Below, one piece after another: positions 1 through 64,000 of a DNA stretch of 64,000 nt. The position numbers were made by a program, and so were the translations under genes. Origin of the DNA: an uncultured Hyphomicrobiales bacterium (GTDB lineage: Bacteria; Pseudomonadota; Alphaproteobacteria; Rhizobiales; Beijerinckiaceae); assembly GCA_903847605.1 (NCBI GenBank), contig CAINED010000013.1:186001-250000 (forward strand). Reading direction: 5' to 3'. Under the pieces are notes generated by a model, which saw only the letters and a list, made by a program, of their open reading frames with translations, did no database searches and was not told the DNA's origin. How positions within the stretch are numbered: position 1 is the stretch's first letter; every line of letters begins with the position of its first letter.

Positions 1-321
1 GATGACTTCGGCAGCCGAGACGCCTTCCTCGGAGTGAATGTCGGTGGGTATGCCGCGGCCGTTGTCGGTCACCGTGCAGGAGCCGTCGGCATTCAACGTG
101 ACAGTCACGAGGGTCGCGTGACCCCCCAGCGCCTCGTCGATCGCGTTGTCGACGACTTCGTAGACCATGTGATGCAGGCCGGAACCGTCATCGGTGTCGC
201 CGATATACATGCCCGGGCGTTTGCGCACGGCGTCGAGACCCCGCAGCACCTTGATCGATTCCGCGCCATAGGCATTCACCGGCGCGGCGTCATCGGCAGG
301 CGTGGGGGCGGGTTGGACCAT
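1..321 (-). CDS. gyrB: DNA gyrase subunit B, N-terminal part (runs off the window)
   Basis: This is the ATPase subunit of DNA gyrase, which introduces negative supercoils. Only the first 107 codons are present; the gene continues past position 1. Translating the minus strand from the ATG at 321 gives the start of the GHKL ATPase domain: '[18 protein letters not shown]', then '[11 protein letters not shown]' carrying the catalytic Glu and Mg-binding Asn, and 'DNGRGIP', the ATP-lid glycine motif. The order matches GyrB, with the usual short variable N-terminus of about 20 residues. ParE starts similarly, but the position just downstream of recF in the same direction strongly favours gyrB. The 225-base gap between the recF stop and this start has room for its own promoter; I see no convincing -35/-10 pair. 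Confidence 0.95.
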
Positions 322-546
322 GGTCAAAAGCTGCTCCGGAAGAGGCTAAAAAAACAGGCTGTAGGCAGGCGCGATTCGTTGCCTGAGTTCATAGCGCACG
401 AAAGGCAGAATTGCACGAAAAACAAGCGCTTTTGCGGCATTTAAAATGTGGAATCGAGGTTGCCGGAAAGGCCCGTTTAGGGGCTTGCCAAAGGTTATCT
501 TCCGTCTCCTGCCAAAGCATGAGGAAAAGCCCGCCGTCAGCCGAGC

Positions 547-1713
547 TCAACCATGCTCGATCCGCCCCGGCGTGACGTGGAGGAAATCCGCTTCGGCAGG
601 CATTTCGGCGAAGGCGCTGCGATCCGCGCCGGTCATCCACACCTGCGACCCAAGCTCGGCCAGGCGCTCGTAGAGCGCTACGCGGCGACGCGGGTCGAAA
701 TGAGCTGAAACTTCGTCGAGCAACACAATGGGGACGATGCCGGTCATGGTCGCCACCAGGCGCGCATGCGCGAGTACGAGGCCAACGAGAAGAGCTTTCT
801 GCTCGCCGGTCGAGCAGCGCGAAGCTTCGAGATCCTTTGGGCCGTGGCTGATCGCGAGATCGCTGGCTTGCGGGCCGACGAGCGTGCGGCCCGCCGCGGC
901 GTCACGGGGACGCTGCTCCATGAGCAGGCGGCGATAGGCGTCCTCCGCGTCGAGGGCGGAATATTGCTCGATGAGGCGGTCGATCTCACCCACCAGAGAA
1001 ATCCGCGCCCACGGAAACGGCGAGGCCTCGTCGCTGGCAGCTTCCATGAGAGCCGCCAGCCGGGCGACGGTCTCTTGTCGCGCTGCCGCAACGGCGATGC
1101 CGAGTTCCGCAACCTCGCGCTCGGCGGCATCGAGCCAGAGACGGTCGCGAGAGCCGTTTTCCAGAAGCCTGTTGCGATTGCGCAGGGCGCGCTCCAGCGC
1201 ATTCACCCTCGCGCCATGCTCGGCGTCGATGGCCAGAACAAGCCGGTCGAGGAAACGGCGGCGATCGCCGGGCGCGCCCGAGAATAGCCCGTCCATTGCC
1301 GGCGTGAGCCAGACAATGCGTAAATGATCGGCGAAGGCCCGGACCGAGCCGACCGGCTCGCGATCGACGCGGCATCTGCGTACGAGTCCGCCCTCAGGCG
1401 AAGGCTCAAGCCCGGTCCCAAGCTGGACAGATTCGGTGAAGGCCGAGACCTCGGCCGAAACCGCAAAGCCGGGCGCGCGCTCGCGGATGCATTCCTGCAA
1501 TTCCGCCCGGCGCAGCCCGCGCCCGGGCGAGAGCAGGGAAATCGCCTCGAGAACATTGGTTTTCCCGGCGCCATTCTCTCCATGCAGGACCACCATGGCG
1601 GCGCCGGTGCGAAGATCGAGATGGCCGTAGGAACGGAACTGCGACAGCTGCAGCCGGCGGATGGCCGGACCGGTTGACGGGTCAGCAACGGGCGCAGGGG
1701 AAGCGGAAGGCAT
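547..1713 (-). CDS. recF: DNA replication and repair protein RecF
   Basis: RecF is an SMC-like ABC ATPase that, with RecO and RecR, loads RecA at single-strand gaps. The 388-residue product is normal for the family. The N-terminal 'FRSYGHLDL' precedes the Walker A 'GENGAGKTN' at about residues 46-54. Near the C-terminus come the signature-like 'STGEQKALLVGL' and the Walker B/D-loop 'VLLDEVSAHFD'. The ATG at 1713 follows an AAAGG-like site. Its usual partner dnaN, on the same strand, is separated from it by two plus-strand genes, so recF probably needs its own promoter in 1714-1899. gyrB follows 225 bases downstream in the same direction. Confidence 0.96.
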   Translation of the reverse strand: MPSASPAPVADPSTGPAIRRLQLSQFRSYGHLDLRTGAAMVVLHGENGAGKTNVLEAISLLSPGRGLRRAELQECIRERAPGFAVSAEVSAFTESVQLGTGLEPSPEGGLVRRCRVDREPVGSVRAFADHLRIVWLTPAMDGLFSGAPGDRRRFLDRLVLAIDAEHGARVNALERALRNRNRLLENGSRDRLWLDAAEREVAELGIAVAAARQETVARLAALMEAASDEASPFPWARISLVGEIDRLIEQYSALDAEDAYRRLLMEQRPRDAAAGRTLVGPQASDLAISHGPKDLEASRCSTGEQKALLVGLVLAHARLVATMTGIVPIVLLDEVSAHFDPRRRVALYERLAELGSQVWMTGADRSAFAEMPAEADFLHVTPGRIEHG

Positions 1714-1759
1714 TTGCGCCTTTTGCCACGAACCGGCGATTCACGGTGCAAAAAGAATC

Positions 1760-1797
1760 GTGGGCAATAGTGGGATTTATGTAATATCTCTGCCCAC
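1760..1797. promoter_or_regulatory. Inverted repeat between recF and the methyltransferase gene; possible operator
   Basis: Arms GTGGGCA (1760-1766) and TGCCCAC (1791-1797) are perfect inverted copies 24 bases apart, in an AT-rich stretch. TGGGAT also appears twice (around 1771 and 1806). A TTGACA hexamer at 1821-1826 could be a -35 element for the rightward gene, but the -10 match 17 bases on is weak. The site lies in the only control region shared by recF (leftward) and the HTH-methyltransferase gene (rightward), so autoregulation is conceivable but unproven. Confidence 0.35.
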
Positions 1798-1899
1798 AAT
1801 CTATATGGGATATATTCTCGTTGACAGAATTGGCGGACAGGCGGATTTTTCCAGCAAACGCAATCCAGCCGGATGGATGCCTCCAGGGAGGATCGGACC

Positions 1900-3366
1900 A
1901 TGAGCGCAGAAGTTCTTCTTTCGGAAATCAGCGATTTCTGTCGGGCAGTCGGCCTTGCCGAATCGACGTTCGGCCGTGCGGCTATCAACGACGGCAAACT
2001 CGTCAGCCGCCTGCGCAACGGCGGGCGCATCACCACAGACACGCTAGATCGGATCCGTCACTTCATGAGCAATTATCAGGGCAGGGGCCGCGCCCGCGCG
2101 GATGCAGCCGCGCCGCTTTCCCTCGCCATTCCCCAGGTCGGCGCAGCGCCTGCCGCAGCGGCCGCTCCGGTTGCGGCCACGAACCGCCCGGCGGCGCCGT
2201 CGTCAGCGCCGCCGGCCGGAGGCGCGAAGGCCCCGGACGACGATGGCCAGCGCAATTTCCGCTTCTACGACAACAGGCAGAAATACCTGATGTTCGTGAA
2301 CACCTGCAGCGAGAAATGGGAAGTCGCCAATCGCGTTTCGCTCGAGCTCGATCACGTGCATCCGCGCCCGCCCGCCTTGCGCGTTTTCGACGCGGGCGTC
2401 GGCGACGGCACAATCCTGTCGCGCGTGATGCGCACGATGCACGACAAGTTCGCGACCATGCCCTTCTACGTGGTCGGCAAGGAAATCAGTCTCGAGGACG
2501 TGCGCCTGACGCTGCAGAAAATGCCGGATCGCTTTTTCGAACATCCGGCGACCGTTCTCGTTCTCACCAATCTTCAATACGCCAATGCGCCGTGGCTGAC
2601 GGTGCGCGACCTGAAGGCCGCCTCCAGCCTCGTGTGGCACGAGGTGCGTCTGAAGGGAAATACATCTCACTCGTTCGAGGAGCAGATCACCGACCTCGAA
2701 CCTTTCCTCGCGGAAAACTGGAATGCGCGCACCGGCAAGACGGGCAATTCCGTTTACGATCGTCCGGCCGTGCTGGTAATCTATCGCGAGGATCACCGCT
2801 TCCTGCTCGATCCCATCATCCCGAAGCTCGGCGAGACGCCGGCAGACTACGATCTTGTCATCGCCTCGCAGCCCTATCGCGCGCGGGCGAGCGTGCAATT
2901 CAAGGCCAAGCGCGTGATCGCGCCGCTGGCGCGCGCGCTCGGTCCCGGCGGACGTCTCATCGGCATCCATTCTTACGGCAGCGACCCCGGCATGGAGCTC
3001 GTGCGCAAGATCTGGCCTGACGACAATCCTTTCGTCACCAACAACCGTCACGACATTCTCAAGGCCGTGAAGACAGAGATGGGTAACTCGGCTCGCAATT
3101 ACAGCTTCAATGCGAATTCCGACACCAAGTCGCTGTTCAAATACAAGATGCATACGTTGCCGACCGAAGTCGAAGGCTCGATCGGCACGTCCACCCTGTT
3201 CGCAGCCTGGAACGATGCCGTCTATGTGGCGCAGGTGGAAGACGACCGCCTCGGCCCCGTCGTATCGAACAACCGCTATCTCGAGGCGACGCAGGAAGTG
3301 TTGCACGCCAATGGCGGTCTCTGGTTCGTGAACGAATCCTTCGTGATCTCCCGGCGGCGCGAATAG
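1900..3366 (+). CDS. HTH-like/SAM-dependent methyltransferase fusion protein, substrate unknown
   Basis: A 488-residue protein. I place the start at ATG 1900 because AGGGAGG lies 9 bases upstream; an in-frame ATG at 1873 lacks such a site. Residues 1-60 resemble a small Cro/XRE-like DNA-binding unit common in alphaproteobacteria ('TFGRAAINDGKLVSRLRNG'). Residues about 65-115 are an Ala/Pro-rich linker. From about 160 a class I methyltransferase fold begins with the SAM-binding motif 'VFDAGVGDG' (residues 162-170). Later segments such as 'YDLVIASQPYRA' and 'LGPGGRLIGIHSYG' match motifs IV-VI of Rossmann methyltransferases. The MetF-like gene starts 11 bases after the stop, so the two are probably one transcript. 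The fold is clear; the substrate and the DNA-binding role are inference. Confidence 0.7.
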   Translation: MSAEVLLSEISDFCRAVGLAESTFGRAAINDGKLVSRLRNGGRITTDTLDRIRHFMSNYQGRGRARADAAAPLSLAIPQVGAAPAAAAAPVAATNRPAAPSSAPPAGGAKAPDDDGQRNFRFYDNRQKYLMFVNTCSEKWEVANRVSLELDHVHPRPPALRVFDAGVGDGTILSRVMRTMHDKFATMPFYVVGKEISLEDVRLTLQKMPDRFFEHPATVLVLTNLQYANAPWLTVRDLKAASSLVWHEVRLKGNTSHSFEEQITDLEPFLAENWNARTGKTGNSVYDRPAVLVIYREDHRFLLDPIIPKLGETPADYDLVIASQPYRARASVQFKAKRVIAPLARALGPGGRLIGIHSYGSDPGMELVRKIWPDDNPFVTNNRHDILKAVKTEMGNSARNYSFNANSDTKSLFKYKMHTLPTEVEGSIGTSTLFAAWNDAVYVAQVEDDRLGPVVSNNRYLEATQEVLHANGGLWFVNESFVISRRRE

Positions 3367-3377
3367 GAGCAGAGCAG

Positions 3378-4301
3378 ATGGCTTCCGTGCAAGGCGCAGC
3401 GCCGCAGACTTTCGATGCCACCGTCGAGGACATCAAGTCGTTCATGGCCGGCTGCACATACGAGGCGACGCGGCCGAAAGCTGACGACATTACTGCGCTG
3501 AGAGAGACCGTGGCTCAGGGCTCTTCAGTCTATGTCACCATGCTGCCGAACCGGCCACATGACGAACTGGTTGCGTCATCGGTGGCACTGCGCAATGCGG
3601 GCTTGCGGCCTGTACCGCATATATCGGCACGCCATTTCCGCAGTTTCGAGGAAATCGGCAACCTCCTTTCGCAGATGGTGGCACAAGCCGCCGTCGAAGA
3701 CATCCTGCTGATCGGCGGCGATATCGCAAAACCCGTCGGCAACGTGCCGGATGTGCTTTCCGTCATCGAAAGCGGCGTGGTCCAGCAGGCGGGCGTCAAG
3801 TCCGTCGGCGTCGGCGGTTTTCCCGACGGGCATCCTGCTGTTTCAGACGAAGAACTTGAAGCGAGCCTCGTCACCAAGCTCGCAGCGCTGCAGAACGGCG
3901 GCCTAGACGGCTATATCGTCACGCAGTTCTGCTTTCACGCGCATACGATCATTCGCTGGCTCGACTGGCTGAGGGCGCGCGGTATCGGTTCGCCCGTCAA
4001 GATCGGTCTGGCTGGCCCGACAAGCCTGATGACCTGGCTGAACTATGCGCGCAAGTGCGGGGTGAAGGCTTCAGCAGAAGCCCTGGCGTCTCGCAGCGGT
4101 CTGGTCCGTCATGCATTCAAATCGGTCGCGCCGGACCCCATTATCCGTACGCTCGCGGGCGCTGCTGCGGCCGGCCATATCGACAACGTGACGCCCCATC
4201 TCTTTGCATTCGGTGGCATCGGCGCGACAGCGAAATGGGCGCAGCCTGCCATCGCCGGACGGATCAGGCTGAATGCGGATCGCGGTTTTGATGCGATCTG
4301 A
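3378..4301 (+). CDS. Methylenetetrahydrofolate reductase-like protein (MetF family)
   Basis: MetF-family enzymes interconvert 5,10-methylene- and 5-methyltetrahydrofolate using FAD. The 307-residue length is close to bacterial MetF (about 296). Family landmarks appear in order: an N-terminal Glu in 'YEATRPK' at about residue 29, 'LLIGGD' (equivalent to the FAD-contacting Asp loop), 'GGFPDGHP' (the YPExHP region) and 'VTQFCF' with the folate-contacting Gln. Sequence is otherwise divergent from housekeeping MetF, so I leave the symbol empty. It follows the methyltransferase by 11 bases with a GGAG-type site. Such paralogues are often found in methyl-transfer or demethylation pathways, so the pair may move methyl groups between a substrate, SAM and folate; that is inference. 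Confidence 0.78.
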   Translation: MASVQGAAPQTFDATVEDIKSFMAGCTYEATRPKADDITALRETVAQGSSVYVTMLPNRPHDELVASSVALRNAGLRPVPHISARHFRSFEEIGNLLSQMVAQAAVEDILLIGGDIAKPVGNVPDVLSVIESGVVQQAGVKSVGVGGFPDGHPAVSDEELEASLVTKLAALQNGGLDGYIVTQFCFHAHTIIRWLDWLRARGIGSPVKIGLAGPTSLMTWLNYARKCGVKASAEALASRSGLVRHAFKSVAPDPIIRTLAGAAAAGHIDNVTPHLFAFGGIGATAKWAQPAIAGRIRLNADRGFDAI

Positions 4302-4331
4302 CGATTTGCAAAGACTTGATGCGCCGCCGAC

Positions 4332-5450
4332 TCAAACGCGCATCGGCATCAGCACATAAAGCGCGGCGGCGCCGTCGCGATCCTGAACCAGCGTCGGCGA
4401 GCCCGCATCGGCCAGCTTGAAGAGCGCTGTATCGCTATCGAGCTGTTGCGCGATGTCGAGCAGATAGCGCGCGTTGAAACCGACATCGATCGGCGCGGAA
4501 TCGTAATCGACTTCGATTTCTTCCGTCGCCGACCCGGAATCAGGGTTCGTCACGGTCAGCGTCATCTTGTTGTCGGCCAGCGACAGTTTCACCGCCCGCC
4601 CACGCTCTGACGAAATCGTCGAAACGCGGTCCACCGCCGCGATGAACTGGTCGCGCTCCACGACGAGGCGCTTGTCGTTACCACTGGGAATCACGCGCGC
4701 ATAATCGGGGAAAGTGCCGTCGATGAGCTTCGATGTCAGCACGACATCGCCGATGGTGAAGCGCGCCTTGGTCGTCGAGAGTTCGACAGTGACCTCCGCC
4801 GAGACGCCCTCGATCAGCTTCTGCAATTCGGCGACCGCCTTGCGCGGCACGATCACGCCCGGCATCCCGGCGGCCCCGGCAGGGGCGGGAATTTCGACAC
4901 GGGCGAGACGATGGCCGTCCGTCGCCACCGCGCGCAGCATGGTGTGTCCGGCGACATCGAGCGTGTGCACGTAGATGCCGTTGAGATAGTAGCGCGTCTC
5001 TTCCGTGGAGATCGCGAACTGCGTCTTGTCGATCAGCTTTTTCAGATCCGTCGCGGCGAGAGAAAACTTGTGCGTGAGATCGCCGGCGTTGAGATCGGGA
5101 AAATCACTTTCCGGGAGGGATTGCAGATTGAAGCGTGAGCGGCCCGAGCGCAGCAGAAGCTGCCCGCTGTCACCCGTCGTTTCGAGCGAGACCTGCGCGC
5201 CGTCGGGCAGCTTGCGGACGATGTCGTAAAGTGTATGCGCCGGCAGCGTCGTCGCGCCAGCCTGGCCCACATCGGACGCCACGGAGTCGGTCACTTCGAG
5301 ATCGAGGTCGGTCGCCTTCAGAATCAGCGAGCGCGCCTCGGTCTTGAGGAACACGTTGGACAGAATCGGGATGGTGTTCCGGCGTTCGACGACGCGATGC
5401 ACATGGCCCAGTGTCTTCAACAGTGCCGCTCGTTCGAGGGTGACTTTCAT
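4332..5450 (-). CDS. dnaN: DNA polymerase III beta subunit (sliding clamp)
   Basis: The beta clamp encircles DNA and tethers polymerase III. I start it at ATG 5450 ('MKVTLERAALLKTLGHVHRVVERRN'), giving 372 residues, the standard length; the open frame extends 25 codons further upstream but those codons do not look like the family. Three repeated clamp domains are visible, with 'RNTIPILSNV' near the start, 'YLNGIYVH' and 'ATDGHRLA' in the middle and a C-terminal 'YVLMPMRV' typical of the peptide-binding pocket end. dnaA is not next to it: the upstream gene is a divergent PBP, and the downstream neighbours before recF are two opposite-strand genes. It ends 30 bases from the convergent MetF-like gene with no obvious terminator. 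Confidence 0.97.
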   Translation of the reverse strand: MKVTLERAALLKTLGHVHRVVERRNTIPILSNVFLKTEARSLILKATDLDLEVTDSVASDVGQAGATTLPAHTLYDIVRKLPDGAQVSLETTGDSGQLLLRSGRSRFNLQSLPESDFPDLNAGDLTHKFSLAATDLKKLIDKTQFAISTEETRYYLNGIYVHTLDVAGHTMLRAVATDGHRLARVEIPAPAGAAGMPGVIVPRKAVAELQKLIEGVSAEVTVELSTTKARFTIGDVVLTSKLIDGTFPDYARVIPSGNDKRLVVERDQFIAAVDRVSTISSERGRAVKLSLADNKMTLTVTNPDSGSATEEIEVDYDSAPIDVGFNARYLLDIAQQLDSDTALFKLADAGSPTLVQDRDGAAALYVLMPMRV

Positions 5451-5622
5451 GTCCGGTCCGATCCAACGCCAATCCAGGGAAATTCTTCCGGCCCTGATAG
5501 GGCCGGGGGTTGCGGACCATATCATAGCGCGAGGCGGCGAATGTCCAATCGTCCCCGCCTTTTCCCCAGAATTTGGCCGGAAATCATGCCGGTTTCGGCA
5601 GCATCGCCGTCACGGAGCAACC

Positions 5623-5637
5623 TTAATTGGCCCTTAA
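5623..5637. promoter_or_regulatory. CtrA-type binding site (TTAA-N7-TTAA)
   Basis: TTAA at 5623-5626 and TTAA at 5634-5637 are separated by exactly 7 bases (TTGGCCC), the full consensus for the alphaproteobacterial cell-cycle regulator CtrA. It lies 88 bases upstream of the PBP1A-type gene and 173 bases upstream of dnaN, in their divergent promoter region. I found no other perfect TTAA-N7-TTAA in the intergenic regions I checked. Confidence 0.6.
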
Positions 5638-5724
5638 TCCCAGCCCGCTAGTTTGAGCCATTGCGGCATCCGCGCGCGCAAGCGGCGGGCGTCCACGTGT
5701 GCCTCGTAAGCGTGAACGGAAACC

Positions 5725-8076
5725 ATGAGCCGGCGGTTCGAGCGTAAGGAGCCCCACTTCGGCACGAAAGAGGATCGTTCGGACCTCCATGTCGGGCCGG
5801 ACGATGGACTTGTGCCGCATGGGCGCCGCAAAGGCGGAAAATCGGAATCGGCTGCGAAGTCCCGAGAACGGAAATCGCTGTTCGGCAGGCTGTTTTCGCG
5901 CAAGCCGAAGGAGTCTTCGAAGAAGGCCGAGAAGCCGGCCAAGGATGAAGGCAAGAGCAGCGCGCGCCGGAAGAAGCCGCGCCGCCGCCGTTCCATCACG
6001 GGCATGTTGGTCTACTGGTCCTTCGTGCTGGCGATCTGGGGCCTCGTGGCCGGCGCGGGCCTCGTCGCCTATCACGCTTCGAAACTTCCCCCGATCGACC
6101 AGCTCGCCGTGCCAAAGCGCCCGCCGAACATCGCGATCATGGCGGAGAATGGCACGCTTCTCGCCAATCGCGGCGACACCGGCGGAGCGGCCATCCATCT
6201 GCGCGAATTGCCGTCCTATGCGCCCAAGGCTTTCATCGCCATCGAGGACCGGCGCTTTTACTCCCATTGGGGTCTCGACCTCATGGGCATTGGACGCGCC
6301 ATCGTCCGCAACGTGACCAAGAGCGGCGGCGCAATGGAGGGCGGCTCCAGCATCACGCAGCAGCTCGCGAAGAATCTGTTCCTGACGCAGGAACGCACGA
6401 TGTCGCGCAAGATCCAGGAGGCGATCCTCTCGGTCTGGCTGGAACGCAAATATTCCAAGGACCAGATTCTCGAACTCTATCTCAATCGCGTCTATTTCGG
6501 CTCGGGCGCCTACGGCATCGAAGCCGCGGCGCAGCGCTATTTCGGCAAGAGCGCAAGGCAACTCACGCTTCCTGAGTCCGCAATTCTCGCCGGCCTGATG
6601 AAAGCCCCCACACGGCTCGCGCCGAACAGAAATCCGGATGGCGCCTCCGCCCGCGCAGCGCAGGTCGTCACGGCCATGGCGCGCGAAGGGCACATCACCG
6701 AGGCGATGGCGAAACTCGCGCTGGCGCGCCCTGCAACGGCGAAGAAAGAGCAGGGTAGCGGCTCGATCAATTACGTCGCCGATTACGTGATGGATATTCT
6801 CGACGACACGGTTGGCGCATTCGACACCGATATTATCGTGACGACGACGATTGATCCGACACTGCAGACAGCGGGCGAAAAAGCTTTGGCCGAAATCCTG
6901 TCGCGCAGCGGCGACAAGCTGAATGTCGAGCAGGGCGCACTTGTCGCAATGACTCCGGGCGGCGAGATCAAGGCGCTCGTCGGCGGGCGCGACTATTCCG
7001 AAAGCCAGTTCAATCGCGCGACCGCCGCGAAACGGCAACCGGGCTCGGCCTTCAAGCCTTTCGTCTATCTCGCCGCCATCGAGCGCGGGTACCGGCCCGA
7101 CTCGCGCGTGCTCGACGGGCCGATCAACGTGAAGGGCTGGCGTCCGGAAAATTCATCGCGCGAATATTTCGGCGAGGTGACGCTCACGCGCGCGCTCTCA
7201 CTTTCTCTCAACACAGTATCCGTGCGTCTCGGACTTGCGACCGGCCCGGGCGCTGTCGTGGCGACCGCGCATAAACTTGGCGTCACATCGCCCTTGCAAT
7301 CGAACGCATCGATTGCCCTCGGCACATCGGAAGTCACGCCTCTCGAACTCGTCGGGGCCTACGCGCCTTTCGCCAACGGCGGCATACGCATCCAGCCGCA
7401 CATCATCACGCAAATCAAGAAGACGAGCGGACAGGTGATCTACCGTCGCAAGGGCACGAGTTTCGGCCGCGTGATCGAGCCGCAATATGTGGCGATGATG
7501 AATGCGATGATGCAGGAGACATTGCTCACGGGTACAGCGCGCAAGGCCGAACTGCCGGGGTGGCAGGCGGCCGGCAAAACAGGAACCAGCCAGGAATATC
7601 GCGACGGCTGGTTCGTCGGTTACACCAGCCACATGGTTGCGGGCGTGTGGCTCGGCAACGACGATTCATCCGCGACGAAGCGCGTTTCAGGTGGAAATCT
7701 CCCGGTGGAAATCTGGAGCCGCTTCATGAAGGACGCACACAAGGGACTGCCGCCGCAGTACCTGCCGGGTGGCACATGGAGCGATCCGGGACGAACTGCG
7801 CCACCACCGGTTCCGCCCGCAGACATACCGCCAGCGCCGATGGCAAGCGCTCCGGCAGCAGCGAAGCCTCAAACGCAAGCGGCGCGCCCCGCTGGCGCGC
7901 CACTCAGTATAAATTCATCCGGTAAAGCGTTCGAACAAGCCCCGCGCCGCGAGACAGCGGCCGCGCCGCGCGGAATCAACGACCTCATTCCGCCTGCGCC
8001 AATCGGCACAAGCACAAGACCTGCGCCGATTCCGCAGCAGGATCGGAACCTGCTGCAGCGCATGTTCGGCGGCTAG
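5725..8076 (+). CDS. Bifunctional penicillin-binding protein 1A-type peptidoglycan synthase
   Basis: A class A PBP that polymerises glycan strands and cross-links peptides in the periplasm. The 783-residue protein has a long basic cytoplasmic tail (about 90 residues, Lys/Arg-rich), one transmembrane segment at about 92-116, a GT51 transglycosylase domain ('IEDRRFYSHWG' at about 172-183, 'GGSSITQQLAKN' at about 206) and a transpeptidase domain with SxxK at Ser441-Lys444, SxN at Ser494-Asn496 and KTG at 618-620. All catalytic motifs are intact. The C-terminal ~100 residues are Pro/Ala-rich and low complexity. A CtrA-type box in the promoter suggests cell-cycle control. The last codons overlap the convergent DUF1150 gene by 4 bases. 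Whether it is the PBP1a or a secondary PBP1 cannot be told from the window. Confidence 0.93.
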   Translation: MSRRFERKEPHFGTKEDRSDLHVGPDDGLVPHGRRKGGKSESAAKSRERKSLFGRLFSRKPKESSKKAEKPAKDEGKSSARRKKPRRRRSITGMLVYWSFVLAIWGLVAGAGLVAYHASKLPPIDQLAVPKRPPNIAIMAENGTLLANRGDTGGAAIHLRELPSYAPKAFIAIEDRRFYSHWGLDLMGIGRAIVRNVTKSGGAMEGGSSITQQLAKNLFLTQERTMSRKIQEAILSVWLERKYSKDQILELYLNRVYFGSGAYGIEAAAQRYFGKSARQLTLPESAILAGLMKAPTRLAPNRNPDGASARAAQVVTAMAREGHITEAMAKLALARPATAKKEQGSGSINYVADYVMDILDDTVGAFDTDIIVTTTIDPTLQTAGEKALAEILSRSGDKLNVEQGALVAMTPGGEIKALVGGRDYSESQFNRATAAKRQPGSAFKPFVYLAAIERGYRPDSRVLDGPINVKGWRPENSSREYFGEVTLTRALSLSLNTVSVRLGLATGPGAVVATAHKLGVTSPLQSNASIALGTSEVTPLELVGAYAPFANGGIRIQPHIITQIKKTSGQVIYRRKGTSFGRVIEPQYVAMMNAMMQETLLTGTARKAELPGWQAAGKTGTSQEYRDGWFVGYTSHMVAGVWLGNDDSSATKRVSGGNLPVEIWSRFMKDAHKGLPPQYLPGGTWSDPGRTAPPPVPPADIPPAPMASAPAAAKPQTQAARPAGAPLSINSSGKAFEQAPRRETAAAPRGINDLIPPAPIGTSTRPAPIPQQDRNLLQRMFGG

Positions 8077-8339
8077 TGCAGGCTGACCGGCTGCAGGTCG
8101 TGCTGCCACGCATTGGCGAGCGCAGCGTCCTTCGAATCCGTCAGGAGAATGGGCGAGCCGTCTGCGCCAAGCAAGGCGTAGAGCGTGATATTCGCCTCGA
8201 TAGCGCCAACCTGCGGAAACAGGCGTTGCACTTCAGAGCCTTTCATCGCCTTGACGTAAGCGACAGTCCCACCGCCAAGATGCGCGAACTGCTCCGGAGT
8301 CATCACGGGGCTGGATGTCTTGTTTGCAGCGTTCATCAT
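8073..8339 (-). CDS. DUF1150 family protein
   Basis: An 88-residue cytoplasmic protein. The 'TPEQFAHLGGGTVAYVKAM' segment followed by 'LYALLGADGSPILLTDS' is the DUF1150 pattern found across alphaproteobacteria, usually directly downstream of an Hsp20 gene as here. No catalytic motif is visible and the function is unknown; the constant pairing suggests a role linked to heat-shock or proteostasis, which is inference. It is transcribed with the Hsp20 gene 79 bases upstream and overlaps the end of the PBP gene by 4 bases in convergent orientation. Met codons at positions 1 and 2 leave a one-residue ambiguity in the start. Confidence 0.85.
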   Translation of the reverse strand: MMNAANKTSSPVMTPEQFAHLGGGTVAYVKAMKGSEVQRLFPQVGAIEANITLYALLGADGSPILLTDSKDAALANAWQHDLQPVSLH

Positions 8340-8418
8340 CTAACTACTCCTTCGCGTCCCTTCAGCTCGACCGGCTCAGTCGATCTTGCCTGCAGTGGCA
8401 CGCTGTTGCTGGCCGACT

Positions 8419-8847
8419 TCAGTCGCGCACAGCGATGTTGATCTTCTGAATCACGCGCTCCGGTTCTGGACGCGCGAGGTCGATGCACAGAAGACCATTC
8501 TTCAATTCCGCCCCAAGCACCTGCATGCCCTCGGCGAGGAGAAATGCCCGCTGGAACTGCCGGGCAGCGATGCCGCGATGCAGATAGACACGCTCGCGAT
8601 CATCGGTCTGGCGGCCGCGGATCATCAACTGCCGCTCTTCCAGTGTGATCTCGAGCTGGTCCTGCGTGAAACCCGCGACGGCAAGAGTAATACGCAGCAC
8701 TTCGGGATGGGTTTCCGTGCGGGCGATCCGCTCGATGTTGTAGGGCGGATATCCGTCCGAAGCTGTGCGGGTCACCCGATCCAGCGCGCGCTCGATATCA
8801 TCGAAGCCGAGCAGGAACGGCGAATTCAGTGTCGGCACTCTCGTCAT
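8419..8847 (-). CDS. Small heat shock protein, Hsp20/alpha-crystallin family
   Basis: An ATP-independent holdase that binds unfolding proteins. I start at ATG 8847 ('MTRVPTLNSPFLLGFDDIERALDRV'), giving 142 residues; an upstream in-frame start 9 codons earlier is less like the family. The alpha-crystallin domain spans about residues 30-130, with 'YPPYNIER' opening it, 'LAVAGFTQDQLEI' in the core and 'RQFQRAFLLAEGMQV' preceding the last strands. The C-terminal I/V-x-I-type anchor appears as 'INIAV'. It is followed by DUF1150 on the same strand. No ROSE-type thermosensor was identified in the 134 bases upstream. Confidence 0.92.
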   Translation of the reverse strand: MTRVPTLNSPFLLGFDDIERALDRVTRTASDGYPPYNIERIARTETHPEVLRITLAVAGFTQDQLEITLEERQLMIRGRQTDDRERVYLHRGIAARQFQRAFLLAEGMQVLGAELKNGLLCIDLARPEPERVIQKINIAVRD

Positions 8848-8981
8848 ATGCGTTCTCGCGAAGCCCAATGGCACTTCGTGGGACCCTGATGGCGTCCCAG
8901 CAGCTTTCGCCGCTACGCAGATATGGGTGGCTTACGCTGGGGATTCAAGCGGCCGAAAAACGCCGGTCCGGCACCGGTAAC

Positions 8982-9977
8982 TCAGAGCATGTGCGGCAGG
9001 ACGCGGTCGGGCGGTGTATGCCCATCCATGAATGTTTTCAGGTTGATAATGACCTTTTCGCCCATATCGACGCGGCCCTCGGTCGTGGACGATCCCATGT
9101 GCGGGAGAAGCGTGACGCGGCCGGACTTGGCCAGCCGCATCAGCTTCGGCGGCACCGCCGGTTCGTGCTCGAAAACGTCGAGGCCCGCGCCGGCAATTTC
9201 CTTGGTCTCCAGCATCCGGATCAGCGCGGTTTCGTCGATGACCTCGCCACGCGCGGTGTTCACCAGAATTGTCGTCGGGCGCAGCAGCTTCAGGCGGCGC
9301 GCTGAAAGGAGATGGTAGGTCGCAGGCGTATGGGGACAATTCACCGAGACGATGTCCATGCGGGCCAGCATCTGGTCGAGTGAATCCCAATAGGTCGCTT
9401 CGAGTTGCTCCTCGATGTTGGCCGCAACCCGTCGCCGGTTGTGATAGTGGATCGACAGGCCAAAGGAACGGGCGCGCCGCGCCAGCGCCTGGCCGATCCG
9501 GCCCATGCCCACGATGCCAAGCCGTTTTCCGGTGATCCGCGAGCCCAGCATCCATGTCGGCGCCCAGCCTGACCAGTCGCCCTGGGTGACAGCGTTCGCG
9601 CCCTCGACAATGCGACGGGCGACAGCGAGGATCAGCGCCATCGTCATGTCCGCCGTGTCCTCGGTGAGAACGCCGGGCGTGTTCGTTACCGTGATACCGC
9701 GCTGAAGGGCGGCGGCGACATCGATGTGATCGACGCCATTGCCAAAGTTCGCGATGAGCTTGAGGCGTGAGGGCGCAAAGTTCAGCATCTCGCCATCGAT
9801 GCGATCCGTAATCGTCGGAACAATCGCATCGGAATGCTGCATCGCGTTGAGCAGTTCGTCGCGGGACATCGGCCGGTCGTCGACATTGAGCTGTGCATCG
9901 AACAATTCGCGCATCCGCGTTTCCACGACATCGGGAAGCTTGCGCGTGACGATGACCCGAGGCCGCTGCTTGTTCAT
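8982..9977 (-). CDS. D-isomer 2-hydroxyacid dehydrogenase (glyoxylate/hydroxypyruvate reductase type)
   Basis: An NAD(P)-dependent enzyme reducing 2-keto acids such as glyoxylate or hydroxypyruvate. The start at ATG 9977 ('MNKQRPRVIVTRKLP') gives 331 residues, the usual length; the open frame upstream of it is non-family sequence. Visible motifs are 'ANFGNGVDHIDV' (substrate-domain contact), the nucleotide-binding 'LGIVGMGRIGQALARR' at about 150, 'NTARGEVIDE' with the catalytic Arg region, 'GLDVFEHEP' with the catalytic Glu and 'LLPHMGSST' with the catalytic His. The pattern is closest to GyaR/GrhA-type enzymes. It stands alone; the divergent neighbour is a secreted SH3 protein. The exact substrate is not decidable from sequence. 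Confidence 0.9.
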   Translation of the reverse strand: MNKQRPRVIVTRKLPDVVETRMRELFDAQLNVDDRPMSRDELLNAMQHSDAIVPTITDRIDGEMLNFAPSRLKLIANFGNGVDHIDVAAALQRGITVTNTPGVLTEDTADMTMALILAVARRIVEGANAVTQGDWSGWAPTWMLGSRITGKRLGIVGMGRIGQALARRARSFGLSIHYHNRRRVAANIEEQLEATYWDSLDQMLARMDIVSVNCPHTPATYHLLSARRLKLLRPTTILVNTARGEVIDETALIRMLETKEIAGAGLDVFEHEPAVPPKLMRLAKSGRVTLLPHMGSSTTEGRVDMGEKVIINLKTFMDGHTPPDRVLPHML

Positions 9978-10158
9978 CCAACCGATCCCCTGAACCCCCA
10001 GTCGCCGCACACCGCATCGAATCGCAGCGACTACGGCAATGCTTTGTTCATCACACTTTAACCCCGTCCTGCGCAAATGAACATGACAGGCGGACTGCGT
10101 CTTTTGCAGGATCGCCAGCGCCCCCGAGAGCCGCCCCGGCAAATATAAAACGGCTGTC

Positions 10159-10707
10159 ATGCATCTGGAATTCAACCCTTCTTCGCCCTCCTTCCACCTT
10201 GGCGCGCTCGCGCTCCTGATGTGCGCGGCCATGTCTTCGTCGCCTGGACTCGCCGCCGGCGACACTCAGGTCGGCACGGCGACGGGCCTGCCCGTTCCCC
10301 GCTATGTCAGTCTGCGCGCAGGCCAGGTGAATCTTCGCCAGGGCCCGTCCAAGGATCACGGCACACTCTGGATCTACCGACGCGAAGGACTGCCGGTCGA
10401 GATCACCGCGGAGTTCGAGACCTGGCGGAAAATTCGCGATTCCGACGGGACCGAAGGCTGGGTGTTGCACTCGCTTCTTTCAGGCAAGCGCACGGCGATC
10501 GTATCGCCCTGGAGCAAGGACGGTCTGATTGAAATTCGCGAAAGGCCCAACGGCGAATCAGCCCTCGCGGCGCGCCTCGAGCCGAGGGTCGTAGGCCAGA
10601 TACGCAAGTGCGATCAGAACTGGTGCCGAGTCACCGGCAAGGGATTCGACGGCTATGCGCCCCAAAAAGAGCTTTGGGGCGTCTATCCGAACGAGCGTCT
10701 GGACTGA
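10159..10707 (+). CDS. Secreted SH3-domain protein
   Basis: A 182-residue exported protein. Residues 1-33 form a signal peptide (hydrophobic 'LGALALLMCAAM' and an Ala-x-Ala-type end at 'GLAAG'). The mature part holds bacterial SH3-like repeats: 'GQVNLRQGPSKDHGTLWIYRREGLPVEI' through 'DGTEGWVLHSLLSG', then a second copy from 'IEIRERPNGESALAARLEP' to 'VTGKGFDGYAPQKELWGVYP'. Two cysteines lie in the second unit ('KCDQNWC'). Such proteins act in the periplasm, often near peptidoglycan, but no partner is visible. A TATAAA-like element sits a few bases upstream of the ATG. Divergent from the dehydrogenase gene and 185 bases before fabA. Confidence 0.85.
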   Translation: MHLEFNPSSPSFHLGALALLMCAAMSSSPGLAAGDTQVGTATGLPVPRYVSLRAGQVNLRQGPSKDHGTLWIYRREGLPVEITAEFETWRKIRDSDGTEGWVLHSLLSGKRTAIVSPWSKDGLIEIRERPNGESALAARLEPRVVGQIRKCDQNWCRVTGKGFDGYAPQKELWGVYPNERLD

Positions 10708-10892
10708 ATCCGAGTCGTTCTCACGCCGCAAATCCGGCAGCTTGTTGTGGAGTTTTGGCAACGCTGCCAGCAAGCTTGGCTTGTGCAGCGACCTGATGCT
10801 TTCGATGGCCGCACACGTGTGTTAGGGAATCGCCCGTTTCGAGGGATCGCGGATCTATCCGGCAGTCCCGACAGGAAAGGCGTTTAGACCCA

Positions 10893-11417
10893 ATGGCCGA
10901 CCGGCGCGCAAGTTTCGAGTATGAAGACCTTCTCGCCTGCGGACGCGGCGAACTGTTCGGAGCCGGCAACGCCCAACTTCCCCTGCCGCCGATGCTGATG
11001 TTCGATCGCATCAGCGAGATTTCGGAACAGGGCGGGGCCAACGGCAAGGGCCTCATCCGCGCCGAACTCGCGATCAAACCCGATCTCTGGTTCTTCGCCT
11101 GTCATTTCAAGGGCGACCCCGTCATGCCTGGCTGCCTCGGCCTCGACGCGCTCTGGCAGCTTGTCGGCTTTTATCTGGGCTGGCTCGGCTCGCCCGGTCG
11201 TGGCCGCGCGCTTGGCGTCGGCGAAGTCAAATTCTCCGATCAGGTGCTGCCGACCGTGAAAAACGTCGTTTACGGCATCGACTTCAAGCGTGTTTTCCGC
11301 GGCAAACTCGTCCTCGGCATCGCTGACGGCTGGCTTGAGGCGGACGGAAAGCGCATCTATGAGGCTCGCGACCTGCGAGTTGGGCTGTTCCAGTCCGGCT
11401 CGCCCGCGACGGCCTGA
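10893..11417 (+). CDS. fabA: 3-hydroxydecanoyl-ACP dehydratase/isomerase FabA
   Basis: FabA dehydrates beta-hydroxydecanoyl-ACP and isomerises the trans-2 to the cis-3 product, the branch point to unsaturated fatty acids. The 174-residue length is standard. The hot-dog fold active site is present: His71 in '[12 protein letters not shown]' and Asp85 in 'CLGLDALWQ'. The C-terminal '[32 protein letters not shown]' fits FabA rather than FabZ. It opens the fabA-fabB-fabI group. In many rhizobia irr precedes this group, but here the gene before it encodes an SH3 protein. The 185-base upstream gap contains the palindrome CACACGTGTG at about 10812. Confidence 0.96.
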
Positions 11418-11494
11418 CAGGGCCGCGCCTTGATCGGCAAGTCATCAAACCGCTCTGTTTGATGGCGTATAGGCCGTTCGAATCCAGTTATTCG

Positions 11495-11542
11495 TAGCAT
11501 CGCCTTCGCGAAAAACCGGGACCGCTTTTTCGCGCGATGCTA
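11495..11542. repeat. 48-base palindromic element between fabA and fabB
   Basis: Outer arms TAGCATCG (11495-11502) and CGATGCTA (11535-11542) and inner arms CGCGAAAAA (11507-11515) and TTTTTCGCG (11526-11534) pair perfectly, giving a 17-bp stem with a 4-base bulge and a 10-base loop. The order (GATGC arm, GCGAAAA, CCGG loop, TTTTCGC, GATGC arm) is the architecture of short palindromic repeats scattered through intergenic regions of many Rhizobiales. It sits 25 bases before fabB and could act at RNA level as a processing or stabilising hairpin. I noticed no second copy in the window. Confidence 0.7.
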
Positions 11543-11566
11543 TGAAGACGCGAACAGGAGACCAGC

Positions 11567-12790
11567 ATGAGACGCGTCGTCGTCACCGGCATGGGCATCG
11601 TCTCGGCCATCGGCAACAACACGCAGGAAGTTCTTGCCTCGCTGCGCGAAGCCCGTTCCGGCATCGTGCCAGCCGAGGATTATGCGAGACTGGGTTTTCG
11701 CTGTCAGGTGCATGGCGCGCCGACCCTGAAGCCCGAGGACGTGGTCGATCGCCGCGCGATGCGGTTTCATGGCGGGGGCACCGCGTGGAACCATGTTGCG
11801 ATGGACCAGGCCATTCAGGATGCGGGCCTTTCCGAGAGCGACATCTCGCATGAGCGCACCGGCATCATCATGGGCTCGGGTGGCCCCTCGACGCGCGTGA
11901 TCGTCGAATCGGCCGACACGACCCGCACGAAGGGTCCGAAGCGCGTCGGCCCTTTCGCAGTTCCCAAGGCGATGTCCTCGACCGCTTCGGCAACGCTCGC
12001 GACATGGTTCAAGATCAAGGGCGTGAACTATTCGATCTCCTCGGCCTGCGCGACATCATCGCATTGCATCGGTAATGCCGCTGAAATGATTCAATGGGGC
12101 AAGCAGGACGTGATGTTCGCGGGCGGCTGCGAGGATCTCGACTGGTCGCTCTCGGTCCTCTTCGACGCCATGGGCGCGATGTCCTCGAACTTCAACGCGG
12201 ATGCCGCGCGCGCCTCGCGGCCCTATGACAAGAATCGCGACGGCTTCGTGATCGCCGGCGGCGCGGGCGTGCTGGTGCTCGAAGAGCTCGAACATGCGAA
12301 AGCGCGCGGCGCGAAAATCTATGCCGAACTGGCGGGCTACGGCGCGACATCTGACGGACACGACATGGTGGCCCCGTCGGGAGAAGGCGCGATCCGCTGC
12401 ATGCGCATGGCGCTGCAGAATGTGAAGACGCCGATCGACTACATCAATCCGCATGCGACTTCGACACCCGTCGGCGACGCGAAGGAAATCGAAGCTATCC
12501 GCACTGTCTTCGGCCCCGGCGAAAAATGCCCCCCGATTTCGGCGACGAAGGCGTTGTCCGGCCATTCGCTCGGCGCAGCCGGCGTGCAGGAGGCAATCTA
12601 TTCGCTCCTGATGATGAAGAACGGCTTTATCGCGGAGAGCGCGCATATCGAGGAACTCGATCCGGATTTCGCCGACATGAACATCGTTCGCGCGCGGCAG
12701 GACAATGTGAAACTCGGTACTGTGCTTTCGAATTCCTTCGGCTTCGGCGGGACGAACGCCACACTCGTCTTCAAGCACGTCGACGCATAA
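11567..12790 (+). CDS. fabB: 3-oxoacyl-ACP synthase I FabB
   Basis: FabB elongates cis-3-decenoyl-ACP and other acyl-ACPs by condensation with malonyl-ACP. The product has 407 residues, normal for KAS I. The Cys-His-His triad is visible: Cys161 in '[12 protein letters not shown]', a His in '[11 protein letters not shown]' and a His in '[13 protein letters not shown]'. The C-terminal '[17 protein letters not shown]' is the glycine-rich KAS end. It follows fabA after the palindromic element and precedes fabI by 12 bases, so the three are likely co-expressed. FabB and FabF are similar; the direct pairing with fabA makes FabB the better call. Confidence 0.95.
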
Positions 12791-12802
12791 CAAGGGAACA
12801 TC

Positions 12803-13633
12803 ATGACATCGCAGATCGCCCCCCTGATGCAGGGCAAGCGCGGCCTCATCATGGGCGTCGCCAACAGTCATTCGATTGCATGGGGCATTGCGCAAGCCGT
12901 GGCGGCACAGGGCGCGGAGCTTGCATTCACCTATCAGGGCGAGGCGTTGGGCAAGCGCGTGAAGCCGCTGGCCGAGAGCCTTGGCTCTTCGCTCATTCTG
13001 CCCTGCGATGTCGAAGACATTGCTTCGGTCGACGCCGTGTTCGACTCGCTCGAAAAGAGTTGGGGCAGCATCGATTTCGCGGTCCACGCAATCGGATTTT
13101 CCGACAAGAATGAGTTGAAAGGCCGCTACGTCGATGCGACGACGCGCGAGAACTTTCAGCGCACGATGGTGATCTCCTGCTATTCCTTCACGGAGCTTGC
13201 GCAACGGGCCGCAAAGCTGATGCCCAAAGGCGGCTCCCTGCTGACGCTCACTTACGGCGGCTCGACCCGCGTGATGCCAAATTACAACGTGATGGGCGTT
13301 GCGAAAGCGGCTCTCGAAGCGAGCGTGCGTTATCTCGCCGCCGATCTCGGCCCACAGAATATCCGCGTCAACGCGATTTCCGCCGGACCCATTCGTACGC
13401 TGGCGGGCGCAGGCATCGCAGAAGCGCGCTCGATGTACAATTTCCAGCAGCAACATTCGCCGTTGCGGCGCAGCCTCACCATAGAGGACATCGGCGGTGC
13501 AGGGTTATACTTCCTCTCGCCGCTTTCGTCGGGCGTCACCGGCGAAATCCATTTCGCGGATGCCGGCTACAACATCATCTCGATGCCAAGGCCTGAAGAC
13601 TTGCGCGCAGGATCGATCGACAACGGCGACTGA
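12803..13633 (+). CDS. fabI: Enoyl-ACP reductase FabI
   Basis: FabI performs the last, NADH-dependent reduction step of each fatty acid elongation cycle and is the triclosan/isoniazid-type target family. The 276-residue protein has the divergent SDR nucleotide loop 'GVANSHSIAWGIA' at about residues 18-30 and the FabI-specific Tyr-X6-Lys active site at Tyr161 and Lys168 ('YNVMGVAK'). 'SAGPIRTLAGAGI' forms the substrate-binding loop. It starts 12 bases after fabB. Rhizobiales commonly carry two FabI paralogues; this one belongs to the fabAB-linked type. It converges with the GT2 gene 13 bases downstream with no recognisable terminator. Confidence 0.94.
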   Translation: MTSQIAPLMQGKRGLIMGVANSHSIAWGIAQAVAAQGAELAFTYQGEALGKRVKPLAESLGSSLILPCDVEDIASVDAVFDSLEKSWGSIDFAVHAIGFSDKNELKGRYVDATTRENFQRTMVISCYSFTELAQRAAKLMPKGGSLLTLTYGGSTRVMPNYNVMGVAKAALEASVRYLAADLGPQNIRVNAISAGPIRTLAGAGIAEARSMYNFQQQHSPLRRSLTIEDIGGAGLYFLSPLSSGVTGEIHFADAGYNIISMPRPEDLRAGSIDNGD

Positions 13634-13646
13634 TGGCTCGACGGAT

Positions 13647-14768
13647 TCAGGTCTTGCGCCGGCCGGTCAAATTCTCGACGGCAAGATAGAGAATCCGCTT
13701 CTGCTCGACTCGCGCGCGCGTCAGGCTGTCGAGAATGATGCCGCATACTGCCAGCAGGCTCGACACCACCGTCAGGCCCATCACGAGAATCGCGGTGGGC
13801 TGGCGCGGCACGAGGCCTGTGGCCAGATAGGTGTCGATCAAGGGATAGGCGAGGGCCGCAGCCATTGAGGCCACCGCAGTCGCAATCCAGCCGAAGAAGA
13901 GAATCGGCCGCGTTTCCTTCAACAGGAATACGAAAGCGTGGAGAATGCGGATGCCGTCGCGCACCGAGCGAAGCTTGGAATGCGACCCCGCAGGACGCTT
14001 GCTATAGGCGGTTTCGATCTCCGCCACCGGCAGACGCATCTGACTGGCATGAACGGACAGCTCGGTTTCGATTTCGAAGCCTGACGACAGGGCAGGAAAG
14101 CTCTTCACGAACCGGCGTGAAAAGGCGCGATAGCCGGAGAAAATATCCGCATAGGCCTGGCCGAACATTTTCGCGAAGATGCGGTTGAACAACCGGTTGC
14201 CGAAGGCATGGCCGGGACGGTGCGCATCTTGCGTGACGTTGCGGCGGGCGCCGATTGCCATGTCCACGCGGTCGTCCAGAACCAGCGACACGAGATCCGG
14301 CGCGGCTTCCGCATCATAGGTGCCGTCGCCATCGACCATCAGGTAAACGTCGGCGTCGATTTCCGCGAACATGCGGCGCACGACGTTGCCCTTGCCGCGA
14401 CGCGGTTCGAAATACACGTCGGCATGGGCGGCGCGGGCCACGGAGGCGGTGCCGTCGGTCGAATTGTTGTCGAAGACGGCGATCCGTGCGTCCGGCAGGA
14501 CTCGCCTGAAGTCCTCGATGACTTTTGCGATGGTCGTGGCTTCATTGAAACAGGGAACGATCACCGCGATCCGCGGAGCCCGGGCGACCTGTTGCCTTTG
14601 TTCGCGAACTTCTTCGGGCGCGGTCAGAGGCCCAACCGGCAGAACGGAGCGCAGGACGCTCGCCAGCCGCGCCGGATCGAAAGTTCCATGCGATTCCGTT
14701 GCACCGTGCTCGTCGGCCGTTTCGGGCCGGAACGGATCGGCCGAACCCATTTTCTTCGCGGCTGTCAT
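13647..14768 (-). CDS. Glycosyltransferase family 2 (polyprenyl-phosphate sugar transferase type)
   Basis: A GT-A fold transferase. I chose ATG 14768 (373 residues), preceded by a GGAAG site; a GTG at 14837 would add 23 residues. The catalytic core starts at 'IAVIVPCFNEATTI', has 'FDNNSTDGT' and the metal-binding DxD at Asp146-Asp148 ('VDGDGTY'), and 'GYRAFSRRF' and 'GFEIETELSVHA', all typical of dolichol-phosphate-mannose-synthase-like enzymes. Two hydrophobic segments near the C-terminus (about 270-345) suggest membrane anchoring. It is divergent from the STT3-like GT-C gene, so one may supply the lipid-linked sugar used by the other; that link is inferred from position only. Confidence 0.85.
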   Translation of the reverse strand: MTAAKKMGSADPFRPETADEHGATESHGTFDPARLASVLRSVLPVGPLTAPEEVREQRQQVARAPRIAVIVPCFNEATTIAKVIEDFRRVLPDARIAVFDNNSTDGTASVARAAHADVYFEPRRGKGNVVRRMFAEIDADVYLMVDGDGTYDAEAAPDLVSLVLDDRVDMAIGARRNVTQDAHRPGHAFGNRLFNRIFAKMFGQAYADIFSGYRAFSRRFVKSFPALSSGFEIETELSVHASQMRLPVAEIETAYSKRPAGSHSKLRSVRDGIRILHAFVFLLKETRPILFFGWIATAVASMAAALAYPLIDTYLATGLVPRQPTAILVMGLTVVSSLLAVCGIILDSLTRARVEQKRILYLAVENLTGRRKT

Positions 14769-14887
14769 ACGGAAAAGCTTCCAGAGTAACGTGAATTCAA
14801 GCTTTGTCGGGAATGGTTGAAACGAGGTGAAGACCACTGACGAAACCTTCGCCTATCACGATAATTTTTCGATCAAATCCGGGGAAA

Positions 14888-16732
14888 ATGTCCTCCGCTG
14901 CCGTTTCGACCCACAATGACCTGCCAAGTGGCGCCGAGCCGGTCTCCTGGCCAGCCTGGCGGCTTGTCATCGTCGCCATGGCGATCAGCTTTGCCATGGG
15001 TTGGCCGATTCTGGCCAAAGTCTGGGGGTCAGGCTATTTCGGCGACACCGACGATGCGCTGCGCATGGTCCAGGTGCGCGACCTCCTCGCCGGGCAATAC
15101 TGGTTCGACATGACGATCTACCGGCTGAATCCGCCGGAAGGCCTGTTCAACCATTGGTCGCGGATTGTCGATATACCGCTCGCCGTGTTCGTGAAGCTTT
15201 TCGAGGTGTTCCTGGCGCCGCAAACGGCGGAAAGGGCCGCCCGAATTGCCTTTTCGACTTCGATGTTGCTGCTACTGCTCGCAGGGGTAGCGCGCGGCGC
15301 GAAAAGCCTTGCTGGCGAGAAAGCTGTGCTGCCCGTGCTTATGCTCGCTGCATTCGCCGGTGTCGGTGTCGGACAGTTTCAACCCGGCCGGATCGATCAT
15401 CACGCGCCGCAGATCGTCATTCTCGTGTTCATGTTCGCATTGTCGTCGCAGGCGCTTGCGGACGGAAGGCATCGCCATGCCGGTTATGCAGCGGCCCTAG
15501 CCGCTCTCTCTTTCGCTATCAGTATCGAGAATCTGACATTCATCGCAGCGCTCTGCGCCTTCTGGATGCTGATCTGGGTCTGGCGCGGCGCAGACTTCCG
15601 CCGCCAGCTCAATGCCTTTGGCGCGGGCCTCCTCATCGGCTTGCCGATTATGTTCGCCGCCACCATCGCGCCTTCTCGCTGGACGACGGCGGCGTGCGAC
15701 GCGTATTCCATCGCCTATCTCATACCGATGATGTTGGTGGGCGCAGGCTATGTCACCGCGGCCGCAACGAACGCGCCGACAATTCGAATGCGGCTCGCCT
15801 TCGCTACCGCGCTGGCAATTGCAATCTGCGCAACATTCGCCCTGTTATTTCCCCAGTGCTTGCGCGGACCGCTCGCCAGCATCGATCCGCTGTTGCGCAG
15901 CTACTGGCTCGGAAATGTGCATGAAGCGCGAAGCCTCCTGGCTTCGCTGTCGGCGCAACCGCATCACACGATACTGACCATCGGCCCGCTCCTTGTGTGC
16001 ACGCTGTTCTGCATTCCCGCATTCTTGCGCAGCAAAGACATTGCAGCAATGCGCTGGATGCTGCTTTCGATGCTGGCGATTGCGGGCGTCGTCACGACGT
16101 TCTGGCAAGTCCGCGCGGCTTCCTCGCTTGCGCCGTTGGCCTGTCTCGCCGGCACATGGGCCGTTCTGCAGATTCGCGATGTGCTGGAGAGAAGAAATCT
16201 GCACACTGCGCCAGTGCTTTCGCTCGCCGTTATTCTGTTCGTCACGCCGACGGGATGGGCGATGTTTCAGGCCGCCGCCTCCGCACTCACCCGTCCTGCG
16301 GCCGCAGCGTCCATGATCGACGTTTCGCTTGCGTCTCCCGGTTCAGGCAATTGCTTTGACTCGACGACCTATTCGCAATTGGCGAAACTGCCTGCCGGTC
16401 TTGTCGCGGCTCCCATCGATGCAGGCGCACACATACTCGCGCATACGCATCATTCGGTTCTTGCAGCCGCCTATCATCGCAACAACGCAGGCAATCGCAG
16501 GCTGCTCGACATCCTCTTTGCATCGCCGCCGGATTCGCAACGGTTGCTGAACGAATCAAAAGTGAATTACGTGGCGTTGTGCCGCAATGCTGCGGAGCGA
16601 TTGCTTCTCCAAAGATTTGCTCCGCATGGACTGGGATCAGCGCTCTACGATGGGCGGATGCCGGATGGACTACGCATTATTTCCGGACCACGGGACAGCC
16701 TGATGATCTTCGGCGTCAATAGCGCGCCATGA
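14888..16732 (+). CDS. Multipass membrane protein resembling STT3/PglB-type GT-C glycosyltransferases
   Basis: A 614-residue integral membrane protein with roughly a dozen hydrophobic segments and a soluble C-terminal tail of about 160 residues. Just after the first transmembrane helix there is an acidic motif 'GDTDDALRM' (Asp53, Asp55, Asp56), then 'LNPPEGLFNHWSRIVD' and, further on, 'GRIDHHAPQIV' (Asp170, His171, His172). An acidic first loop, a Pro/His-Trp segment and a DHH motif are the pattern I associate with bacterial STT3-like GT-C proteins. The STT3 WWDYG motif is not seen, so it may use another acceptor or be a more distant GT-C enzyme. Many databases would call it hypothetical. It is divergent from a GT2 gene, 119 bases apart. 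Confidence 0.6.
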   Translation: MSSAAVSTHNDLPSGAEPVSWPAWRLVIVAMAISFAMGWPILAKVWGSGYFGDTDDALRMVQVRDLLAGQYWFDMTIYRLNPPEGLFNHWSRIVDIPLAVFVKLFEVFLAPQTAERAARIAFSTSMLLLLLAGVARGAKSLAGEKAVLPVLMLAAFAGVGVGQFQPGRIDHHAPQIVILVFMFALSSQALADGRHRHAGYAAALAALSFAISIENLTFIAALCAFWMLIWVWRGADFRRQLNAFGAGLLIGLPIMFAATIAPSRWTTAACDAYSIAYLIPMMLVGAGYVTAAATNAPTIRMRLAFATALAIAICATFALLFPQCLRGPLASIDPLLRSYWLGNVHEARSLLASLSAQPHHTILTIGPLLVCTLFCIPAFLRSKDIAAMRWMLLSMLAIAGVVTTFWQVRAASSLAPLACLAGTWAVLQIRDVLERRNLHTAPVLSLAVILFVTPTGWAMFQAAASALTRPAAAASMIDVSLASPGSGNCFDSTTYSQLAKLPAGLVAAPIDAGAHILAHTHHSVLAAAYHRNNAGNRRLLDILFASPPDSQRLLNESKVNYVALCRNAAERLLLQRFAPHGLGSALYDGRMPDGLRIISGPRDSLMIFGVNSAP

Positions 16733-16865
16733 TTTGAACATGTTCGAGCGTGTCGAGCCGTTTCATTGACGCTTGTTCACCTTGATGGACAAATCTTAAT
16801 TTGAGAGCCGACCGGGCCAAGCTTATCTTCGGCGCATCCGAGTTCCCGCCGGAGAAAGAGACAAG

Positions 16866-17732
16866 ATGAAACATGGAAAGAAGATTGCGGCCGCCGTCCT
16901 GGCGTCCGCAGGCCTTTTTGCAGCAGGCGCGATCGCTCAGCAGCATGGCCAGACACAAGCACCCCCCGCCGCACCCAATGCTCCACAAACGCAGCCGCCT
17001 GCGACGGCTTCCGCACCGCGCGAATTCGGCGGCATGATGGGGCGCGGCATGGGGCCGGCCATGGGACAAGGCATGCGCCCCGGAATGGGCCAGCGCGGAC
17101 AGAACTTGTCGGAAGCCGATCGTAACGCCTTCTTCGAGGCGCGACTTGCCGCCATGAAAGCCGGACTGATGCTGACGGAAGCGCAGCAACGCCTGTGGCC
17201 GGCGGTCGAGACCGCGATGCGCGACTTGCGCAAGCAGCGTATGGATTTCGCCGAGCGCATCCGCAAGGAAGGCCAGCCGGCCAATCACGTCGACCGCATG
17301 AAGCGCGCCGGCGAAATGATGAGCGCGCGCGGCGCGGCCATGACGAAATTCGCCGACGCCATGAAGCCCCTTCATGACAGCCTTACCGACGAGCAGAAGC
17401 GCCGCATGCAGATGATGCGCGGCGGCATGCGCAATGGCATGGCTTCAGGGATGGGTCCGCGTGGCGGAATGCGCGGCGAGTTCCAGCAGCGCTGGCAACA
17501 GCATCATGGCTGGCAAGGGCGCGGCGGCGATTTCGGCCGTGGAAACCATGGGCCTGGCTGGCGTCAGGGCACGATGGAGCCACGCGATGATCGACCTGGC
17601 GAAGGCCGGCGTTTCGACCGCGACGATCGCGGCGGCAACGAGGGCCGTGGCTGGGGCCGGCGCTGGCAACAGGACGCGCCCGACTACAGCTTCGGCTCGC
17701 AAGGCAATGCCGGCGACTGGCGTCGCATGTAA
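16866..17732 (+). CDS. Periplasmic Spy/CpxP-like LTXXQ-motif protein
   Basis: A 288-residue exported protein. Residues 1-24 are a signal peptide ending 'AGAIAQQ'. A Pro/Gln/Ala linker and a Met/Gly-rich stretch (GMG repeats, about 55-77) precede a helical domain with two LTXXQ-type motifs: 'LTEAQQ' at about 103 and 'LTDEQK' at about 180. The C-terminal third is low complexity, rich in Arg, Gly, Trp, Gln and Asp. Spy/CpxP relatives are periplasmic chaperones or metal/envelope-stress sensors; Met- and His-rich parts would suit metal binding, but that is inference. It stands alone and ends in a strong terminator shared with pnp. Confidence 0.82.
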   Translation: MKHGKKIAAAVLASAGLFAAGAIAQQHGQTQAPPAAPNAPQTQPPATASAPREFGGMMGRGMGPAMGQGMRPGMGQRGQNLSEADRNAFFEARLAAMKAGLMLTEAQQRLWPAVETAMRDLRKQRMDFAERIRKEGQPANHVDRMKRAGEMMSARGAAMTKFADAMKPLHDSLTDEQKRRMQMMRGGMRNGMASGMGPRGGMRGEFQQRWQQHHGWQGRGGDFGRGNHGPGWRQGTMEPRDDRPGEGRRFDRDDRGGNEGRGWGRRWQQDAPDYSFGSQGNAGDWRRM

Positions 17733-17757
17733 TTTCGCGCCCTCAAGAATTCAAAAG

Positions 17758-17790
17758 CAAAAAGGGCGGCCACATGGACCGCCCTTTTTG
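17758..17790. terminator. Bidirectional intrinsic terminator between the LTXXQ gene and pnp
   Basis: CAAAAAGGGCGG (17758-17769) and CCGCCCTTTTTG (17779-17790) form a perfect 12-bp stem around a 9-base loop. Each strand has an A tract before and a T tract after the GC core, so it can stop transcription from both convergent genes. Confidence 0.9.
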
Positions 17791-17808
17791 TTTGTCGGGG
17801 AGAGAAGA

Positions 17809-19992
17809 TTACTCGCCCGCTTCCGACTGCTGGCCACTGGCCTGCTCGGTGACGCGCTGCGCATCGCGCTCGGCCTTCTGCTTGGCCTCGAGGTCTTCGC
17901 CCGTGGCCTGGTCGACGACACGCATGGAAAGGCGAACCTTGCCGCGATCGTCGAAGCCGAGAAGTTTCACCTTCACCTTCTCGCCTTCCTTCACGACGTC
18001 GGTGGTCTTGGCCACGCGCTGGGTCGAAAGCTGCGAGATGTGAACGAGACCGTCCTTGTTGCCGAAGAAGTTCACGAAAGCGCCGAAGTCCATCGTCTTG
18101 ACGACTGTGCCTTCGTAGATCTGGCCGATTTCCGGCTCCTGCGTCAGCGACTTGATCCAGTTGATCGCCGCCTTGATCGAATTGCCGTCGCTCGACGCGA
18201 TCTTCACCGTGCCGTCGTCATCGATGTTGATCTTCGCGCCCGTCTTCTCGACGATTTCGCGAATGACCTTGCCGCCGGTGCCGATGACATCGCGGATCTT
18301 GTCGGTCGGAATCTTCATCTGCTCGATGCGCGGCGCGAACTCGCCGAGTTCGGCGCGGGCGCTCGTGAGCGCCTTCGACATCTCGTTCAGAATATGCAGA
18401 CGGCCGTCCTTCGCCTGGGCGAGAGCGACGCGCATGATCTCTTCGGTGATGCCGGCGATCTTGATGTCCATCTGCAGCGAGGTGACGCCGTTGCCGCTAC
18501 CGGCCACCTTGAAGTCCATGTCGCCGAGATGATCCTCATCGCCGAGAATGTCGGAAAGCACCGCAAAGCGCTCGCCTTCCAGGATCAGGCCCATCGCAAT
18601 GCCCGCGACCGGCGCCTTCAGCGGCACGCCTGCATCCATGAGTGCGAGAGAAGAGCCGCAGACCGTCGCCATCGACGACGAGCCATTGGACTCCGTGATC
18701 TCCGACACGACACGCAGCGTGTACGGGAATTCGGCCTGCGCCGGCAGCATCGGGCGCACGGCGCGCCACGCAAGCTTGCCGTGGCCGATTTCGCGGCGGC
18801 CGGGCGAGCCCATGCGGCCGGTTTCACCGACGCTATAGGGAGGGAAATTGTAGTGCAGCAGGAAGCGCTCCTTGTAGGTGCCTTCCAGAGAATCGACATA
18901 TTGCTCGTCTTCGCCGGTGCCGAGAGTCGCAACCACGATCGCCTGCGTTTCGCCACGGGTGAAAAGGGCCGAGCCATGGGTGCGCGGCAGAATTCCAACC
19001 TGCGAGAGGATGGGACGCACGGTCTTCACATCGCGGCCGTCGATGCGAATGCCAGTATCGAGAATGTTGAAGCGAACGACTTTCGCCTGCAGGTCGTGGA
19101 AAACTTCGCCGACCTTCTGCTTGTCGAATTTCGCTTCGCCCCCTTCAGGGAACAGCGCGGCATTGACTTTCGCCTTCACGGCGTCGACCGCCTTGTAGCG
19201 CTCGGCCTTGGCGGTGATCTTGTAGGCTTCCCGCAACTCGGCTTCCGCAATCGCAGCGACCGCCTTTTCGATTTCGCTCTTGTCGGCCACGACGAGATCG
19301 CGCGGTTCGTTCGCGGCTTTTTCGGCGAGGCGAATGATCGCATCGATGACAGGCTGGAAACCGCGATGACCGGTCATCACCGCTTCGAGCATTGTCTCTT
19401 CCGAAAGTTCCTTCGCTTCCGACTCAACCATCAGGACCGCGTCTGCGGTGCCGGCGACGATGAGATCGAGATCGGATTCCTTCATCTCGTCGATGGTCGG
19501 GTTGAGTTTCAGCGCCCCCTTGATGAAGCCGACGCGCGCGCCGCCCACGGGCCCCATGAAGGGTATGCCGGACAAGGTCAGCGCAGCGGACACCGCTACC
19601 ATCGAGAGAATGTCGGGATCGGTCTCCAGATCGTGGCTCAGCACGGTCACGATGACCTGCGTGTCATTGCGATAGCCGTCCGGAAAGAGGGGACGGATCG
19701 GGCGGTCGATGAGGCGGGAGATCAGCGTCTCACGCTCCGACGGACGGCCTTCACGCTTGAAGTAACCGCCGGGGATGCGACCGGCCGCAAAGGCCTTTTC
19801 CTGATAGTTGACGGTCAGCGGGAAGAAGTCCACGCCGGGCTTCGGCGACTTGGAGGACACAACCGTGGCGAGCACAGTGGTCTCGCCCCAGCTTGCGAAG
19901 ACGGCGCCATCGGCCTGACGGGCGATACGGCCGGTCTCGAGAACGAGCGGACGCCCGCACCAGTCCAGTGTTTCACGATGAATTTGGAACAT
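17809..19992 (-). CDS. pnp: Polyribonucleotide nucleotidyltransferase (PNPase)
   Basis: PNPase degrades RNA 3' to 5' by phosphorolysis and is part of RNA turnover complexes. I start at ATG 19992 ('[21 protein letters not shown]'), giving 727 residues; an ATG 10 codons upstream adds non-conserved residues. Two RNase PH-like domains ('[11 protein letters not shown]', '[14 protein letters not shown]' and later '[15 protein letters not shown]', '[14 protein letters not shown]') are followed by a KH domain with GxxG in '[12 protein letters not shown]' and an S1 domain ('[29 protein letters not shown]'). It ends the operon starting at rimP and lies after rpsO, the classical arrangement, with a hairpin in the gap. 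The strong terminator at 17758 closes it. Confidence 0.98.
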
Positions 19993-20189
19993 TTTCAGTC
20001 TTTCATGGGTGGCGGAAAGCATGCACAGCCATGGGCAAGACGGCGAGACGCTGCGCCCGACGATGCGTCGGATTGGCGGCAGCGTCCGGCGATCCTGCCA
20101 TGGTCTGGCTCTCTTCCGGTGGTGAACGGCAGCCCCATGCCGCCGCCCGGTTCCGCCTCTCGCAAATGGTTTGCGGGCGGGAAGCGAAC

Positions 20190-20210
20190 AGCCGCCGAAG
20201 GCCGGCGGCT
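20190..20210 (-). other. Intercistronic hairpin between rpsO and pnp
   Basis: AGCCGCCG (20190-20197) and CGGCGGCT (20203-20210) are perfect inverted repeats with a 5-base loop, 12 bases after the rpsO stop on the minus strand. No T tract follows on that strand, so I read it as an RNA processing or stability hairpin, like those cut in rpsO-pnp transcripts elsewhere, rather than a terminator. Confidence 0.55.
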
Positions 20211-20222
20211 GCGAAACCGAAG

Positions 20223-20492
20223 CTAGCGGCGGATGCCGAGGCGTTCGATCAACGACTTGTAACGCGGCTCGTCGCGGGCCTTTACATAGTCGAGTAACTG
20301 GCGGCGTTGAGAGACGAGCTTGAGCAGACCGCGACGCGAATGGTTGTCCTTCACATGGGTCTTGAAGTGCTCGGTGAGATTGGTGATGCGCTCGGTCAGA
20401 ATGGCGACCTGAACCTCGGGCGAACCCGTATCGCCGGACTTTGCAGCATAATCCTTGATCAGCGCCTGTTTGCGCTCTGCCGTGATCGACAT
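20223..20492 (-). CDS. rpsO: 30S ribosomal protein S15
   Basis: S15 binds 16S rRNA early in 30S assembly. The ATG at 20492 gives 89 residues, the exact family length, starting '[16 protein letters not shown]'. The conserved '[17 protein letters not shown]' and '[21 protein letters not shown]' blocks and the '[12 protein letters not shown]' end are all present. A longer upstream reading in the same frame covers the 220-base truB-rpsO gap and has no family similarity. It stands between truB and pnp on the same strand; the upstream gap is large enough for its own promoter. Confidence 0.98.
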
Positions 20493-20712
20493 CGATTTTT
20501 CCTTTATTTCTAGAAGTTTATCCAACGAGAGCAGACGCCGGAGCGGCGCGGTTGGACGGATTTTCGTGATTGCGGCGGCCATGCCGGGATGTCGTCCAGC
20601 ACGGTCATCGAATACGCATCCCACCAGCGAAATCCGGCGAGATGGCGCGCTTATACACGAAAACGCCGGGAAGGCCAGCCTCGCGCCACAGGGACGCTGC
20701 ATTCGCCATCGT

Positions 20713-21618
20713 TCAAAACGGCAGATTGAACACCCGGCTCGGCACCAGTTCGCCGCCCTGCACCTCACCGAAGGCGACGGGCGTTCCCCCGCAGGCGGCA
20801 TAGGCTATGCCATCAATCGGTGCGTCGCGCCCGCGAAGGAGGAGCGATTGGCCACGCCGCAGACGCGCCGCGCCGTTGCGGTCGACGTTGACACAGGCGA
20901 GCTCCGACAAACCGGATTCGACCGGCAGAAGAAATGCGAAGGGATCGACGCCTTCGCCTTCGAGCGAGGTAAGGACCACGGCATTGCTTTCGTAAAACGG
21001 GCCGACGCGGGTGCGGCGCAGTTGCGTCACATGCCCGTAGCAGCCGAGCAGCCGGCCCATGTCGCGCGCAATGGCGCGAACGTAGGTCCCCTTGCCGCAC
21101 TCGGCCTCGAACACCGTTTCGTCCGGACTATAGTCTACGATGCGCAACTCATGAATTGTGACCTCGCGCGCCTGCAGCTCGACCGTCTCGCCATCGCGCG
21201 CGAGATCGTAAGCGCGTTCGCCATCCACCTTGATCGCGGAGAAGGATGGCGGTGTCTGCATGATGACGCCGACAAACCGCGGCAGTGCGGCGACGATGGC
21301 TTCCTGTGTGGGGCGAACGTCCGAAGTTTTCGTCACGCGGCCATCGGAATCGTCGCTGTCCGTTTCCACGCCCCAGCGAACCTTGAACCGGTAGGCCTTT
21401 TCGCCATCCTGCACGAATGGAACTGTCTTCGTCGCTTCGCCGAAGGCAACCGGAAGAATTCCCGTCGCAAGCGGATCGAGCGTGCCGGCGTGCCCGGCTT
21501 TCTTCGCATTGAAAATCCGCTTCAGCCGCGACACGGCGTGGGTCGACGTCATACCCGTCGGTTTGTCGAGGATGAGCCAGCCATTGATTTCGACACGCTT
21601 GCTGCGGGGAGCGTTCAT
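20713..21618 (-). CDS. truB: tRNA pseudouridine(55) synthase TruB
   Basis: TruB converts U55 to pseudouridine in the T-loop of tRNAs. The 301-residue product has '[17 protein letters not shown]' at the N-terminus and the catalytic Asp48 in '[15 protein letters not shown]', plus '[17 protein letters not shown]' and '[15 protein letters not shown]' further along. The C-terminal ~70 residues form the expected PUA-like tail. It starts one base after the rbfA stop, so the two are probably translationally coupled in the rimP operon. 220 bases separate it from rpsO. Confidence 0.97.
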
Positions 21619-21619
21619 G

Positions 21620-22045
21620 TCAGTGGGGGTCTTTTTCAGACGGCTCGGAATCCTGCGGCTGCAGATCCTGTTTCACCTTGGGCGAGTTCAGCAGTTCGCC
21701 GATCCTGTCGAGGTTGTCGAAACTGTCGTCCTGCTTGAACCGTATGTCCGGCGCGAATTTCAGATTGATCTTGCGCGCGATATCGCTTCGCAACGCCTTG
21801 CGGTGATGTTCAAGAGCATCGATCACCTTGCTTGCATCCTTGCCGCCGAGCGGAAGAATGTAGGCGGTTGCGCACTTGAGATCCGGACTCATCTTCACGC
21901 GCGAAACCGTGATGACATGGCCGTCGAGCGCCGCATCGTTGAAGCCGCCGCGCGTCAGCGCCTCGGAAAGCGCGTGGCGCACGAGTTCGCCCACGCGCAG
22001 CATGCGGTGAGAGGGCTCACCGCCCTTTTGATGAATTCTGGACAT
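21620..22045 (-). CDS. rbfA: 30S ribosome-binding factor A
   Basis: RbfA is a late 30S assembly factor needed for 16S rRNA maturation and cold adaptation. The 141-residue protein shows the KH-like domain: 'RMLRVGELVRHALSEAL' (helix), 'VITVSRVKMSPDLKCATAYILPLGG' (central strands with the helix-kink-helix partner), and 'KINLKFAPDIRFKQDDSFDN'. The last ~25 residues are polar and charged, a common alphaproteobacterial extension. It lies 79 bases after infB and 1 base before truB, in its usual place. Confidence 0.96.
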   Translation of the reverse strand: MSRIHQKGGEPSHRMLRVGELVRHALSEALTRGGFNDAALDGHVITVSRVKMSPDLKCATAYILPLGGKDASKVIDALEHHRKALRSDIARKINLKFAPDIRFKQDDSFDNLDRIGELLNSPKVKQDLQPQDSEPSEKDPH

Positions 22046-22124
22046 TGATCGTCTCTCCGGCGCTGCGCATTACCGCAGCGTCACAGGCCTCGAACATTGG
22101 CCAATGGAATGAGAAAGTCTGCGG

Positions 22125-24770
22125 TCACAGCGACCGCTTGATCTGCTCCACACGGTAGCATTCGATGACGTCGCCCTGGCGCATGTCCTGGTAGCTCTCG
22201 AAAGCCATGCCGCATTCCTGACCGGCAACGACTTCCTTGACCTCGTCCTTGAAGCGCTTGAGCGTCGAAAGCTTGCCTTCGTGAACAACGACGTTGTCGC
22301 GAATTAGGCGAACGTTGGCGCCTCTTTCAACGCGGCCATCGGTCACACGGCAACCGGCAACCTTGCCGACCTTGGAGATGTTGAACACTTCGAGAATTTC
22401 GGCATTGCCGAGCATCTCTTCGCGCAGAGCCGGATCGAGCAGGCCGGACATCGCCGCCTTCACGTCATCCACCAGGTTGTAGATGATGTTGTAGTAGCGA
22501 ATTTCTATGCCGGAGCGTTCCGCCGCGTCGCGGGCTTCCTTGTGCGCGCGCACGTTGAAGCCGATGACGGCAGCGCCCGATGCTTCCGCAAGCGTGATAT
22601 CGGACTCCGATATGCCGCCGACGCCCGCGTGAATGATACGCGCGCCAACTTCCTCGGTTCCGAGTTTCTCCAGCGCTGCAAGAATCGCCTCGACGGAGCC
22701 CTGCACGTCGCCCTTGATCAGGAGCGTGAATTCCTTGCGGCCGGCTGTCTTCAACTGGCTCATCATGTCGATGAGAGAGCCACGCGCGCCAGCGCCGCGG
22801 GCGGCGGCCTTTTCGCGCTTCTGGCGATCGCGATATTCCGTGACCTCGCGGGCTCGCGCTTCGGATTCGACGACCGCGACGCGGTCGCCCGCTTCCGGCG
22901 CGCCCGAAAAGCCCAGCACTTCTGCAGGCGCGGATGGACCGGCCGAGGCGATATTGGCGCCCTTGTCGTCGATCAGCGCGCGAATGCGGCCCCATTGCGA
23001 ACCGGCAACGATAATGTCGCCGGTGTGCAGCGTGCCGCGTTGCACGAGAACTGTCGCAACCGGACCACGACCGCGATCGAGGCGCGCCTCGATGACAGTG
23101 CCTTCGCCGCCTCGTTCGGGGTTCGCCTTGAGATCGAGAATTTCCGACTGCAACGAGATCGCATCGAGCAGCTTGTCGAGATTGATTTTCTTTGTCGCGG
23201 ACACTTCGATTTCGAGCGTCTCGCCGCCCATGGATTCGACCTGCACTTCATGCTGCAGCAGTTCGGTGCGGACGCGTTCGGGCTTGGCGTCGGGCTTGTC
23301 GATCTTGTTGATGGCGACGATCAGCGGCACCTTGGCGGCGCGGGCATGATTGATGGCCTCGATCGTCTGCGGCATCACGCCGTCGTCAGCGGCGACCACA
23401 AGAACGACGATATCCGTCACCTTGGCGCCGCGCGCGCGCATCGCGGTGAAGGCTGCGTGGCCCGGCGTGTCGATGAAGGTGATCAGCTGGCCGTTGGGCG
23501 CAGTGACCTGATAGGCGCCGATATGCTGGGTGATACCACCGGCTTCGCCAGCAACAACATTCGCCGATCGCAGCGCGTCGAGCAGCGAGGTCTTGCCGTG
23601 GTCGACGTGGCCCATGATCGTCACGACCGGAGGCCTCGACTCGAGATGCTCGTCGAGATCGGGCGTGTCGAAGAGACCTTCTTCCACATCGGATTCAGCG
23701 ACGCGCTTGACCGAATGGCCCATCTCCTCCGCGACCAGCTGCGCGGTGTCAGCATCGATCACGTCGGTGATCTTCAGCATCTGGCCCTGCTTCATCAGCA
23801 GGCGGATGACGTCGACCGCACGTTCGGACATGCGGTTGGCGAGTTCCTGAATGGTTATGGTCTCAGGCAGGATGACTTCGCGCTGAATTTTCTCCTTGGC
23901 GGCGCCGAGGTTCATTCCCTTCAAGCGCTGCACGCGGCGGCGGAAGGAGGCGACCGAACGTGTGCGTTCTTCCTCCTCCGCCGTTGCGCTGGTGACCGTC
24001 AGACGGCCGCGATTTTTGATCTCGCCGGTGCGCGGAGCAGCCGGACGTGGCGGCACCACGAGTTTTGCGGGCGGGGTAATGATGCGCCTCACGGGCGAAC
24101 GGGCGTCGCCCTGTGCTTCGCCTGTGGCTGCCGGAGCGCGGACACCCGCAGGGCGCGGCGCGGCAGACACGGGGGCTGACGGTCTTGACGGCGGAGGTCC
24201 GCTGGCAGGCAGCCCATCCTCGCCGAGACGACGGCGCGCTTCCTCTTCCGCCCTCTTCTTGGCCGCGACTTCGTGCTGGCGACGCGCCTCTTCCTCGCGC
24301 TTGCGCGCCTCTGCGGCCTCGCGCTCGGCGCGCTCGGCGGCTTCACGCTCCGCACGCGCCTTGGCCTCGATTTCGGCAATGCGGCGCTCTTCACCCTCGC
24401 GTTCGCGGGCGTCTCCCAGCGCGCGGGCGCGGGCTTCCATCTGCTCTTCGGTCAGCGGACGCAGAACAACTCCCGCGCCGGAACGGGCGGCAGGTTCGGC
24501 CGAAGGACGCAGCGGGGCGCGGCCTGAGGGGGCCTTCGCCGGCGCAGGCTCGACCTTCGGCGTGAGCACGATCGTTTCGGTCCGGACGGGAGCTTCGCCG
24601 GGGGCGCCGACGCGGCGCTTCACCTTCTCGACGACAATCTGCTTGGAACGGCCATGCGAAAGATTCTGACGCGCAGCGGCGCCGGGATCGACCTTCGTCT
24701 TCAACGAGAGGGTCTTGCCGCCGGACGGCATGCTCAAGGTCTTTTCGCCTGTATCCTTCGTATCGCTCAT
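22125..24770 (-). CDS. infB: Translation initiation factor IF-2
   Basis: IF-2 is the GTPase that brings initiator tRNA to the 30S subunit. I start at ATG 24770 ('[24 protein letters not shown]'), giving 881 residues; the frame is open 36 codons further but the extension is unlike IF-2. Residues 1-300 hold the alphaproteobacterial N-terminal part with a highly charged Glu/Arg/Ala coiled region rich in '[13 protein letters not shown]'-type repeats. The GTPase core has G1 '[14 protein letters not shown]', G3 'DTPGHAAF' and G4 'NKID', followed by domains II-IV ending '[15 protein letters not shown]'. It lies between ylxR and rbfA in the conserved operon. Confidence 0.98.
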
Positions 24771-24816
24771 CAGTTCTCGATCCCGGGCGACGCCCGTCTC
24801 ATGTCCCGCAGGACTG

Positions 24817-25479
24817 TTATTCTTCACGTCGGGAAACGGACTGTGCCGTCTCCCCGGCCCCGCTTCTATAGGCCTCAAGTCTTTGGGCGCGCGCCATCAA
24901 TGCTGCCGTCGCCGCGCCCCTTCGGAGCGCAGCATGTACCACACTTGGCCGCCCCAATGCCAAACCGATTTGCTCGGAATCCAGAAATTCGAGGCAATAA
25001 CCTTCCTTGCCGTCTTCCGAGTAGCGCCGCCACAGCTGGCGAAACTTTCGTCCGCCGTCCTCACCGCCATCGCTGGCATGGATCAAGATGGCCGTGTGTC
25101 CTTTCGCGAGAGCCTCCTCGACCTGAAACGCCCCTGCGGCAACAAGTCCCGCCTTGTTGGCCAGGGACAGCGCCTGCAGAAGATCCCGCTCGAGAAGCTT
25201 GCCTGCGTTCTCGGCAAGGTCTGCCGGAACACTGACCTGCTTCTTGAAGGCCCGGGCAAAGACGCCTTTCCTGGCTGCTTCCGCAACCAACCCGGCCTGT
25301 GCGGTCACCCATACACCCCTTCCAGGCAAACGCCGGCGAATGTCAGGGGTGACGACGCCTGCCGGATCGAGAACGAAACGTATCATCTCGTCCGGCGACT
25401 GCTTGCGGCGGGTGACGACGCAGGTCCTCTCCGGGCCGACCTCATCGTCCTCCGTTTCGTCGGCAGGGCGGCGCTTCAT
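24817..25479 (-). CDS. YlxR/RnpM-family RNA-binding protein (DUF448, with a second L7Ae-like half)
   Basis: A 220-residue protein between nusA and infB, where ylxR genes always sit. I start at ATG 25479, with GAGG 9 bases upstream; a GTG two codons earlier is possible. The N-terminal ~80 residues are the YlxR domain: '[22 protein letters not shown]', then '[15 protein letters not shown]'. The second half ('[38 protein letters not shown]') looks like an L7Ae/ribosomal-L30-like fold, the usual two-domain form in alphaproteobacteria (about 220 residues, versus 90 for the short YlxR). YlxR homologues bind RNA and, in Bacillus, modulate RNase P; the role here is inferred. Confidence 0.88.
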
Positions 25480-25498
25480 TGTCACGCCTCGCTTCTAT

Positions 25499-27073
25499 TC
25501 AGGCTTCCTCTTCTTTTGCCGCCGGAGGCGCCTCGACCCAGCCGGCCTTGACGCGCGCGGCCATGATCATCGCCTCGGCATCCTCGCGCGAGATCGTCAT
25601 GCCTTCGAGGTAGCCCGGGAACTTCTTGGTCTCGCCATCCTTGCGTTCGCTCCAGCCGATAAGGTCGTCGGGAACACAGCCTGCGAGATCCTCGACCGAC
25701 TTGACGTCGTTCTCGCCGAATTTGACGAGCATCTCGGTGGTAACGCCGGCGACTTCCTTGAGTTCATCGGCCACGCCAAGCTCCTTGCGCTTCGTGTCGA
25801 GTTCTTCGTCCTGCCGACGCAGGAAGTCATGCGCACGGTTTTGAATTTCCGTCGCCGTATCCTCGTCGAAGCCTTCGATGGCTGCGACTTCGGCATGATC
25901 GACGAAGGCGAGTTCTTCGACCGAGCGGAATCCTTCGGACGCCAGGAGCTGGCCGATGACTTCGTCGACGTCGAGGGCATTCATGAAGATGGCGGTGCGC
26001 TCGGCGAATTCCTTCTGCCGACGCTCCGACTCTTCCGCCTCGGTCATGATGTCGATGTCCCAACCGGTGAGCTGGGACGCGAGACGCACGTTCTGTCCGC
26101 GACGACCGATGGCGAGCGAGAGCTGCTCATCGGGCACGACAACTTCGATGCGGTTGGAATCTTCGTCCAGCACGACCTTGACCACGTCGGCCGGCTGCAG
26201 CGCGTTGACGATGAACGTCGCCGCATCGATCGACCAGGGAATGATGTCGATCTTCTCGCCCTGCAACTCGTTGACCACCGCCTGAACGCGCGAGCCCCGC
26301 ATGCCCACGCATGCGCCGACAGGATCGATCGAGGATTCGCGTGACACGACAGCGATCTTCGCGCGCGAACCGGGATCGCGGGCCACCGACTTCACCTCGA
26401 TGATGCCGTCGTAGATTTCCGGCACTTCCTGCGCGAACAGCTTGGCCATGAACTGCGGATGCGTGCGCGACAGGAAGATCTGCGGGCCGCGCTGTTCGCG
26501 GCGCACGTCGTAGACGTAGGCGCGCACGCGATCGCCGGGGCGGAACATCTCGCGCGGAATCAACTCGTCGCGGCGAATGATGGCTTCGCCCTTGCCGAGA
26601 TCGACGATGACATTGCCGTATTCGACGCGCTTCACGACGCCGTTGATGATCTCGCCGATGCGGTCCTTGAATTCGTCGTACTGACGATCGCGCTCGGCTT
26701 CGCGCACTTTCTGCACGATGACCTGTTTGGCGGACTGTGCCGGGATGCGGCCGAATTCGAAGGGGGGCAACGCCTCAGCGATCCAGTCGCCCACCTGGGC
26801 CGCCGGGTTCTTCTTGCGCGCATCCGCCAGCAAGATCTGAGTTGCATCGTTCTCGATCTGATCGACGACAAGCATCAGACGCGAGAAACGCATGACGCCC
26901 GTTTTCGGATCGATCTCGGCGCGAACTTCCGTTTCCTGGCCATAGCGGGAGCGCGCCGCTTTTTGCAGCGCGTCCTCCATGGACTTCAGAACGATTTCGC
27001 GCGGGATCGATTTCTCCCGCGCGACGGCGTCCGCGATCTGCAGCAATTCCAGTCTGTTTGCACTGACAGCCAT
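25499..27073 (-). CDS. nusA: Transcription termination/antitermination factor NusA
   Basis: NusA binds RNA polymerase and nascent RNA to control pausing, termination and antitermination. The 524-residue protein starts '[24 protein letters not shown]' and shows the N-terminal polymerase-binding domain, an S1 domain ('[16 protein letters not shown]'), KH1 and KH2 ('[29 protein letters not shown]', '[20 protein letters not shown]') and two acidic helix-hairpin-helix repeats at the C-terminus, the second of which ends '[14 protein letters not shown]'. It is second in the rimP operon, 33 bases after rimP. Confidence 0.98.
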
Positions 27074-27106
27074 TGTAACCCTCTCGGCGATGGTGCTGTG
27101 TTTGCG

Positions 27107-27844
27107 TTAACCTCTAGGCGAAAATTTTTGCGGCGGTTTCCCGGCCGACCCGGTCATACTTTGCTTGCGGCGGGCAAAGCGACCGGGCCCTCGGCGAGGA
27201 CCGGCTTCCGACGCGCTCTCTTCGTTGGCAACTTCTTCTTCTTCAGGTTCGCCCCGCGCTTCGCGTGCGGCCTTGTCGCGGCGCAGGGATTCGCGGATCA
27301 GGGCTTCGGAAAGAACCAGCCGGGCCTCGCCGATATCGCGCAGCGAAAGCCGCACGTCGGCCTCCTCGTCGCCGCGCGCGTCGGTCCGGCGCAAGCGCAG
27401 CGTCGCGTCCGGACCCAAGCCATCGACACCCTCGATCCAGCCGCGAAAACGCTTGCGGCCGTCAAGCGGCACAGCCATTTCGATGCGGGCTTCGTGCCCC
27501 ACAGCGCGCCGGAAATCCGAGACGCGGACCAGCGGTCTGTCGATGCCGGGCGAAGACATTTCAAGATGATAGGCCTCAGTCACCGGCTCCTCGAGATCGA
27601 GAACCGGAGAAAGGGCCATGCTCGCCTTTTCGCAATCCGCGACGGTGACTGTGCCATCGGGGCGTTCGATCATGATCTGGAGCGTGGTGCCCTGGCCGGA
27701 CATGATTCGCACACGGACAAGCCGATAGCCGAGATCGGCCATGACCGGGCCGGCGATATGGGCGACGCGCGCCGCGACGCCCGTCTCGATCATGAGACGA
27801 GGTTCGCCAATGGTCCCTTCAAGCGCGGCCGCGGTTTCCGTCAC
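27107..27844 (-). CDS. rimP: Ribosome maturation factor RimP
   Basis: RimP is needed for 30S subunit maturation. I choose GTG 27844 as the start because GGAG lies 6 bases upstream; the longer in-frame reading from 27910 would translate through the leader terminator hairpin. That gives 245 residues, with the RimP N-terminal domain ('[16 protein letters not shown]', '[27 protein letters not shown]') and '[15 protein letters not shown]', the family signature, then the C-terminal Sm-like half. The last ~50 residues are an Arg/Glu-rich extension seen in alphaproteobacteria. First gene of the rimP-nusA-ylxR-infB-rbfA-truB-rpsO-pnp group and probably controlled by the leader just upstream. Confidence 0.93.
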
Positions 27845-27874
27845 CAGCAACTCCGGGCAGCCTTCGCCGCCAAC

Positions 27875-27950
27875 AAAAAAGAGCGGGTCCCGGCGGGGCC
27901 CACTCTCCAAATGATCATCTTTCGACGATCCTGATGAGATTTTCGTCAGG
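27875..27950 (-). ncRNA. rimP leader: three hairpins ending in an intrinsic terminator
   Basis: On the minus strand, in order: CCTGA...TCAGG hairpin (27950-27930); GATCGTC-GAAA-GATGATC, a 7-bp stem with a GNRA loop (27930-27913); then a GC-rich hairpin (27905-27881) followed at once by six T (27880-27875). A terminator-like leader upstream of rimP is a described alphaproteobacterial RNA element; this matches it in place and form. It implies transcription attenuation of the whole rimP operon before the GTG start at 27844. Confidence 0.8.
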
Positions 27951-28053
27951 CCTTATATACAAGGTCGGCGCGCGTTTGCAAGTAAAAGGCGATTTGGCGC
28001 ATAGAGCGCAAAGCTCCCGGCGCAGGACTTGCGCTTCCTTCCTGCGAAACTTG

Positions 28054-29271
28054 ATGCGCCTTCGTCCCGAATCTTTTGCCATGACAGTCGTGCTCGCGCT
28101 GATGACAGCGATGGGGCCGATCTCGACCGACCTTTATGTGCCTTCGCTGCCGCATCTGGCGGAGGATTTGAGTACGACCCCTGCCAAAGTGCAGTGGACA
28201 ATGTCCGCGTATCTCATAGGCTTTGCTTTCGGTCAGCTTTTCTATGGCCCGCTGTCGGACAAGCTTGGCCGCAAGCCCGTGCTTTTGTGCGGCTTTTCGA
28301 TATTTCTTCTGGCTACGATCGCCAGCGGCCTTTCCACGTCGATTGAAATGCTGACTCTCGCCCGCGGTTTCCAGGGACTCGGCGGCGCCTGCCCGCAAAT
28401 CCTTGCGCGGGCGATGGTGCGCGACATGTACGAAGGCCATCAGGCCGGCCGCCAGCTTTCGATCATGAGCACAATCATGGGCCTTGCACCCATTCTATCG
28501 CCGCTGGGCGGCGGGCTCCTTGCAATCTTCTTTGGATGGCGCGCCGCCTTCGTCGTGATGTTTGTCGTCGTCGCAGCCTTGACGCTTTCCGTTGTGCTGT
28601 TGCTGCCAGAAACGATCAGGCAAAGGATGGAAGGCGCGCTGTCTGTGAGAAATATCCTCGCGAGTTTTCGCGTCGTGGCGCGCAACCGCATGTGGATGAC
28701 CTATGCGACAATACTCGCCTGTTGCCACATCGGACTGTTCACGTTCATCTCGACTTCGCCCTTCGTGCTGCGCAACATCTATGGGCTCAACCCGCTACAA
28801 TTCGGCATCGGTTTCTCGATCTGCTCCACTGCCTTCGTTCTCGGTGCAGCAACGGGATCGCGACTCGTTTCGCGACTCGGATTGGATGGCACGATCAGAA
28901 TTGGCGTGATCATGCTGGCGAGCGCAGGCGTGCTTCAGGCGCTGGGGCTTTTCCTCATGCCGCACGAGGTGCTGGCGCTGTTTGTTCCGGAAATCATTTT
29001 CTTCGGCGGCATTGGTCTTGTACTGCCGAACTCCGTCGCCGCAGCCTTGTCGCCGTTTCCCGAACGCGCTGGCGCTGCATCGTCTCTGGCGGGTTTTGTC
29101 CAGATGCTCGTTTCGGCGGCCATCGGGCTGATCGTCGTTGCAATGTTGCGCGACAGCGCGTGGCCGCTGGTTTTCATTACACTGTCGACGGGCGTACTGG
29201 CTTTTGTCGTCTTCCAGGCGACAGCCAATCTGCGGCGGAAAAATCAATCCGGTCTCAAGCAATCTCACTGA
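28054..29271 (+). CDS. MFS drug efflux transporter, Bcr/CflA type
   Basis: A proton-driven exporter of about 405 residues with 12 hydrophobic segments. I favour ATG 28054 ('MRLRPESFAMTVVLALMTAMG'); the frame opens 40 codons earlier but that part is not family-like. Landmarks: 'GPISTDLYVPSLPHLAEDL' in TM1 (the Asp typical of Bcr/CflA), 'QLFYGPLSDKLGRKPVL' (motif A after TM2) and 'QGLGGACPQILARAMVRDMY' in TM4. Substrate is not predictable; Bcr/CflA members export bicyclomycin, sulphonamides, chloramphenicol or metabolites. It begins 103 bases from the divergent rimP leader and its last 17 bases overlap the convergent hydrolase gene. Confidence 0.88.
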   Translation: MRLRPESFAMTVVLALMTAMGPISTDLYVPSLPHLAEDLSTTPAKVQWTMSAYLIGFAFGQLFYGPLSDKLGRKPVLLCGFSIFLLATIASGLSTSIEMLTLARGFQGLGGACPQILARAMVRDMYEGHQAGRQLSIMSTIMGLAPILSPLGGGLLAIFFGWRAAFVVMFVVVAALTLSVVLLLPETIRQRMEGALSVRNILASFRVVARNRMWMTYATILACCHIGLFTFISTSPFVLRNIYGLNPLQFGIGFSICSTAFVLGAATGSRLVSRLGLDGTIRIGVIMLASAGVLQALGLFLMPHEVLALFVPEIIFFGGIGLVLPNSVAAALSPFPERAGAASSLAGFVQMLVSAAIGLIVVAMLRDSAWPLVFITLSTGVLAFVVFQATANLRRKNQSGLKQSH

Positions 29272-30064
29272 TGGCGCGGAGCAAGCGCTCGATATCTTCT
29301 TCGCGCGACAGGCGGTGATCACCATCCTTGACGAGAGTCAGCGCCACGGGATCACCGGCAAGGTGTTCAACGAGTTTGAGCGCATGGCTCCAGGGAACAT
29401 CGGGGTCCTGCATGCCCTGCAAGATATGCACGGGGCAGTACGCGCGAATCACGCTGCCGAAAAGCAGGTGTTTGCGTCCATCTTCGATCAGTGCGCGCGT
29501 GACGGGGTAGGGCTCCGGGGCATATTGCGTCGGCCTCATCCAGAAGCCTTTCGTCTCGATCTCCTGGCGCGCGGCCTCGGGGAGCTGGTGCCACATCAGT
29601 TCTTCCGTGAAATCGACGGCAGGCGCGATGAGGACAAGTCCGGCAAGTCTTTCAGCCTCGTTCCGCGCAGCAAGTTCACGCGCGACCAGCAGCGAAATCC
29701 AGCCGCCCATGGAAGAGCCGACGAGAATTTGCGGCCCCTTGGTGAGTTTTCGGATCATGGCGAGGCTTTGAGCCGACCATTGCCCGATCGTTCCCTGCGC
29801 AAATTCCCCTTCGGACTCGCCATGGCCCGAATAATCGAAGCGCAGAAAGGCGCGACCATTGGTGTGTGCCCATTGGGCAATACGTTCCGCCTTCGCCGAG
29901 AGCATGTCGGACTTGAATCCGCCAAGCCAGACAATGCCGGGCCGGTCGTTGCCTGCGGCCGCGGCGTCGATACGCCGCCAGGCGAGGCTCAGCCCGCCAA
30001 GTTCGGGAAGCCTTTGAAACCGGGGAGAAGGCGCTTCCGGCGTTTGCGGTCGGGCATCGTTCAA
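29255..30064 (-). CDS. Alpha/beta hydrolase
   Basis: A 269-residue serine hydrolase. The core has 'IVWLGGFKSDM' (oxyanion region), 'RFDYSGHGES', the nucleophile elbow GxSxG at 116-120 ('GSSMG', Ser118), 'DPDVPW' near the acid and His250 in 'GDHRLS'. The 'LGGFKSDM...DYSGHGES...GSSMGGW' pattern resembles the ABHD10-like esterase/thioesterase group. Substrate unknown. Its end overlaps the convergent MFS gene by 17 bases, and it is divergent from the GT4 gene 73 bases away. Confidence 0.88.
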   Translation of the reverse strand: MNDARPQTPEAPSPRFQRLPELGGLSLAWRRIDAAAAGNDRPGIVWLGGFKSDMLSAKAERIAQWAHTNGRAFLRFDYSGHGESEGEFAQGTIGQWSAQSLAMIRKLTKGPQILVGSSMGGWISLLVARELAARNEAERLAGLVLIAPAVDFTEELMWHQLPEAARQEIETKGFWMRPTQYAPEPYPVTRALIEDGRKHLLFGSVIRAYCPVHILQGMQDPDVPWSHALKLVEHLAGDPVALTLVKDGDHRLSREEDIERLLRAISEIA

Positions 30065-30137
30065 TTTATCAAGCCTTCATGACGACGAGATGCGGCCGGG
30101 GCGCGCGCAGGCGGTTCCTATACCGGGCGGACGGACA

Positions 30138-31388
30138 ATGCGACAGGGCCTGACATTGCCAGCCGCCGGAGACGGACTGCGCGCGCTTTCCGGCCGCACC
30201 ATCCTGCAGATCATCCCGGAACTGGATGCGGGCGGTGCGGAACGGACGGCCGTCGATATTGCGGAAGCCCTCGTCGCAGTGGGCGCACGCGCACTCGTTG
30301 CCAGCGATGGCGGACGCCTCGTCAGCGAATTGCAGGCGCGCGGTGGCTTGTGGGTGCCATTCCCCGCCAAGACCAAAAACCCGCTCAGCATGGCGTTGAA
30401 TGTGCGACGGCTCGCAAAACTCATCCGCTCCGAGCAGGTCGATCTCGTGCACGCCAGATCGCGCGCGCCGGCATGGGTTGCGCTGGGAGCGACGCGCGCC
30501 GCGCGCATTCCTTTCGTGACGACATATCACGGCGCCTATTCAGGAAAATCGGCGCTCAAGATCCGCTACAATTCGGTGATGGCGCGTGGCGATATCGTGA
30601 TCGCAAATTCCCATTTCACGGCGCGGCGCATACTTGAACTGCATCCGTTTGCGCGCGGCCATATTCGCGTGGTTCATCGCGGCACCGATCCCGGCGAGTT
30701 TTCGCCGGCGGCCGTCGATGCAGGACGTGTACGCAAATTGCGCGAAGCGTGGGAGATCTCGCCTGATGAAAGAATCGTGCTTCTTCCCGCGCGCCTGACC
30801 GGGTGGAAAGGGCAACGCGTACTCATCGACGCGGCCGGGCTCCTGCATCAGAAGGGACTTCGCGGCGTACGATACATCCTCGCCGGAGATCCGCAGGGCA
30901 GATCGAATTATATAAAGGAGCTGGACACCGCGATAGCGGCCCAGGGGCTCGATGGGATCGTCAAGCGTGTTGGACATTGTGCGGATATGCCGGCGGCGAT
31001 GATGACGGCGTCGGTGGTTCTCAATTGCTCGACAGAGCCCGAAGCTTTCGGTCGCGTCGCAACCGAAGCACAATTGCTCGGCAAGCCGGTCATCGTTACC
31101 GACATTGGCGCAGCGCCCGAAACAGTTCTGTCGCCACCGGATGTCGCTCCGTCCCAGCGCACGGGCTGGAAGGCGCCCCCCGGCGACCCGCAGGCGCTGG
31201 CGCATGCTCTTGAGACAGTTCTGGGGCTCGGGGCCAGCGATATGGACCAGTTGGCGCACCGGGCGAGGCGGCATGTCGAGAGCAACTTCTCGCTGTCGCA
31301 CATGTGCATCGAAACCCTTGAAATCTATTCCGAACTGATCGATCCGGAGCACAATAGAAACGCACCGGCTCCCGAGTTCGTCTATTGA
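30138..31388 (+). CDS. Glycosyltransferase family 4
   Basis: A GT-B fold transferase that probably adds a sugar from a nucleotide donor to a cell-surface glycan. I start at ATG 30138 (416 residues); an ATG 16 codons earlier is possible. The N-terminal domain has 'ILQIIPELDAGGAERTAVDIAEAL', the acceptor-side pattern of GT4. The C-terminal domain has 'RLTGWKGQRVLIDAAGLL', 'YILAGDP' and the donor-binding 'EAFGRVATEAQLLGKPVIVTDIG' (E-x7-E). No other glycan genes are directly adjacent, so donor and acceptor cannot be named. Confidence 0.9.
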   Translation: MRQGLTLPAAGDGLRALSGRTILQIIPELDAGGAERTAVDIAEALVAVGARALVASDGGRLVSELQARGGLWVPFPAKTKNPLSMALNVRRLAKLIRSEQVDLVHARSRAPAWVALGATRAARIPFVTTYHGAYSGKSALKIRYNSVMARGDIVIANSHFTARRILELHPFARGHIRVVHRGTDPGEFSPAAVDAGRVRKLREAWEISPDERIVLLPARLTGWKGQRVLIDAAGLLHQKGLRGVRYILAGDPQGRSNYIKELDTAIAAQGLDGIVKRVGHCADMPAAMMTASVVLNCSTEPEAFGRVATEAQLLGKPVIVTDIGAAPETVLSPPDVAPSQRTGWKAPPGDPQALAHALETVLGLGASDMDQLAHRARRHVESNFSLSHMCIETLEIYSELIDPEHNRNAPAPEFVY

Positions 31389-31525
31389 ATCCGACTTTTG
31401 GCAAGTTTGACGGCCAAGGGCGTTGACTTCCGCCGCGGCAGACCCGATTCTGGAACTGGGTCAGATCATCCGCGACGCAAGGGCGTTCGCGGCCTTTCGT
31501 GCTGTCTGGTCCGATCAGTGAAAGC

Positions 31526-31542
31526 AAGGAGACAAAGCCATT
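31526..31542 (+). promoter_or_regulatory. Shine-Dalgarno and AUU start codon of infC
   Basis: AAGGAG at 31526-31531 lies 8 bases before ATT 31540-31542, which is in frame with the entire IF-3 domain. No ATG, GTG or TTG in a suitable place would restore the conserved N-terminus; the first GTG in frame (31618) would delete about 26 residues. The AUU start is the known device by which IF-3 limits its own synthesis. Confidence 0.85.
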
Positions 31543-32079
31543 CGCCGCCCAAACAAAGCCCCGCCGACTCCCACCAAAAAAGGTCCGCGCACCAACAAGG
31601 AAATTCGCGTCCGCGAAGTGCAGTTGATCGACGCCGAAGGCAAGAACCGCGGCGTTGTCGAGATCAACGAAGCTCTGCAGCTCGCCGAAGAAGCCGCGAT
31701 GGACCTTGTTGAGATCGTTCCGACCGCCGAACCGCCGGTCTGCAAGATCCTCGATTACGGGAAATTCCGCTTCCTTGAGCAGAAGAAAGCGGCCGAAGCG
31801 CGCAAGCGCCAGAAGGTCGTGGAAATCAAGGAAATCAAGCTGCGGCCGGGCATCGACGACCACGATTACGAAACCAAGATGAAGGCTGTGAAGCGCTTCT
31901 TCGAGGAAGGCGACAAGGTCAAGGTGACCCTTCGCTTCCGTGGCCGCGAACTGGCGCATCAGGATATCGGCTATCGCCTGCTCACCAAGGTCAAGCAGGA
32001 GACGGCGCCCATCGCCAAGGTCGAGGTAGAGCCCTCCATGGAAGGGCGGCAGATGGTGATGATCCTCGCGCCGAAATAG
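31540..32079 (+). CDS. infC: Translation initiation factor IF-3, AUU start
   Basis: IF-3 keeps 30S subunits free and checks the start codon. The start is ATT at 31540, giving 179 residues, a normal alphaproteobacterial size. Reading from there yields the Lys/Pro-rich '[22 protein letters not shown]', then '[14 protein letters not shown]', '[24 protein letters not shown]' and the C-terminal domain '[29 protein letters not shown]' to 'MVMILAPK'. Everything expected is present. Unusually, an efflux-pump gene separates it from rpmI and rplT, which normally follow directly. Confidence 0.96.
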
Positions 32080-32101
32080 CTTTTTGAGCGCGAAATTACT
32101 G

Positions 32102-32120
32102 GCGGGACCGCCGGTCCCGC
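32102..32120. other. GC-rich palindrome after infC
   Basis: GCGGGACCG (32102-32110) and CGGTCCCGC (32112-32120) are perfect inverted repeats around one central base, 22 bases after the infC stop. There is no T tract, so it is at best a weak or factor-assisted terminator. Confidence 0.4.
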
Positions 32121-32297
32121 GATGCATATATGCGTCCTAGCTCTTCCTCAAACGCATAGACGGCGCGGTGGCCGCGTCTTGCCGACTGCCTTACACTGAC
32201 GGCAACCGAGGCCAGCTTTAAGAAAACTGAGCATTGCCTTCGGGGAAGAATAGCCGCATTCGCGCCAAGCGCCCGGCGCTCAGGAGTAAATCAAGGG

Positions 32298-33773
32298 ATG
32301 ACGGCGACGACGCCTGAAGCCGCTGCGTCCTATCGGCCGCTGACACATCGGGAAACGATGTGGATCGTGCTGGGCGTGCTGGTTCCGGTGTTGATGGCCT
32401 CGCTCGACCAGTCGATGGTGGCGAGCGCATTGCCCACCATCGGGCGCGAATTCGGCGACACGCGCAACCTATCGTGGATCGTTGCAGCAAATCTCCTGAC
32501 AACAACAGCCGCAACGCCGCTCTACGGCAAGTTCAGCGACATCAAGGGCCGGCAGATCACACTCGTCATCGGCATCGGCATCTTCATGATTGGCGCTGTC
32601 GCATCGGCGCTTGCGCCCAACATGCTCTCGCTCATTCTCGCGCGCGCATTGCAGGGCATCGGCAGCGCGGGCCTTGTCTCCATGGCGATGACGGTGCTGG
32701 GCGACGTCGCCGCGCCCAAGCAGCGCGCGCGCTACTACACCTATTTTTCTCTGGTCTATACGAGCGCCGGCGCCATGGGTCCGGCGCTCGGCGGCTTCTA
32801 TTCCGAATATCTGCACTGGACGGCTGTGTTCTGGACCGGCGTGCCGCTCGGCATCGTCGCGATGCTCTTTGCAACGACTCTGCTTCACAAACTGCCGCGC
32901 CACGAGAAGCCGCATAAACTCGATATTCTCGGCGCATTGCTGATTATCGCGGCAAGCTCGACATTCATGTTCATACTCAATGCCGGCGGCAAGACCTGGC
33001 CATGGTTGTCGCCCCAAATCGTTGGCATCGCGGTTCTGTCGTTCGTCTTGTGGATTGCGTTTTTTGCCCGGCTTGCAAAAGCGCCCGAGCCGCTGATCCC
33101 CATCGCGCTGCTTCGCAACCCGATCGTGCGCACGTCCACCATCGCGAATGCCTGCGGGTGGAGCGCCATCATCGGGCTCAACATCTATCTGCCGCTTTAT
33201 CTGCAGGCGGTGCTCGGCATGTCGCCCACCGCTTCAGGACTTTTCCTGATGGTCGTGATGGTGACCGTGAACTCGAGCGCGCTCGGCGGCGCGTGGGTCG
33301 CCGCGCGCGTCGAGCATTACAAGCTCTATCCGACCATCACCTTGCTCATCTGCATCGCCGCGATGAGCTGGATGGCTTACCGGGTCGACAGCATGTCGGT
33401 CTGGGAATTCGAGATTGCACTGGCGATCGCCGGCCTGGGATTCGGGCCAGTCGCCCCGGTGACCACGGTCGCCACCCAAAATGCCGTGAAGCTGCACGAG
33501 CTCGGCACGGCGACGGCCATCATGAGTTTTTCCCGGTCCCTCTTCGCCTCCATGCTGATTACTGCGCTGGGAGCGATCATCCTGCACACGGTAGCCGGGG
33601 TGAATGGCGGGCAGGTGACGACGACCGATCTGGCCGGGAATCGCGAAGCCGCGATATCCGCCTTCCGCTGGCTGTTCTGGATGACCACGGGCTGTTTCGT
33701 CATCACGCTGATGGCTTTCCTGAAAATGGAAGAGCGCCCGCTTCTGAATTCCAATGAAGGGCGCATGGGTTAG
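32298..33773 (+). CDS. MFS efflux transporter, DHA2 (EmrB/QacA) family
   Basis: A 491-residue, 14-helix proton antiporter of the DHA2 group. Evidence: 'VLMASLDQSMVASALPTIGREF' in TM1 (motif D1), 'TPLYGKFSDIKGRQ' (motif A), 'ARALQGIGSAGLVSMAMTVLGDV' in TM4 and 'VYTSAGAMGPALGGF' (motif C) in TM5. Substrate cannot be assigned; no EmrA-type adaptor or TetR regulator lies beside it. Its position between infC and rpmI breaks a normally tight operon. Start at ATG 32298, which follows 'AAATCAAGGG'. It is probably terminated by the hairpin at 33828. Confidence 0.88.
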   Translation: MTATTPEAAASYRPLTHRETMWIVLGVLVPVLMASLDQSMVASALPTIGREFGDTRNLSWIVAANLLTTTAATPLYGKFSDIKGRQITLVIGIGIFMIGAVASALAPNMLSLILARALQGIGSAGLVSMAMTVLGDVAAPKQRARYYTYFSLVYTSAGAMGPALGGFYSEYLHWTAVFWTGVPLGIVAMLFATTLLHKLPRHEKPHKLDILGALLIIAASSTFMFILNAGGKTWPWLSPQIVGIAVLSFVLWIAFFARLAKAPEPLIPIALLRNPIVRTSTIANACGWSAIIGLNIYLPLYLQAVLGMSPTASGLFLMVVMVTVNSSALGGAWVAARVEHYKLYPTITLLICIAAMSWMAYRVDSMSVWEFEIALAIAGLGFGPVAPVTTVATQNAVKLHELGTATAIMSFSRSLFASMLITALGAIILHTVAGVNGGQVTTTDLAGNREAAISAFRWLFWMTTGCFVITLMAFLKMEERPLLNSNEGRMG

Positions 33774-33827
33774 TGGCGGGCTGAGGGCCTTGCGTCCACT
33801 TTCGGCCTCCCTTATAAGGCGCGCCAT

Positions 33828-33867
33828 AACCGCCCGGCCAGTAAGGGCTGCCGTGGCGGTTGTTTTT
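33828..33867 (+). terminator. Terminator-like hairpin after the DHA2 gene, upstream of rpmI
   Basis: AACCGCC (33828-33834) and GGCGGTT (33855-33861) enclose a 20-base loop that can form an inner GGC/GCC pair; GTTTTT follows at 33862-33867. It can end the efflux-pump transcript. Because rpmI begins 81 bases on, it might instead act as an attenuator in the rpmI-rplT leader. Confidence 0.65.
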
Positions 33868-33947
33868 CGCTCATTTCGATGCGAACCGGCGGGCCAGCGG
33901 GCCATAGCCGGCAAAATTTGGGGCCAAAATCCCCGAAGGAGAGCAAA

Positions 33948-34148
33948 ATGCCCAAGTTGAAAACGAAATCGGGCGCCAAAAAGCGCTTCAAGATTACTGG
34001 CACAGGCAAGGTTGTTTATGCCCAGCGCGGCAAGCGCCATGGCATGATCAAGCGCACCAACAAGCAGATCCGGAACCTGCGCGGCACCTCGGTCCTCTTC
34101 AAGACCGACGGCGACAACGTCAAGAAGTACTTCCTTCCGAACGGCTGA
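33948..34148 (+). CDS. rpmI: 50S ribosomal protein L35
   Basis: A 66-residue ribosomal protein beginning at ATG 33948 with GAAGGAG ahead of it. '[22 protein letters not shown]' and '[20 protein letters not shown]' with a C-terminal 'KKYFLPNG' are the full L35 pattern, including its very high Lys/Arg content. It precedes rplT by 44 bases. An in-frame upstream extension exists but is not translated from any good site. Confidence 0.97.
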
Positions 34149-34192
34149 ACCCTGCTCGCAACGAAATTCCATAGATTTCAAGGAGATCTGCA

Positions 34193-34558
34193 ATGGCTCG
34201 CGTAAAACGGGGCGTTACCGCCCATGCCAAGCACAAGAAGACCATCGACGCGGCGAAAGGCTATCAGGGCCGCCGCAAGAACACGATCCGCACTGCGAAG
34301 GCTGCCGTCGACAAGGCGATGCAGTATTCCTACCGCGACCGCAAGAACAAGAAGCGCACCTTCCGCGCCCTCTGGATCCAGCGCGTCAATGCAGCGGTGC
34401 GGGAATTCGGCCTGACCTACAGCCGATTTATCGACGGCCTCGGCAAGGCTGGGATCGAGATCGACCGCAAGGTTCTGTCGGAAATGGCCATTCACGAGCC
34501 GGCGGCATTCAAGGCCGTGGTCGAGAAGGTCAAGAGCGTGCTGCCCGCAGCCGCCTGA
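34193..34558 (+). CDS. rplT: 50S ribosomal protein L20
   Basis: L20 binds 23S rRNA early in 50S assembly. The 121-residue protein has the long basic N-terminal helix ('[36 protein letters not shown]') and the globular end '[33 protein letters not shown]'. Start ATG 34193 follows AAGGAG. In other bacteria L20 represses its own operon by binding the infC-rpmI leader; here the DHA2 gene would disrupt that layout. A terminator follows at 34589. Confidence 0.98.
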
Positions 34559-34588
34559 CCGGAACAAGGCAACCAGCCTTCCGAGGTT

Positions 34589-34635
34589 AAAGCCCCAGCG
34601 TCGGTTTTCCGCCGCTCATGGGGCTTTTGCTTTTT
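34589..34635 (+). terminator. Intrinsic terminator/attenuator between rplT and pheS
   Basis: AAAGCCCC (34589-34596) pairs with GGGGCTTT (34620-34627), with an inner AGCG/CGCT stem (34597-34600, 34613-34616), followed by TTTTGCTTTTT. It is a good rho-independent terminator 31 bases after rplT, and lies 41 bases before pheS. I see no Phe-rich leader peptide, so I call it a terminator rather than a proven attenuator. Confidence 0.8.
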
Positions 34636-34675
34636 GCAGCTCCTCGCACTGCCATTCACGTAGCAGGAATTCCCG

Positions 34676-35758
34676 ATGTCCGCTCTTGCCGAACTCGAAG
34701 CCTCAACCCTGAGCGCCATAGCCGCCGCCGGCGACGAAAATTCGCTCGAAAACGTCCGTGTCGCTGCACTCGGCAAGAAGGGCACGATTTCTGCCGAACT
34801 GGCGAAACTCGGCAAAATGTCGCCGGACGAGCGCAAGGCAGCCGGCGCGGCGATCAACGCCGTGAAGGACAAGGTCACAGAGGCCCTGACCGCGCGCCGG
34901 ACAGTCCTCAAGGAAGCAGCGCTGGAAGCGCGGCTCGCCAGCGAGACGATCGACGTGACGCTTCCCGTGCGCGAGACGGGTATCGAGACAGGCCGCATCC
35001 ACCCCATTAGCCAGGTGATGGACGAGCTGACCGCGATCTTCGCCGACATGGGCTTTTCCATCGCGGAAGGTCCGGATGTCGAAAGCGATGACTACAATTT
35101 CACCAGGCTGAATTTTCCCGCGGGACATCCCGCGCGTGAAATGCACGACACTTTCTTTTTCGCGCCGGACGCGAATGGCGAACGCAAGCTGTTGCGCACG
35201 CATACCTCGCCTGTGCAGGTGCGCACGATGCTCGCGCAAAAGCCGCCGATCCGCGTGATCTGCCCGGGCCGGACCTATCGTTGCGACAGCGACCAGACGC
35301 ATACGCCGATGTTCCATCAGGTCGAGGGCCTCGTCATCGACAAGAGCGCCCATCTCGGCCATCTCAAATGGATTCTCGAAGAGTTCTGCAAAGCCTTCTT
35401 TGAAGTACCCAGCGTGAAGATGCGCTTCCGTCCGTCCTTCTTCCCGTTCACCGAACCGTCGATGGAAGTCGATATCCAGTGCTCGCGTCAGGGCGGCGAG
35501 ATTCGTTTCGGCGAAGGCAGCGACTGGCTCGAAATTCTCGGCTGCGGCATGGTGCATCCGAACGTGCTGCGTAATTGCGGCGTCGATCCCGACGAATACC
35601 AGGGCTTTGCATGGGGCATGGGCATCGATCGCATCGCGATGCTGAAATACGGCATGCCGGATCTGCGGCCCTTCTTCGAAGCCGATGTGCGCTGGCTGTC
35701 ACATTATGGATTCCGCCCGCTCGATATGCCGACATTGGCCGGCGGATTGAGCGCGTAA
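34676..35758 (+). CDS. pheS: Phenylalanyl-tRNA synthetase alpha subunit
   Basis: The catalytic class II subunit of the (alpha-beta)2 enzyme that charges tRNA-Phe. The 360-residue protein has the N-terminal coiled coil, '[34 protein letters not shown]' (class II motif 1), '[47 protein letters not shown]' (motif 2) and '[35 protein letters not shown]' (motif 3). All are intact. Starts after the rplT terminator and is followed by pheT 11 bases on. Confidence 0.98.
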
Positions 35759-35769
35759 GGAGAGAGACA

Positions 35770-38193
35770 ATGAAATTCACCCTCTCCTGGCTCAAGGATC
35801 ACCTCGACACCAACGCGTCGCTCGACGAGATCGTCGAAACGCTGACGAAGATCGGCCTCGAGGTCGAACATGTCGATGATCCCGCGAAGAAGCTGAAAGA
35901 CTTCATCGTCGCCTATGTCGTCGACGCCAAGCAGCATCCGAATGCGGATCGACTGCGCGTCTGCATGGTCGATACGGGGTCGGGCGCGCCTGTTCAGGTG
36001 GTCTGCGGCGCTCCGAATGCACGCACGGGCATGAAAAGCGTTTTTTCGCCGCCGGGCACTTATATTCCCGGCAAAGACATGACGCTCGGCAAGGGCGTCA
36101 TTCGCGGCGTCGAGTCGAACGGCATGCTGTGCTCCGGCATGGAGTTGCAGCTTTCCGAGGATCACGATGGCATTCTCGATCTGCCTGCGGATGCTCCCGT
36201 CGGTGCACGTTATGTCGATTATGCCGCGATCAGCGATCCCGTCATCGAGATCAATCTCACGCCGAACCGGCCCGATGCGACGGGGGTGCATGGCATCGCG
36301 CGCGATCTTGCTGCAGCCGGCCTCGGCAAGCTGAAAGATCGGCCCGTCAAGCCGGTCGATGGTCACTTCCCCTGCCACGTCGGCGTCTGCCTCAATTTCG
36401 GCGATGACGAGAAACATCTTGCCCCGCTCTTTGTCCTGCGTCTCGTGCGCGGCGTGAAGAACGGACCATCACCCGAATGGATGCAGAAGCGGCTGAAGGC
36501 CATCGGCCTGCGCCCCATCAACGCGCTGGTCGACATCACCAATTACGTCACCTTCGATCGCGGCCGCCCCTTGCATGTCTTCGATGCGAAAAAGGTGACC
36601 GGCAATCTCGTGGTGCGCCACGCGAAGGCGGGTGAAGAAGTCGTCGCACTTGATGGCAAAACCTATGTGATGAGACTGGACAACGTCGTGATCTGCGACG
36701 ACAAGGGCGTCGAATCCATTGCCGGTATCATGGGCGGGGAGCACTCCGGCTGCGATGAAAATACTGTCGATGTTCTCATTGAGTCCGCGCTCTGGGATCC
36801 GATGAATATCGCCCGCTCCGGCCGCGATCTCGGCATCGTCACCGATGCGCGCTATCGCTTCGAACGTGGTGTCGATCCGGCTTTCTGCATTCCCGGCGCG
36901 GAACTTGCGACGCATCTCGTGATGGAGCTTTGCGGCGGAACGCCATCGGCGCTCACTGTCGCGGGTGCGGCCCCCGATGCAACGCGCAACATCGCCTTCC
37001 CGCTCAATGAAGTGGAGCGGCTGACGGGTCTGTCGGTCTCGCGCGAACAAAAGATAACGACGCTCGAGAAACTCGGGTTCGCCGTCGAGGGCAGCGCAGA
37101 AATTGTCGGCGTTTCGGTTCCATCGTGGCGGCCGGATGTCGAAGGCAAGGCCGATCTCGTCGAAGAAATCGTCCGCATTGCCGGCGTCGACAATGTGCAG
37201 TCCGTGCCATTGCCCCGCGCTCATGCCGAAGTCGCGAAGCCCATATTGACGCTCCTGCAAAAGCGCACGCGGCAGGCGCGTCGCGCTCTGGCCACGCAGG
37301 GCCTTGTCGAAGCCGTGACATGGTCCTTCATCTCGAAAGATCGCGCCGACATGTTCGGCGGCGGCAAGCCGGAACTGGCGCTTGCCAATCCCATTGCTTC
37401 CGATCTCTCGGACATGCGTCCTTCGCTGCTGCCCGGACTTCTCGCCGCCGCGCAACGCAATGCCGACCGTGGCTTCGGGGACGTCGCCCTGTTCGAAGTC
37501 GGCCAGATATTTTTGGGCGCTGGCGAAAAGGATCAGCGCATCGCTGCAGCGTCCATTCGCCGTGGTACAGCCAAGCCAAACGGCGCGGGCCGTCACTGGG
37601 CACAACGTGCCGGCAATGTGGACGCCTTCGACGCGAAAGCGGATGCGATGACGCTGCTGGGGAACCTCGGCGTCCCCGTGGGCGGCCTGCACATCGTATC
37701 GGGGGCGCCATCGTATTTTCACTCCGGCCGTTCCGGCACGATGCAATTCGGCCCCAAGAATATCATCGGCTATTTCGGCGAGTTCCATCCGCGCGCACTG
37801 GAAGCGATGGATATCAGCGGGCCGCTTTGCGGATTCGAAATTCATCTCGACGCACTGCCCGCGCCAAAGGCCAAGCCCACCAAGGTCAAGGCCAAACTCG
37901 AAATGTCCGAGTTCATGCCGCTGGAACGCGACTTTGCTTTCGTAGTCGATAAGAACGTGAAGGCTGGCGACATCGTCAAAGCTGCGCAAGCTGCTGAAAA
38001 AAGACTCATTTCCGGGGTCAATCTGTTCGACGTCTATGAAGGCGCAGGCATTCCCGATGGCAAGAAATCGATCGCCATCGCCGTGACCCTGCAGCCACGC
38101 GAGAAGACACTCACGGATCAGGAAATCGATGCTGTCGCAGGAAAGATCGTTGCCGAAGTTGCAAAGAAGACCGGAGCCACATTGCGCGGATAA
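35770..38193 (+). CDS. pheT: Phenylalanyl-tRNA synthetase beta subunit
   Basis: The larger, tRNA-binding and editing subunit. I start at ATG 35770 ('[33 protein letters not shown]'), preceded by GGAGAGAG, giving 807 residues; the open frame extends into pheS but that part is not real. An OB-fold tRNA-binding domain ('[24 protein letters not shown]') is followed by the B3/B4 editing domains, B5 ('[23 protein letters not shown]'), the inactive synthetase-like core and a C-terminal ferredoxin-like anticodon-binding domain ending '[16 protein letters not shown]'. It overlaps nothing and is 11 bases from pheS, so the two are co-translated. Confidence 0.98.
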
Positions 38194-38200
38194 TCGCGTC

Positions 38201-38596
38201 ATGCGCCGTTATGCAAAAACATTCCTTCTGGCGATGGCGCTGTTTGCGGCGCCATCACTGGCATTCGCGCAGGAAGCCAGCCACTGCGACAAGATTTCCG
38301 ACGACGATGCGTTCAATAAATGCCTCGCGGCCGCCAGCCCGTCCAGGGCTGGCGCGCGGCCGGCAACGATGCCCGCTCCTGCGACTGAAAAGACCGAGGC
38401 AGACCCAGCGCCGCGCGCGAGCCGCCGCGGCTCCCGCTACGTGCGCGGGAACTATGCGCGCGGAAGCTACGGGCCATTACGCCGCGCACAGGCAAGTTCC
38501 GCGAGATCACGCGCCTATAGCAATCAATGGCGCGTCCAGCGCATGAAAAGCGGCCGTGTCAGGATGACGATTCCGATGAGCGGGCGCAGGCGCTGA
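38201..38596 (+). CDS. Small secreted basic protein, unknown function
   Basis: A 131-residue protein whose first 23 residues are a clear signal peptide ('FLLAMALFAAPSLAFAQ'). Two cysteines (29 and 41, 'HCDK' and 'NKCL') could form a disulphide in the exported protein. The rest is a low-complexity, Arg/Ser/Ala-rich tail ('RRGSRYVRGNYARGSYGPLRRAQ'), strongly basic. I do not recognise a family. It starts 7 bases after pheT and its stop abuts the stop of the convergent gene at 38597. Start ATG 38201 has no strong ribosome binding site, so it might be read through from pheT. Confidence 0.6.
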   Translation: MRRYAKTFLLAMALFAAPSLAFAQEASHCDKISDDDAFNKCLAAASPSRAGARPATMPAPATEKTEADPAPRASRRGSRYVRGNYARGSYGPLRRAQASSARSRAYSNQWRVQRMKSGRVRMTIPMSGRRR

Positions 38597-39562
38597 TCAC
38601 TTCCAGCTCTTCGCGGACGATGGCGATCGGATGGGTTTGAATTTCATGTCATTGAGATCGGCGATGAGTCGCGACTCGAACGTCAGCCCATCTCGTGCGC
38701 GATTGATTCGAAGGCGAACGAGGCGTCCCTCGCTCGCGTAGAGAACGTCCCCCTGATGATCTACATCGGCCCAGTCGATGCGGCCGAGAGAATGAAGTGC
38801 AGCCCCTCCCGCATCGACGACGTCTGCCGTTTCGACAAGCCAACGCCCCTGCCTTTCCTTTATACCGTGCAGTTGTACGCGCAGCAGCGGCGCGTCATTA
38901 CGCGATTTCCCTAAGGGCTTTGACCGCGCGCGCGGCGGATCGAATGTCACCCAATATCGCGACTGGAAATTGTGTTCGGTATCGACACTTCCGTTATCCT
39001 CGAAGCGCCAGCCGTCCCGCAAAAGACGCATGTATTCGATCGGATCGTCTTCGCCCCAGCCCGAGTGTTCGTGAAGCGGCTCCACCGTCAACCATTTGGG
39101 TAGTGTGAAGCCTTCCTGCAACGACCACTCGTCGATGTCATCGCGATAGGGTTGCGGACGATGGTTCAAGCGCAGGCGGACGGACGAGTCGAACAGGCCG
39201 CCGCCGCCCCAGCCGTCGTCCTTCCGCCACAAGGCAAGCGCCGTGAACCAGGGCGGACGAGAGATCGCGGTCCACGAGTCCAGCGGGGGCTTATAGTTCG
39301 CAGCAAAATAAACGAGATACTTTCCATCGGGCGAGAGATCACAGCGACGTTCATAGATGCGTGCGCGCACCCACTGTCCGGCTTCAATCGTGTCGGACTT
39401 CAGATCCCAGGACAGAAGCCGGGTGGAGCGCGAAGGCCCGCGCCGAAACAAAATGGCCCGGTGGGCGCTGCGCGCGATGATGCCATAGACGCGCGAAGAC
39501 TTGCCGTCGCTCTGTGGCAAGTCTTGCATGTGCGCGGGTATTCGCTCGTCTGTCTCGCTCAT
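38597..39562 (-). CDS. Conserved hypothetical protein, tryptophan-rich, beta-propeller-like
   Basis: A 321-residue cytoplasmic protein with no signal peptide or membrane segment. Repeated short units of the type 'RLLSWDLKSDTI', 'RRCDLSPDGKYLVYFAAN', 'WFTALALWRKDDGWGGGGLFD' and 'DGDVLYASEGRLVRLRIN'-like strands suggest a beta-propeller; this last reading is by eye only. Trp and Arg are frequent. I do not recognise the family. It is convergent with the small secreted gene (stops abut) and lies 76 bases after the fumarase gene's stop. Confidence 0.6.
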   Translation of the reverse strand: MSETDERIPAHMQDLPQSDGKSSRVYGIIARSAHRAILFRRGPSRSTRLLSWDLKSDTIEAGQWVRARIYERRCDLSPDGKYLVYFAANYKPPLDSWTAISRPPWFTALALWRKDDGWGGGGLFDSSVRLRLNHRPQPYRDDIDEWSLQEGFTLPKWLTVEPLHEHSGWGEDDPIEYMRLLRDGWRFEDNGSVDTEHNFQSRYWVTFDPPRARSKPLGKSRNDAPLLRVQLHGIKERQGRWLVETADVVDAGGAALHSLGRIDWADVDHQGDVLYASEGRLVRLRINRARDGLTFESRLIADLNDMKFKPIRSPSSAKSWK

Positions 39563-39638
39563 CCGGATGCCTCCATCCGGATTGTTAAGTTCATGTGAGC
39601 AGGGGCGCAGTGCTCTCGCGCACGCCGAAGTTCGCCTG

Positions 39639-41255
39639 TTAGCTCAGGTTCAACTCGCGGAAGAAATCGTTGCCCTTGTCATCGACGACGATGAAGGCCG
39701 GGAAATCCTCGACCTCGATTTTCCAGATCGCCTCCATGCCGAGCTCGGCATATTCGATGACGTCGACCTTCTTGATACAGTCCTGCGCGAGGCGGGCAGC
39801 CGGCCCGCCGATGGAACCAAGATAGAAGCCACCGTACTTCTTGCACGCATCGGTGACAGCCTTGGACCGATTACCCTTCGCCAGCATGACCATTGATCCC
39901 CCGGCGGCCTGAAACTGGTCGACAAACGAGTCCATACGGCCCGCCGTGGTCGGCCCGAACGAGCCCGACGCCATGCCTTCAGGCGTTTTGGCCGGCCCCG
40001 CGTAATAGACCGGATGATTCTTGAAATATTCGGGCAGGCCTTCTCCCCGGTCCAGCCGCTCGCGCAACTTCGCGTGGGCAAGATCGCGTGCGACGATCAA
40101 CGGACCTGTGAGCGACAGGCGCGTCTTGATGGGATAGGCCGACAGGGTCGCGAGAATTTCCTTCATGGGCCTGTTGAGGTCGATGTTCACGACATCTCCG
40201 CCGAGCGAACCTTCATCCACATGCGGCATGTATTTCGCGGGGTCGAATTCCAGCTGTTCGAGGAAGACGCCGTCCTTGGTGATTTTGCCAACAGCCTGAC
40301 GATCCGCCGAGCATGAAACGCCCATGCCAATCGGCAAGGACGCGCCATGGCGCGGCAAGCGGATGACGCGAACGTCGTGACAAAAATACTTGCCGCCGAA
40401 TTGCGCGCCTACACCCAGCTGTTGCGTCAGCTTGTGAATTTCCTCTTCCATGGCGATGTCGCGGAAGGCTGTGCCGTCAGTGTTTCCCGATGTCGGCAGA
40501 CTATCGAGATAGCGCGCCGACGCGAGTTTGACGGTCTTGAGGTTCAATTCCGCCGATGTGCCGCCGATGACGATGGCGAGGTGATAGGGCGGGCAAGCGG
40601 CCGTGCCGAGTGTCAGTATCTTTTCTTTCAGAAAAGCGATCAGCCGATCATGCGTGAGCACCGATGGCGTCTGCTGAAAAAGAAATGTCTTGTTGGCGGA
40701 GCCGCCGCCCTTTGCCATGAACAGAAATTTGTACTCGCTCTCGCCTTCCGAATAGATTTCGATCTGCGCAGGCAGATTATCGCCGGTATTCTTCTCATCG
40801 AACATCGCGAGCGGCGCGAGTTGGGAATAGCGCAGATTCTTTTTCACATAGGCATCGCGGATGCCTTCGGCGATGGCGCTTTCATCCTCGCCGTCGGTCC
40901 AGATCAGGCGGCCCTTTTTGCCCATCACGATGGCTGTGCCGGTGTCCTGGCACATCGGCAGCACGCCCCCGGCGGCGATGTTGGCATTCTTCAGGAGGTC
41001 GTAGGCGACGAATTTGTCGTTCCCGGTCGCCTCTTCATCGTCAAGGATCTTCGCGAGCTGCGCGAGATGTCCCGGCCTGAGGTAGTGGTTGATATCGATC
41101 ATCGCCTGTTCGGCCAGAAGACGAATTGCTTCACGCTCGATAACAAGCACGTCCTTGCCGCCGAATTTCTCGGTGCGAAGGCCTGCCGAAGAAAGCTTGC
41201 GGTAGGGCGTCGAGTCTTTTGCAAGCGGAAACATCGTGGCGTGATGATAGGTCAT
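39639..41255 (-). CDS. fumA: Fumarate hydratase class I (4Fe-4S type)
   Basis: Converts fumarate to malate in the TCA cycle using an oxygen-labile Fe-S cluster. The single-chain 538-residue form matches E. coli FumA/FumB length. Candidate cluster cysteines sit in 'PMCQDTGTA' (Cys102), 'GVSCSADRQ' and 'DACKKYGG'. '[20 protein letters not shown]' and 'SGNTDGTAF' are typical of the family. No other TCA gene is near. Convergent arrangement with the unknown gene downstream; divergent from glk with 108 bases between, which must carry both promoters. Confidence 0.93.
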
Positions 41256-41363
41256 GGCTGGGCCTTCCTGAGCGAAGTTGCCGCGTTTTATTCGCTTGGG
41301 AAGGGGTTTCCAAGAGCTTTCCGCCCTTGCTGAGCGGTTGCCGCCTCGTCATAAAGTCAGCCC

Positions 41364-42386
41364 ATGACGGCGCCCGATGTCATCGCCTTTCCCTTGCCTC
41401 GACTTCTCTGCGATGTCGGCGGTACGCACATCCGTTTTGCGGCGGTCGAAGCGGAGGGCCTCGCGCCGAGCTTGCTCAGCCATGGGATATTGGCAAGTTT
41501 CGCAGGTTTCGAGGACGCTGCGCGCCACGCGATCGCTTCGATGAATACGCCGCCGGCCTCGCTGCTGATCTGCGCAGCGGGCCCAGTCGATGGTCGTTCG
41601 GCGCAGCTCACGAATCGGGGCTGGCGACTCGACGGCGAGGTACTCGCAGGTTCGCTGCACCTCAAGCAGGGAGTGCTCCTGAACGATTTCGAGGCGGTGG
41701 CGCTGAGCCTGCCCGCCCTGAACGGAAGCAGTCTTGTGCAGGTCGTAGGGAGGGAACAGTCCTCTTCATCTGGTGGTCCGCAACTCGTGCTCGGCGCAGG
41801 CACGGGGCTAGGTCTCGCCGCGCTGATTTCGGACGACGGGCGCCATCAGGCCATCTCCAGCGAGGCCGGCCACATCACGCTGGGGCCTGCCTGCGAGGAA
41901 GACGAAGCCGTCTTTGCCCGCGTCGAACGTCCGCACGGCCGACTGACGGCGGAGACGCTGATTTCAGGTCCGGGCCTGGAGAGATTGCATCGCGCTCGAC
42001 TCATCCTGTCCGGGAAGGAGCCTGCCATCGAAATGTCCGCGGCGGGCATAGCGGAAAATGCCGGCCGATACTCTTCCGGAGTTGAAGCCGCGACAGTGCG
42101 CCATTTCTGGAGGATCGTCGCCCGATTCGCCAGCGACATGGCGCTCGTTTTCGCAGCGCGCGGGGGCGTCGTGCTTGCGGGAGGCGCGTTGCAGAAGCTC
42201 TACCCGATGATGGACCCGCAGGAATTTCGCGCCTGCTTTCTGGACAAATCTCCGATGCAAGCGCTGATCCGCGGCATCTCCGTGCATATGCTGAAAGACG
42301 AATATGCCGTTCTCAAGGGCCTCGCGCGGATCGCCGCACTGCCATCGGAATATTCGATAGATTACGAAAGCCGGCGCTGGGCCTGA
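41364..42386 (+). CDS. glk: Glucokinase
   Basis: Phosphorylates glucose with ATP. The 340-residue protein has the hexokinase-fold phosphate-1 loop 'LLCDVGGTHIRFAAVE' at about residues 14-29, 'CAAGPVDG' and 'LVLGAGTGLGLAALI', which are typical of the Glk (not ROK) family; the ROK zinc motif is absent. 'ISSEAGHITLGP' carries the sugar-binding Glu/His. Substrate specificity within hexoses is inferred. It ends 15 bases from the convergent ptsN stop and is divergent from the fumarase gene. Confidence 0.9.
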   Translation: MTAPDVIAFPLPRLLCDVGGTHIRFAAVEAEGLAPSLLSHGILASFAGFEDAARHAIASMNTPPASLLICAAGPVDGRSAQLTNRGWRLDGEVLAGSLHLKQGVLLNDFEAVALSLPALNGSSLVQVVGREQSSSSGGPQLVLGAGTGLGLAALISDDGRHQAISSEAGHITLGPACEEDEAVFARVERPHGRLTAETLISGPGLERLHRARLILSGKEPAIEMSAAGIAENAGRYSSGVEAATVRHFWRIVARFASDMALVFAARGGVVLAGGALQKLYPMMDPQEFRACFLDKSPMQALIRGISVHMLKDEYAVLKGLARIAALPSEYSIDYESRRWA

Positions 42387-42401
42387 TCAATCAGACAAAC
42401 G

Positions 42402-42866
42402 TCAAGCGGCGTGCGATGTCGGACTTCCCGTCAACAGCGCATAAATCCCCGCTTCGTCGCGCGTCGCACGCAGGAGCGTGGCGAAGGTGCTATCCCGCAG
42501 CGTGCGCGCAACCTGCGCCAAAGCTTTCAGATGATCCGCCCCAGCAGCTTCCGGCGCGATCAGCACGCAAACGAGATCGACTGGAATGCCGTCGGTGGCG
42601 TCGAAGTCTACGGGATTGTCCAGCCGTACAAAGAGACCGAACATGCGGCCGGCCTTGGCCAGCTTGCCATGAGGAATGGCGATGCCGTTTCCGACGCCGG
42701 TAGAGCCAAGTTTCTCACGCTGCCATAACGTGTCGAAAATCTCACGTTCGCCAATTCCCGAAATCAGCGCGGCGCGTTCGCTGATTTCCTGAAACAGCTG
42801 TTTCTTGCTCGCCACCTTGACGGATGGCAGGACTGCATTCGAAGCGATGAAGTCTTTCAGCTGCAT
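42402..42866 (-). CDS. ptsN: Nitrogen PTS IIA protein
   Basis: EIIA-Ntr is a regulatory phosphocarrier linked to rpoN. The start at ATG 42866 ('MQLKDFIASNAVLPSVKVASKK') gives 154 residues; the reading upstream is not family-like. The phosphorylated His66 is in 'GIAIPHGKLA', and 'LVCVLIAPEAAGADHLKALAQVARTLRD' is the usual C-terminal block. In the conserved alphaproteobacterial order it closes the rpoN-hpf-ptsN series, 71 bases after hpf. Confidence 0.95.
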   Translation of the reverse strand: MQLKDFIASNAVLPSVKVASKKQLFQEISERAALISGIGEREIFDTLWQREKLGSTGVGNGIAIPHGKLAKAGRMFGLFVRLDNPVDFDATDGIPVDLVCVLIAPEAAGADHLKALAQVARTLRDSTFATLLRATRDEAGIYALLTGSPTSHAA

Positions 42867-42937
42867 GATATCGCTCTGTACATCCGCATGCTGGCGATGG
42901 TGAACCCGGCGCCGAACACATCTATGGACGATTGAAC

Positions 42938-43534
42938 TTATTCCGCGGCCCTGATGGTCTTGTCGGACTCGCCACCGGGATCCACCCATCCGACGTTTCC
43001 ATCGCCGCGCCGATATACGACATTGATGCGTTTTGTTCCCGCGTGGCGAAAGACGATGACGGGCGCCCCGGTCATGTCCAGTTCGAGCACGGCCGAAGAC
43101 ACGGCAAGCGTGCGCAGCGACGCCACTTGCTCGGCAACGATGACCGCGTTGAATTCCTGACTCTCGTCGGCTTCCTGATCGGGCGCTTCGAGGACGTAGT
43201 TCGCCATCGTATCGCCGTTACGCGAAGCAGCGTGGCTGCCATGATGTTCTTTCAACCGGCGCTTGTATCGGCGCAGGCGTTTTTCGAGGCGATCGGCGGC
43301 CTGATCGAAACTGACATAGGGATCGTGTGCGCGTCCCTCGGAATGCAGCGTGATGCCGGACGACAAATGCAACGTGCAATCGCTGCGATAACCTGATCCC
43401 TCGTGATCTACGACGACATGACCGCTGACCTGACCGTCGAAATATTTTCCGATTGCAGCATCTATCTTTTCGAGAATATGGGCCCTCATGGCTTCGCCGA
43501 GGTCGAAGTGCTTTCCGGTCACACGTATCGTCAT
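42938..43534 (-). CDS. hpf: Ribosome hibernation promoting factor, long form
   Basis: HPF binds 70S ribosomes and drives their dimerisation in stationary phase. I prefer ATG 43534 ('MTIRVTGKHFDLGEAMRAHILEKID'), preceded by GGGA; two earlier in-frame ATGs exist. The N-terminal S30AE domain has 'YRSDCTLHLSSGITLHSEGRAHDPYVSFDQAADRLEKRLRRYKRRL'. A linker leads to a C-terminal dimerisation domain ('AVLELDMTGAPVIVFRHAGTKRINVVYRRGDGNVGWVDP'), so this is the long 198-residue type. Lies between rpoN and ptsN, 177 bases after rpoN. Confidence 0.94.
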   Translation of the reverse strand: MTIRVTGKHFDLGEAMRAHILEKIDAAIGKYFDGQVSGHVVVDHEGSGYRSDCTLHLSSGITLHSEGRAHDPYVSFDQAADRLEKRLRRYKRRLKEHHGSHAASRNGDTMANYVLEAPDQEADESQEFNAVIVAEQVASLRTLAVSSAVLELDMTGAPVIVFRHAGTKRINVVYRRGDGNVGWVDPGGESDKTIRAAE

Positions 43535-43648
43535 TTTGTTTCCCAAGGGCATGGCGGCAACCCTGCCGGCCGCCGTCTGCAACTGCCTCTATCTAGCGAT
43601 TTTTTCGGCTGGTTAAAAGCATTTCCCGCCGCCGGCCAGACATACTGA

Positions 43649-43665
43649 CAGCTTCCAGCAAGCTG
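43649..43665 (-). other. Small hairpin between rpoN and hpf
   Basis: CAGCTT (43649-43654) and AAGCTG (43660-43665) are inverted with a 5-base loop, in the 177-base rpoN-hpf gap. No T tract follows. No clear -24/-12 sigma-54 promoter was found in this gap. Confidence 0.3.
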
Positions 43666-43711
43666 CTGAATCTATGGCATAACCTCTTTGCCGCTACGGA
43701 TTCGGTTGTAG

Positions 43712-45286
43712 CTAGAGCGCGGGTTGAAGGGTCGCGACCTTTTCGCGCCGCCGTTCGACGGAAGACGCAATCTTCATGCTTTCCCGATACTTGGCGACTG
43801 TGCGGCGCGCAATATTGATATTCGCTTCCTTCAGCCGCAGCACAATGGCGTCGTCGGACAGCACATCTTGAGGCGGCTCCTGATCGATCATCTGCTTGAT
43901 TCGGAAGCGCACCGCTTCGGATGAGTGGGCTTCGCCGCCACTTTGCGCCGGTATCGACGCGGTGAAAAAGAATTTGAATTCGAACAGCCCCCGGTGACAC
44001 GAAATATATTTGTTCGATGTCACACGGGAGACGGTCGATTCGTGCATGCCGATCGCGTCGGCAACAGTTTTCAGATTGAGCGGTCGCAGATGCTCGAGGC
44101 CGTTGGCGAAGAAGCCATCCTGCTGTTTCACGATTTCCGTCGCCACTTTCAGGATCGTACGGGCGCGTTGCTCAAGGCTGCGCGTAAGCCAGTTTGCATT
44201 CTGCAAACATTCCGCAACGTATGATTTGTCTGTTGCCGATGTCGCTGCACGCGAAACACTTGCCGCATAGGTCTGATTGATGAGGACGCGCGGCAGGCAT
44301 TCCGAATTGAGCTCGATGTGCCATGAACCGTCCGCAGCCGGACGCACCAGCACATCTGGCACAACCGGATGTACATCCGAACTGACAAAGGCGCGTCCGG
44401 GCTTGGGATCCAGGTGGCGAATTTCTGCCAGCATATCCGTCAGATCTTCCTGATCGACGCCACAGATTTTCTTCAGCTGGGCGAAGTCGCGCTTCGCAAG
44501 CAACGGCAGATTCTGGATCAGCGCCTGCATCGCAGGATCGAACCGGTCGGCTTCCCGGAGTTGAATCGCCAGACATTCCGCCAGGTCGCGCGCGCCGATG
44601 CCCGCAGGATCGAAGGTCTGGATGATCGAAAGCACGTGATCGACGCGCGTTGCGTTTACACCAAGTCTGCCTGCGATTTCAGCGATATTCTCACGCATGT
44701 AGCCCGCATCGTCGATGGCGTCGATCAGGGTTTCGCCAATGATGCGATCGACAGGATCGGACACAGCAAGCATCAGTTGCGACGTCAGATGATCAGGCAA
44801 GGATACTTTTGCCGCGACATAGGCTTCCAGATTGGGCGCCTCTTCGCTGTTGGAAGAAGACCCCGAACCCGGCGTGCTCGTCAGGGAAAAACCGGACTGG
44901 TCCGTAGTCGCATTATTCGCAGCGGGCGCTGGAAGGTCGGAATCGAATGTATTTCCAACTTCCGTGCCGAGTTGGGCCTCCAGTACATCCCGGTCAGTCG
45001 CAAGGTTCTCGATTGCCCAGTCGCCTTCCGCGGCATCGGACTCGCCGCCATCCGAACTGTCGCTATCTCCTTCAGACTCCAGATCCTTGCCGGAGTCCGG
45101 CAGTTCCTCGCCGGCGGCCGCCCGATCATCTTCCCGCTCCAGAAGCGGGTTTCGTTCGAGTTCCTGCTCGACGAAAGCCGAAAGCTCCAGATTCGACAGC
45201 TGAAGCAGCTTGATCGCCTGCAGAAGCTGCGGCGTCATGACAAGGGACTGCCCCTGCCGCATGACCAAGCGTGTCGAAATCGCCAT
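43712..45286 (-). CDS. rpoN: RNA polymerase sigma-54 factor
   Basis: Sigma-54 directs polymerase to -24/-12 promoters that need an enhancer-binding activator. ATG 45286 gives 524 residues starting 'MAISTRLVMRQGQSLVMTPQLLQAIKLLQLSNLELSAFVEQELERNPLLE', the region I that contacts the activator; ATG 45313 is an alternative. Next comes an acidic region II, the core-binding region and the helix-turn-helix. The RpoN box 'ARRTVAKYRE' is near the C-terminus and intact. It lies between lptB and hpf, as in other alphaproteobacteria. Confidence 0.97.
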   Translation of the reverse strand: MAISTRLVMRQGQSLVMTPQLLQAIKLLQLSNLELSAFVEQELERNPLLEREDDRAAAGEELPDSGKDLESEGDSDSSDGGESDAAEGDWAIENLATDRDVLEAQLGTEVGNTFDSDLPAPAANNATTDQSGFSLTSTPGSGSSSNSEEAPNLEAYVAAKVSLPDHLTSQLMLAVSDPVDRIIGETLIDAIDDAGYMRENIAEIAGRLGVNATRVDHVLSIIQTFDPAGIGARDLAECLAIQLREADRFDPAMQALIQNLPLLAKRDFAQLKKICGVDQEDLTDMLAEIRHLDPKPGRAFVSSDVHPVVPDVLVRPAADGSWHIELNSECLPRVLINQTYAASVSRAATSATDKSYVAECLQNANWLTRSLEQRARTILKVATEIVKQQDGFFANGLEHLRPLNLKTVADAIGMHESTVSRVTSNKYISCHRGLFEFKFFFTASIPAQSGGEAHSSEAVRFRIKQMIDQEPPQDVLSDDAIVLRLKEANINIARRTVAKYRESMKIASSVERRREKVATLQPAL

Positions 45287-45426
45287 TGAGAACCCAAATT
45301 CCAACCGAGCCATTTCGGCCCGTTTCTTGCTTATAGCACTGTGGCATATTTTGTTGCGATGCGAAATCGCGCCGCACACCGCGCTTTCCCCATCGGGGGT
45401 TAACAAGGCGTCACCCGGCCGCCGGA

Positions 45427-46242
45427 TCAGAGACGGAAATCTTCGCCCAGATAGAAGCGACGCACGTCCGGGTCGGCAACGATGGCTTCAGGCGAGCCTT
45501 CGGTCAGCACGTGACCTGTATGGATGATGTAGGCCCGATCGATAAGTCCCAGTGTTTCCCGGACGTTATGATCGGTGATCAGGACGCCGATGCCGCGCTG
45601 GGTCAGATGCCGAACCAGCGCCTGAATATCGCCCACGGCGATGGGGTCGATACCGGCGAAGGGCTCGTCCAGCAGCATGAAGGATGGTTGACCGGCGAGG
45701 GCGCGGGCGATTTCGCAGCGTCGGCGCTCGCCGCCCGACAGCGCGATGGATGGCGACTTGCGCAGACGCTTGATGTCGAATTCCTCGAGCAGCGATTCCA
45801 GTTCGGCGGCCTGCCTGTCCTTGCCGGGAACGCTGACCTCGAGCACCGCCCGGATATTGTCCTCGACGGAAAGGCCACGGAAAATCGACGCTTCCTGCGG
45901 CAGATAGCCGATCCCGAGGCGAGCGCGCTGATACATCGGCAGCATTGTCACATCGTTGCCGTCGAGCTCGATCATGCCTTTGTCCGGCTGGACGAGGCCG
46001 GTGATCATGTAGAAGACGGTGGTCTTGCCGGCCCCGTTTGGCCCGAGGAGACCCACCGCCTCGCCTCGCCGCACCGCGAGGCTCACGTTCTGAACGACCT
46101 GCCGGCCGCGATAGCTCTTGCCGAGGTTCCAGGCGCAGAGCCAGCCCTCACGCGACTTGTCGCCGGGCGCAACACTTTTTGTCGAGATCGCGGACTTTCC
46201 GCCGCCCAAAAGCCGGCCGAGAAATCCTGTGGAACGCTGCAT
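45427..46242 (-). CDS. lptB: LPS export ABC transporter ATP-binding protein LptB
   Basis: The cytoplasmic ATPase that powers LPS extraction with LptFG. I start at ATG 46242 ('[15 protein letters not shown]'), giving 271 residues; the family usually starts about 30 residues later, so the N-terminal part is an extension. Walker A 'GPNGAGKTT', signature '[15 protein letters not shown]', Walker B '[12 protein letters not shown]' and the H-loop 'TDHN' are all present. It lies 98 bases after lptA and precedes rpoN, so the lptC-lptA-lptB block runs into the sigma-54 cluster. Confidence 0.95.
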
Positions 46243-46339
46243 ATGCTGGCTTACGCTCAAAACGGCCCCGCAGTGCGCGACAGGTGACGGATCGCCATGA
46301 TCAATGCCGCAGAATCGCGCAAATGTCACCGGCGAGCGG

Positions 46340-46960
46340 CTATTGCGCCGGTTTGCGGGTCGTCGCGCCGCCCTTCTTCTCCTCGGAACCCGGCGTAAAG
46401 ATGCTTTGCACGCGGCCGCCCTTGATGTTGGCGCGGCCGGTGTTCAGGTCATATTCCAGAACGCCGTCGTTGCCGCCGCGGACCACGTTTGGACCCTGAG
46501 TCAGAACGGGATTGCCATACAGGAAAACCTTGTTGTTCGGCTTGTCATAGACGCCGCGTTCGCCCGTCCCGACCTGATCCTTCGACGTCACGACGACCTT
46601 GCAGCAGGCTTCGATGCGCTTGATCTGCTCGTTCATCCCGCCTTCGGGAGCCTGACCCTCGGGTTTTTTCCCGGTCGCATCGCGTTCCATGAAAATCGTC
46701 ATCGTCGGAGCCCTAATACTCGCCTCGCCCTGCTTTGCGATGACGTTGCCCGAATAGACGAATTTCTGTTCCTTATCGAAATATTCCAGCTTCTCCGCAT
46801 CGATGCTGATAGGCGCGCGCGAATTGCCGCCGGGGATCAGCGGGGACGCGCCGCGCTTCGCGCCTTGCGCATGAACCACACTAAAAAAAGAGCCAACCAG
46901 CAGCGCCGTCATACCAGCGCCGACGATAGCGCGGCCAACACGTTTATCTATCGCAATCAT
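46340..46960 (-). CDS. lptA: LPS transport periplasmic protein LptA
   Basis: LptA forms the periplasmic bridge for LPS. The 206-residue product begins with a signal peptide ('[24 protein letters not shown]', cleaved after about residue 32), then an OstA-type beta-jellyroll ('[41 protein letters not shown]' through '[27 protein letters not shown]'). Its start overlaps the lptC stop by 4 bases, so they are translationally coupled. Confidence 0.93.
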
Positions 46961-47661
46961 TCTGCTTTTTCCTGAGCGCCTTCGCCCTTTGCCGGGTTGA
47001 ACAGCGATTTCACATTGCCGATGAATGTGATGACCTTGCCGCCATCCGCAACGTCGACGCGATCGGCGTCGACTTTGCCGTTCGGCATGCTCACGAAGAC
47101 ATGCTCCTGCGATGTCAGCGTGCCCGCTTTCAAGTTTACGTCTGCGCTTCGCAAGTGCGCCAGGAAGCCGGAAGTGCTTTTCAGGGTGATAAGCTCGCCA
47201 CCTTTGCCGGCAAACAGCTTCATGAGGTCCGCGCCGCTATCGAAAATGCCCGAGGGAGCCACGACATTCACCGAGTTGTCGTTCTCCATCTGGATGCGCG
47301 CTTCGACTTCGTTCAATTCGATTACCTTGGGCGACCGGACGTCCTGAATGCCCGAACGCGCGCGAACCTGATAGGGTTTGCCATCCTTGCGGAAACCGTT
47401 CAGCCGCGGCAGCTCCATCGTGATTTTCGTTCCGTTGAGCGATGCGCTGGCGATCGACACATTTCCAGGCACTGCCGAAAACGGATCGAAGATGGCTACT
47501 GCCGCAAGGACTGCGGCAGAGCCGAAAGAGCCGAGGACAATGAAGCGCTTGAGCCACAGTACCCGCCGGCTGTGCGATCGCGCGGCAATGATCGCCTTGC
47601 TCCGGTCGCGCACATACTCGCCGGACTTCGTCGCTGCATCGATCGCCAGGGCGTTTGACAT
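46957..47661 (-). CDS. lptC: LPS export protein LptC
   Basis: LptC is a bitopic inner-membrane protein that receives LPS from LptBFG and passes it to LptA. The 234-residue protein has a cytoplasmic N-terminus with several Arg/Ser residues, one transmembrane segment at about residues 39-58 and a beta-jellyroll periplasmic domain ('VEARIQMENDNSVNVVAPSGIFDSGADLM' to 'LTSQEHVFVSMPNGKVDADRVDV'). The N-terminal cytoplasmic part (about 38 residues) is longer than in E. coli. Overlaps lptA by 4 bases; 101 bases separate it from the RNase D-like gene upstream. Confidence 0.88.
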   Translation of the reverse strand: MSNALAIDAATKSGEYVRDRSKAIIAARSHSRRVLWLKRFIVLGSFGSAAVLAAVAIFDPFSAVPGNVSIASASLNGTKITMELPRLNGFRKDGKPYQVRARSGIQDVRSPKVIELNEVEARIQMENDNSVNVVAPSGIFDSGADLMKLFAGKGGELITLKSTSGFLAHLRSADVNLKAGTLTSQEHVFVSMPNGKVDADRVDVADGGKVITFIGNVKSLFNPAKGEGAQEKAE

Positions 47662-47762
47662 GAACCCGCAGACGTTTAGCCCGATGTGGCCTCGGCCACG
47701 CTTCTGAATTGTTTAGGCAAGAGGCGTGTCCAAAATCAGGCGCAGCCGCCTCGCCAATTACG

Positions 47763-48377
47763 TTATTCGTGCGCGAATATGTCGTTTTCCGGCCAGCCCA
47801 TCAAGTCGAGCCGCGCGCGCACCGGCAGGAAGTCGAAACAGGCCTGGGCGACATCGAGCCGGCCTTCCCGCGCGAGCATACCATCCAGCACACGGCGCAA
47901 GGCGTGCAGATGCAGAACATCAGACGCTGCGTAACTCAGCTGGGCTTCCGACAGCACATCCGCCCCCCAATCGGAGGATTGCTGCTGCTTCGAGAGGTCT
48001 ACCCCAAGCAGTTCGCGAACCAGATCCTTCAGGCCATGGCGGTCGGTATAGGTCCGGCAGAGTTTGGAGGCGATCTTGGTGCAATAGACCGGTCCCGCCA
48101 GCACACCAAAGGCGTGGGCCATGACCGCAATGTCGAACCTGCCAAAATGGAAGAGCTTGGTGACCCCGGGATTGCTCAGAAGCCGCACGAGATTTGGCGC
48201 CGTCGTCTGACCCTTTGCGATCTGAACGATGTGGGCGCTGCCGTCGCCTGAAGAAAGCTGCACGACACAGAGGCGATCGCGATGCGGGTTCAGCCCGAGG
48301 GTCTCGGTGTCGATGGCGACCGAGCCGCCGAAATCGAGGCCCTCAGGCAGATCGCCCTTGTGCACATGGATCGTCAT
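47763..48377 (-). CDS. Ribonuclease D-like 3'-5' exonuclease without HRDC domain
   Basis: A DEDDy-family exonuclease. The DEDD residues are in 'VAIDTETLGLNPHRD' (Asp, Glu), 'FHFGRFDIAVM' (Asp) and 'YAASDVLHLHALRRVL' (Tyr, Asp). At 204 residues it has only the nuclease domain; full-length RNase D (about 375 residues) carries HRDC domains at the C-terminus, which are absent here. Such short forms are common in alphaproteobacteria and should process small RNA or tRNA 3' ends. It stands upstream of lptC on the same strand and downstream of tRNA-Leu. Confidence 0.88.
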   Translation of the reverse strand: MTIHVHKGDLPEGLDFGGSVAIDTETLGLNPHRDRLCVVQLSSGDGSAHIVQIAKGQTTAPNLVRLLSNPGVTKLFHFGRFDIAVMAHAFGVLAGPVYCTKIASKLCRTYTDRHGLKDLVRELLGVDLSKQQQSSDWGADVLSEAQLSYAASDVLHLHALRRVLDGMLAREGRLDVAQACFDFLPVRARLDLMGWPENDIFAHE

Positions 48378-48486
48378 AGGCCAGCAATCTCCGGTTTCGA
48401 TGTGGCTCTGCAGGAGGCGTGTGAATCAGCGCTTGAGCCATAGCACAGGCGCTCGCATTCAGCGCGGAATACTCAATTTGGGATGA

Positions 48487-48571
48487 TGGTGCCCAGGAGA
48501 GGACTCGAACCTCCACGGCTTTCACCACTGGTACCTGAAACCAGCGCGTCTACCAATTCCGCCACCTGGGC
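48487..48571 (-). tRNA. tRNA-Leu, anticodon CAG
   Basis: The minus strand folds to a complete class II tRNA. The acceptor stem pairs GCCCAGG with CCTGGGC, the D-loop region has GGCGGAATTGGTAGACGC, the anticodon stem-loop is CTGGT-TTCAGGT-ACCAG (anticodon CAG), a variable arm follows and the T-loop has GGTTCGAGTCC. Discriminator A and an encoded CCA (48487-48490 as TGGT on plus) complete it. It is transcribed toward the RNase D-like gene. Confidence 0.96.
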
Positions 48572-48723
48572 ACGGCGCGTCTCTTAAGGGGGCGATGGCG
48601 CGCTTGTCAAATGAAACCCCCGGCTTTTCAGGTGATACGGAGGTACTTTTTGCCATATTGGCAAGCCTGTACACGCTGATACAAGTCGATTAGGACGTTC
48701 CCACCTTATCTGTTGGATTTATC

Positions 48724-49734
48724 ATGCCCGCATATCACAGCGATCAACCGGGTCTCGTGACGATTTTCGGCGGCAGCGGCTTCGTTGGACGCCACACGGT
48801 GCGCGCCTTCGCGCAGGCCGGCTGGCGGGTCAGGGTCGCGTGCCGGCGGCCGGACCTTGCGTTTTACCTTCAGCCCATGGGCCGCGTCGGCCAGATCACG
48901 GCCGTGCAGGCCAATGTCCGCTATCCCGCTTCGGTCATGGCCGCGGCAAAAGGCTCCGATGCCATCGTCAATCTCATCGGCGTGCTGACGCCGAAGGGCC
49001 GGCAAAGCTTCGATACCGTGCATGGTTTCGGAGCGCGGACCATCGCACGCGCCGCTGCCGAGGCAGGCGCGAAGCAATTGGTCCATATGTCGGCCCTGGG
49101 CGCGGCCGCGCAATCCGACTCGGCCTATGCGCGCAGCAAGGCAGCCGGAGAGGTTGCAACGCGCGAACTTTTTCCTGACGCGGCAATTGTCCGGCCTTCG
49201 CTGGTATTCGGTCCCGAGGACGAATTCTTCAACCGTTTCGCCGCGATTGCGCGCATGTCGCCCATTTTGCCGTTGTTCGGCGGCGGACAGTCGCGTTTTC
49301 AGCCGGTTTATGTCGGCGATGTCGCCAAAGCGATCGTGCAACTGAGCCATGCTCGTCCCGACAGCAGCGGCGGCGTGTACGAGTTCGGCGGACCCGACGT
49401 GCGGACATTCGAAGAGTTGATGAAATTCATTTGCGACGAGACCGGCCGCAAGCGGTTTCTCGTGCCCGTGCCTTTGCCGATCGCGCGCGCGCAAGCTTTC
49501 ATGCTGGAGCTTACGAACAAGTTGAGCCTTGGAATTTGGCCCGATTGGCTGACGGTTTCGCGCGATCAGATCGCCCTTCTGCAACACGACAACATCGTTT
49601 CGGACCAAGCCTCCGCCGAAGGCCGAACGCTTCAGGGGCTGGGCATTACGCCTGAATCCTATGAGGCGATCGTACCGTCCTATCTTTACCGGTTTCGCAA
49701 GACAGGTCAGTTCGAAACCCGCAGGACTTTCTGA
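48724..49734 (+). CDS. NDUFA9-like NAD(P)-binding epimerase-fold protein
   Basis: A 336-residue atypical SDR with the dinucleotide loop 'IFGGSGFVGRHTVRAFAQAG' (GGSGFVG at about 16-22), 'AVQANVRYPASV', 'LIGVLTPKGRQSFDTVHGFGARTIARAA' and a Tyr-X3-Lys pair in 'SAYARSKAAGE'. These match the NDUFA9 (complex I accessory 39-kDa) family, which in alphaproteobacteria is encoded away from the nuo operon. It may associate with complex I and bind NADPH; that is known for the mitochondrial protein and inferred here. It stands alone, 152 bases from the divergent tRNA. Confidence 0.85.
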   Translation: MPAYHSDQPGLVTIFGGSGFVGRHTVRAFAQAGWRVRVACRRPDLAFYLQPMGRVGQITAVQANVRYPASVMAAAKGSDAIVNLIGVLTPKGRQSFDTVHGFGARTIARAAAEAGAKQLVHMSALGAAAQSDSAYARSKAAGEVATRELFPDAAIVRPSLVFGPEDEFFNRFAAIARMSPILPLFGGGQSRFQPVYVGDVAKAIVQLSHARPDSSGGVYEFGGPDVRTFEELMKFICDETGRKRFLVPVPLPIARAQAFMLELTNKLSLGIWPDWLTVSRDQIALLQHDNIVSDQASAEGRTLQGLGITPESYEAIVPSYLYRFRKTGQFETRRTF

Positions 49735-49806
49735 CATTCCGCTGTGTGGAGGGCGCAGCATTTGATGTTTGCCGGCGATTTGGCAAACCAACGCAGGAGG
49801 GATCGG

Positions 49807-50790
49807 ATGGTAGAGACGACACGCCGGACTTTTGGACTCGGATTGGGCTCGCTGGCGGCGGCTCAGCTTCTGCCGGCAATGCCGGCAATAGCGCAGAGTT
49901 TTCCCTCGCAGGACATACAGTTCGTCTGCGGCTTCGCGGCAGGCAGCGGCGCAGATACCTACGTCCGCTTTTTCGCAGAAAAGATGAAGGGCGCCGCCAA
50001 ACGCAATGTCGTCGTGCAGAATCGCGTCGGCGCGCTGGGCAATATTGCGACCGAATTCGTGGCGCGTTCGAAACCCGATGGTCACACGGTCCTGATCACC
50101 GGCGGCAGCGCGCTCGCGGCGAACCACAATGTGATGAAAGCGCCGACCGTCGATATCGCCAACGAATTGCAGGTGATTGGAACGATCAACAAGCAGCCGA
50201 ACATGATCATGGTTGCTGCCGAAGCTCCTTGGAAAACGCTGGCCGAACTCGTCGACGCCATGAAAAGGAAGGGCGAAAAAGCCAGCTTCGCTATCGCCAA
50301 TCCGTCCGCGAAAGTCGTGGGAGCCGTATTCAAGGAGAAGGCGGGTCTGCAGGCCGTCGAGGTTCAATACAAGACTGCTGCGCAATATCTCAACGACCTC
50401 ACGAGCGGCAACGTCGACTATGCGATAGCGGACAATGTGCTGGCTGTGTCGCAAGCCAATGCCGGCCGCATGCGCAACCTCGCGGTCAGCACCGAACAAC
50501 GTCTTCTGGCTGCACCGAATTACCCGACGATGCGCGAACTCGGATACGACGTCACACTGACCAGCTGGTGGGGCGGATTCGTGCCCAGCGCAACGCCAAA
50601 GCCCATTGTGGATCAACTCGGCGCCTGGCTCAGTAGCATTGTCGGCAGTGAGGAAGGCAAGAAGTTCCTGAACAGCTTTGCCAGCGATCCCTGGGTTTCC
50701 TCGCCTGAACAGGCGCAAGCCTATTTCCGCGAGGAAATCAAAGCCTGGGGCGAATACGTCAAAATAGCAAAGATCGACAAGCAAGGCTGA
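49807..50790 (+). CDS. TctC/Bug-family periplasmic substrate-binding protein
   Basis: A 327-residue exported binding protein of the tripartite tricarboxylate transporter group. Start ATG 49807 is preceded by AGGAGG. The N-terminus has a twin-arginine-like signal (Arg6-Arg7 in 'TRRTFGLGLGSL', ending 'MPAIAQ'). The mature part has 'GFAAGSGADTYVRFFAEKM' and 'PDGHTVLITGGSALAANHN', typical Bug loops, then 'YKTAAQYLNDLTSGNVDYAIAD'. No tctA or tctB is next to it, so it is an orphan receptor in this window. Ligand unknown; Bug proteins bind small carboxylates and amides. Confidence 0.88.
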   Translation: MVETTRRTFGLGLGSLAAAQLLPAMPAIAQSFPSQDIQFVCGFAAGSGADTYVRFFAEKMKGAAKRNVVVQNRVGALGNIATEFVARSKPDGHTVLITGGSALAANHNVMKAPTVDIANELQVIGTINKQPNMIMVAAEAPWKTLAELVDAMKRKGEKASFAIANPSAKVVGAVFKEKAGLQAVEVQYKTAAQYLNDLTSGNVDYAIADNVLAVSQANAGRMRNLAVSTEQRLLAAPNYPTMRELGYDVTLTSWWGGFVPSATPKPIVDQLGAWLSSIVGSEEGKKFLNSFASDPWVSSPEQAQAYFREEIKAWGEYVKIAKIDKQG

Positions 50791-50879
50791 TCATCGAGGC
50801 CGCCTTTCTTGTTTCACGGCTGCCGCCGTGCTAGGCGGCGGCCCTGATTTGCGGTGATTTTTCTAGATCGGAGATAAAA

Positions 50880-51356
50880 ATGGCAGAAGGCAATGGATCG
50901 GGCGCAGCACAGGCCGCACTCCCGCAACTCAATGTTCTCGTTCAATACACCAAGGACCTTTCTTTCGAAAATCCAAATGCGCCACAGTCGCTGACGCAAC
51001 AACAGCAGTCGCCGAACATCTCGATCCAGGTCAACGTGAACGCCCAGAAGCTCACAGACACGGAATATGCCGTCAATCTGGTTCTCGAAGGTTCGGCCGG
51101 CGAAGGCGCTGGAACGTTGTTCAAGTTCGAGCTGGATTACGGTGGAATTTTCCGCCTGCAGAACATTCCCGAGCAGGAACTGCAACCCATCGTCCTCATC
51201 GAGTGCCCGCGTCTGCTTTTCCCCTTCGCGCGCCAGATCATTGCGGAAGCCGTCCGCAACGGCGGGTATCCGCCGCTCTACATTGATCCCATCGACTTCG
51301 TGGGACTCTATCAGCAGCGCTTGCAGCAAGCGCAGGGCCAGGTCGGCACGGCGTGA
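50880..51356 (+). CDS. secB: Protein-export chaperone SecB
   Basis: SecB keeps preproteins unfolded and delivers them to SecA. The 158-residue protein has '[19 protein letters not shown]' at the N-terminus, '[12 protein letters not shown]' and '[61 protein letters not shown]', the full SecB pattern. Start ATG 50880 follows GGAG. It converges with dnaQ 19 bases downstream. In alphaproteobacteria secB usually lies beside dnaQ-coaE near the origin, as here. Confidence 0.97.
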
Positions 51357-51374
51357 GATGGAAACGGGCGGAAG

Positions 51375-52067
51375 TCAGAGATATTTCCGCCAGACCGCCT
51401 TGTCTCCAAAAGCTGCGACGGCTTTCGCATGCGCCTCGAGTTCTGCCGCATCGATCTGCGGCAGAATTTCGCTCTGACGGGCCGTCAACAAATTCGTGAC
51501 CGAGATTTCTACTTTTTGTACTGCCGTGGCGGCGAGTTCGAAAACGGTCTGACGGCCACCTGAAAGCTCCAGATAAACTTCAGCCAATATTTCAGCATCG
51601 AGCAAGGCGCCGTGTTTCGTGCGGCGCGAATTATCAATCCCGTATCTCGCGCAGAGCGCGTCAAGGCTGTTGGGCGCGCCGGGATGCTTCCGGCGGGCGA
51701 TCGAGAGCGTATCGACGACGCGGTCGAATCCGAGAACCGGGAAATTTATCAGCTTCAATTCGGCATTGAGAAATTTCATGTCGAATTCGGCATTGTGAAT
51801 GACGAGTTTGGCGTCTCCAATGAAATCGAGAAAATCCGATGCGATTTCTGCGAATTTGGGCTTTCCCGTCAGAAATTCGCGGGAGAGGCCGTGAACGCGA
51901 AATGCTTCCGCCGGCATATCTCTTTCAGGATCGATATATCGATGAAATGTTTGGCCAGACGGAATCGAATTCAGAAGTTCGACGCAGCCGACCTCGACAA
52001 GGCGATCTCCCGTGAAGGGATCGAGGCCTGTCGTTTCCGTATCGAGCACAATTTCACGTATGGCCAT
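51375..52067 (-). CDS. dnaQ: DNA polymerase III epsilon subunit
   Basis: The 3'-5' proofreading exonuclease. The 230-residue protein has the three exonuclease motifs: ExoI 'IVLDTETTGLDPFTGD', ExoII 'HNAEFDMKFLNAEL' and ExoIII 'HGALLDAEILAEVYLEL'. Beyond about residue 185 lies the clamp/alpha-binding tail. It starts 13 bases after coaE, in the same direction, and ends near the convergent secB. Confidence 0.97.
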   Translation of the reverse strand: MAIREIVLDTETTGLDPFTGDRLVEVGCVELLNSIPSGQTFHRYIDPERDMPAEAFRVHGLSREFLTGKPKFAEIASDFLDFIGDAKLVIHNAEFDMKFLNAELKLINFPVLGFDRVVDTLSIARRKHPGAPNSLDALCARYGIDNSRRTKHGALLDAEILAEVYLELSGGRQTVFELAATAVQKVEISVTNLLTARQSEILPQIDAAELEAHAKAVAAFGDKAVWRKYL

Positions 52068-52079
52068 GCCAGCTTTCCA

Positions 52080-52664
52080 TCAGGATGCTGAAAGTGAACG
52101 GAGGAGCTCTCGTACCTGTTCGTGTGCCTCGTAAAAGCCCGATCCCGTATCGATCACATAGTGTGCGCGACGCCGCTTCAGCTCATCCGGGACCTGTTTC
52201 GCCAGGATGGTCTGAAACTTTTCCTGCGTCATGCCGGGACGTGCGAGGACACGCGCAGCCTGAATATGCGCAGCCGCGGAACAAACGACAACGAGATCGA
52301 CATCGTTTTCCCCGTCAATTTCGAAAAGGAGGGGAATGTCGACGACTGCACAGCGATGACCCGCCCGCTTGCTCGTCTGCAGAAAGTCCGTTCGAGCCTG
52401 TCCGACGAGCGGATGAACAATCGACTCGAGAAGCTTCATGCGCTCGGGCTGGCCAAGGACTTCAGCGCCGAGTTTTCCACGATCCACGACACCGTCGACG
52501 ATCGCGCTGGGAAACGCCGCGGCAATCGCAGGGACGGCCGCGCCTCGATAGAGATCATGAACGGAGGCATCGGAGTCGTGGACCGGTATGCCCTCCGTTC
52601 GGAACATCTGCGCAGTGGTCGATTTGCCCATGCCGATCGATCCGGTCAGGCCAATGATCAGCAT
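52080..52664 (-). CDS. coaE: Dephospho-CoA kinase
   Basis: Catalyses the last step of coenzyme A synthesis. The 194-residue protein begins with the P-loop 'IIGLTGSIGMGKSTTAQMF' and has 'VHDSDASVHDLY', 'PLVGQARTDFL' and 'DIPLLFEIDGENDVDLVVVCSA', the CoaE domain pattern. Its stop lies 13 bases before the dnaQ start and its start is 31 bases after the maf stop, so maf-coaE-dnaQ read as one unit. Confidence 0.96.
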   Translation of the reverse strand: MLIIGLTGSIGMGKSTTAQMFRTEGIPVHDSDASVHDLYRGAAVPAIAAAFPSAIVDGVVDRGKLGAEVLGQPERMKLLESIVHPLVGQARTDFLQTSKRAGHRCAVVDIPLLFEIDGENDVDLVVVCSAAAHIQAARVLARPGMTQEKFQTILAKQVPDELKRRRAHYVIDTGSGFYEAHEQVRELLRSLSAS

Positions 52665-52695
52665 CGATGCGTTCCTCCCAGGGCCCCTTCAGACC

Positions 52696-53313
52696 TTACG
52701 TCCGGATGTAACCGGTCTCGCGAAAATAATTCAACAAGGGCAGGATGGGCAGGCCCATGATCGTGAACTGATCGCCCTCAATGGCGTCGAACAGATGTAC
52801 GCCATGGCCTTCGACCTGATAACAGCCGACGCTCGACAGGACGGACTCACCCGCCGCGGCGAGATAATCGTCCAGAAATTGTTCGCTGAAATCGCGTACG
52901 GAGATTTTCGCGGTGACGACCGTCTCGAACAGGATTTCCTTGTCTTTCACGACAGCGATGGCCGAATTCAAACGATGCATCCTGCCGCACATGGAAAGAA
53001 GCTGCCGGCGCGCCTCTTCCATCGTCGCCGCTTTATGCAAGAGCGCGCTATCAAGCGAGAGTGTCTGATCCGCTCCCAACACGATGCGCCCCGCATACCG
53101 GGCAGCGATAGAAGTCGCTTTCTCGCGCGCCAGGGCGCCGGCGATCGTCGGACCATCTGTGTGCGACAGCGATTGCTCGATCGCGCGTTCGTCGATTTGC
53201 GCAGGCACGATGTCGTGCGGGAGTCCCGCGGCCGTCAGAAGATGACTGCGGCTTCTGCTGCCGGACGCCAGAATCAGTCGTCTTTCAGGAAGCCAGTAAG
53301 AAAGGGCTGACAT
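52696..53313 (-). CDS. maf: Maf-family nucleoside triphosphate pyrophosphatase
   Basis: Maf proteins hydrolyse non-canonical or modified nucleoside triphosphates. The 205-residue product has 'LILASGSRSRSHLLTAAGL' (the SxSR motif), 'ALAREKATSIAARYAGRIVLGADQTL' and 'AQIDERAIEQS'. It starts one base after the PPSR stop. A second Maf paralogue usually exists elsewhere; whether this one is dTTP/UTP- or m7GTP-type cannot be told here. Lies between PPSR and coaE near the putative origin. Confidence 0.94.
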   Translation of the reverse strand: MSALSYWLPERRLILASGSRSRSHLLTAAGLPHDIVPAQIDERAIEQSLSHTDGPTIAGALAREKATSIAARYAGRIVLGADQTLSLDSALLHKAATMEEARRQLLSMCGRMHRLNSAIAVVKDKEILFETVVTAKISVRDFSEQFLDDYLAAAGESVLSSVGCYQVEGHGVHLFDAIEGDQFTIMGLPILPLLNYFRETGYIRT

Positions 53314-53314
53314 T

Positions 53315-54148
53315 TCACGTTTCTGCCGCCTGTTTCTGCCGGTGTTCCTTGTAAAGATCCATGATCGCGGCAGCCGTTTCCTCGATCGACCGGCGGGTTA
53401 CGTCGATGATCGGCCATCCATGTGCGGCGAAGAGCTTTTTCGATTCCGCGATCTCCTCGGCGACCGACATGCGATCGACATAGGGCGTTTCCTGATCGGC
53501 GTTCAGGGTGAGCAGGCGATTTTGCCTGATCTGAACGATGCGCTCGGGCGAAGCGACAAGTCCGACCACCAGCGGCTTCTTGAGACCGGTAACCGAACTC
53601 GGCAAGGGCACATTGGGCACCAAGGGAATATTGGCCGTCTTGATCCCCCTGTTCGCAAGATAGATGCTGGTTGGCGTTTTCGAGGTCCGGCTCACGCCGA
53701 GAAGAAGCACATCGGCCTGTTCCATATTCTCTGGCTGCTGCCCATCGTCATGCATCATCGTGAAGTTCAGGGCGTCGATGCGCTTGAAATATTCGGCGTT
53801 GAGCATGTGCTGTGCGCCCGGCCGCGACGTCGAGACAGCCCCCAGATAAGACTGGAACAGCCCGATCACCGGCTGGAGGACCGAAAGGCAGGGGCTTCCC
53901 ATTTCCTCGCATGCCCGCTGCAAGACGTCCGAAAGTTCGGCGTCGACGAGCGTGTAAAGAACAATCCCCGGCGCGGTGGATATTTCGGCGATGGCCCGAT
54001 CGAGCTGGGTCTTGCTGCGGATCAGTGGATAGACATGTTCGATGGAGGCCGCGCTCAGAAACAGGGCGGAGACCGCGCGGCTTACGGCAATCAATGTTTC
54101 GCCCGTGGCGTCCGACACGAGATGGAGATGGAAATAGTTCCTGTTCAC
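53315..54148 (-). CDS. Putative pyruvate, water/phosphate dikinase regulatory protein (PPSR, DUF299)
   Basis: A bifunctional serine/threonine kinase and pyrophosphorylase family that regulates PEP synthase or pyruvate phosphate dikinase. I choose GTG 54148 ('NRNYFHLHLVSDATGET'), preceded by GGAAGG at 5-base spacing; a GTG 14 codons earlier is less family-like. That gives 277 residues. 'SDATGET' and the P-loop 'GVSRTSKT' at 151-158 are the signatures; 'GVSRTSKTPTSIYLANRGIKTANIP' is diagnostic. Its gene lies immediately left of the putative origin, as the RP001-type gene does at Caulobacter Cori. Its end is one base from maf. Confidence 0.92.
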   Translation of the reverse strand: MNRNYFHLHLVSDATGETLIAVSRAVSALFLSAASIEHVYPLIRSKTQLDRAIAEISTAPGIVLYTLVDAELSDVLQRACEEMGSPCLSVLQPVIGLFQSYLGAVSTSRPGAQHMLNAEYFKRIDALNFTMMHDDGQQPENMEQADVLLLGVSRTSKTPTSIYLANRGIKTANIPLVPNVPLPSSVTGLKKPLVVGLVASPERIVQIRQNRLLTLNADQETPYVDRMSVAEEIAESKKLFAAHGWPIIDVTRRSIEETAAAIMDLYKEHRQKQAAET

Positions 54149-54204
54149 TTGCGCCTTCCGATTGCCGCTGAAGAAATGGAACCTTTCCACCCCCAGTGTA
54201 TTTT

Positions 54205-54213
54205 TGGGGATAA
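54205..54213 (-). promoter_or_regulatory. DnaA-box-like 9-mer
   Basis: TGGGGATAA matches the reverse-complement DnaA consensus TGTGGATAA at 8 of 9 positions. It lies just inside the left edge of the putative origin. Confidence 0.45.
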
Positions 54214-54397
54214 CGGGGGTGATTTCAGCTGGCGGCCCGATAGAGCCGATATCCCCATCTTATTGTCAACAGCCGGCTCGGCGCTGTTGTGGCCAGGGAA
54301 CATTGGTGAAAACAAATCGCCGTCGCCATCCACAATAGGGACATGGGATAACGTTTATTAATCGACTGATATCAATATCTCTTCCGATTTTTCCAAC

Positions 54398-54406
54398 GGT
54401 GGATAA
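54398..54406 (-). promoter_or_regulatory. DnaA-box-like 9-mer
   Basis: GGTGGATAA matches TGTGGATAA at 8 of 9 positions. It sits in the AT-rich part of the putative origin, beside the GANTC cluster. Confidence 0.5.
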
Positions 54407-54435
54407 CTTACAATCAGCACTACGTTTCATGTGTA

Positions 54436-54511
54436 GAGTCTCTGGATCATCGGACGCAAAATACCGTCTTTGAATCCCACAGACTAGGAACTACAAACAG
54501 ATTCTAGAATC
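54436..54511. other. Cluster of four GANTC (CcrM) sites in the putative origin
   Basis: GAGTC (54436-54440), GAATC (54472-54476), GATTC (54500-54504) and GAATC (54507-54511) lie in 76 bases. The last two are arranged as the perfect 14-bp palindrome AGATTCTAGAATCT (54499-54512). GANTC is the target of the alphaproteobacterial cell-cycle methylase CcrM; clustering in origins is established in Caulobacter. Confidence 0.65.
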
Positions 54512-54533
54512 TCTATAGAATTAGGCTTTCCGC

Positions 54534-55589
54534 TTGGCTTCGCATCTCCCGTCCGCAACTTCCGGAAAGCCGATCCTCGACGCTCTCTCCGGCATCCGGC
54601 AATCCAAGCCGCCGATCTGGCTGATGCGTCAGGCCGGGCGGTACCTTCCCGAATACCGGGCGATGAGAGCGCAATCGCGCAGCTTCATGGAGTTTTGCTT
54701 CTCGCCGAAAATGGCCAGCGAAGCGACGCTGCAGCCGATAAAGCGATTTGGCTTCGACGCCGCCATTCTGTTCAGCGACATTCTGGTCATCCCCGAGGCG
54801 ATGGGTCAGCCGGTCAGTTTCGAGCAGGGAGAGGGACCAAGACTGGCTCCGATCAACGACAGCCAGGATTTCCTTAGGCTTCGCGATGAAATCGATTTGG
54901 AAGTTCTCGAGCCGGTTTTCGAAACGGTTGAGCTTGTGAAGTCCCAATTGCCTGCCGAGGTCGCCTTCATAGGGTTTTGTGGCGCGCCCTGGACTGTCGC
55001 CAGCTATATGATTGCGGGGAAGGGGACGCCGGATCAGGCCCCGGCGCGTCTTTTCGCTTACCGGTATCCTGATCTCTTCTCCCGTCTAATCGATAGGCTC
55101 GTGCGAGCATCCGTCAATTATCTCGAACGGCAGGTGCGTGCCGGCGTGGAGGTCGTCCAGATTTTCGATTCCTGGGCCGGGGTGCTCCCCGACAGGGAAT
55201 TCGAGAAATGGTGTCTCCAGCCGGTCCTTTCCATCACGCGGCAATTGAAGGCCCGTTGTCCCGGGGTTCGCATCATCGTCTTCTCACGCGGGGCGAAAAC
55301 GAGACTTGTGGGATTTCTGGAGGAAGCATCTGTCGATGCTCTGGGACTCGATACGTCCGATAGCGTTTCCTGGAGCGCCCGAAACATTCAGGTGAAGAAG
55401 ACTGTGCAGGGAAATCTCGATCCGCTGGTCCTGCTGGCCGGGGGCGAGGCGCTTGTTGTGGAGGTCAGTCGAATTCTGGATGGTTTCTCAGCCGGACCGC
55501 ATATCTTCAATCTGGGTCATGGGATTTTGCCGGCGACGCCGATCGAACATGTCGAACTATTGCTGAAAACGGTGCGGGACGGTCGATAG
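54534..55589 (+). CDS. hemE: Uroporphyrinogen decarboxylase
   Basis: Decarboxylates uroporphyrinogen III to coproporphyrinogen III in haem synthesis. The reading frame is closed by a stop just upstream, so TTG 54534 is the only start that retains the conserved N-terminus; 351 residues results. Family motifs: 'PIWLMRQAGRYLPEYRAMRAQ' and 'GFCGAPWTVASYMIAGKG', both active-site linings, then 'VQIFDSWAG' and 'NLGHGILPATPIEHVELLL'. A weak TTG start beside the origin suggests modest expression. It begins the hemE-hemJ pair. Confidence 0.96.
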   Translation: MASHLPSATSGKPILDALSGIRQSKPPIWLMRQAGRYLPEYRAMRAQSRSFMEFCFSPKMASEATLQPIKRFGFDAAILFSDILVIPEAMGQPVSFEQGEGPRLAPINDSQDFLRLRDEIDLEVLEPVFETVELVKSQLPAEVAFIGFCGAPWTVASYMIAGKGTPDQAPARLFAYRYPDLFSRLIDRLVRASVNYLERQVRAGVEVVQIFDSWAGVLPDREFEKWCLQPVLSITRQLKARCPGVRIIVFSRGAKTRLVGFLEEASVDALGLDTSDSVSWSARNIQVKKTVQGNLDPLVLLAGGEALVVEVSRILDGFSAGPHIFNLGHGILPATPIEHVELLLKTVRDGR

Positions 55590-55597
55590 GGCGAGCG

Positions 55598-56026
55598 ATG
55601 GCATACAACTGGGTCAAGGTTCTGCATGTGGTCGCCATCATTTCCTGGATGGCGGGGATGCTCTATTTGCCGCGTCTTTTCGTTTACCACGCGGTGCAGG
55701 AGCCGGGTTCCGGCGCCAGCGAAATGCTCAAGGTGATGGAGCGGCGCTTGCTGCGTTTCATCATGAACCCCGCGATGGTCGTCGCCTGGCTCACGGGACT
55801 TTGGCTCGCTTACAGTGCCTCGTTCTGGTCGCAGGGGTGGCTGCACGGGAAACTTCTGTTCGTGCTCGCACTGAGCGGTGTTCATGGTTTTCTCGGTGCC
55901 GAGGTCAAGAGGCTGGCGACGGACCAGCGCGGTCGGGATCAGAAATTCTATCGTATTGTCAATGAGATACCGACCGTACTCATGGTGGGAATTGTGATCT
56001 TTGTGATTGTGAAGCCGTTTGCCTGA
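55598..56026 (+). CDS. hemJ: Protoporphyrinogen oxidase HemJ
   Basis: HemJ oxidises protoporphyrinogen IX in the inner membrane and is the main form in alphaproteobacteria. The 142-residue protein has four hydrophobic segments, the conserved His10 in 'VKVLHVVAIISWMAGMLYLPRLFVYH', and a basic loop 'GAEVKRLATDQRGRDQKFYRIVNEIPT'. It follows hemE by 8 bases, consistent with both acting late in haem synthesis. It is often annotated as CopD- or UPF0093-family; HemJ is the functional name. Confidence 0.92.
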   Translation: MAYNWVKVLHVVAIISWMAGMLYLPRLFVYHAVQEPGSGASEMLKVMERRLLRFIMNPAMVVAWLTGLWLAYSASFWSQGWLHGKLLFVLALSGVHGFLGAEVKRLATDQRGRDQKFYRIVNEIPTVLMVGIVIFVIVKPFA

Positions 56027-56217
56027 TCAGATCATGGCGGCTGTAACAGGCTTGCGTTTTCCAACGTTTCGCCCTATTCGTCGGCTCCCTCCTGATTTGC
56101 CACTGGCGCGGTCCCGTATTTGGGTCTTGGGGCTATCCAATAGCCATCCCGCTCCTCTGGCCGACTTCCTCACTCCGTCTTTGCCGGACACGGCGCAATT
56201 ATCCAAGGACTCTCCCG

Positions 56218-57486
56218 ATGCGGGAAATCAAGCTACAAGAGCTGAAGGGCAAGTCGCCGACTGAATTGTTGGCATTTGCCGAGGAGCATGAGGTCGAGAA
56301 CGCCTCGATCATGCGCAAGCAGGAGTTGATGTTCGCCATCCTCAAGCAGCTTGCGAGCCGTGAGATCGAAATCGTTGGCGAGGGCGTCGTCGAGGTTCTG
56401 CTGGACGGGTTTGGATTTTTACGTTCGTCCGATGCGAATTATCTGGCAGGTCCCGACGACATCTACGTGTCTCCTTCCCAAATTCGCCGGTTCGGTCTTC
56501 GAACAGGCGATACGGTCGAGGGTCTTATTCGCAGCCCCAAGGACGGCGAGCGTTATTTCGCGCTGGTCAAGGTCAACACGATCAATTTCGAGGATCCCGA
56601 AAAGGTCCGGCACAAGGTTCATTTCGATAACCTCACGCCGCTCTATCCCGACGAGCGGCTGAAACTCGAAGTGGAAGATCCGACCCGGAAGGACCTGTCA
56701 TCACGAATTATCGATATCGTGGCGCCCATCGGAAAGGGCCAGCGCGCGCTCATCGTGGCGCCGCCGCGTACCGGTAAGACGGTCCTGTTGCAGAATATCG
56801 CACAATCCGTGACCGCTAATCATCCGGAATGCTATCTCATCGTTCTCCTCATCGACGAACGTCCTGAAGAAGTCACGGATATGCAGCGTTCGGTGAAGGG
56901 CGAGGTCGTTTCGTCGACCTTCGACGAGCCGGCGGTGCGCCATGTGCAGGTCGCCGAAATGGTGATCGAGAAGGCCAAGCGTCTCGTCGAGCATGGACGC
57001 GATGTGGTGATTCTTCTGGATTCCATCACTCGTCTGGGCCGTGCTTACAACACGGTCGTTCCGTCCTCCGGCAAAGTGCTGACTGGCGGTGTCGACGCGA
57101 ATGCGCTTCAGCGGCCCAAGAGGTTTTTCGGCGCCGCCCGCAATATCGAGGAAGGCGGTTCGCTGACGATCATCGCGACAGCATTGATCGATACGGGTTC
57201 CCGTATGGATGAAGTGATCTTTGAAGAGTTCAAAGGCACGGGCAATTCGGAAATCATTCTCGATCGCAAGGTGGCGGACAAGCGTGTTTTCCCGGCGCTC
57301 GACATCACCCGCTCCGGCACCCGCAAGGAAGACCTCCTGGTGGCCCCGGAAATTCTCAAGAAGATGTACGTTTTGCGCCGCATCCTCAACCCGATGGGTA
57401 CGGTCGATGCGATCGAGTTCCTGCTCGGGAAGTTGCGTGAAACGCCCAAGGGTAATTCAAGCTTCTTCGAGTCGATGAATACCTGA
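56218..57486 (+). CDS. rho: Transcription termination factor Rho
   Basis: The hexameric RNA helicase that ends untranslated transcripts. The 422-residue protein opens '[23 protein letters not shown]', carries an OB-fold RNA-binding domain ('[15 protein letters not shown]', '[18 protein letters not shown]') and an RecA-like ATPase with Walker A '[15 protein letters not shown]', Walker B-like '[18 protein letters not shown]' and the Q-loop '[33 protein letters not shown]'. It follows hemJ by 191 bases, which look non-coding and may hold its own promoter. Confidence 0.98.
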
Positions 57487-57505
57487 GGAAGTCCCGTCTT
57501 CGCCG

Positions 57506-59563
57506 TCAGCTATTCAGCGCAGCCTTAATGGACTCCTCGGTAGCGAGGGGCAGAGAGCATGTCTGTCCGCTGCATATGTAAGCGACAGCCTTTCGTTCGT
57601 AATCGCTGTCCGCAAAGCGCTGGCTGTCGCCACTCGAGATATCATCGAGTTCGACCACAAAGCGATTGAGCTTTGTTGCATCTCTGGCTGCGGCCGCGAT
57701 GCTTGAAGTATCGGAACCCACGAATATGACCTGCGTCCCATTCAGCGCGGTATCCAGAGCATTCAGGAAAGTCGAGTGGCCGAAAGGGTTTTTCAATGCC
57801 TGGGATGTGATCGCCTGAGTCATTCTGCGAGCGGTTTCGAAATACTTCATTTCGCCCGTTACGGCCGAGATCAGATGGAGCGTGCGGAGCAAAACGCCGT
57901 TTGGATTTGGGGTGGCGTCGTCGTTCGTATTGAAGGTGCGATAGATGACATCGGAGGAATCTCTAGCCGGCAACGATAGGACGCCGGTATCGGAATCGGC
58001 ATGAAATTCGATGACGGTATCTGCGAGCCGCTTTGCTATCGCGAGATAAGAGATATCCGTCGATCCATGCAGTGTGATTTTTCCGGATCGGTCATGGCTT
58101 CGCAATGCGAGGGCCGCCTGGATCAGATAGGTGTAGTCGCTCGCCATGCCTGGCCAGACATATTTCCCCTCGCGATAAGAGTGTGCGATGCGCAGGAAGC
58201 CATTTTCTTCGCGGGTCATTGAATCGATAACGAAACGAAATGCCGCGCGGGCCAGATCGAGCCAATCTCTTCTGTCGAATGCAAATGACGCATCGGCGAG
58301 CGCTGCTATCATCAATCCATTCCAATCGGCCAGCAGCTTGTCGTCGCGCAGCGGAGGGATGCGGTGTTGCCGTGCGGCAAGAAGTTTTTCCCTTAGTGGT
58401 GCAAGGCGCGCCTCTGTCTCTTGCGTGATGTTATCGTCCTGCAAGCGGTTCAGGACGTTCGTACGCATTCCCGTATGCGCCTCCTGCCAATTGCCGCCGT
58501 CCTGTACGTCATAATGTCTGTTAAACAGGTTCGCTTCGTCGTGGGTTAGGACCTGCAGAATTTCCTCCGAGGTCCAGCAATAATATTTTCCTTCAACCCC
58601 TTCGCTGTCAGCATCCATGCTCGCGGCGAAGGCGTGTCCCTCGACGATCATCTCTCGCTGTAGCCAGCCAACCATCGATTCGGCTGCGTTTTGGAAAACG
58701 TGGTCACCTGTCTGGGCCCAGGCGACCGAAAGAAGCTCGAGAATCTGCGCGTTGTCGTAAAGCATTTTTTCGAAATGGGGGACGTGCCAACGATCATCGA
58801 CCGAGTAGCGCGCAAAGCCGCCACCGACATGATCGTGGATGCCGCCGCGGATCATCTGCGTGAGCGTTAGAAGGACGGGGTGGCGGAATTTGGCATCGCC
58901 GGAACGTTCAGCCGCGCGCCAGAAGAGTTCGAGGATCTGGCTGTTTGGAAATTTGGGGCTTCCCTGCATGCCCCCGTTCACGTCGTCCATGTGCGGATAG
59001 AGACGCCGGGCGAAATCGTCGAGTATCGGATTCGTGATGGCTCCGGATTCTTCACTGGCTATCGACTGTGTGACTGCTTTGCGCAGAGCCCCCACATTAT
59101 TGCTGACCTTCTCCGGCGCCTCGTTAAAAGTTCTCGCTACTTCCTGGAGCACTTGGCAGAACGAAGGCCGCCCGTAAGCGGCTTCTTTCGGAAAATAGGT
59201 TCCGCCCCAGAACGGTTCGCCTGAGGGCGTGAGGAATATGGTCAAAGGCCACCCGCCGGGCTGTCCGAGCGCGTGCAGCGCCGCCATGTAGATCTGATCG
59301 ATATCCGGGCGTTCCTCACGGTCGACCTTCACATTGATGAAGAGAGAATTCATCAGTTCGGCGGTCGATTCGTCTTCGAAACTCTCATGCGCCATCACAT
59401 GGCACCAGTGGCAGGCGGCGTAGCCGATCGAGAGCAGAATAGGTTTTCCAGCCGCTTGTGCTTCCGCGAGGGTTACCTGGCCCCATTCCTTCCAATGAAC
59501 CGGATTGTCCCGGTGTTGCAGAAGATAGGGACTTGCGGCTTTATCGAGCTCGTTGCGGGCCAT
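57506..59563 (-). CDS. DUF255 thioredoxin-domain protein (YyaL/SSP411 family)
   Basis: A 685-residue cytoplasmic protein. I start at ATG 59563 ('MARNELDKAASPYLLQHRDNPVHW'), with AGGA 6 bases upstream. The N-terminal thioredoxin-like domain has the CxxC pair at Cys51-Cys54 ('GYAACHWCHVMAHESFED'), and 'NVKVDREERPDIDQIYM' follows. The middle and C-terminal parts are helical (alpha/alpha-toroid type: 'SPKFPNSQILELFWRAAERSGDAKF', 'GGIHDHVGGGFARYSVDDRWHVPHFEKMLYDNAQILELLSVAW'). Function unknown; relatives are linked to redox or glycan metabolism. It is the only minus-strand gene between the putative origin and the right end. Confidence 0.9.
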   Translation of the reverse strand: MARNELDKAASPYLLQHRDNPVHWKEWGQVTLAEAQAAGKPILLSIGYAACHWCHVMAHESFEDESTAELMNSLFINVKVDREERPDIDQIYMAALHALGQPGGWPLTIFLTPSGEPFWGGTYFPKEAAYGRPSFCQVLQEVARTFNEAPEKVSNNVGALRKAVTQSIASEESGAITNPILDDFARRLYPHMDDVNGGMQGSPKFPNSQILELFWRAAERSGDAKFRHPVLLTLTQMIRGGIHDHVGGGFARYSVDDRWHVPHFEKMLYDNAQILELLSVAWAQTGDHVFQNAAESMVGWLQREMIVEGHAFAASMDADSEGVEGKYYCWTSEEILQVLTHDEANLFNRHYDVQDGGNWQEAHTGMRTNVLNRLQDDNITQETEARLAPLREKLLAARQHRIPPLRDDKLLADWNGLMIAALADASFAFDRRDWLDLARAAFRFVIDSMTREENGFLRIAHSYREGKYVWPGMASDYTYLIQAALALRSHDRSGKITLHGSTDISYLAIAKRLADTVIEFHADSDTGVLSLPARDSSDVIYRTFNTNDDATPNPNGVLLRTLHLISAVTGEMKYFETARRMTQAITSQALKNPFGHSTFLNALDTALNGTQVIFVGSDTSSIAAAARDATKLNRFVVELDDISSGDSQRFADSDYERKAVAYICSGQTCSLPLATEESIKAALNS

Positions 59564-59624
59564 GGTGTTTCCTGCGGTTACCGATTTTTGTTTCATGTTT
59601 ATGGCGTCGGGTCTATGAGGCCGC

Positions 59625-60950
59625 ATGCACAAGACGATTTTTGCCTTTGCGACGCCAGAAGGGCGCTCCGCCATCGCTGTGCTTCGCCTTTCCGGTCCAG
59701 AATGTAGGGCGGTGTGCACGAAAATCGCGGGGGATGTGCCGTCTCCGCGAACGGGCAGTGTGCGCGTTCTCCGCGATCCGCGCGATGGCGATGTGATCGA
59801 CGAAGCCATTGTATTCTGGACGCCGGGTCCCGGGAGTTTCACCGGCGAGGATTGCCTTGAGTTTCACGTTCACGGAAGCAGGGCAGTCAGGTCGGCGCTT
59901 CTGGCTACGCTGGGAAGCCTGCCGGATTGTATCCCCGCCGGCCCCGGCGAGTTCACTTTGCGAGCTTTCCTGAACGGCAAGACCGACCTGGTTAAGGTCG
60001 AAGGGCTGGCCGATCTTCTGGAGGCAGAGACACAGGTTCAGCGCCGCCAGGCCATTTCGCAGCGCAGCGGCGCCGTTCATGTGCGTGTCGGTGCCTGGCG
60101 CGAAAAGCTGCTTGGCGCGATGGCGCTGTTGGAAGCCTCGATAGATTTTTCCGATGAAGACGATGTGCGAACCGATCTCAAATCGGAGGTCGGAAACGCG
60201 CTTGGTTCGCTCGAAATTGACCTGGTCAGGGAGATCGGGAGGGCCAGGTATGCCGAGGTTATTCGCGACGGGTTCAAGGTGGCGATCGCGGGCCCTCCCA
60301 ATGTCGGAAAATCCAGTTTGATCAACGCGTTGAGTCGACGAGATCTGGCAATCGTCACCGAGCATGCCGGGACTACACGGGATATATTGGAAGCCTCTCT
60401 GGAAATCGACGGTATGCTCGTGCGGTTCTTCGATATGGCCGGCCTTAGGGATACCGAAGATCCGGTGGAGCGCATTGGTGTGGAGCGCGCCCGGGCGCTT
60501 GCAGCAAGTACGGATCTGGTGCTTTGGCTGCGTTCGTCTGATCAAGAGATGCCACCGGCGCCTGAAGGACTCGCCCATGAGGGACGGCTAAGACATATTT
60601 TCACAAAGGCGGATCTTTGCTCAGCGAGCGCTTTCGAGCCGTCGCGCATTTATGTTTCGTCGAAAAGTGGATACGGAATAGCGGAGCTTATAGAGCTGAT
60701 AGGCGAACTTGCGGCAACGGCCGCTGGGCGTGGCGAGCCAGCCGTGTTGACGAATGCGCGGCAGGCCAGCTGCGTCTCTCAGTGCTACGAAGCAGTCGCG
60801 CGCGCGAAGTCGCTACTGTCCGTTGATAGCGCCGAGGTCGTATGCGAAGAACTCCGTGCGGCCAATGATGCGCTATCCAGATTGACAGGTCGGATTGGGC
60901 CTGAAGAAGTTCTGGGGGCAATCTTCTCCCGGTTCTGCATCGGCAAGTGA
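59625..60950 (+). CDS. mnmE: tRNA uridine-5-carboxymethylaminomethyl modification GTPase MnmE
   Basis: MnmE, with MnmG, installs the 5-carboxymethylaminomethyl group on wobble U34. The 441-residue protein begins 'MHKTIFAFATPEGRSAIAVLRLSGP' (folate-binding domain), has 'GEFTLRAFLNGKTDLVKVEGLADLLEAET' in the helical domain, the inserted G domain with 'AGPPNVGKSSLINALSRRD' (P-loop), and ends 'FSRFCIGK' with the catalytic Cys438. It starts 61 bases from the divergent DUF255 gene. A parS site begins three bases after its stop. Confidence 0.97.
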   Translation: MHKTIFAFATPEGRSAIAVLRLSGPECRAVCTKIAGDVPSPRTGSVRVLRDPRDGDVIDEAIVFWTPGPGSFTGEDCLEFHVHGSRAVRSALLATLGSLPDCIPAGPGEFTLRAFLNGKTDLVKVEGLADLLEAETQVQRRQAISQRSGAVHVRVGAWREKLLGAMALLEASIDFSDEDDVRTDLKSEVGNALGSLEIDLVREIGRARYAEVIRDGFKVAIAGPPNVGKSSLINALSRRDLAIVTEHAGTTRDILEASLEIDGMLVRFFDMAGLRDTEDPVERIGVERARALAASTDLVLWLRSSDQEMPPAPEGLAHEGRLRHIFTKADLCSASAFEPSRIYVSSKSGYGIAELIELIGELAATAAGRGEPAVLTNARQASCVSQCYEAVARAKSLLSVDSAEVVCEELRAANDALSRLTGRIGPEEVLGAIFSRFCIGK

Positions 60951-60952
60951 AA

Positions 60953-60968
60953 TGTTTCACGTGAAACA
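60953..60968. other. parS centromere site 1 (mnmE-mnmG gap)
   Basis: TGTTTCACGTGAAACA is a perfect copy of the bacterial parS consensus, and the surrounding 20 bases (60951-60970) are a perfect palindrome, AATGTTTCACGTGAAACATT. It is in the 36-base gap between mnmE and mnmG, about 6.6 kb right of the putative origin and 2.6 kb left of parA. Established as the ParB-binding site that nucleates the partition complex. Confidence 0.95.
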
Positions 60969-60986
60969 TTCAAGGATCGTTTCGGC

Positions 60987-62855
60987 ATGAGCTACCAGCA
61001 ATACGAGGTAATAGTAGTCGGTGGAGGTCACGCGGGCTGCGAAGCCGCCGCCGCCTCCGCCCGCATGGGCGCAAGAACCTTACTGATTACGCATCGCCAT
61101 GATTCAATCGGTGCTCTTTCGTGCAACCCCGCAGTTGGGGGGCTGGGGAAAGCACATCTGGTCAGGGAAGTCGACGCATTGGACGGACTGATTGGCAAGG
61201 TGGCGGATCAGGCGGGAATCCACTTTCGCGTATTGAACCGCAGCAAGGGGCCGGCGGTGCGCGGTCCACGCGCGCAAGTGGATCGGCGCTTGTATATGCA
61301 AGCGATGCAGCGCGAGATTGGTAAGCAGCAGAACCTCCACGTTATTGAAGGAGAGGTTGCCGAGCTTCAGTCGGATAGCTCAAAGGTATCAGGCGTTTCA
61401 CTGGCGGATGGACAGCGATTCGCATGCGTATCAATTGTCATCACTACCGGCACTTTTCTTCGTGGCGTGATCCATATTGGCGATAGGCAGACGCCGGCAG
61501 GGCGAGTTGGCGAAGCGCCGTGCAATACGCTGTCCCGCAGTTTCGAGGAACTTGGATTAAGATTGGGGCGGCTAAAAACAGGAACGCCGGCGAGATTGGA
61601 CGGTCGGACAATCGACTGGGACAGCCTTGAATGCCAGCCCGGCGATTCGGATCCGGAACCATTTTGTACAACCGGCGAAACGAATCCGCGCAATCAGGCG
61701 CTTTGTCATATTACCCGCACAACCGAGCTCACGCACTCGATTATTCGTGAGAATATCCAGAAATCAGCTGTTTATTCCGGATCGATCTCCGGGCGGGGAC
61801 CTCGGTATTGTCCCTCGATTGAGGACAAGATCGTTCGTTTCGGAGAGCGTGAAAGTCATCAGGTCTTTCTTGAGCCTGAAGGACTCGATGACCCTACTGT
61901 TTATCCGAACGGCCTATCGACATCCTTGCCTGAGGCCGTGCAAGTGAAATTCCTCAGATCGATCCCGGGACTTGAACATGTGGAGATCTTCCGTCCGGGT
62001 TACGCCATCGAGTACGATCATGTCGATCCAACCGAACTCGATTCCACGTTGCAGGTGAAGAAGCTCACAGGGCTTTATCTTGCCGGCCAGATCAATGGTA
62101 CCACCGGGTATGAAGAAGCGGCGGCGCAGGGTCTGTTGGCGGGTATCAATGCAGCAGCGGCAGCTAAAGGCAAGGCGGCCTTCATCCTTGATCGCTCGCA
62201 AGCTTACATTGGTGTCTTAGTCGACGATTTGATCACGCGCGGCGTCACGGAGCCATATCGCATGTTCACCTCGCGTGCAGAATATCGATTGTCGCTGCGG
62301 GTGGATAATGCGGATCAACGGTTGACCGGCCTTGGGGTGGTGGCTGGCTGTGTAGGCGAGCCGCGAAAACAATATTTCGAGAGAAAAATGGAGTTGTTGC
62401 AAGAATCCACAAAGCTCACTCAGGAGCTTTCGATCACTCCAACTCGGGCCAAAACTTGCGGTCTGACCGTGAACCAGGACGGCGCTGCGCGGAGCGCCTT
62501 TTCGCTGCTTTCTTACCCTGAGATCTCGTGGGATGATCTGGAACGCATTTGGCCCGAACTTTCGGGAATACCGAAGGAAATCGCCTTACAAGTCGAAAAT
62601 GACGCCAGATACCAAGTCTATCTTTCGCGGCAGCAGGCGGACATCAGGGCTTTCAAAGGAAGCGAGGCAGGGCATATTCCTGCCGACATCGAGTTTGCCC
62701 GCATCGGAGGACTTTCTTCTGAGATTCGGAGCAAACTTGAACTCGTCCGGCCGACGACGGTCGGCCAAGCGAGCCGGATCGAGGGGATGACCCCAGTTGC
62801 CCTCGCAGCCTTGCTCGCCCACATTCGCGTTAGGCAATCGCGAGTTGGCATTTAG
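60987..62855 (+). CDS. mnmG: tRNA uridine-5-carboxymethylaminomethyl modification enzyme MnmG (GidA)
   Basis: MnmG is the FAD- and NADH-dependent partner of MnmE. The 622-residue product starts with the FAD loop '[26 protein letters not shown]' and has '[26 protein letters not shown]' and '[19 protein letters not shown]', typical of GidA. '[12 protein letters not shown]' and '[22 protein letters not shown]' follow. The C-terminal MnmE-binding/tRNA-binding domain ends '[22 protein letters not shown]'. It lies directly after parS site 1 and 5-20 bases before rsmG. Confidence 0.98.
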
Positions 62856-62875
62856 CTCGAGTGTCGGAAAGTCTT

Positions 62876-63481
62876 ATGGCTGAGGCAAAGCTTAGCGGTG
62901 TTTCACGTGAAACAATCGCCGATCTGAAAATTTATGAGCGTGAGCTTCGCCGGTGGCAGAAAATCAAGAACCTGGTTGCGCCATCCACTTTGGAGCATCT
63001 TTGGACACGGCACTTTTCGGATTCGGCGCAACTGCTGGCGCTAAAGCCTGACGCTCGTCGCTGGGCCGATCTCGGCTCCGGCGCTGGCTTTCCGGGACTG
63101 GTAATGGCCACGCTCCTGAAGAACGTTCCGGGTGCAAGCGTTCACCTCATTGAAAGCGATCACCGAAAATGCGCATTTCTGCGGGAAACAGCGAGAGCGC
63201 TCGGCGCGCCTGCGATTATCCACAATGCGCGCGCGGAGGAAGTGGTTTCTGACCTGCAAGACGTTGAAATTGTTACGGCACGGGCGCTCGCCCCCTTACG
63301 TGATCTTCTGGAATTAGCTATGCCGTTGCTGGAAAAAGGGGCCGAGGGCCTTTTTCTCAAGGGACAAGATGTTGCATCTGAATTGACCGATGACGCTATA
63401 TTTAGTAGGGTTACGCTTGAATTTTTCCCGAGCATAACGTCCGAAGCGGCCAGAATCGTTGGCGCAAAACTAATCTGTTAG
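62876..63481 (+). CDS. rsmG: 16S rRNA (guanine(527)-N7)-methyltransferase RsmG (GidB)
   Basis: Methylates G527 of 16S rRNA; loss gives low-level streptomycin resistance in many bacteria. I start at ATG 62876, with GGAAAG ahead; a GTG at 62861 is possible and has no clear binding site. The 201-residue protein has the Rossmann SAM loop 'WADLGSGAGFPGLVMATLL' and 'VHLIESDHRKCAFLRETARALG'. The N-terminal 'SGVSRETIADL' is encoded by the second parS site; I know 'VSRET' as a frequent N-terminal feature of alphaproteobacterial RsmG proteins for this reason. parA follows 43 bases downstream. Confidence 0.96.
   Translation: MAEAKLSGVSRETIADLKIYERELRRWQKIKNLVAPSTLEHLWTRHFSDSAQLLALKPDARRWADLGSGAGFPGLVMATLLKNVPGASVHLIESDHRKCAFLRETARALGAPAIIHNARAEEVVSDLQDVEIVTARALAPLRDLLELAMPLLEKGAEGLFLKGQDVASELTDDAIFSRVTLEFFPSITSEAARIVGAKLIC
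62899..62914. other. parS centromere site 2 (inside rsmG)
   Basis: A second perfect TGTTTCACGTGAAACA lies in the 5' part of rsmG, 1.9 kb from the first and 609 bases before parA. Here it is coding, supplying the residues 'VSRET', so it is conserved in DNA and protein at the same time. Confidence 0.95.
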
Positions 63482-63523
63482 GACCAAGTTCCTCGGAATA
63501 ATATCCTAAACTGGGCGGTACAC

Positions 63524-64000
63524 ATGCGGGTCCTCGTATTGGCGAATCAGAAGGGCGGCGTCGGGAAGACGACCACGGCCATCAACTTGGGTACTGCGCT
63601 CGCCGCGATAGGCGAAAAGGTGCTCATTGCGGACTTGGATCCGCAGGGGAACGCATCCACGGGGCTTGGAATCGATCGCCAGAACCGGCGGCGCTCGACC
63701 TACGATGTAATGGTCGGCGAAGGAACGCTTCTGGAAGCGGCCAAGCCTACCGCGGTGCCGGGTCTTTATATTGCGCCTTCAACTCTCGATCTGTTGGGTG
63801 TCGAACTGGAAATCGCGCCGGCGGCCGATCGCGCCCACCGATTGAAGAAGGCCGTCGCCGATCTGGCGAAGCATGATGATGCGGAAACAGGGCCTTTCAC
63901 CTATGTGCTGGTGGATTGCCCGCCTTCGCTCAACCTGCTGACGATCAACGCTCTGGCTGCGGCGGACAGCGTGCTTGTGCCGCTGCAATGCGAGTTCTTC
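63524..64000 (+). CDS. parA: Chromosome partitioning ATPase ParA (5' part, runs off the window)
   Basis: ParA is the DNA-binding ATPase that moves ParB-parS complexes to the daughter half. Only the first 159 codons are present. The deviant Walker A 'NQKGGVGKTTTAI' is at residues 8-20, the A' box 'IADLDPQGNAS' at about 35-45 and 'VLVDCPPSLNLLTINAL' (Walker B region) lies near residue 128. All match the chromosomal ParA/Soj type. The start ATG 63524 is 42 bases after rsmG; parB is expected just beyond the window. Confidence 0.96.
   Translation, partial: MRVLVLANQKGGVGKTTTAINLGTALAAIGEKVLIADLDPQGNASTGLGIDRQNRRRSTYDVMVGEGTLLEAAKPTAVPGLYIAPSTLDLLGVELEIAPAADRAHRLKKAVADLAKHDDAETGPFTYVLVDCPPSLNLLTINALAAADSVLVPLQCEFF

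What the first reader, a model, noticed from the sequence alone, without database searches (positions are those of the whole stretch)
54149..54533. Candidate chromosomal origin between the PPSR gene and hemE
Sequence shows a 385-base non-coding gap, the longest here, at the point where gene direction changes (mostly leftward to its left, mostly rightward to its right). It contains two 8/9 DnaA-box-like 9-mers and an AT-rich stretch at about 54350-54520. Established knowledge: in Caulobacter the origin lies between hemE and an RP001-type gene, and mnmE-mnmG-rsmG-parA lies close by. The dnaN locus is about 49 kb away, so an automatic 'dnaA/dnaN start' would misplace the origin.
Basis: partly seen in the sequence, partly recalled or inferred. 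Interest (0 to 1): 0.8.

Follow-up and report, generated by a model that had tools for sequence, protein, structure and literature searches.

The report
Chromosome start site in a soil alphaproteobacterium
The 385-base gap is very probably where this bacterium starts copying its chromosome, in the place known from Caulobacter and its kin, so it is ordinary in kind; less expected is that many related species carry a binding motif for the cell-cycle regulator CtrA in this gap while this species has lost it.

Summary
The PPSR-hemE gap (54149-54533) is very probably the chromosomal origin, of the known alphaproteobacterial hemE/COG1806 type. On its 523,724-bp contig the gap is the best single GC-skew changepoint (permutation p 0.005) and the only place with two one-mismatch DnaA boxes within 385 bp. 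Both parS sites of the genome lie 6.4 and 8.4 kb away, followed by parA. dnaA (82 kb) and dnaN (49 kb) show neither signal. One closed relative, sampled, shows a skew flip near the same gap; a second shows none. Against: the contig's cumulative-skew minimum is elsewhere; no DnaA box is perfect; a stretch inside mnmG has as many two-mismatch boxes. It often carries a CtrA motif TTAA-N7-TTAA (53 of 79 gaps, shuffled 0.65; 17 of 49 in other families of the order). The window and its two nearest relatives lack it, although a CtrA-like gene is present. No experiment was possible.

The parts
54149..54533 (.). Candidate chromosomal replication origin: divergent intergenic gap between PPSR and hemE
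   Evidence: two one-mismatch DnaA boxes (unique within 385 bp on the contig), best skew changepoint of the 523,724-bp contig; 47% GC against 58% in the flanks
53315..54148 (-). PPSR (pyruvate, phosphate dikinase/PEP synthase regulator; PF03618, COG1806/DUF299, RP001 type), left flank
   Evidence: NF003742 E 3.2e-101; PF03618
54534..55589 (+). hemE, uroporphyrinogen decarboxylase, right flank (TTG start where L022/L023 have GTG)
   Evidence: TIGR01464 E 6.2e-119; alignment
54205..54213 (-). DnaA-box-like 9-mer, one mismatch (TTATCCCCA)
54398..54406 (-). DnaA-box-like 9-mer, one mismatch (TTATCCACC)
54249..54257 (+). weak DnaA-like 9-mer, two mismatches
54263..54271 (+). weak DnaA-like 9-mer, two mismatches
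54326..54334 (+). weak DnaA-like 9-mer, two mismatches (contains TCCACA)
54441..54449 (-). weak DnaA-like 9-mer (TGATCCAGA), one mismatch from TGATCCACA (Caulobacter G-box; sequence recalled)
54348..54447 (.). Least stable 100 bp of the gap; candidate unwinding region
   Evidence: Nearest-neighbour stability: 0.07% of contig windows are as unstable
54484..54523 (.). Least stable 40 bp of the gap, hemE-proximal; second candidate unwinding region
   Evidence: 0.014% of contig windows are as unstable
54356..54374 (+). Best remaining match to the CtrA operator found near this place in relatives; degenerate (6 of 8 core bases)
   Evidence: PWM score 1.1; perfect sites 13.1 or more; null 95% point 0.4
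54436..54511 (.). Four GANTC (CcrM target) motifs at 54436, 54472, 54500 and 54507; the last two lie in the 14-bp palindrome 54499-54512 shared with L022 and L023
   Evidence: not significant for this gap alone (P 0.114)
60953..60968 (.). parS site TGTTTCACGTGAAACA (perfect), between mnmE and mnmG
   Evidence: one of only two found in the 5.34-Mb draft at up to one mismatch; the control motif gave one match
62899..62914 (.). parS site (perfect), in the 5' part of rsmG
63524..64000 (+). parA (runs past the window end, C13:249524-250321); the next ORF (C13:250351-251241) is the presumed parB
   Evidence: PF13614 E 3.2e-56; ORF positions; parB named from position and a recalled N-terminus only, not tested
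4332..5525 (-). dnaN, about 49 kb from the gap; not the origin
   Evidence: TIGR00663; no one-mismatch DnaA box between 3300 and 6600

Best explanation
The 385-bp PPSR-hemE gap is the DnaA-dependent chromosomal origin (oriC), of the alphaproteobacterial hemE/COG1806 type. Most likely mechanism: DnaA assembles on a cluster of weak boxes (two at one mismatch, four more at two), melts an AT-rich stretch (54348-54447 and/or 54484-54523), helicase is loaded and forks leave in both directions; the two parS sites 6.4 and 8.4 kb to the right, with ParA and probably ParB encoded just beyond, then segregate the copies. SHOWN: neighbourhood, gap, weak-box cluster, low duplex stability, parS, skew changepoint. 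INFERRED: DnaA binding, unwinding, initiation, segregation. In many relatives a TTAA-N7-TTAA operator in the gap suggests that CtrA can block or tune initiation; in this lineage that operator is degenerate, so timing presumably relies on DnaA itself, on CcrM methylation of GANTC, or on weak or half CtrA sites (inferred).
For: Flanks hemE and PPSR; hemE divergent from PPSR within 2 kb in 85 of 99 family genomes. Only place on 523,724 bp with two one-mismatch DnaA boxes within 385 bp; the densest 385-bp windows at two mismatches (7) overlap it, though they take in the 5' end of PPSR. Best single skew changepoint at 239-241 kb, permutation p 0.0052; 10-kb windows left +0.0019 (11 of 24 negative), right +0.0166 (4 of 28 negative), p 0.00076. 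Both parS sites of the draft within 8.8 kb, parA beyond. Closed relative G061, sampled: 10 left stretches mean -0.0188, 9 right +0.0196, p 0.0004, sign change near the gap and near its antipode; its best two-mismatch window in 400 kb (7) overlaps its gap, and at one mismatch its gap ties with one other place. 79 gaps: one-mismatch boxes 96 against 4.45 shuffled; 49 gaps of other families in the order: 82 against 5.2. Gap kept when hemE or PPSR is gone.
Against: No perfect DnaA box in the gap; the contig's only perfect one is at window 63216. At two mismatches the gap alone has 6 boxes, and a 385-bp stretch inside mnmG also has 6. Cumulative-skew minimum of C13 is at 6534. Left-arm skew is near zero, and leading-strand third-position bias is seen only on the right arm. 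In G061 the cumulative minimum is 16 kb and the changepoint about 30 kb from the gap. Closed relative G036 shows no skew signal (p 0.71). No run of four DnaA-trio-like triplets in the window gap. One IHF-like match, at chance level (P 0.097). No exact CtrA operator. The contig is a tenth of the draft genome; intergenic regions of the other contigs were not ranked.
Confidence: 0.9

Rival explanations
1. The gap is only a divergent promoter region for PPSR and hemE with cell-cycle regulator sites; the origin is elsewhere.
For: Two divergent genes need promoters; GANTC (PMC3973325 passages) and CtrA sites (PMC4433202 passages) also act at promoters. No perfect DnaA box.
Against: DnaA-box excess in 79 and 49 relatives' gaps, persistence of the gap when hemE or PPSR is absent, skew changepoint and parS next to it. 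A promoter explains none of these.
Confidence: 0.06
2. The origin is close by but not in the gap: in the mnmG-rsmG-parA stretch at about 61.6-63.3 kb.
For: A 385-bp window with 6 two-mismatch DnaA boxes starts at 61595-61711, as many as in the gap alone, and the contig's only perfect DnaA box is at 63216. Skew there is strongly positive, and the turning point is not resolved better than about 10 kb.
Against: The cluster lies in coding sequence and has no one-mismatch box; skew already turns at or before the hemE gap; in G061 the skew minimum lies on the PPSR side of the gap, away from mnmG. DnaA titration or ParB loading could explain these boxes (inference).
Confidence: 0.03
3. The origin is at dnaA or dnaN, as automatic annotation would assume.
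For: Bacterial origins are usually adjacent to dnaA (PMC10225481 passages).
Against: No one-mismatch DnaA box at C13:157000-160000 around dnaA or at window 3300-6600 around dnaN; the eight largest 30-kb-flank skew jumps of the contig are all at 234-241 kb.
Confidence: 0.01

Closest known systems
Caulobacter crescentus Cori (hemE / COG1806 origin)
   Same: Same flanks (hemE, COG1806 = DUF299/PPSR), similar size (404 bp), AT above genome average (PMC1914354 sections); weak DnaA boxes (PMC4468827 passages); parABS nearby (recalled)
   Different: Cori has five CtrA sites, five DnaA boxes and an IHF site; the window gap has no exact CtrA operator and one chance-level IHF-like match
Rickettsia prowazekii origin (hemE / RP001)
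   Same: Same flanks, 384 bp (PMC1914354 Table 1)
   Different: Rickettsia gap is 82.6% AT; window gap is 53% AT
Sinorhizobium meliloti chromosomal origin
   Same: Same bacterial order (recalled); origin without CtrA motifs and not bound by CtrA although CtrA is present (PMC4433202 passages)
   Different: Among the relatives nearest to the window two thirds of gaps (53 of 79) do carry an exact CtrA operator, so absence here looks like a local loss
Predicted oriC of Methylocystis sp. SC2
   Same: Hyphomicrobiales relative (relation recalled), predicted by Ori-Finder with hemE among the indicator genes, not near dnaA, three DnaA boxes, GC lower than the chromosome, no clear GC-skew inversion (PMC3794950 passages)
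   Different: Prediction only; no CtrA analysis in the passages seen

Membership tests
Alphaproteobacterial hemE/COG1806-type chromosomal origin | Lies between divergent hemE and a COG1806 (PF03618) gene, or next to one of them | tested here: met
Alphaproteobacterial hemE/COG1806-type chromosomal origin | Intergenic region above 300 bp with AT content above the genome | tested here: met
   385 bp; 53% AT in the gap against 42% in the flanks; contig bins mostly 37-42% AT
Alphaproteobacterial hemE/COG1806-type chromosomal origin | Cluster of DnaA boxes, best of the intergenic regions | tested here: inconclusive
   Unique on the contig at one mismatch and above shuffles, but all boxes imperfect, equalled at two mismatches by a stretch of mnmG, and only one contig of 92 ranked
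Alphaproteobacterial hemE/COG1806-type chromosomal origin | Turning point of strand asymmetry | tested here: met
   Best single changepoint of the contig, p 0.0052; not its cumulative minimum; closed relative G061 agrees within 16-30 kb, G036 does not
Alphaproteobacterial hemE/COG1806-type chromosomal origin | parS and parA nearby | tested here: met
   two perfect parS at 6.4 and 8.4 kb, the only two in the draft; parA
Alphaproteobacterial hemE/COG1806-type chromosomal origin | IHF site (WATCAN5WTR) | tested here: inconclusive
   one match at 54359, P 0.097; 10 of 79 gaps against 6.5 shuffled
Alphaproteobacterial hemE/COG1806-type chromosomal origin | DnaA binding, unwinding and initiation in the cell | not testable with these tools
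   needs experiment
CtrA-gated origin (Cori subtype) | At least one TTAA-N7-TTAA operator in the origin | tested here: not met
   0 exact or one-mismatch sites in the window gap; best PWM score 1.1

The most novel reading that the evidence does not exclude
A CtrA operator (TTAA-N7-TTAA) in the hemE/PPSR-type origin is a widespread, repeatedly lost feature of the window's order (inferred to be Hyphomicrobiales), not a Caulobacter peculiarity; the window's lineage is one of several that dropped the operator while (here at least) keeping CtrA, so the order is a natural series of origins with and without a direct CtrA brake. In the same family the origin stays in place when hemE or PPSR leaves its edge, so neither flank is required.
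Probability: 0.5. Interest if true: 0.55.

Novelty: new member of a known kind. Interest (0 to 1): 0.35.

Why it matters
It fixes the zero point of the map for this genome and for relatives annotated from dnaA or dnaN. [quoted passage not shown] meliloti lacks them (PMC4433202, passages), while CtrA binds next to the Hyphomonas neptunium origin (PMC7200025, passages). Here 53 of 79 gaps among the relatives nearest to the window and 17 of 49 gaps from other families of the order carry the exact motif with its exact spacing, and close relatives with and without it make the role of a direct CtrA brake testable.

Tried and rejected
Rejected or dropped. (1) Alternative origin at dnaA/dnaN: no one-mismatch DnaA box, no skew jump. 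(2) GANTC cluster as a special feature of this gap: 4 sites, 10.4 per kb against 2.37 in the contig, but P 0.114 against the gap's own dinucleotide shuffles. The set-level excess (393 against 167.5) is largest in Microvirga, Bosea and Methylobacterium gaps and milder elsewhere (189 against 122); GANTC in Caulobacter origins is already reported (PMC3973325 passage). (3) DnaA-trio motif: runs of four or more in 7 of 79 gaps, none in the window. (4) IHF site: chance level. (5) An idea that the CtrA operator is always followed by a TCCAC box: only 9 of 70 sites within 20 nt, background 2.7%; dropped. (6) A GGGNAGGG polarity test: 10 against 12 left, 16 against 6 right; weak. (7) ORF 48706-50784:- first looked conserved by tblastn, but the overlapping plus-strand ORF 48724-49734 is an epimerase, so the minus ORF is probably not a gene.

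Caveats of counts. The 79 gaps are the window, 65 of 80 relatives with hemE beside PPSR and 13 of the 15 without; L071 and L092 were left out because no hemJ match marked the boundary. The gap edges are tblastn-derived approximations. They are related sequences, not independent events. The 49 order gaps come from 60 regions fetched, chosen from the 108 hemE-bearing genomes of 111 searched; the other 11 had no PPSR match (one of them was cut off at 208 bases) and were not counted; 3 of those 11 have a CtrA motif in the last 480 bases. The gene caller was home-made and misplaces some starts, hemE's included.

Full report
WHAT IS THERE. The window is G000:C13:186001-250000 of a 5,336,734-bp draft in 92 contigs; contig C13 is 523,724 bp. 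Left of the gap, on the minus strand, are PPSR, maf, coaE and dnaQ; right of it, on the plus strand, hemE, hemJ, rho, mnmE, mnmG and rsmG, then parA and a presumed, untested parB. The gap is 54149-54533. dnaN is at 4332-5525; the dnaA match is at C13:157125-158561, 82 kb from the gap. The nearest named relatives by PPSR are a Beijerinckiaceae MAG (91%) and a MAG labelled Rhizobium sp. (89%), so the organism is a Beijerinckiaceae-like member of Hyphomicrobiales (inference).

THE OBSERVATION. Two 8-of-9 DnaA boxes are present where stated, and six 9-mers within two mismatches; shuffles of the gap reach such numbers with P = 0.004 and 0.001. On C13 the gap is the only place with two one-mismatch boxes within 385 bp. 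At two mismatches the densest 385-bp windows (7) start at 53942-54016 and take in the 5' end of PPSR as well as part of the gap; the gap alone has 6, and the only other stretch of the contig with windows of 6 is inside mnmG, starting at 61595-61711. The gap's least stable 40 and 100 bp are among the 0.014% and 0.07% most unstable windows of the contig. The claims of longest gap and of gene direction are only roughly true.

STRAND ASYMMETRY. On C13 the best split of 1-kb skew bins is at 239-241 kb, the gap being at 240.1-240.5 kb; with 5-kb bins it is at 240 kb, permutation p 0.0052, and the eight largest skew jumps between 30-kb flanks are at 234-241 kb. Against this, the left arm is near zero rather than negative, the cumulative minimum of C13 is at 6534, and the third-position bias expected for leading-strand genes appears only on the right arm. 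I sampled two closed relatives with 20 stretches of 20 kb each. In G061 (3.30 Mb) 10 stretches left of the gap average -0.0188 and 9 right of it +0.0196 (p 0.0004), changing sign again near the antipode; the stretch that holds the gap is negative on both sides. In a contiguous 400 kb around its gap the cumulative minimum is 16 kb and the changepoint 30 kb from the gap; the best two-mismatch DnaA window overlaps the gap, while at one mismatch the gap ties with one other place. In G036 (4.19 Mb) there is no signal (p 0.71). Lack of a clear skew inversion is also reported for Methylocystis SC2 (PMC3794950 passages).

SEGREGATION SITES. The whole draft has exactly two parS-like sites at up to one mismatch, both perfect, at window 60953 and 62899, 6.4 and 8.4 kb from the gap. 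Of 20 loci fetched from relatives, 6 have two parS sites (G096, G067, G017, G042, G089, G064) and 2 have one (G078, G018); 12 have none, most of them too short to reach mnmG, but G028 covers the mnmE-mnmG junction and has none.

RELATIVES: THE GAP OUTLIVES ITS FLANKS. hemE is divergent from PPSR within 2 kb in 85 of 99 family genomes; 6 have no PPSR match and 8 have the two genes on different contigs. In 15 of 80 relatives no hemE is found beside PPSR; in 13 of these PPSR then faces hemJ across 407-559 bp, although all 99 family genomes searched have a hemE match, 98 of them over the cut-off. Conversely G017, G042, G078 and G089 have no PPSR match and keep a gap of roughly 440-530 bp between maf and hemE. 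On the tree the hemE-less forms fall in several separate places. So neither flank is needed, and hemE or PPSR alone is an imperfect marker.

RELATIVES: SITES IN THE GAP. In 79 gaps one-mismatch DnaA boxes number 96 against 4.45 in shuffles, and exact TTAA-N7-TTAA 70, in 53 gaps, against 0.65. The spacing is specific: 53 of 79 gaps at N7 and 0-9 at the other spacings from N2 to N15, except N3 (20) and N14 (19), which look linked to one sequence shared by Microvirga gaps (that reading is mine). In hemE-type gaps the first site lies a median 170 bp from the hemE start (sd 43). It is present in 45 of 66 hemE-type and 8 of 13 hemJ-type gaps, so it is not simply part of the hemE promoter. In 49 gaps from 38 other families of the order, 17 gaps in 15 families have an exact site against 1.15 in shuffles, at scattered positions. 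The window, L022 and L023 form one clade without it, while L026, next to them on the tree, has it; the best remaining matches score 1.1, -6.2 and -2.3, against at least 13.1 for perfect sites and null 95% and 99% points of 0.4 and 4.8. In all 26 of 79 gaps lack it, on several other branches too. The genome keeps a CtrA-like regulator (L209:1462-2208:-; PF00072 and PF00486; the name CtrA rests on recalled resemblance, no call named it), a RAMA-domain protein as in CcrM and a GcrA-family protein.

COMPARISON WITH WHAT IS KNOWN. The hemE/COG1806 origin of Caulobacter (404 bp) and Rickettsia (383-396 bp), with DnaA, CtrA and IHF sites, is described in PMC1914354 (sections 3 and 10 and part 1 of section 4 read). 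The same paper reports predicted origins with few or no CtrA sites, so CtrA sites do not define the type. I therefore file the gap as a member of that type, and not as a member of its CtrA-gated subtype. [quoted passage not shown] I found no paper reporting CtrA sites in origins of this family; the searches were made, listings of the open-access library only (passages of some listed papers read), so subscription papers were not covered.

VERDICT. A sound, ordinary assignment of a known kind of origin (confidence 0.9). The added value is comparative: flank loss with the gap retained, and a spacing-exact CtrA motif common among relatives but missing in this lineage.

Noticed in passing
window 63216-63224 and 61595-62095: The contig's only perfect DnaA box lies in rsmG beyond the second parS, and the only other stretch with six two-mismatch DnaA boxes in 385 bp lies inside mnmG between the two parS sites.
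   Followed up: partly
L027, L032, L037, L042, L043, L046, L047, L049, L050, L052, L053, L054, L062: hemE is missing from the origin edge in several separate branches while hemJ and rho stay; in G028, G039 and G071 hemE lies elsewhere, with none of the other query genes in the 10-12 kb fetched around it.
   Followed up: partly
L189, L190, L191, L192 (G017, G042, G089, G078): No PPSR match in the sampled genomes of two genera, while the gap remains between maf and hemE.
   Followed up: partly
L076, L097, L086, L096, L101: Microvirga origins hold 11-12 GANTC motifs in about 365-470 bp, up to 6 within 60 bp.
   Followed up: no
G000:C13:158699-158773: Four GANTC motifs lie within about 120 bp upstream of the first start codon of the dnaA ORF; this is one of only ten places in the contig with three in 60 bp.
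   Followed up: partly
window 57506-59842: A DUF255/thioredoxin-like gene on the minus strand sits between rho and mnmE; it is found there in only some of the relatives examined.
   Followed up: no
G000:C13:1-240000: The arm left of the gap shows almost no strand bias, unlike the right arm; a past inversion or imported DNA could explain it.
   Followed up: no
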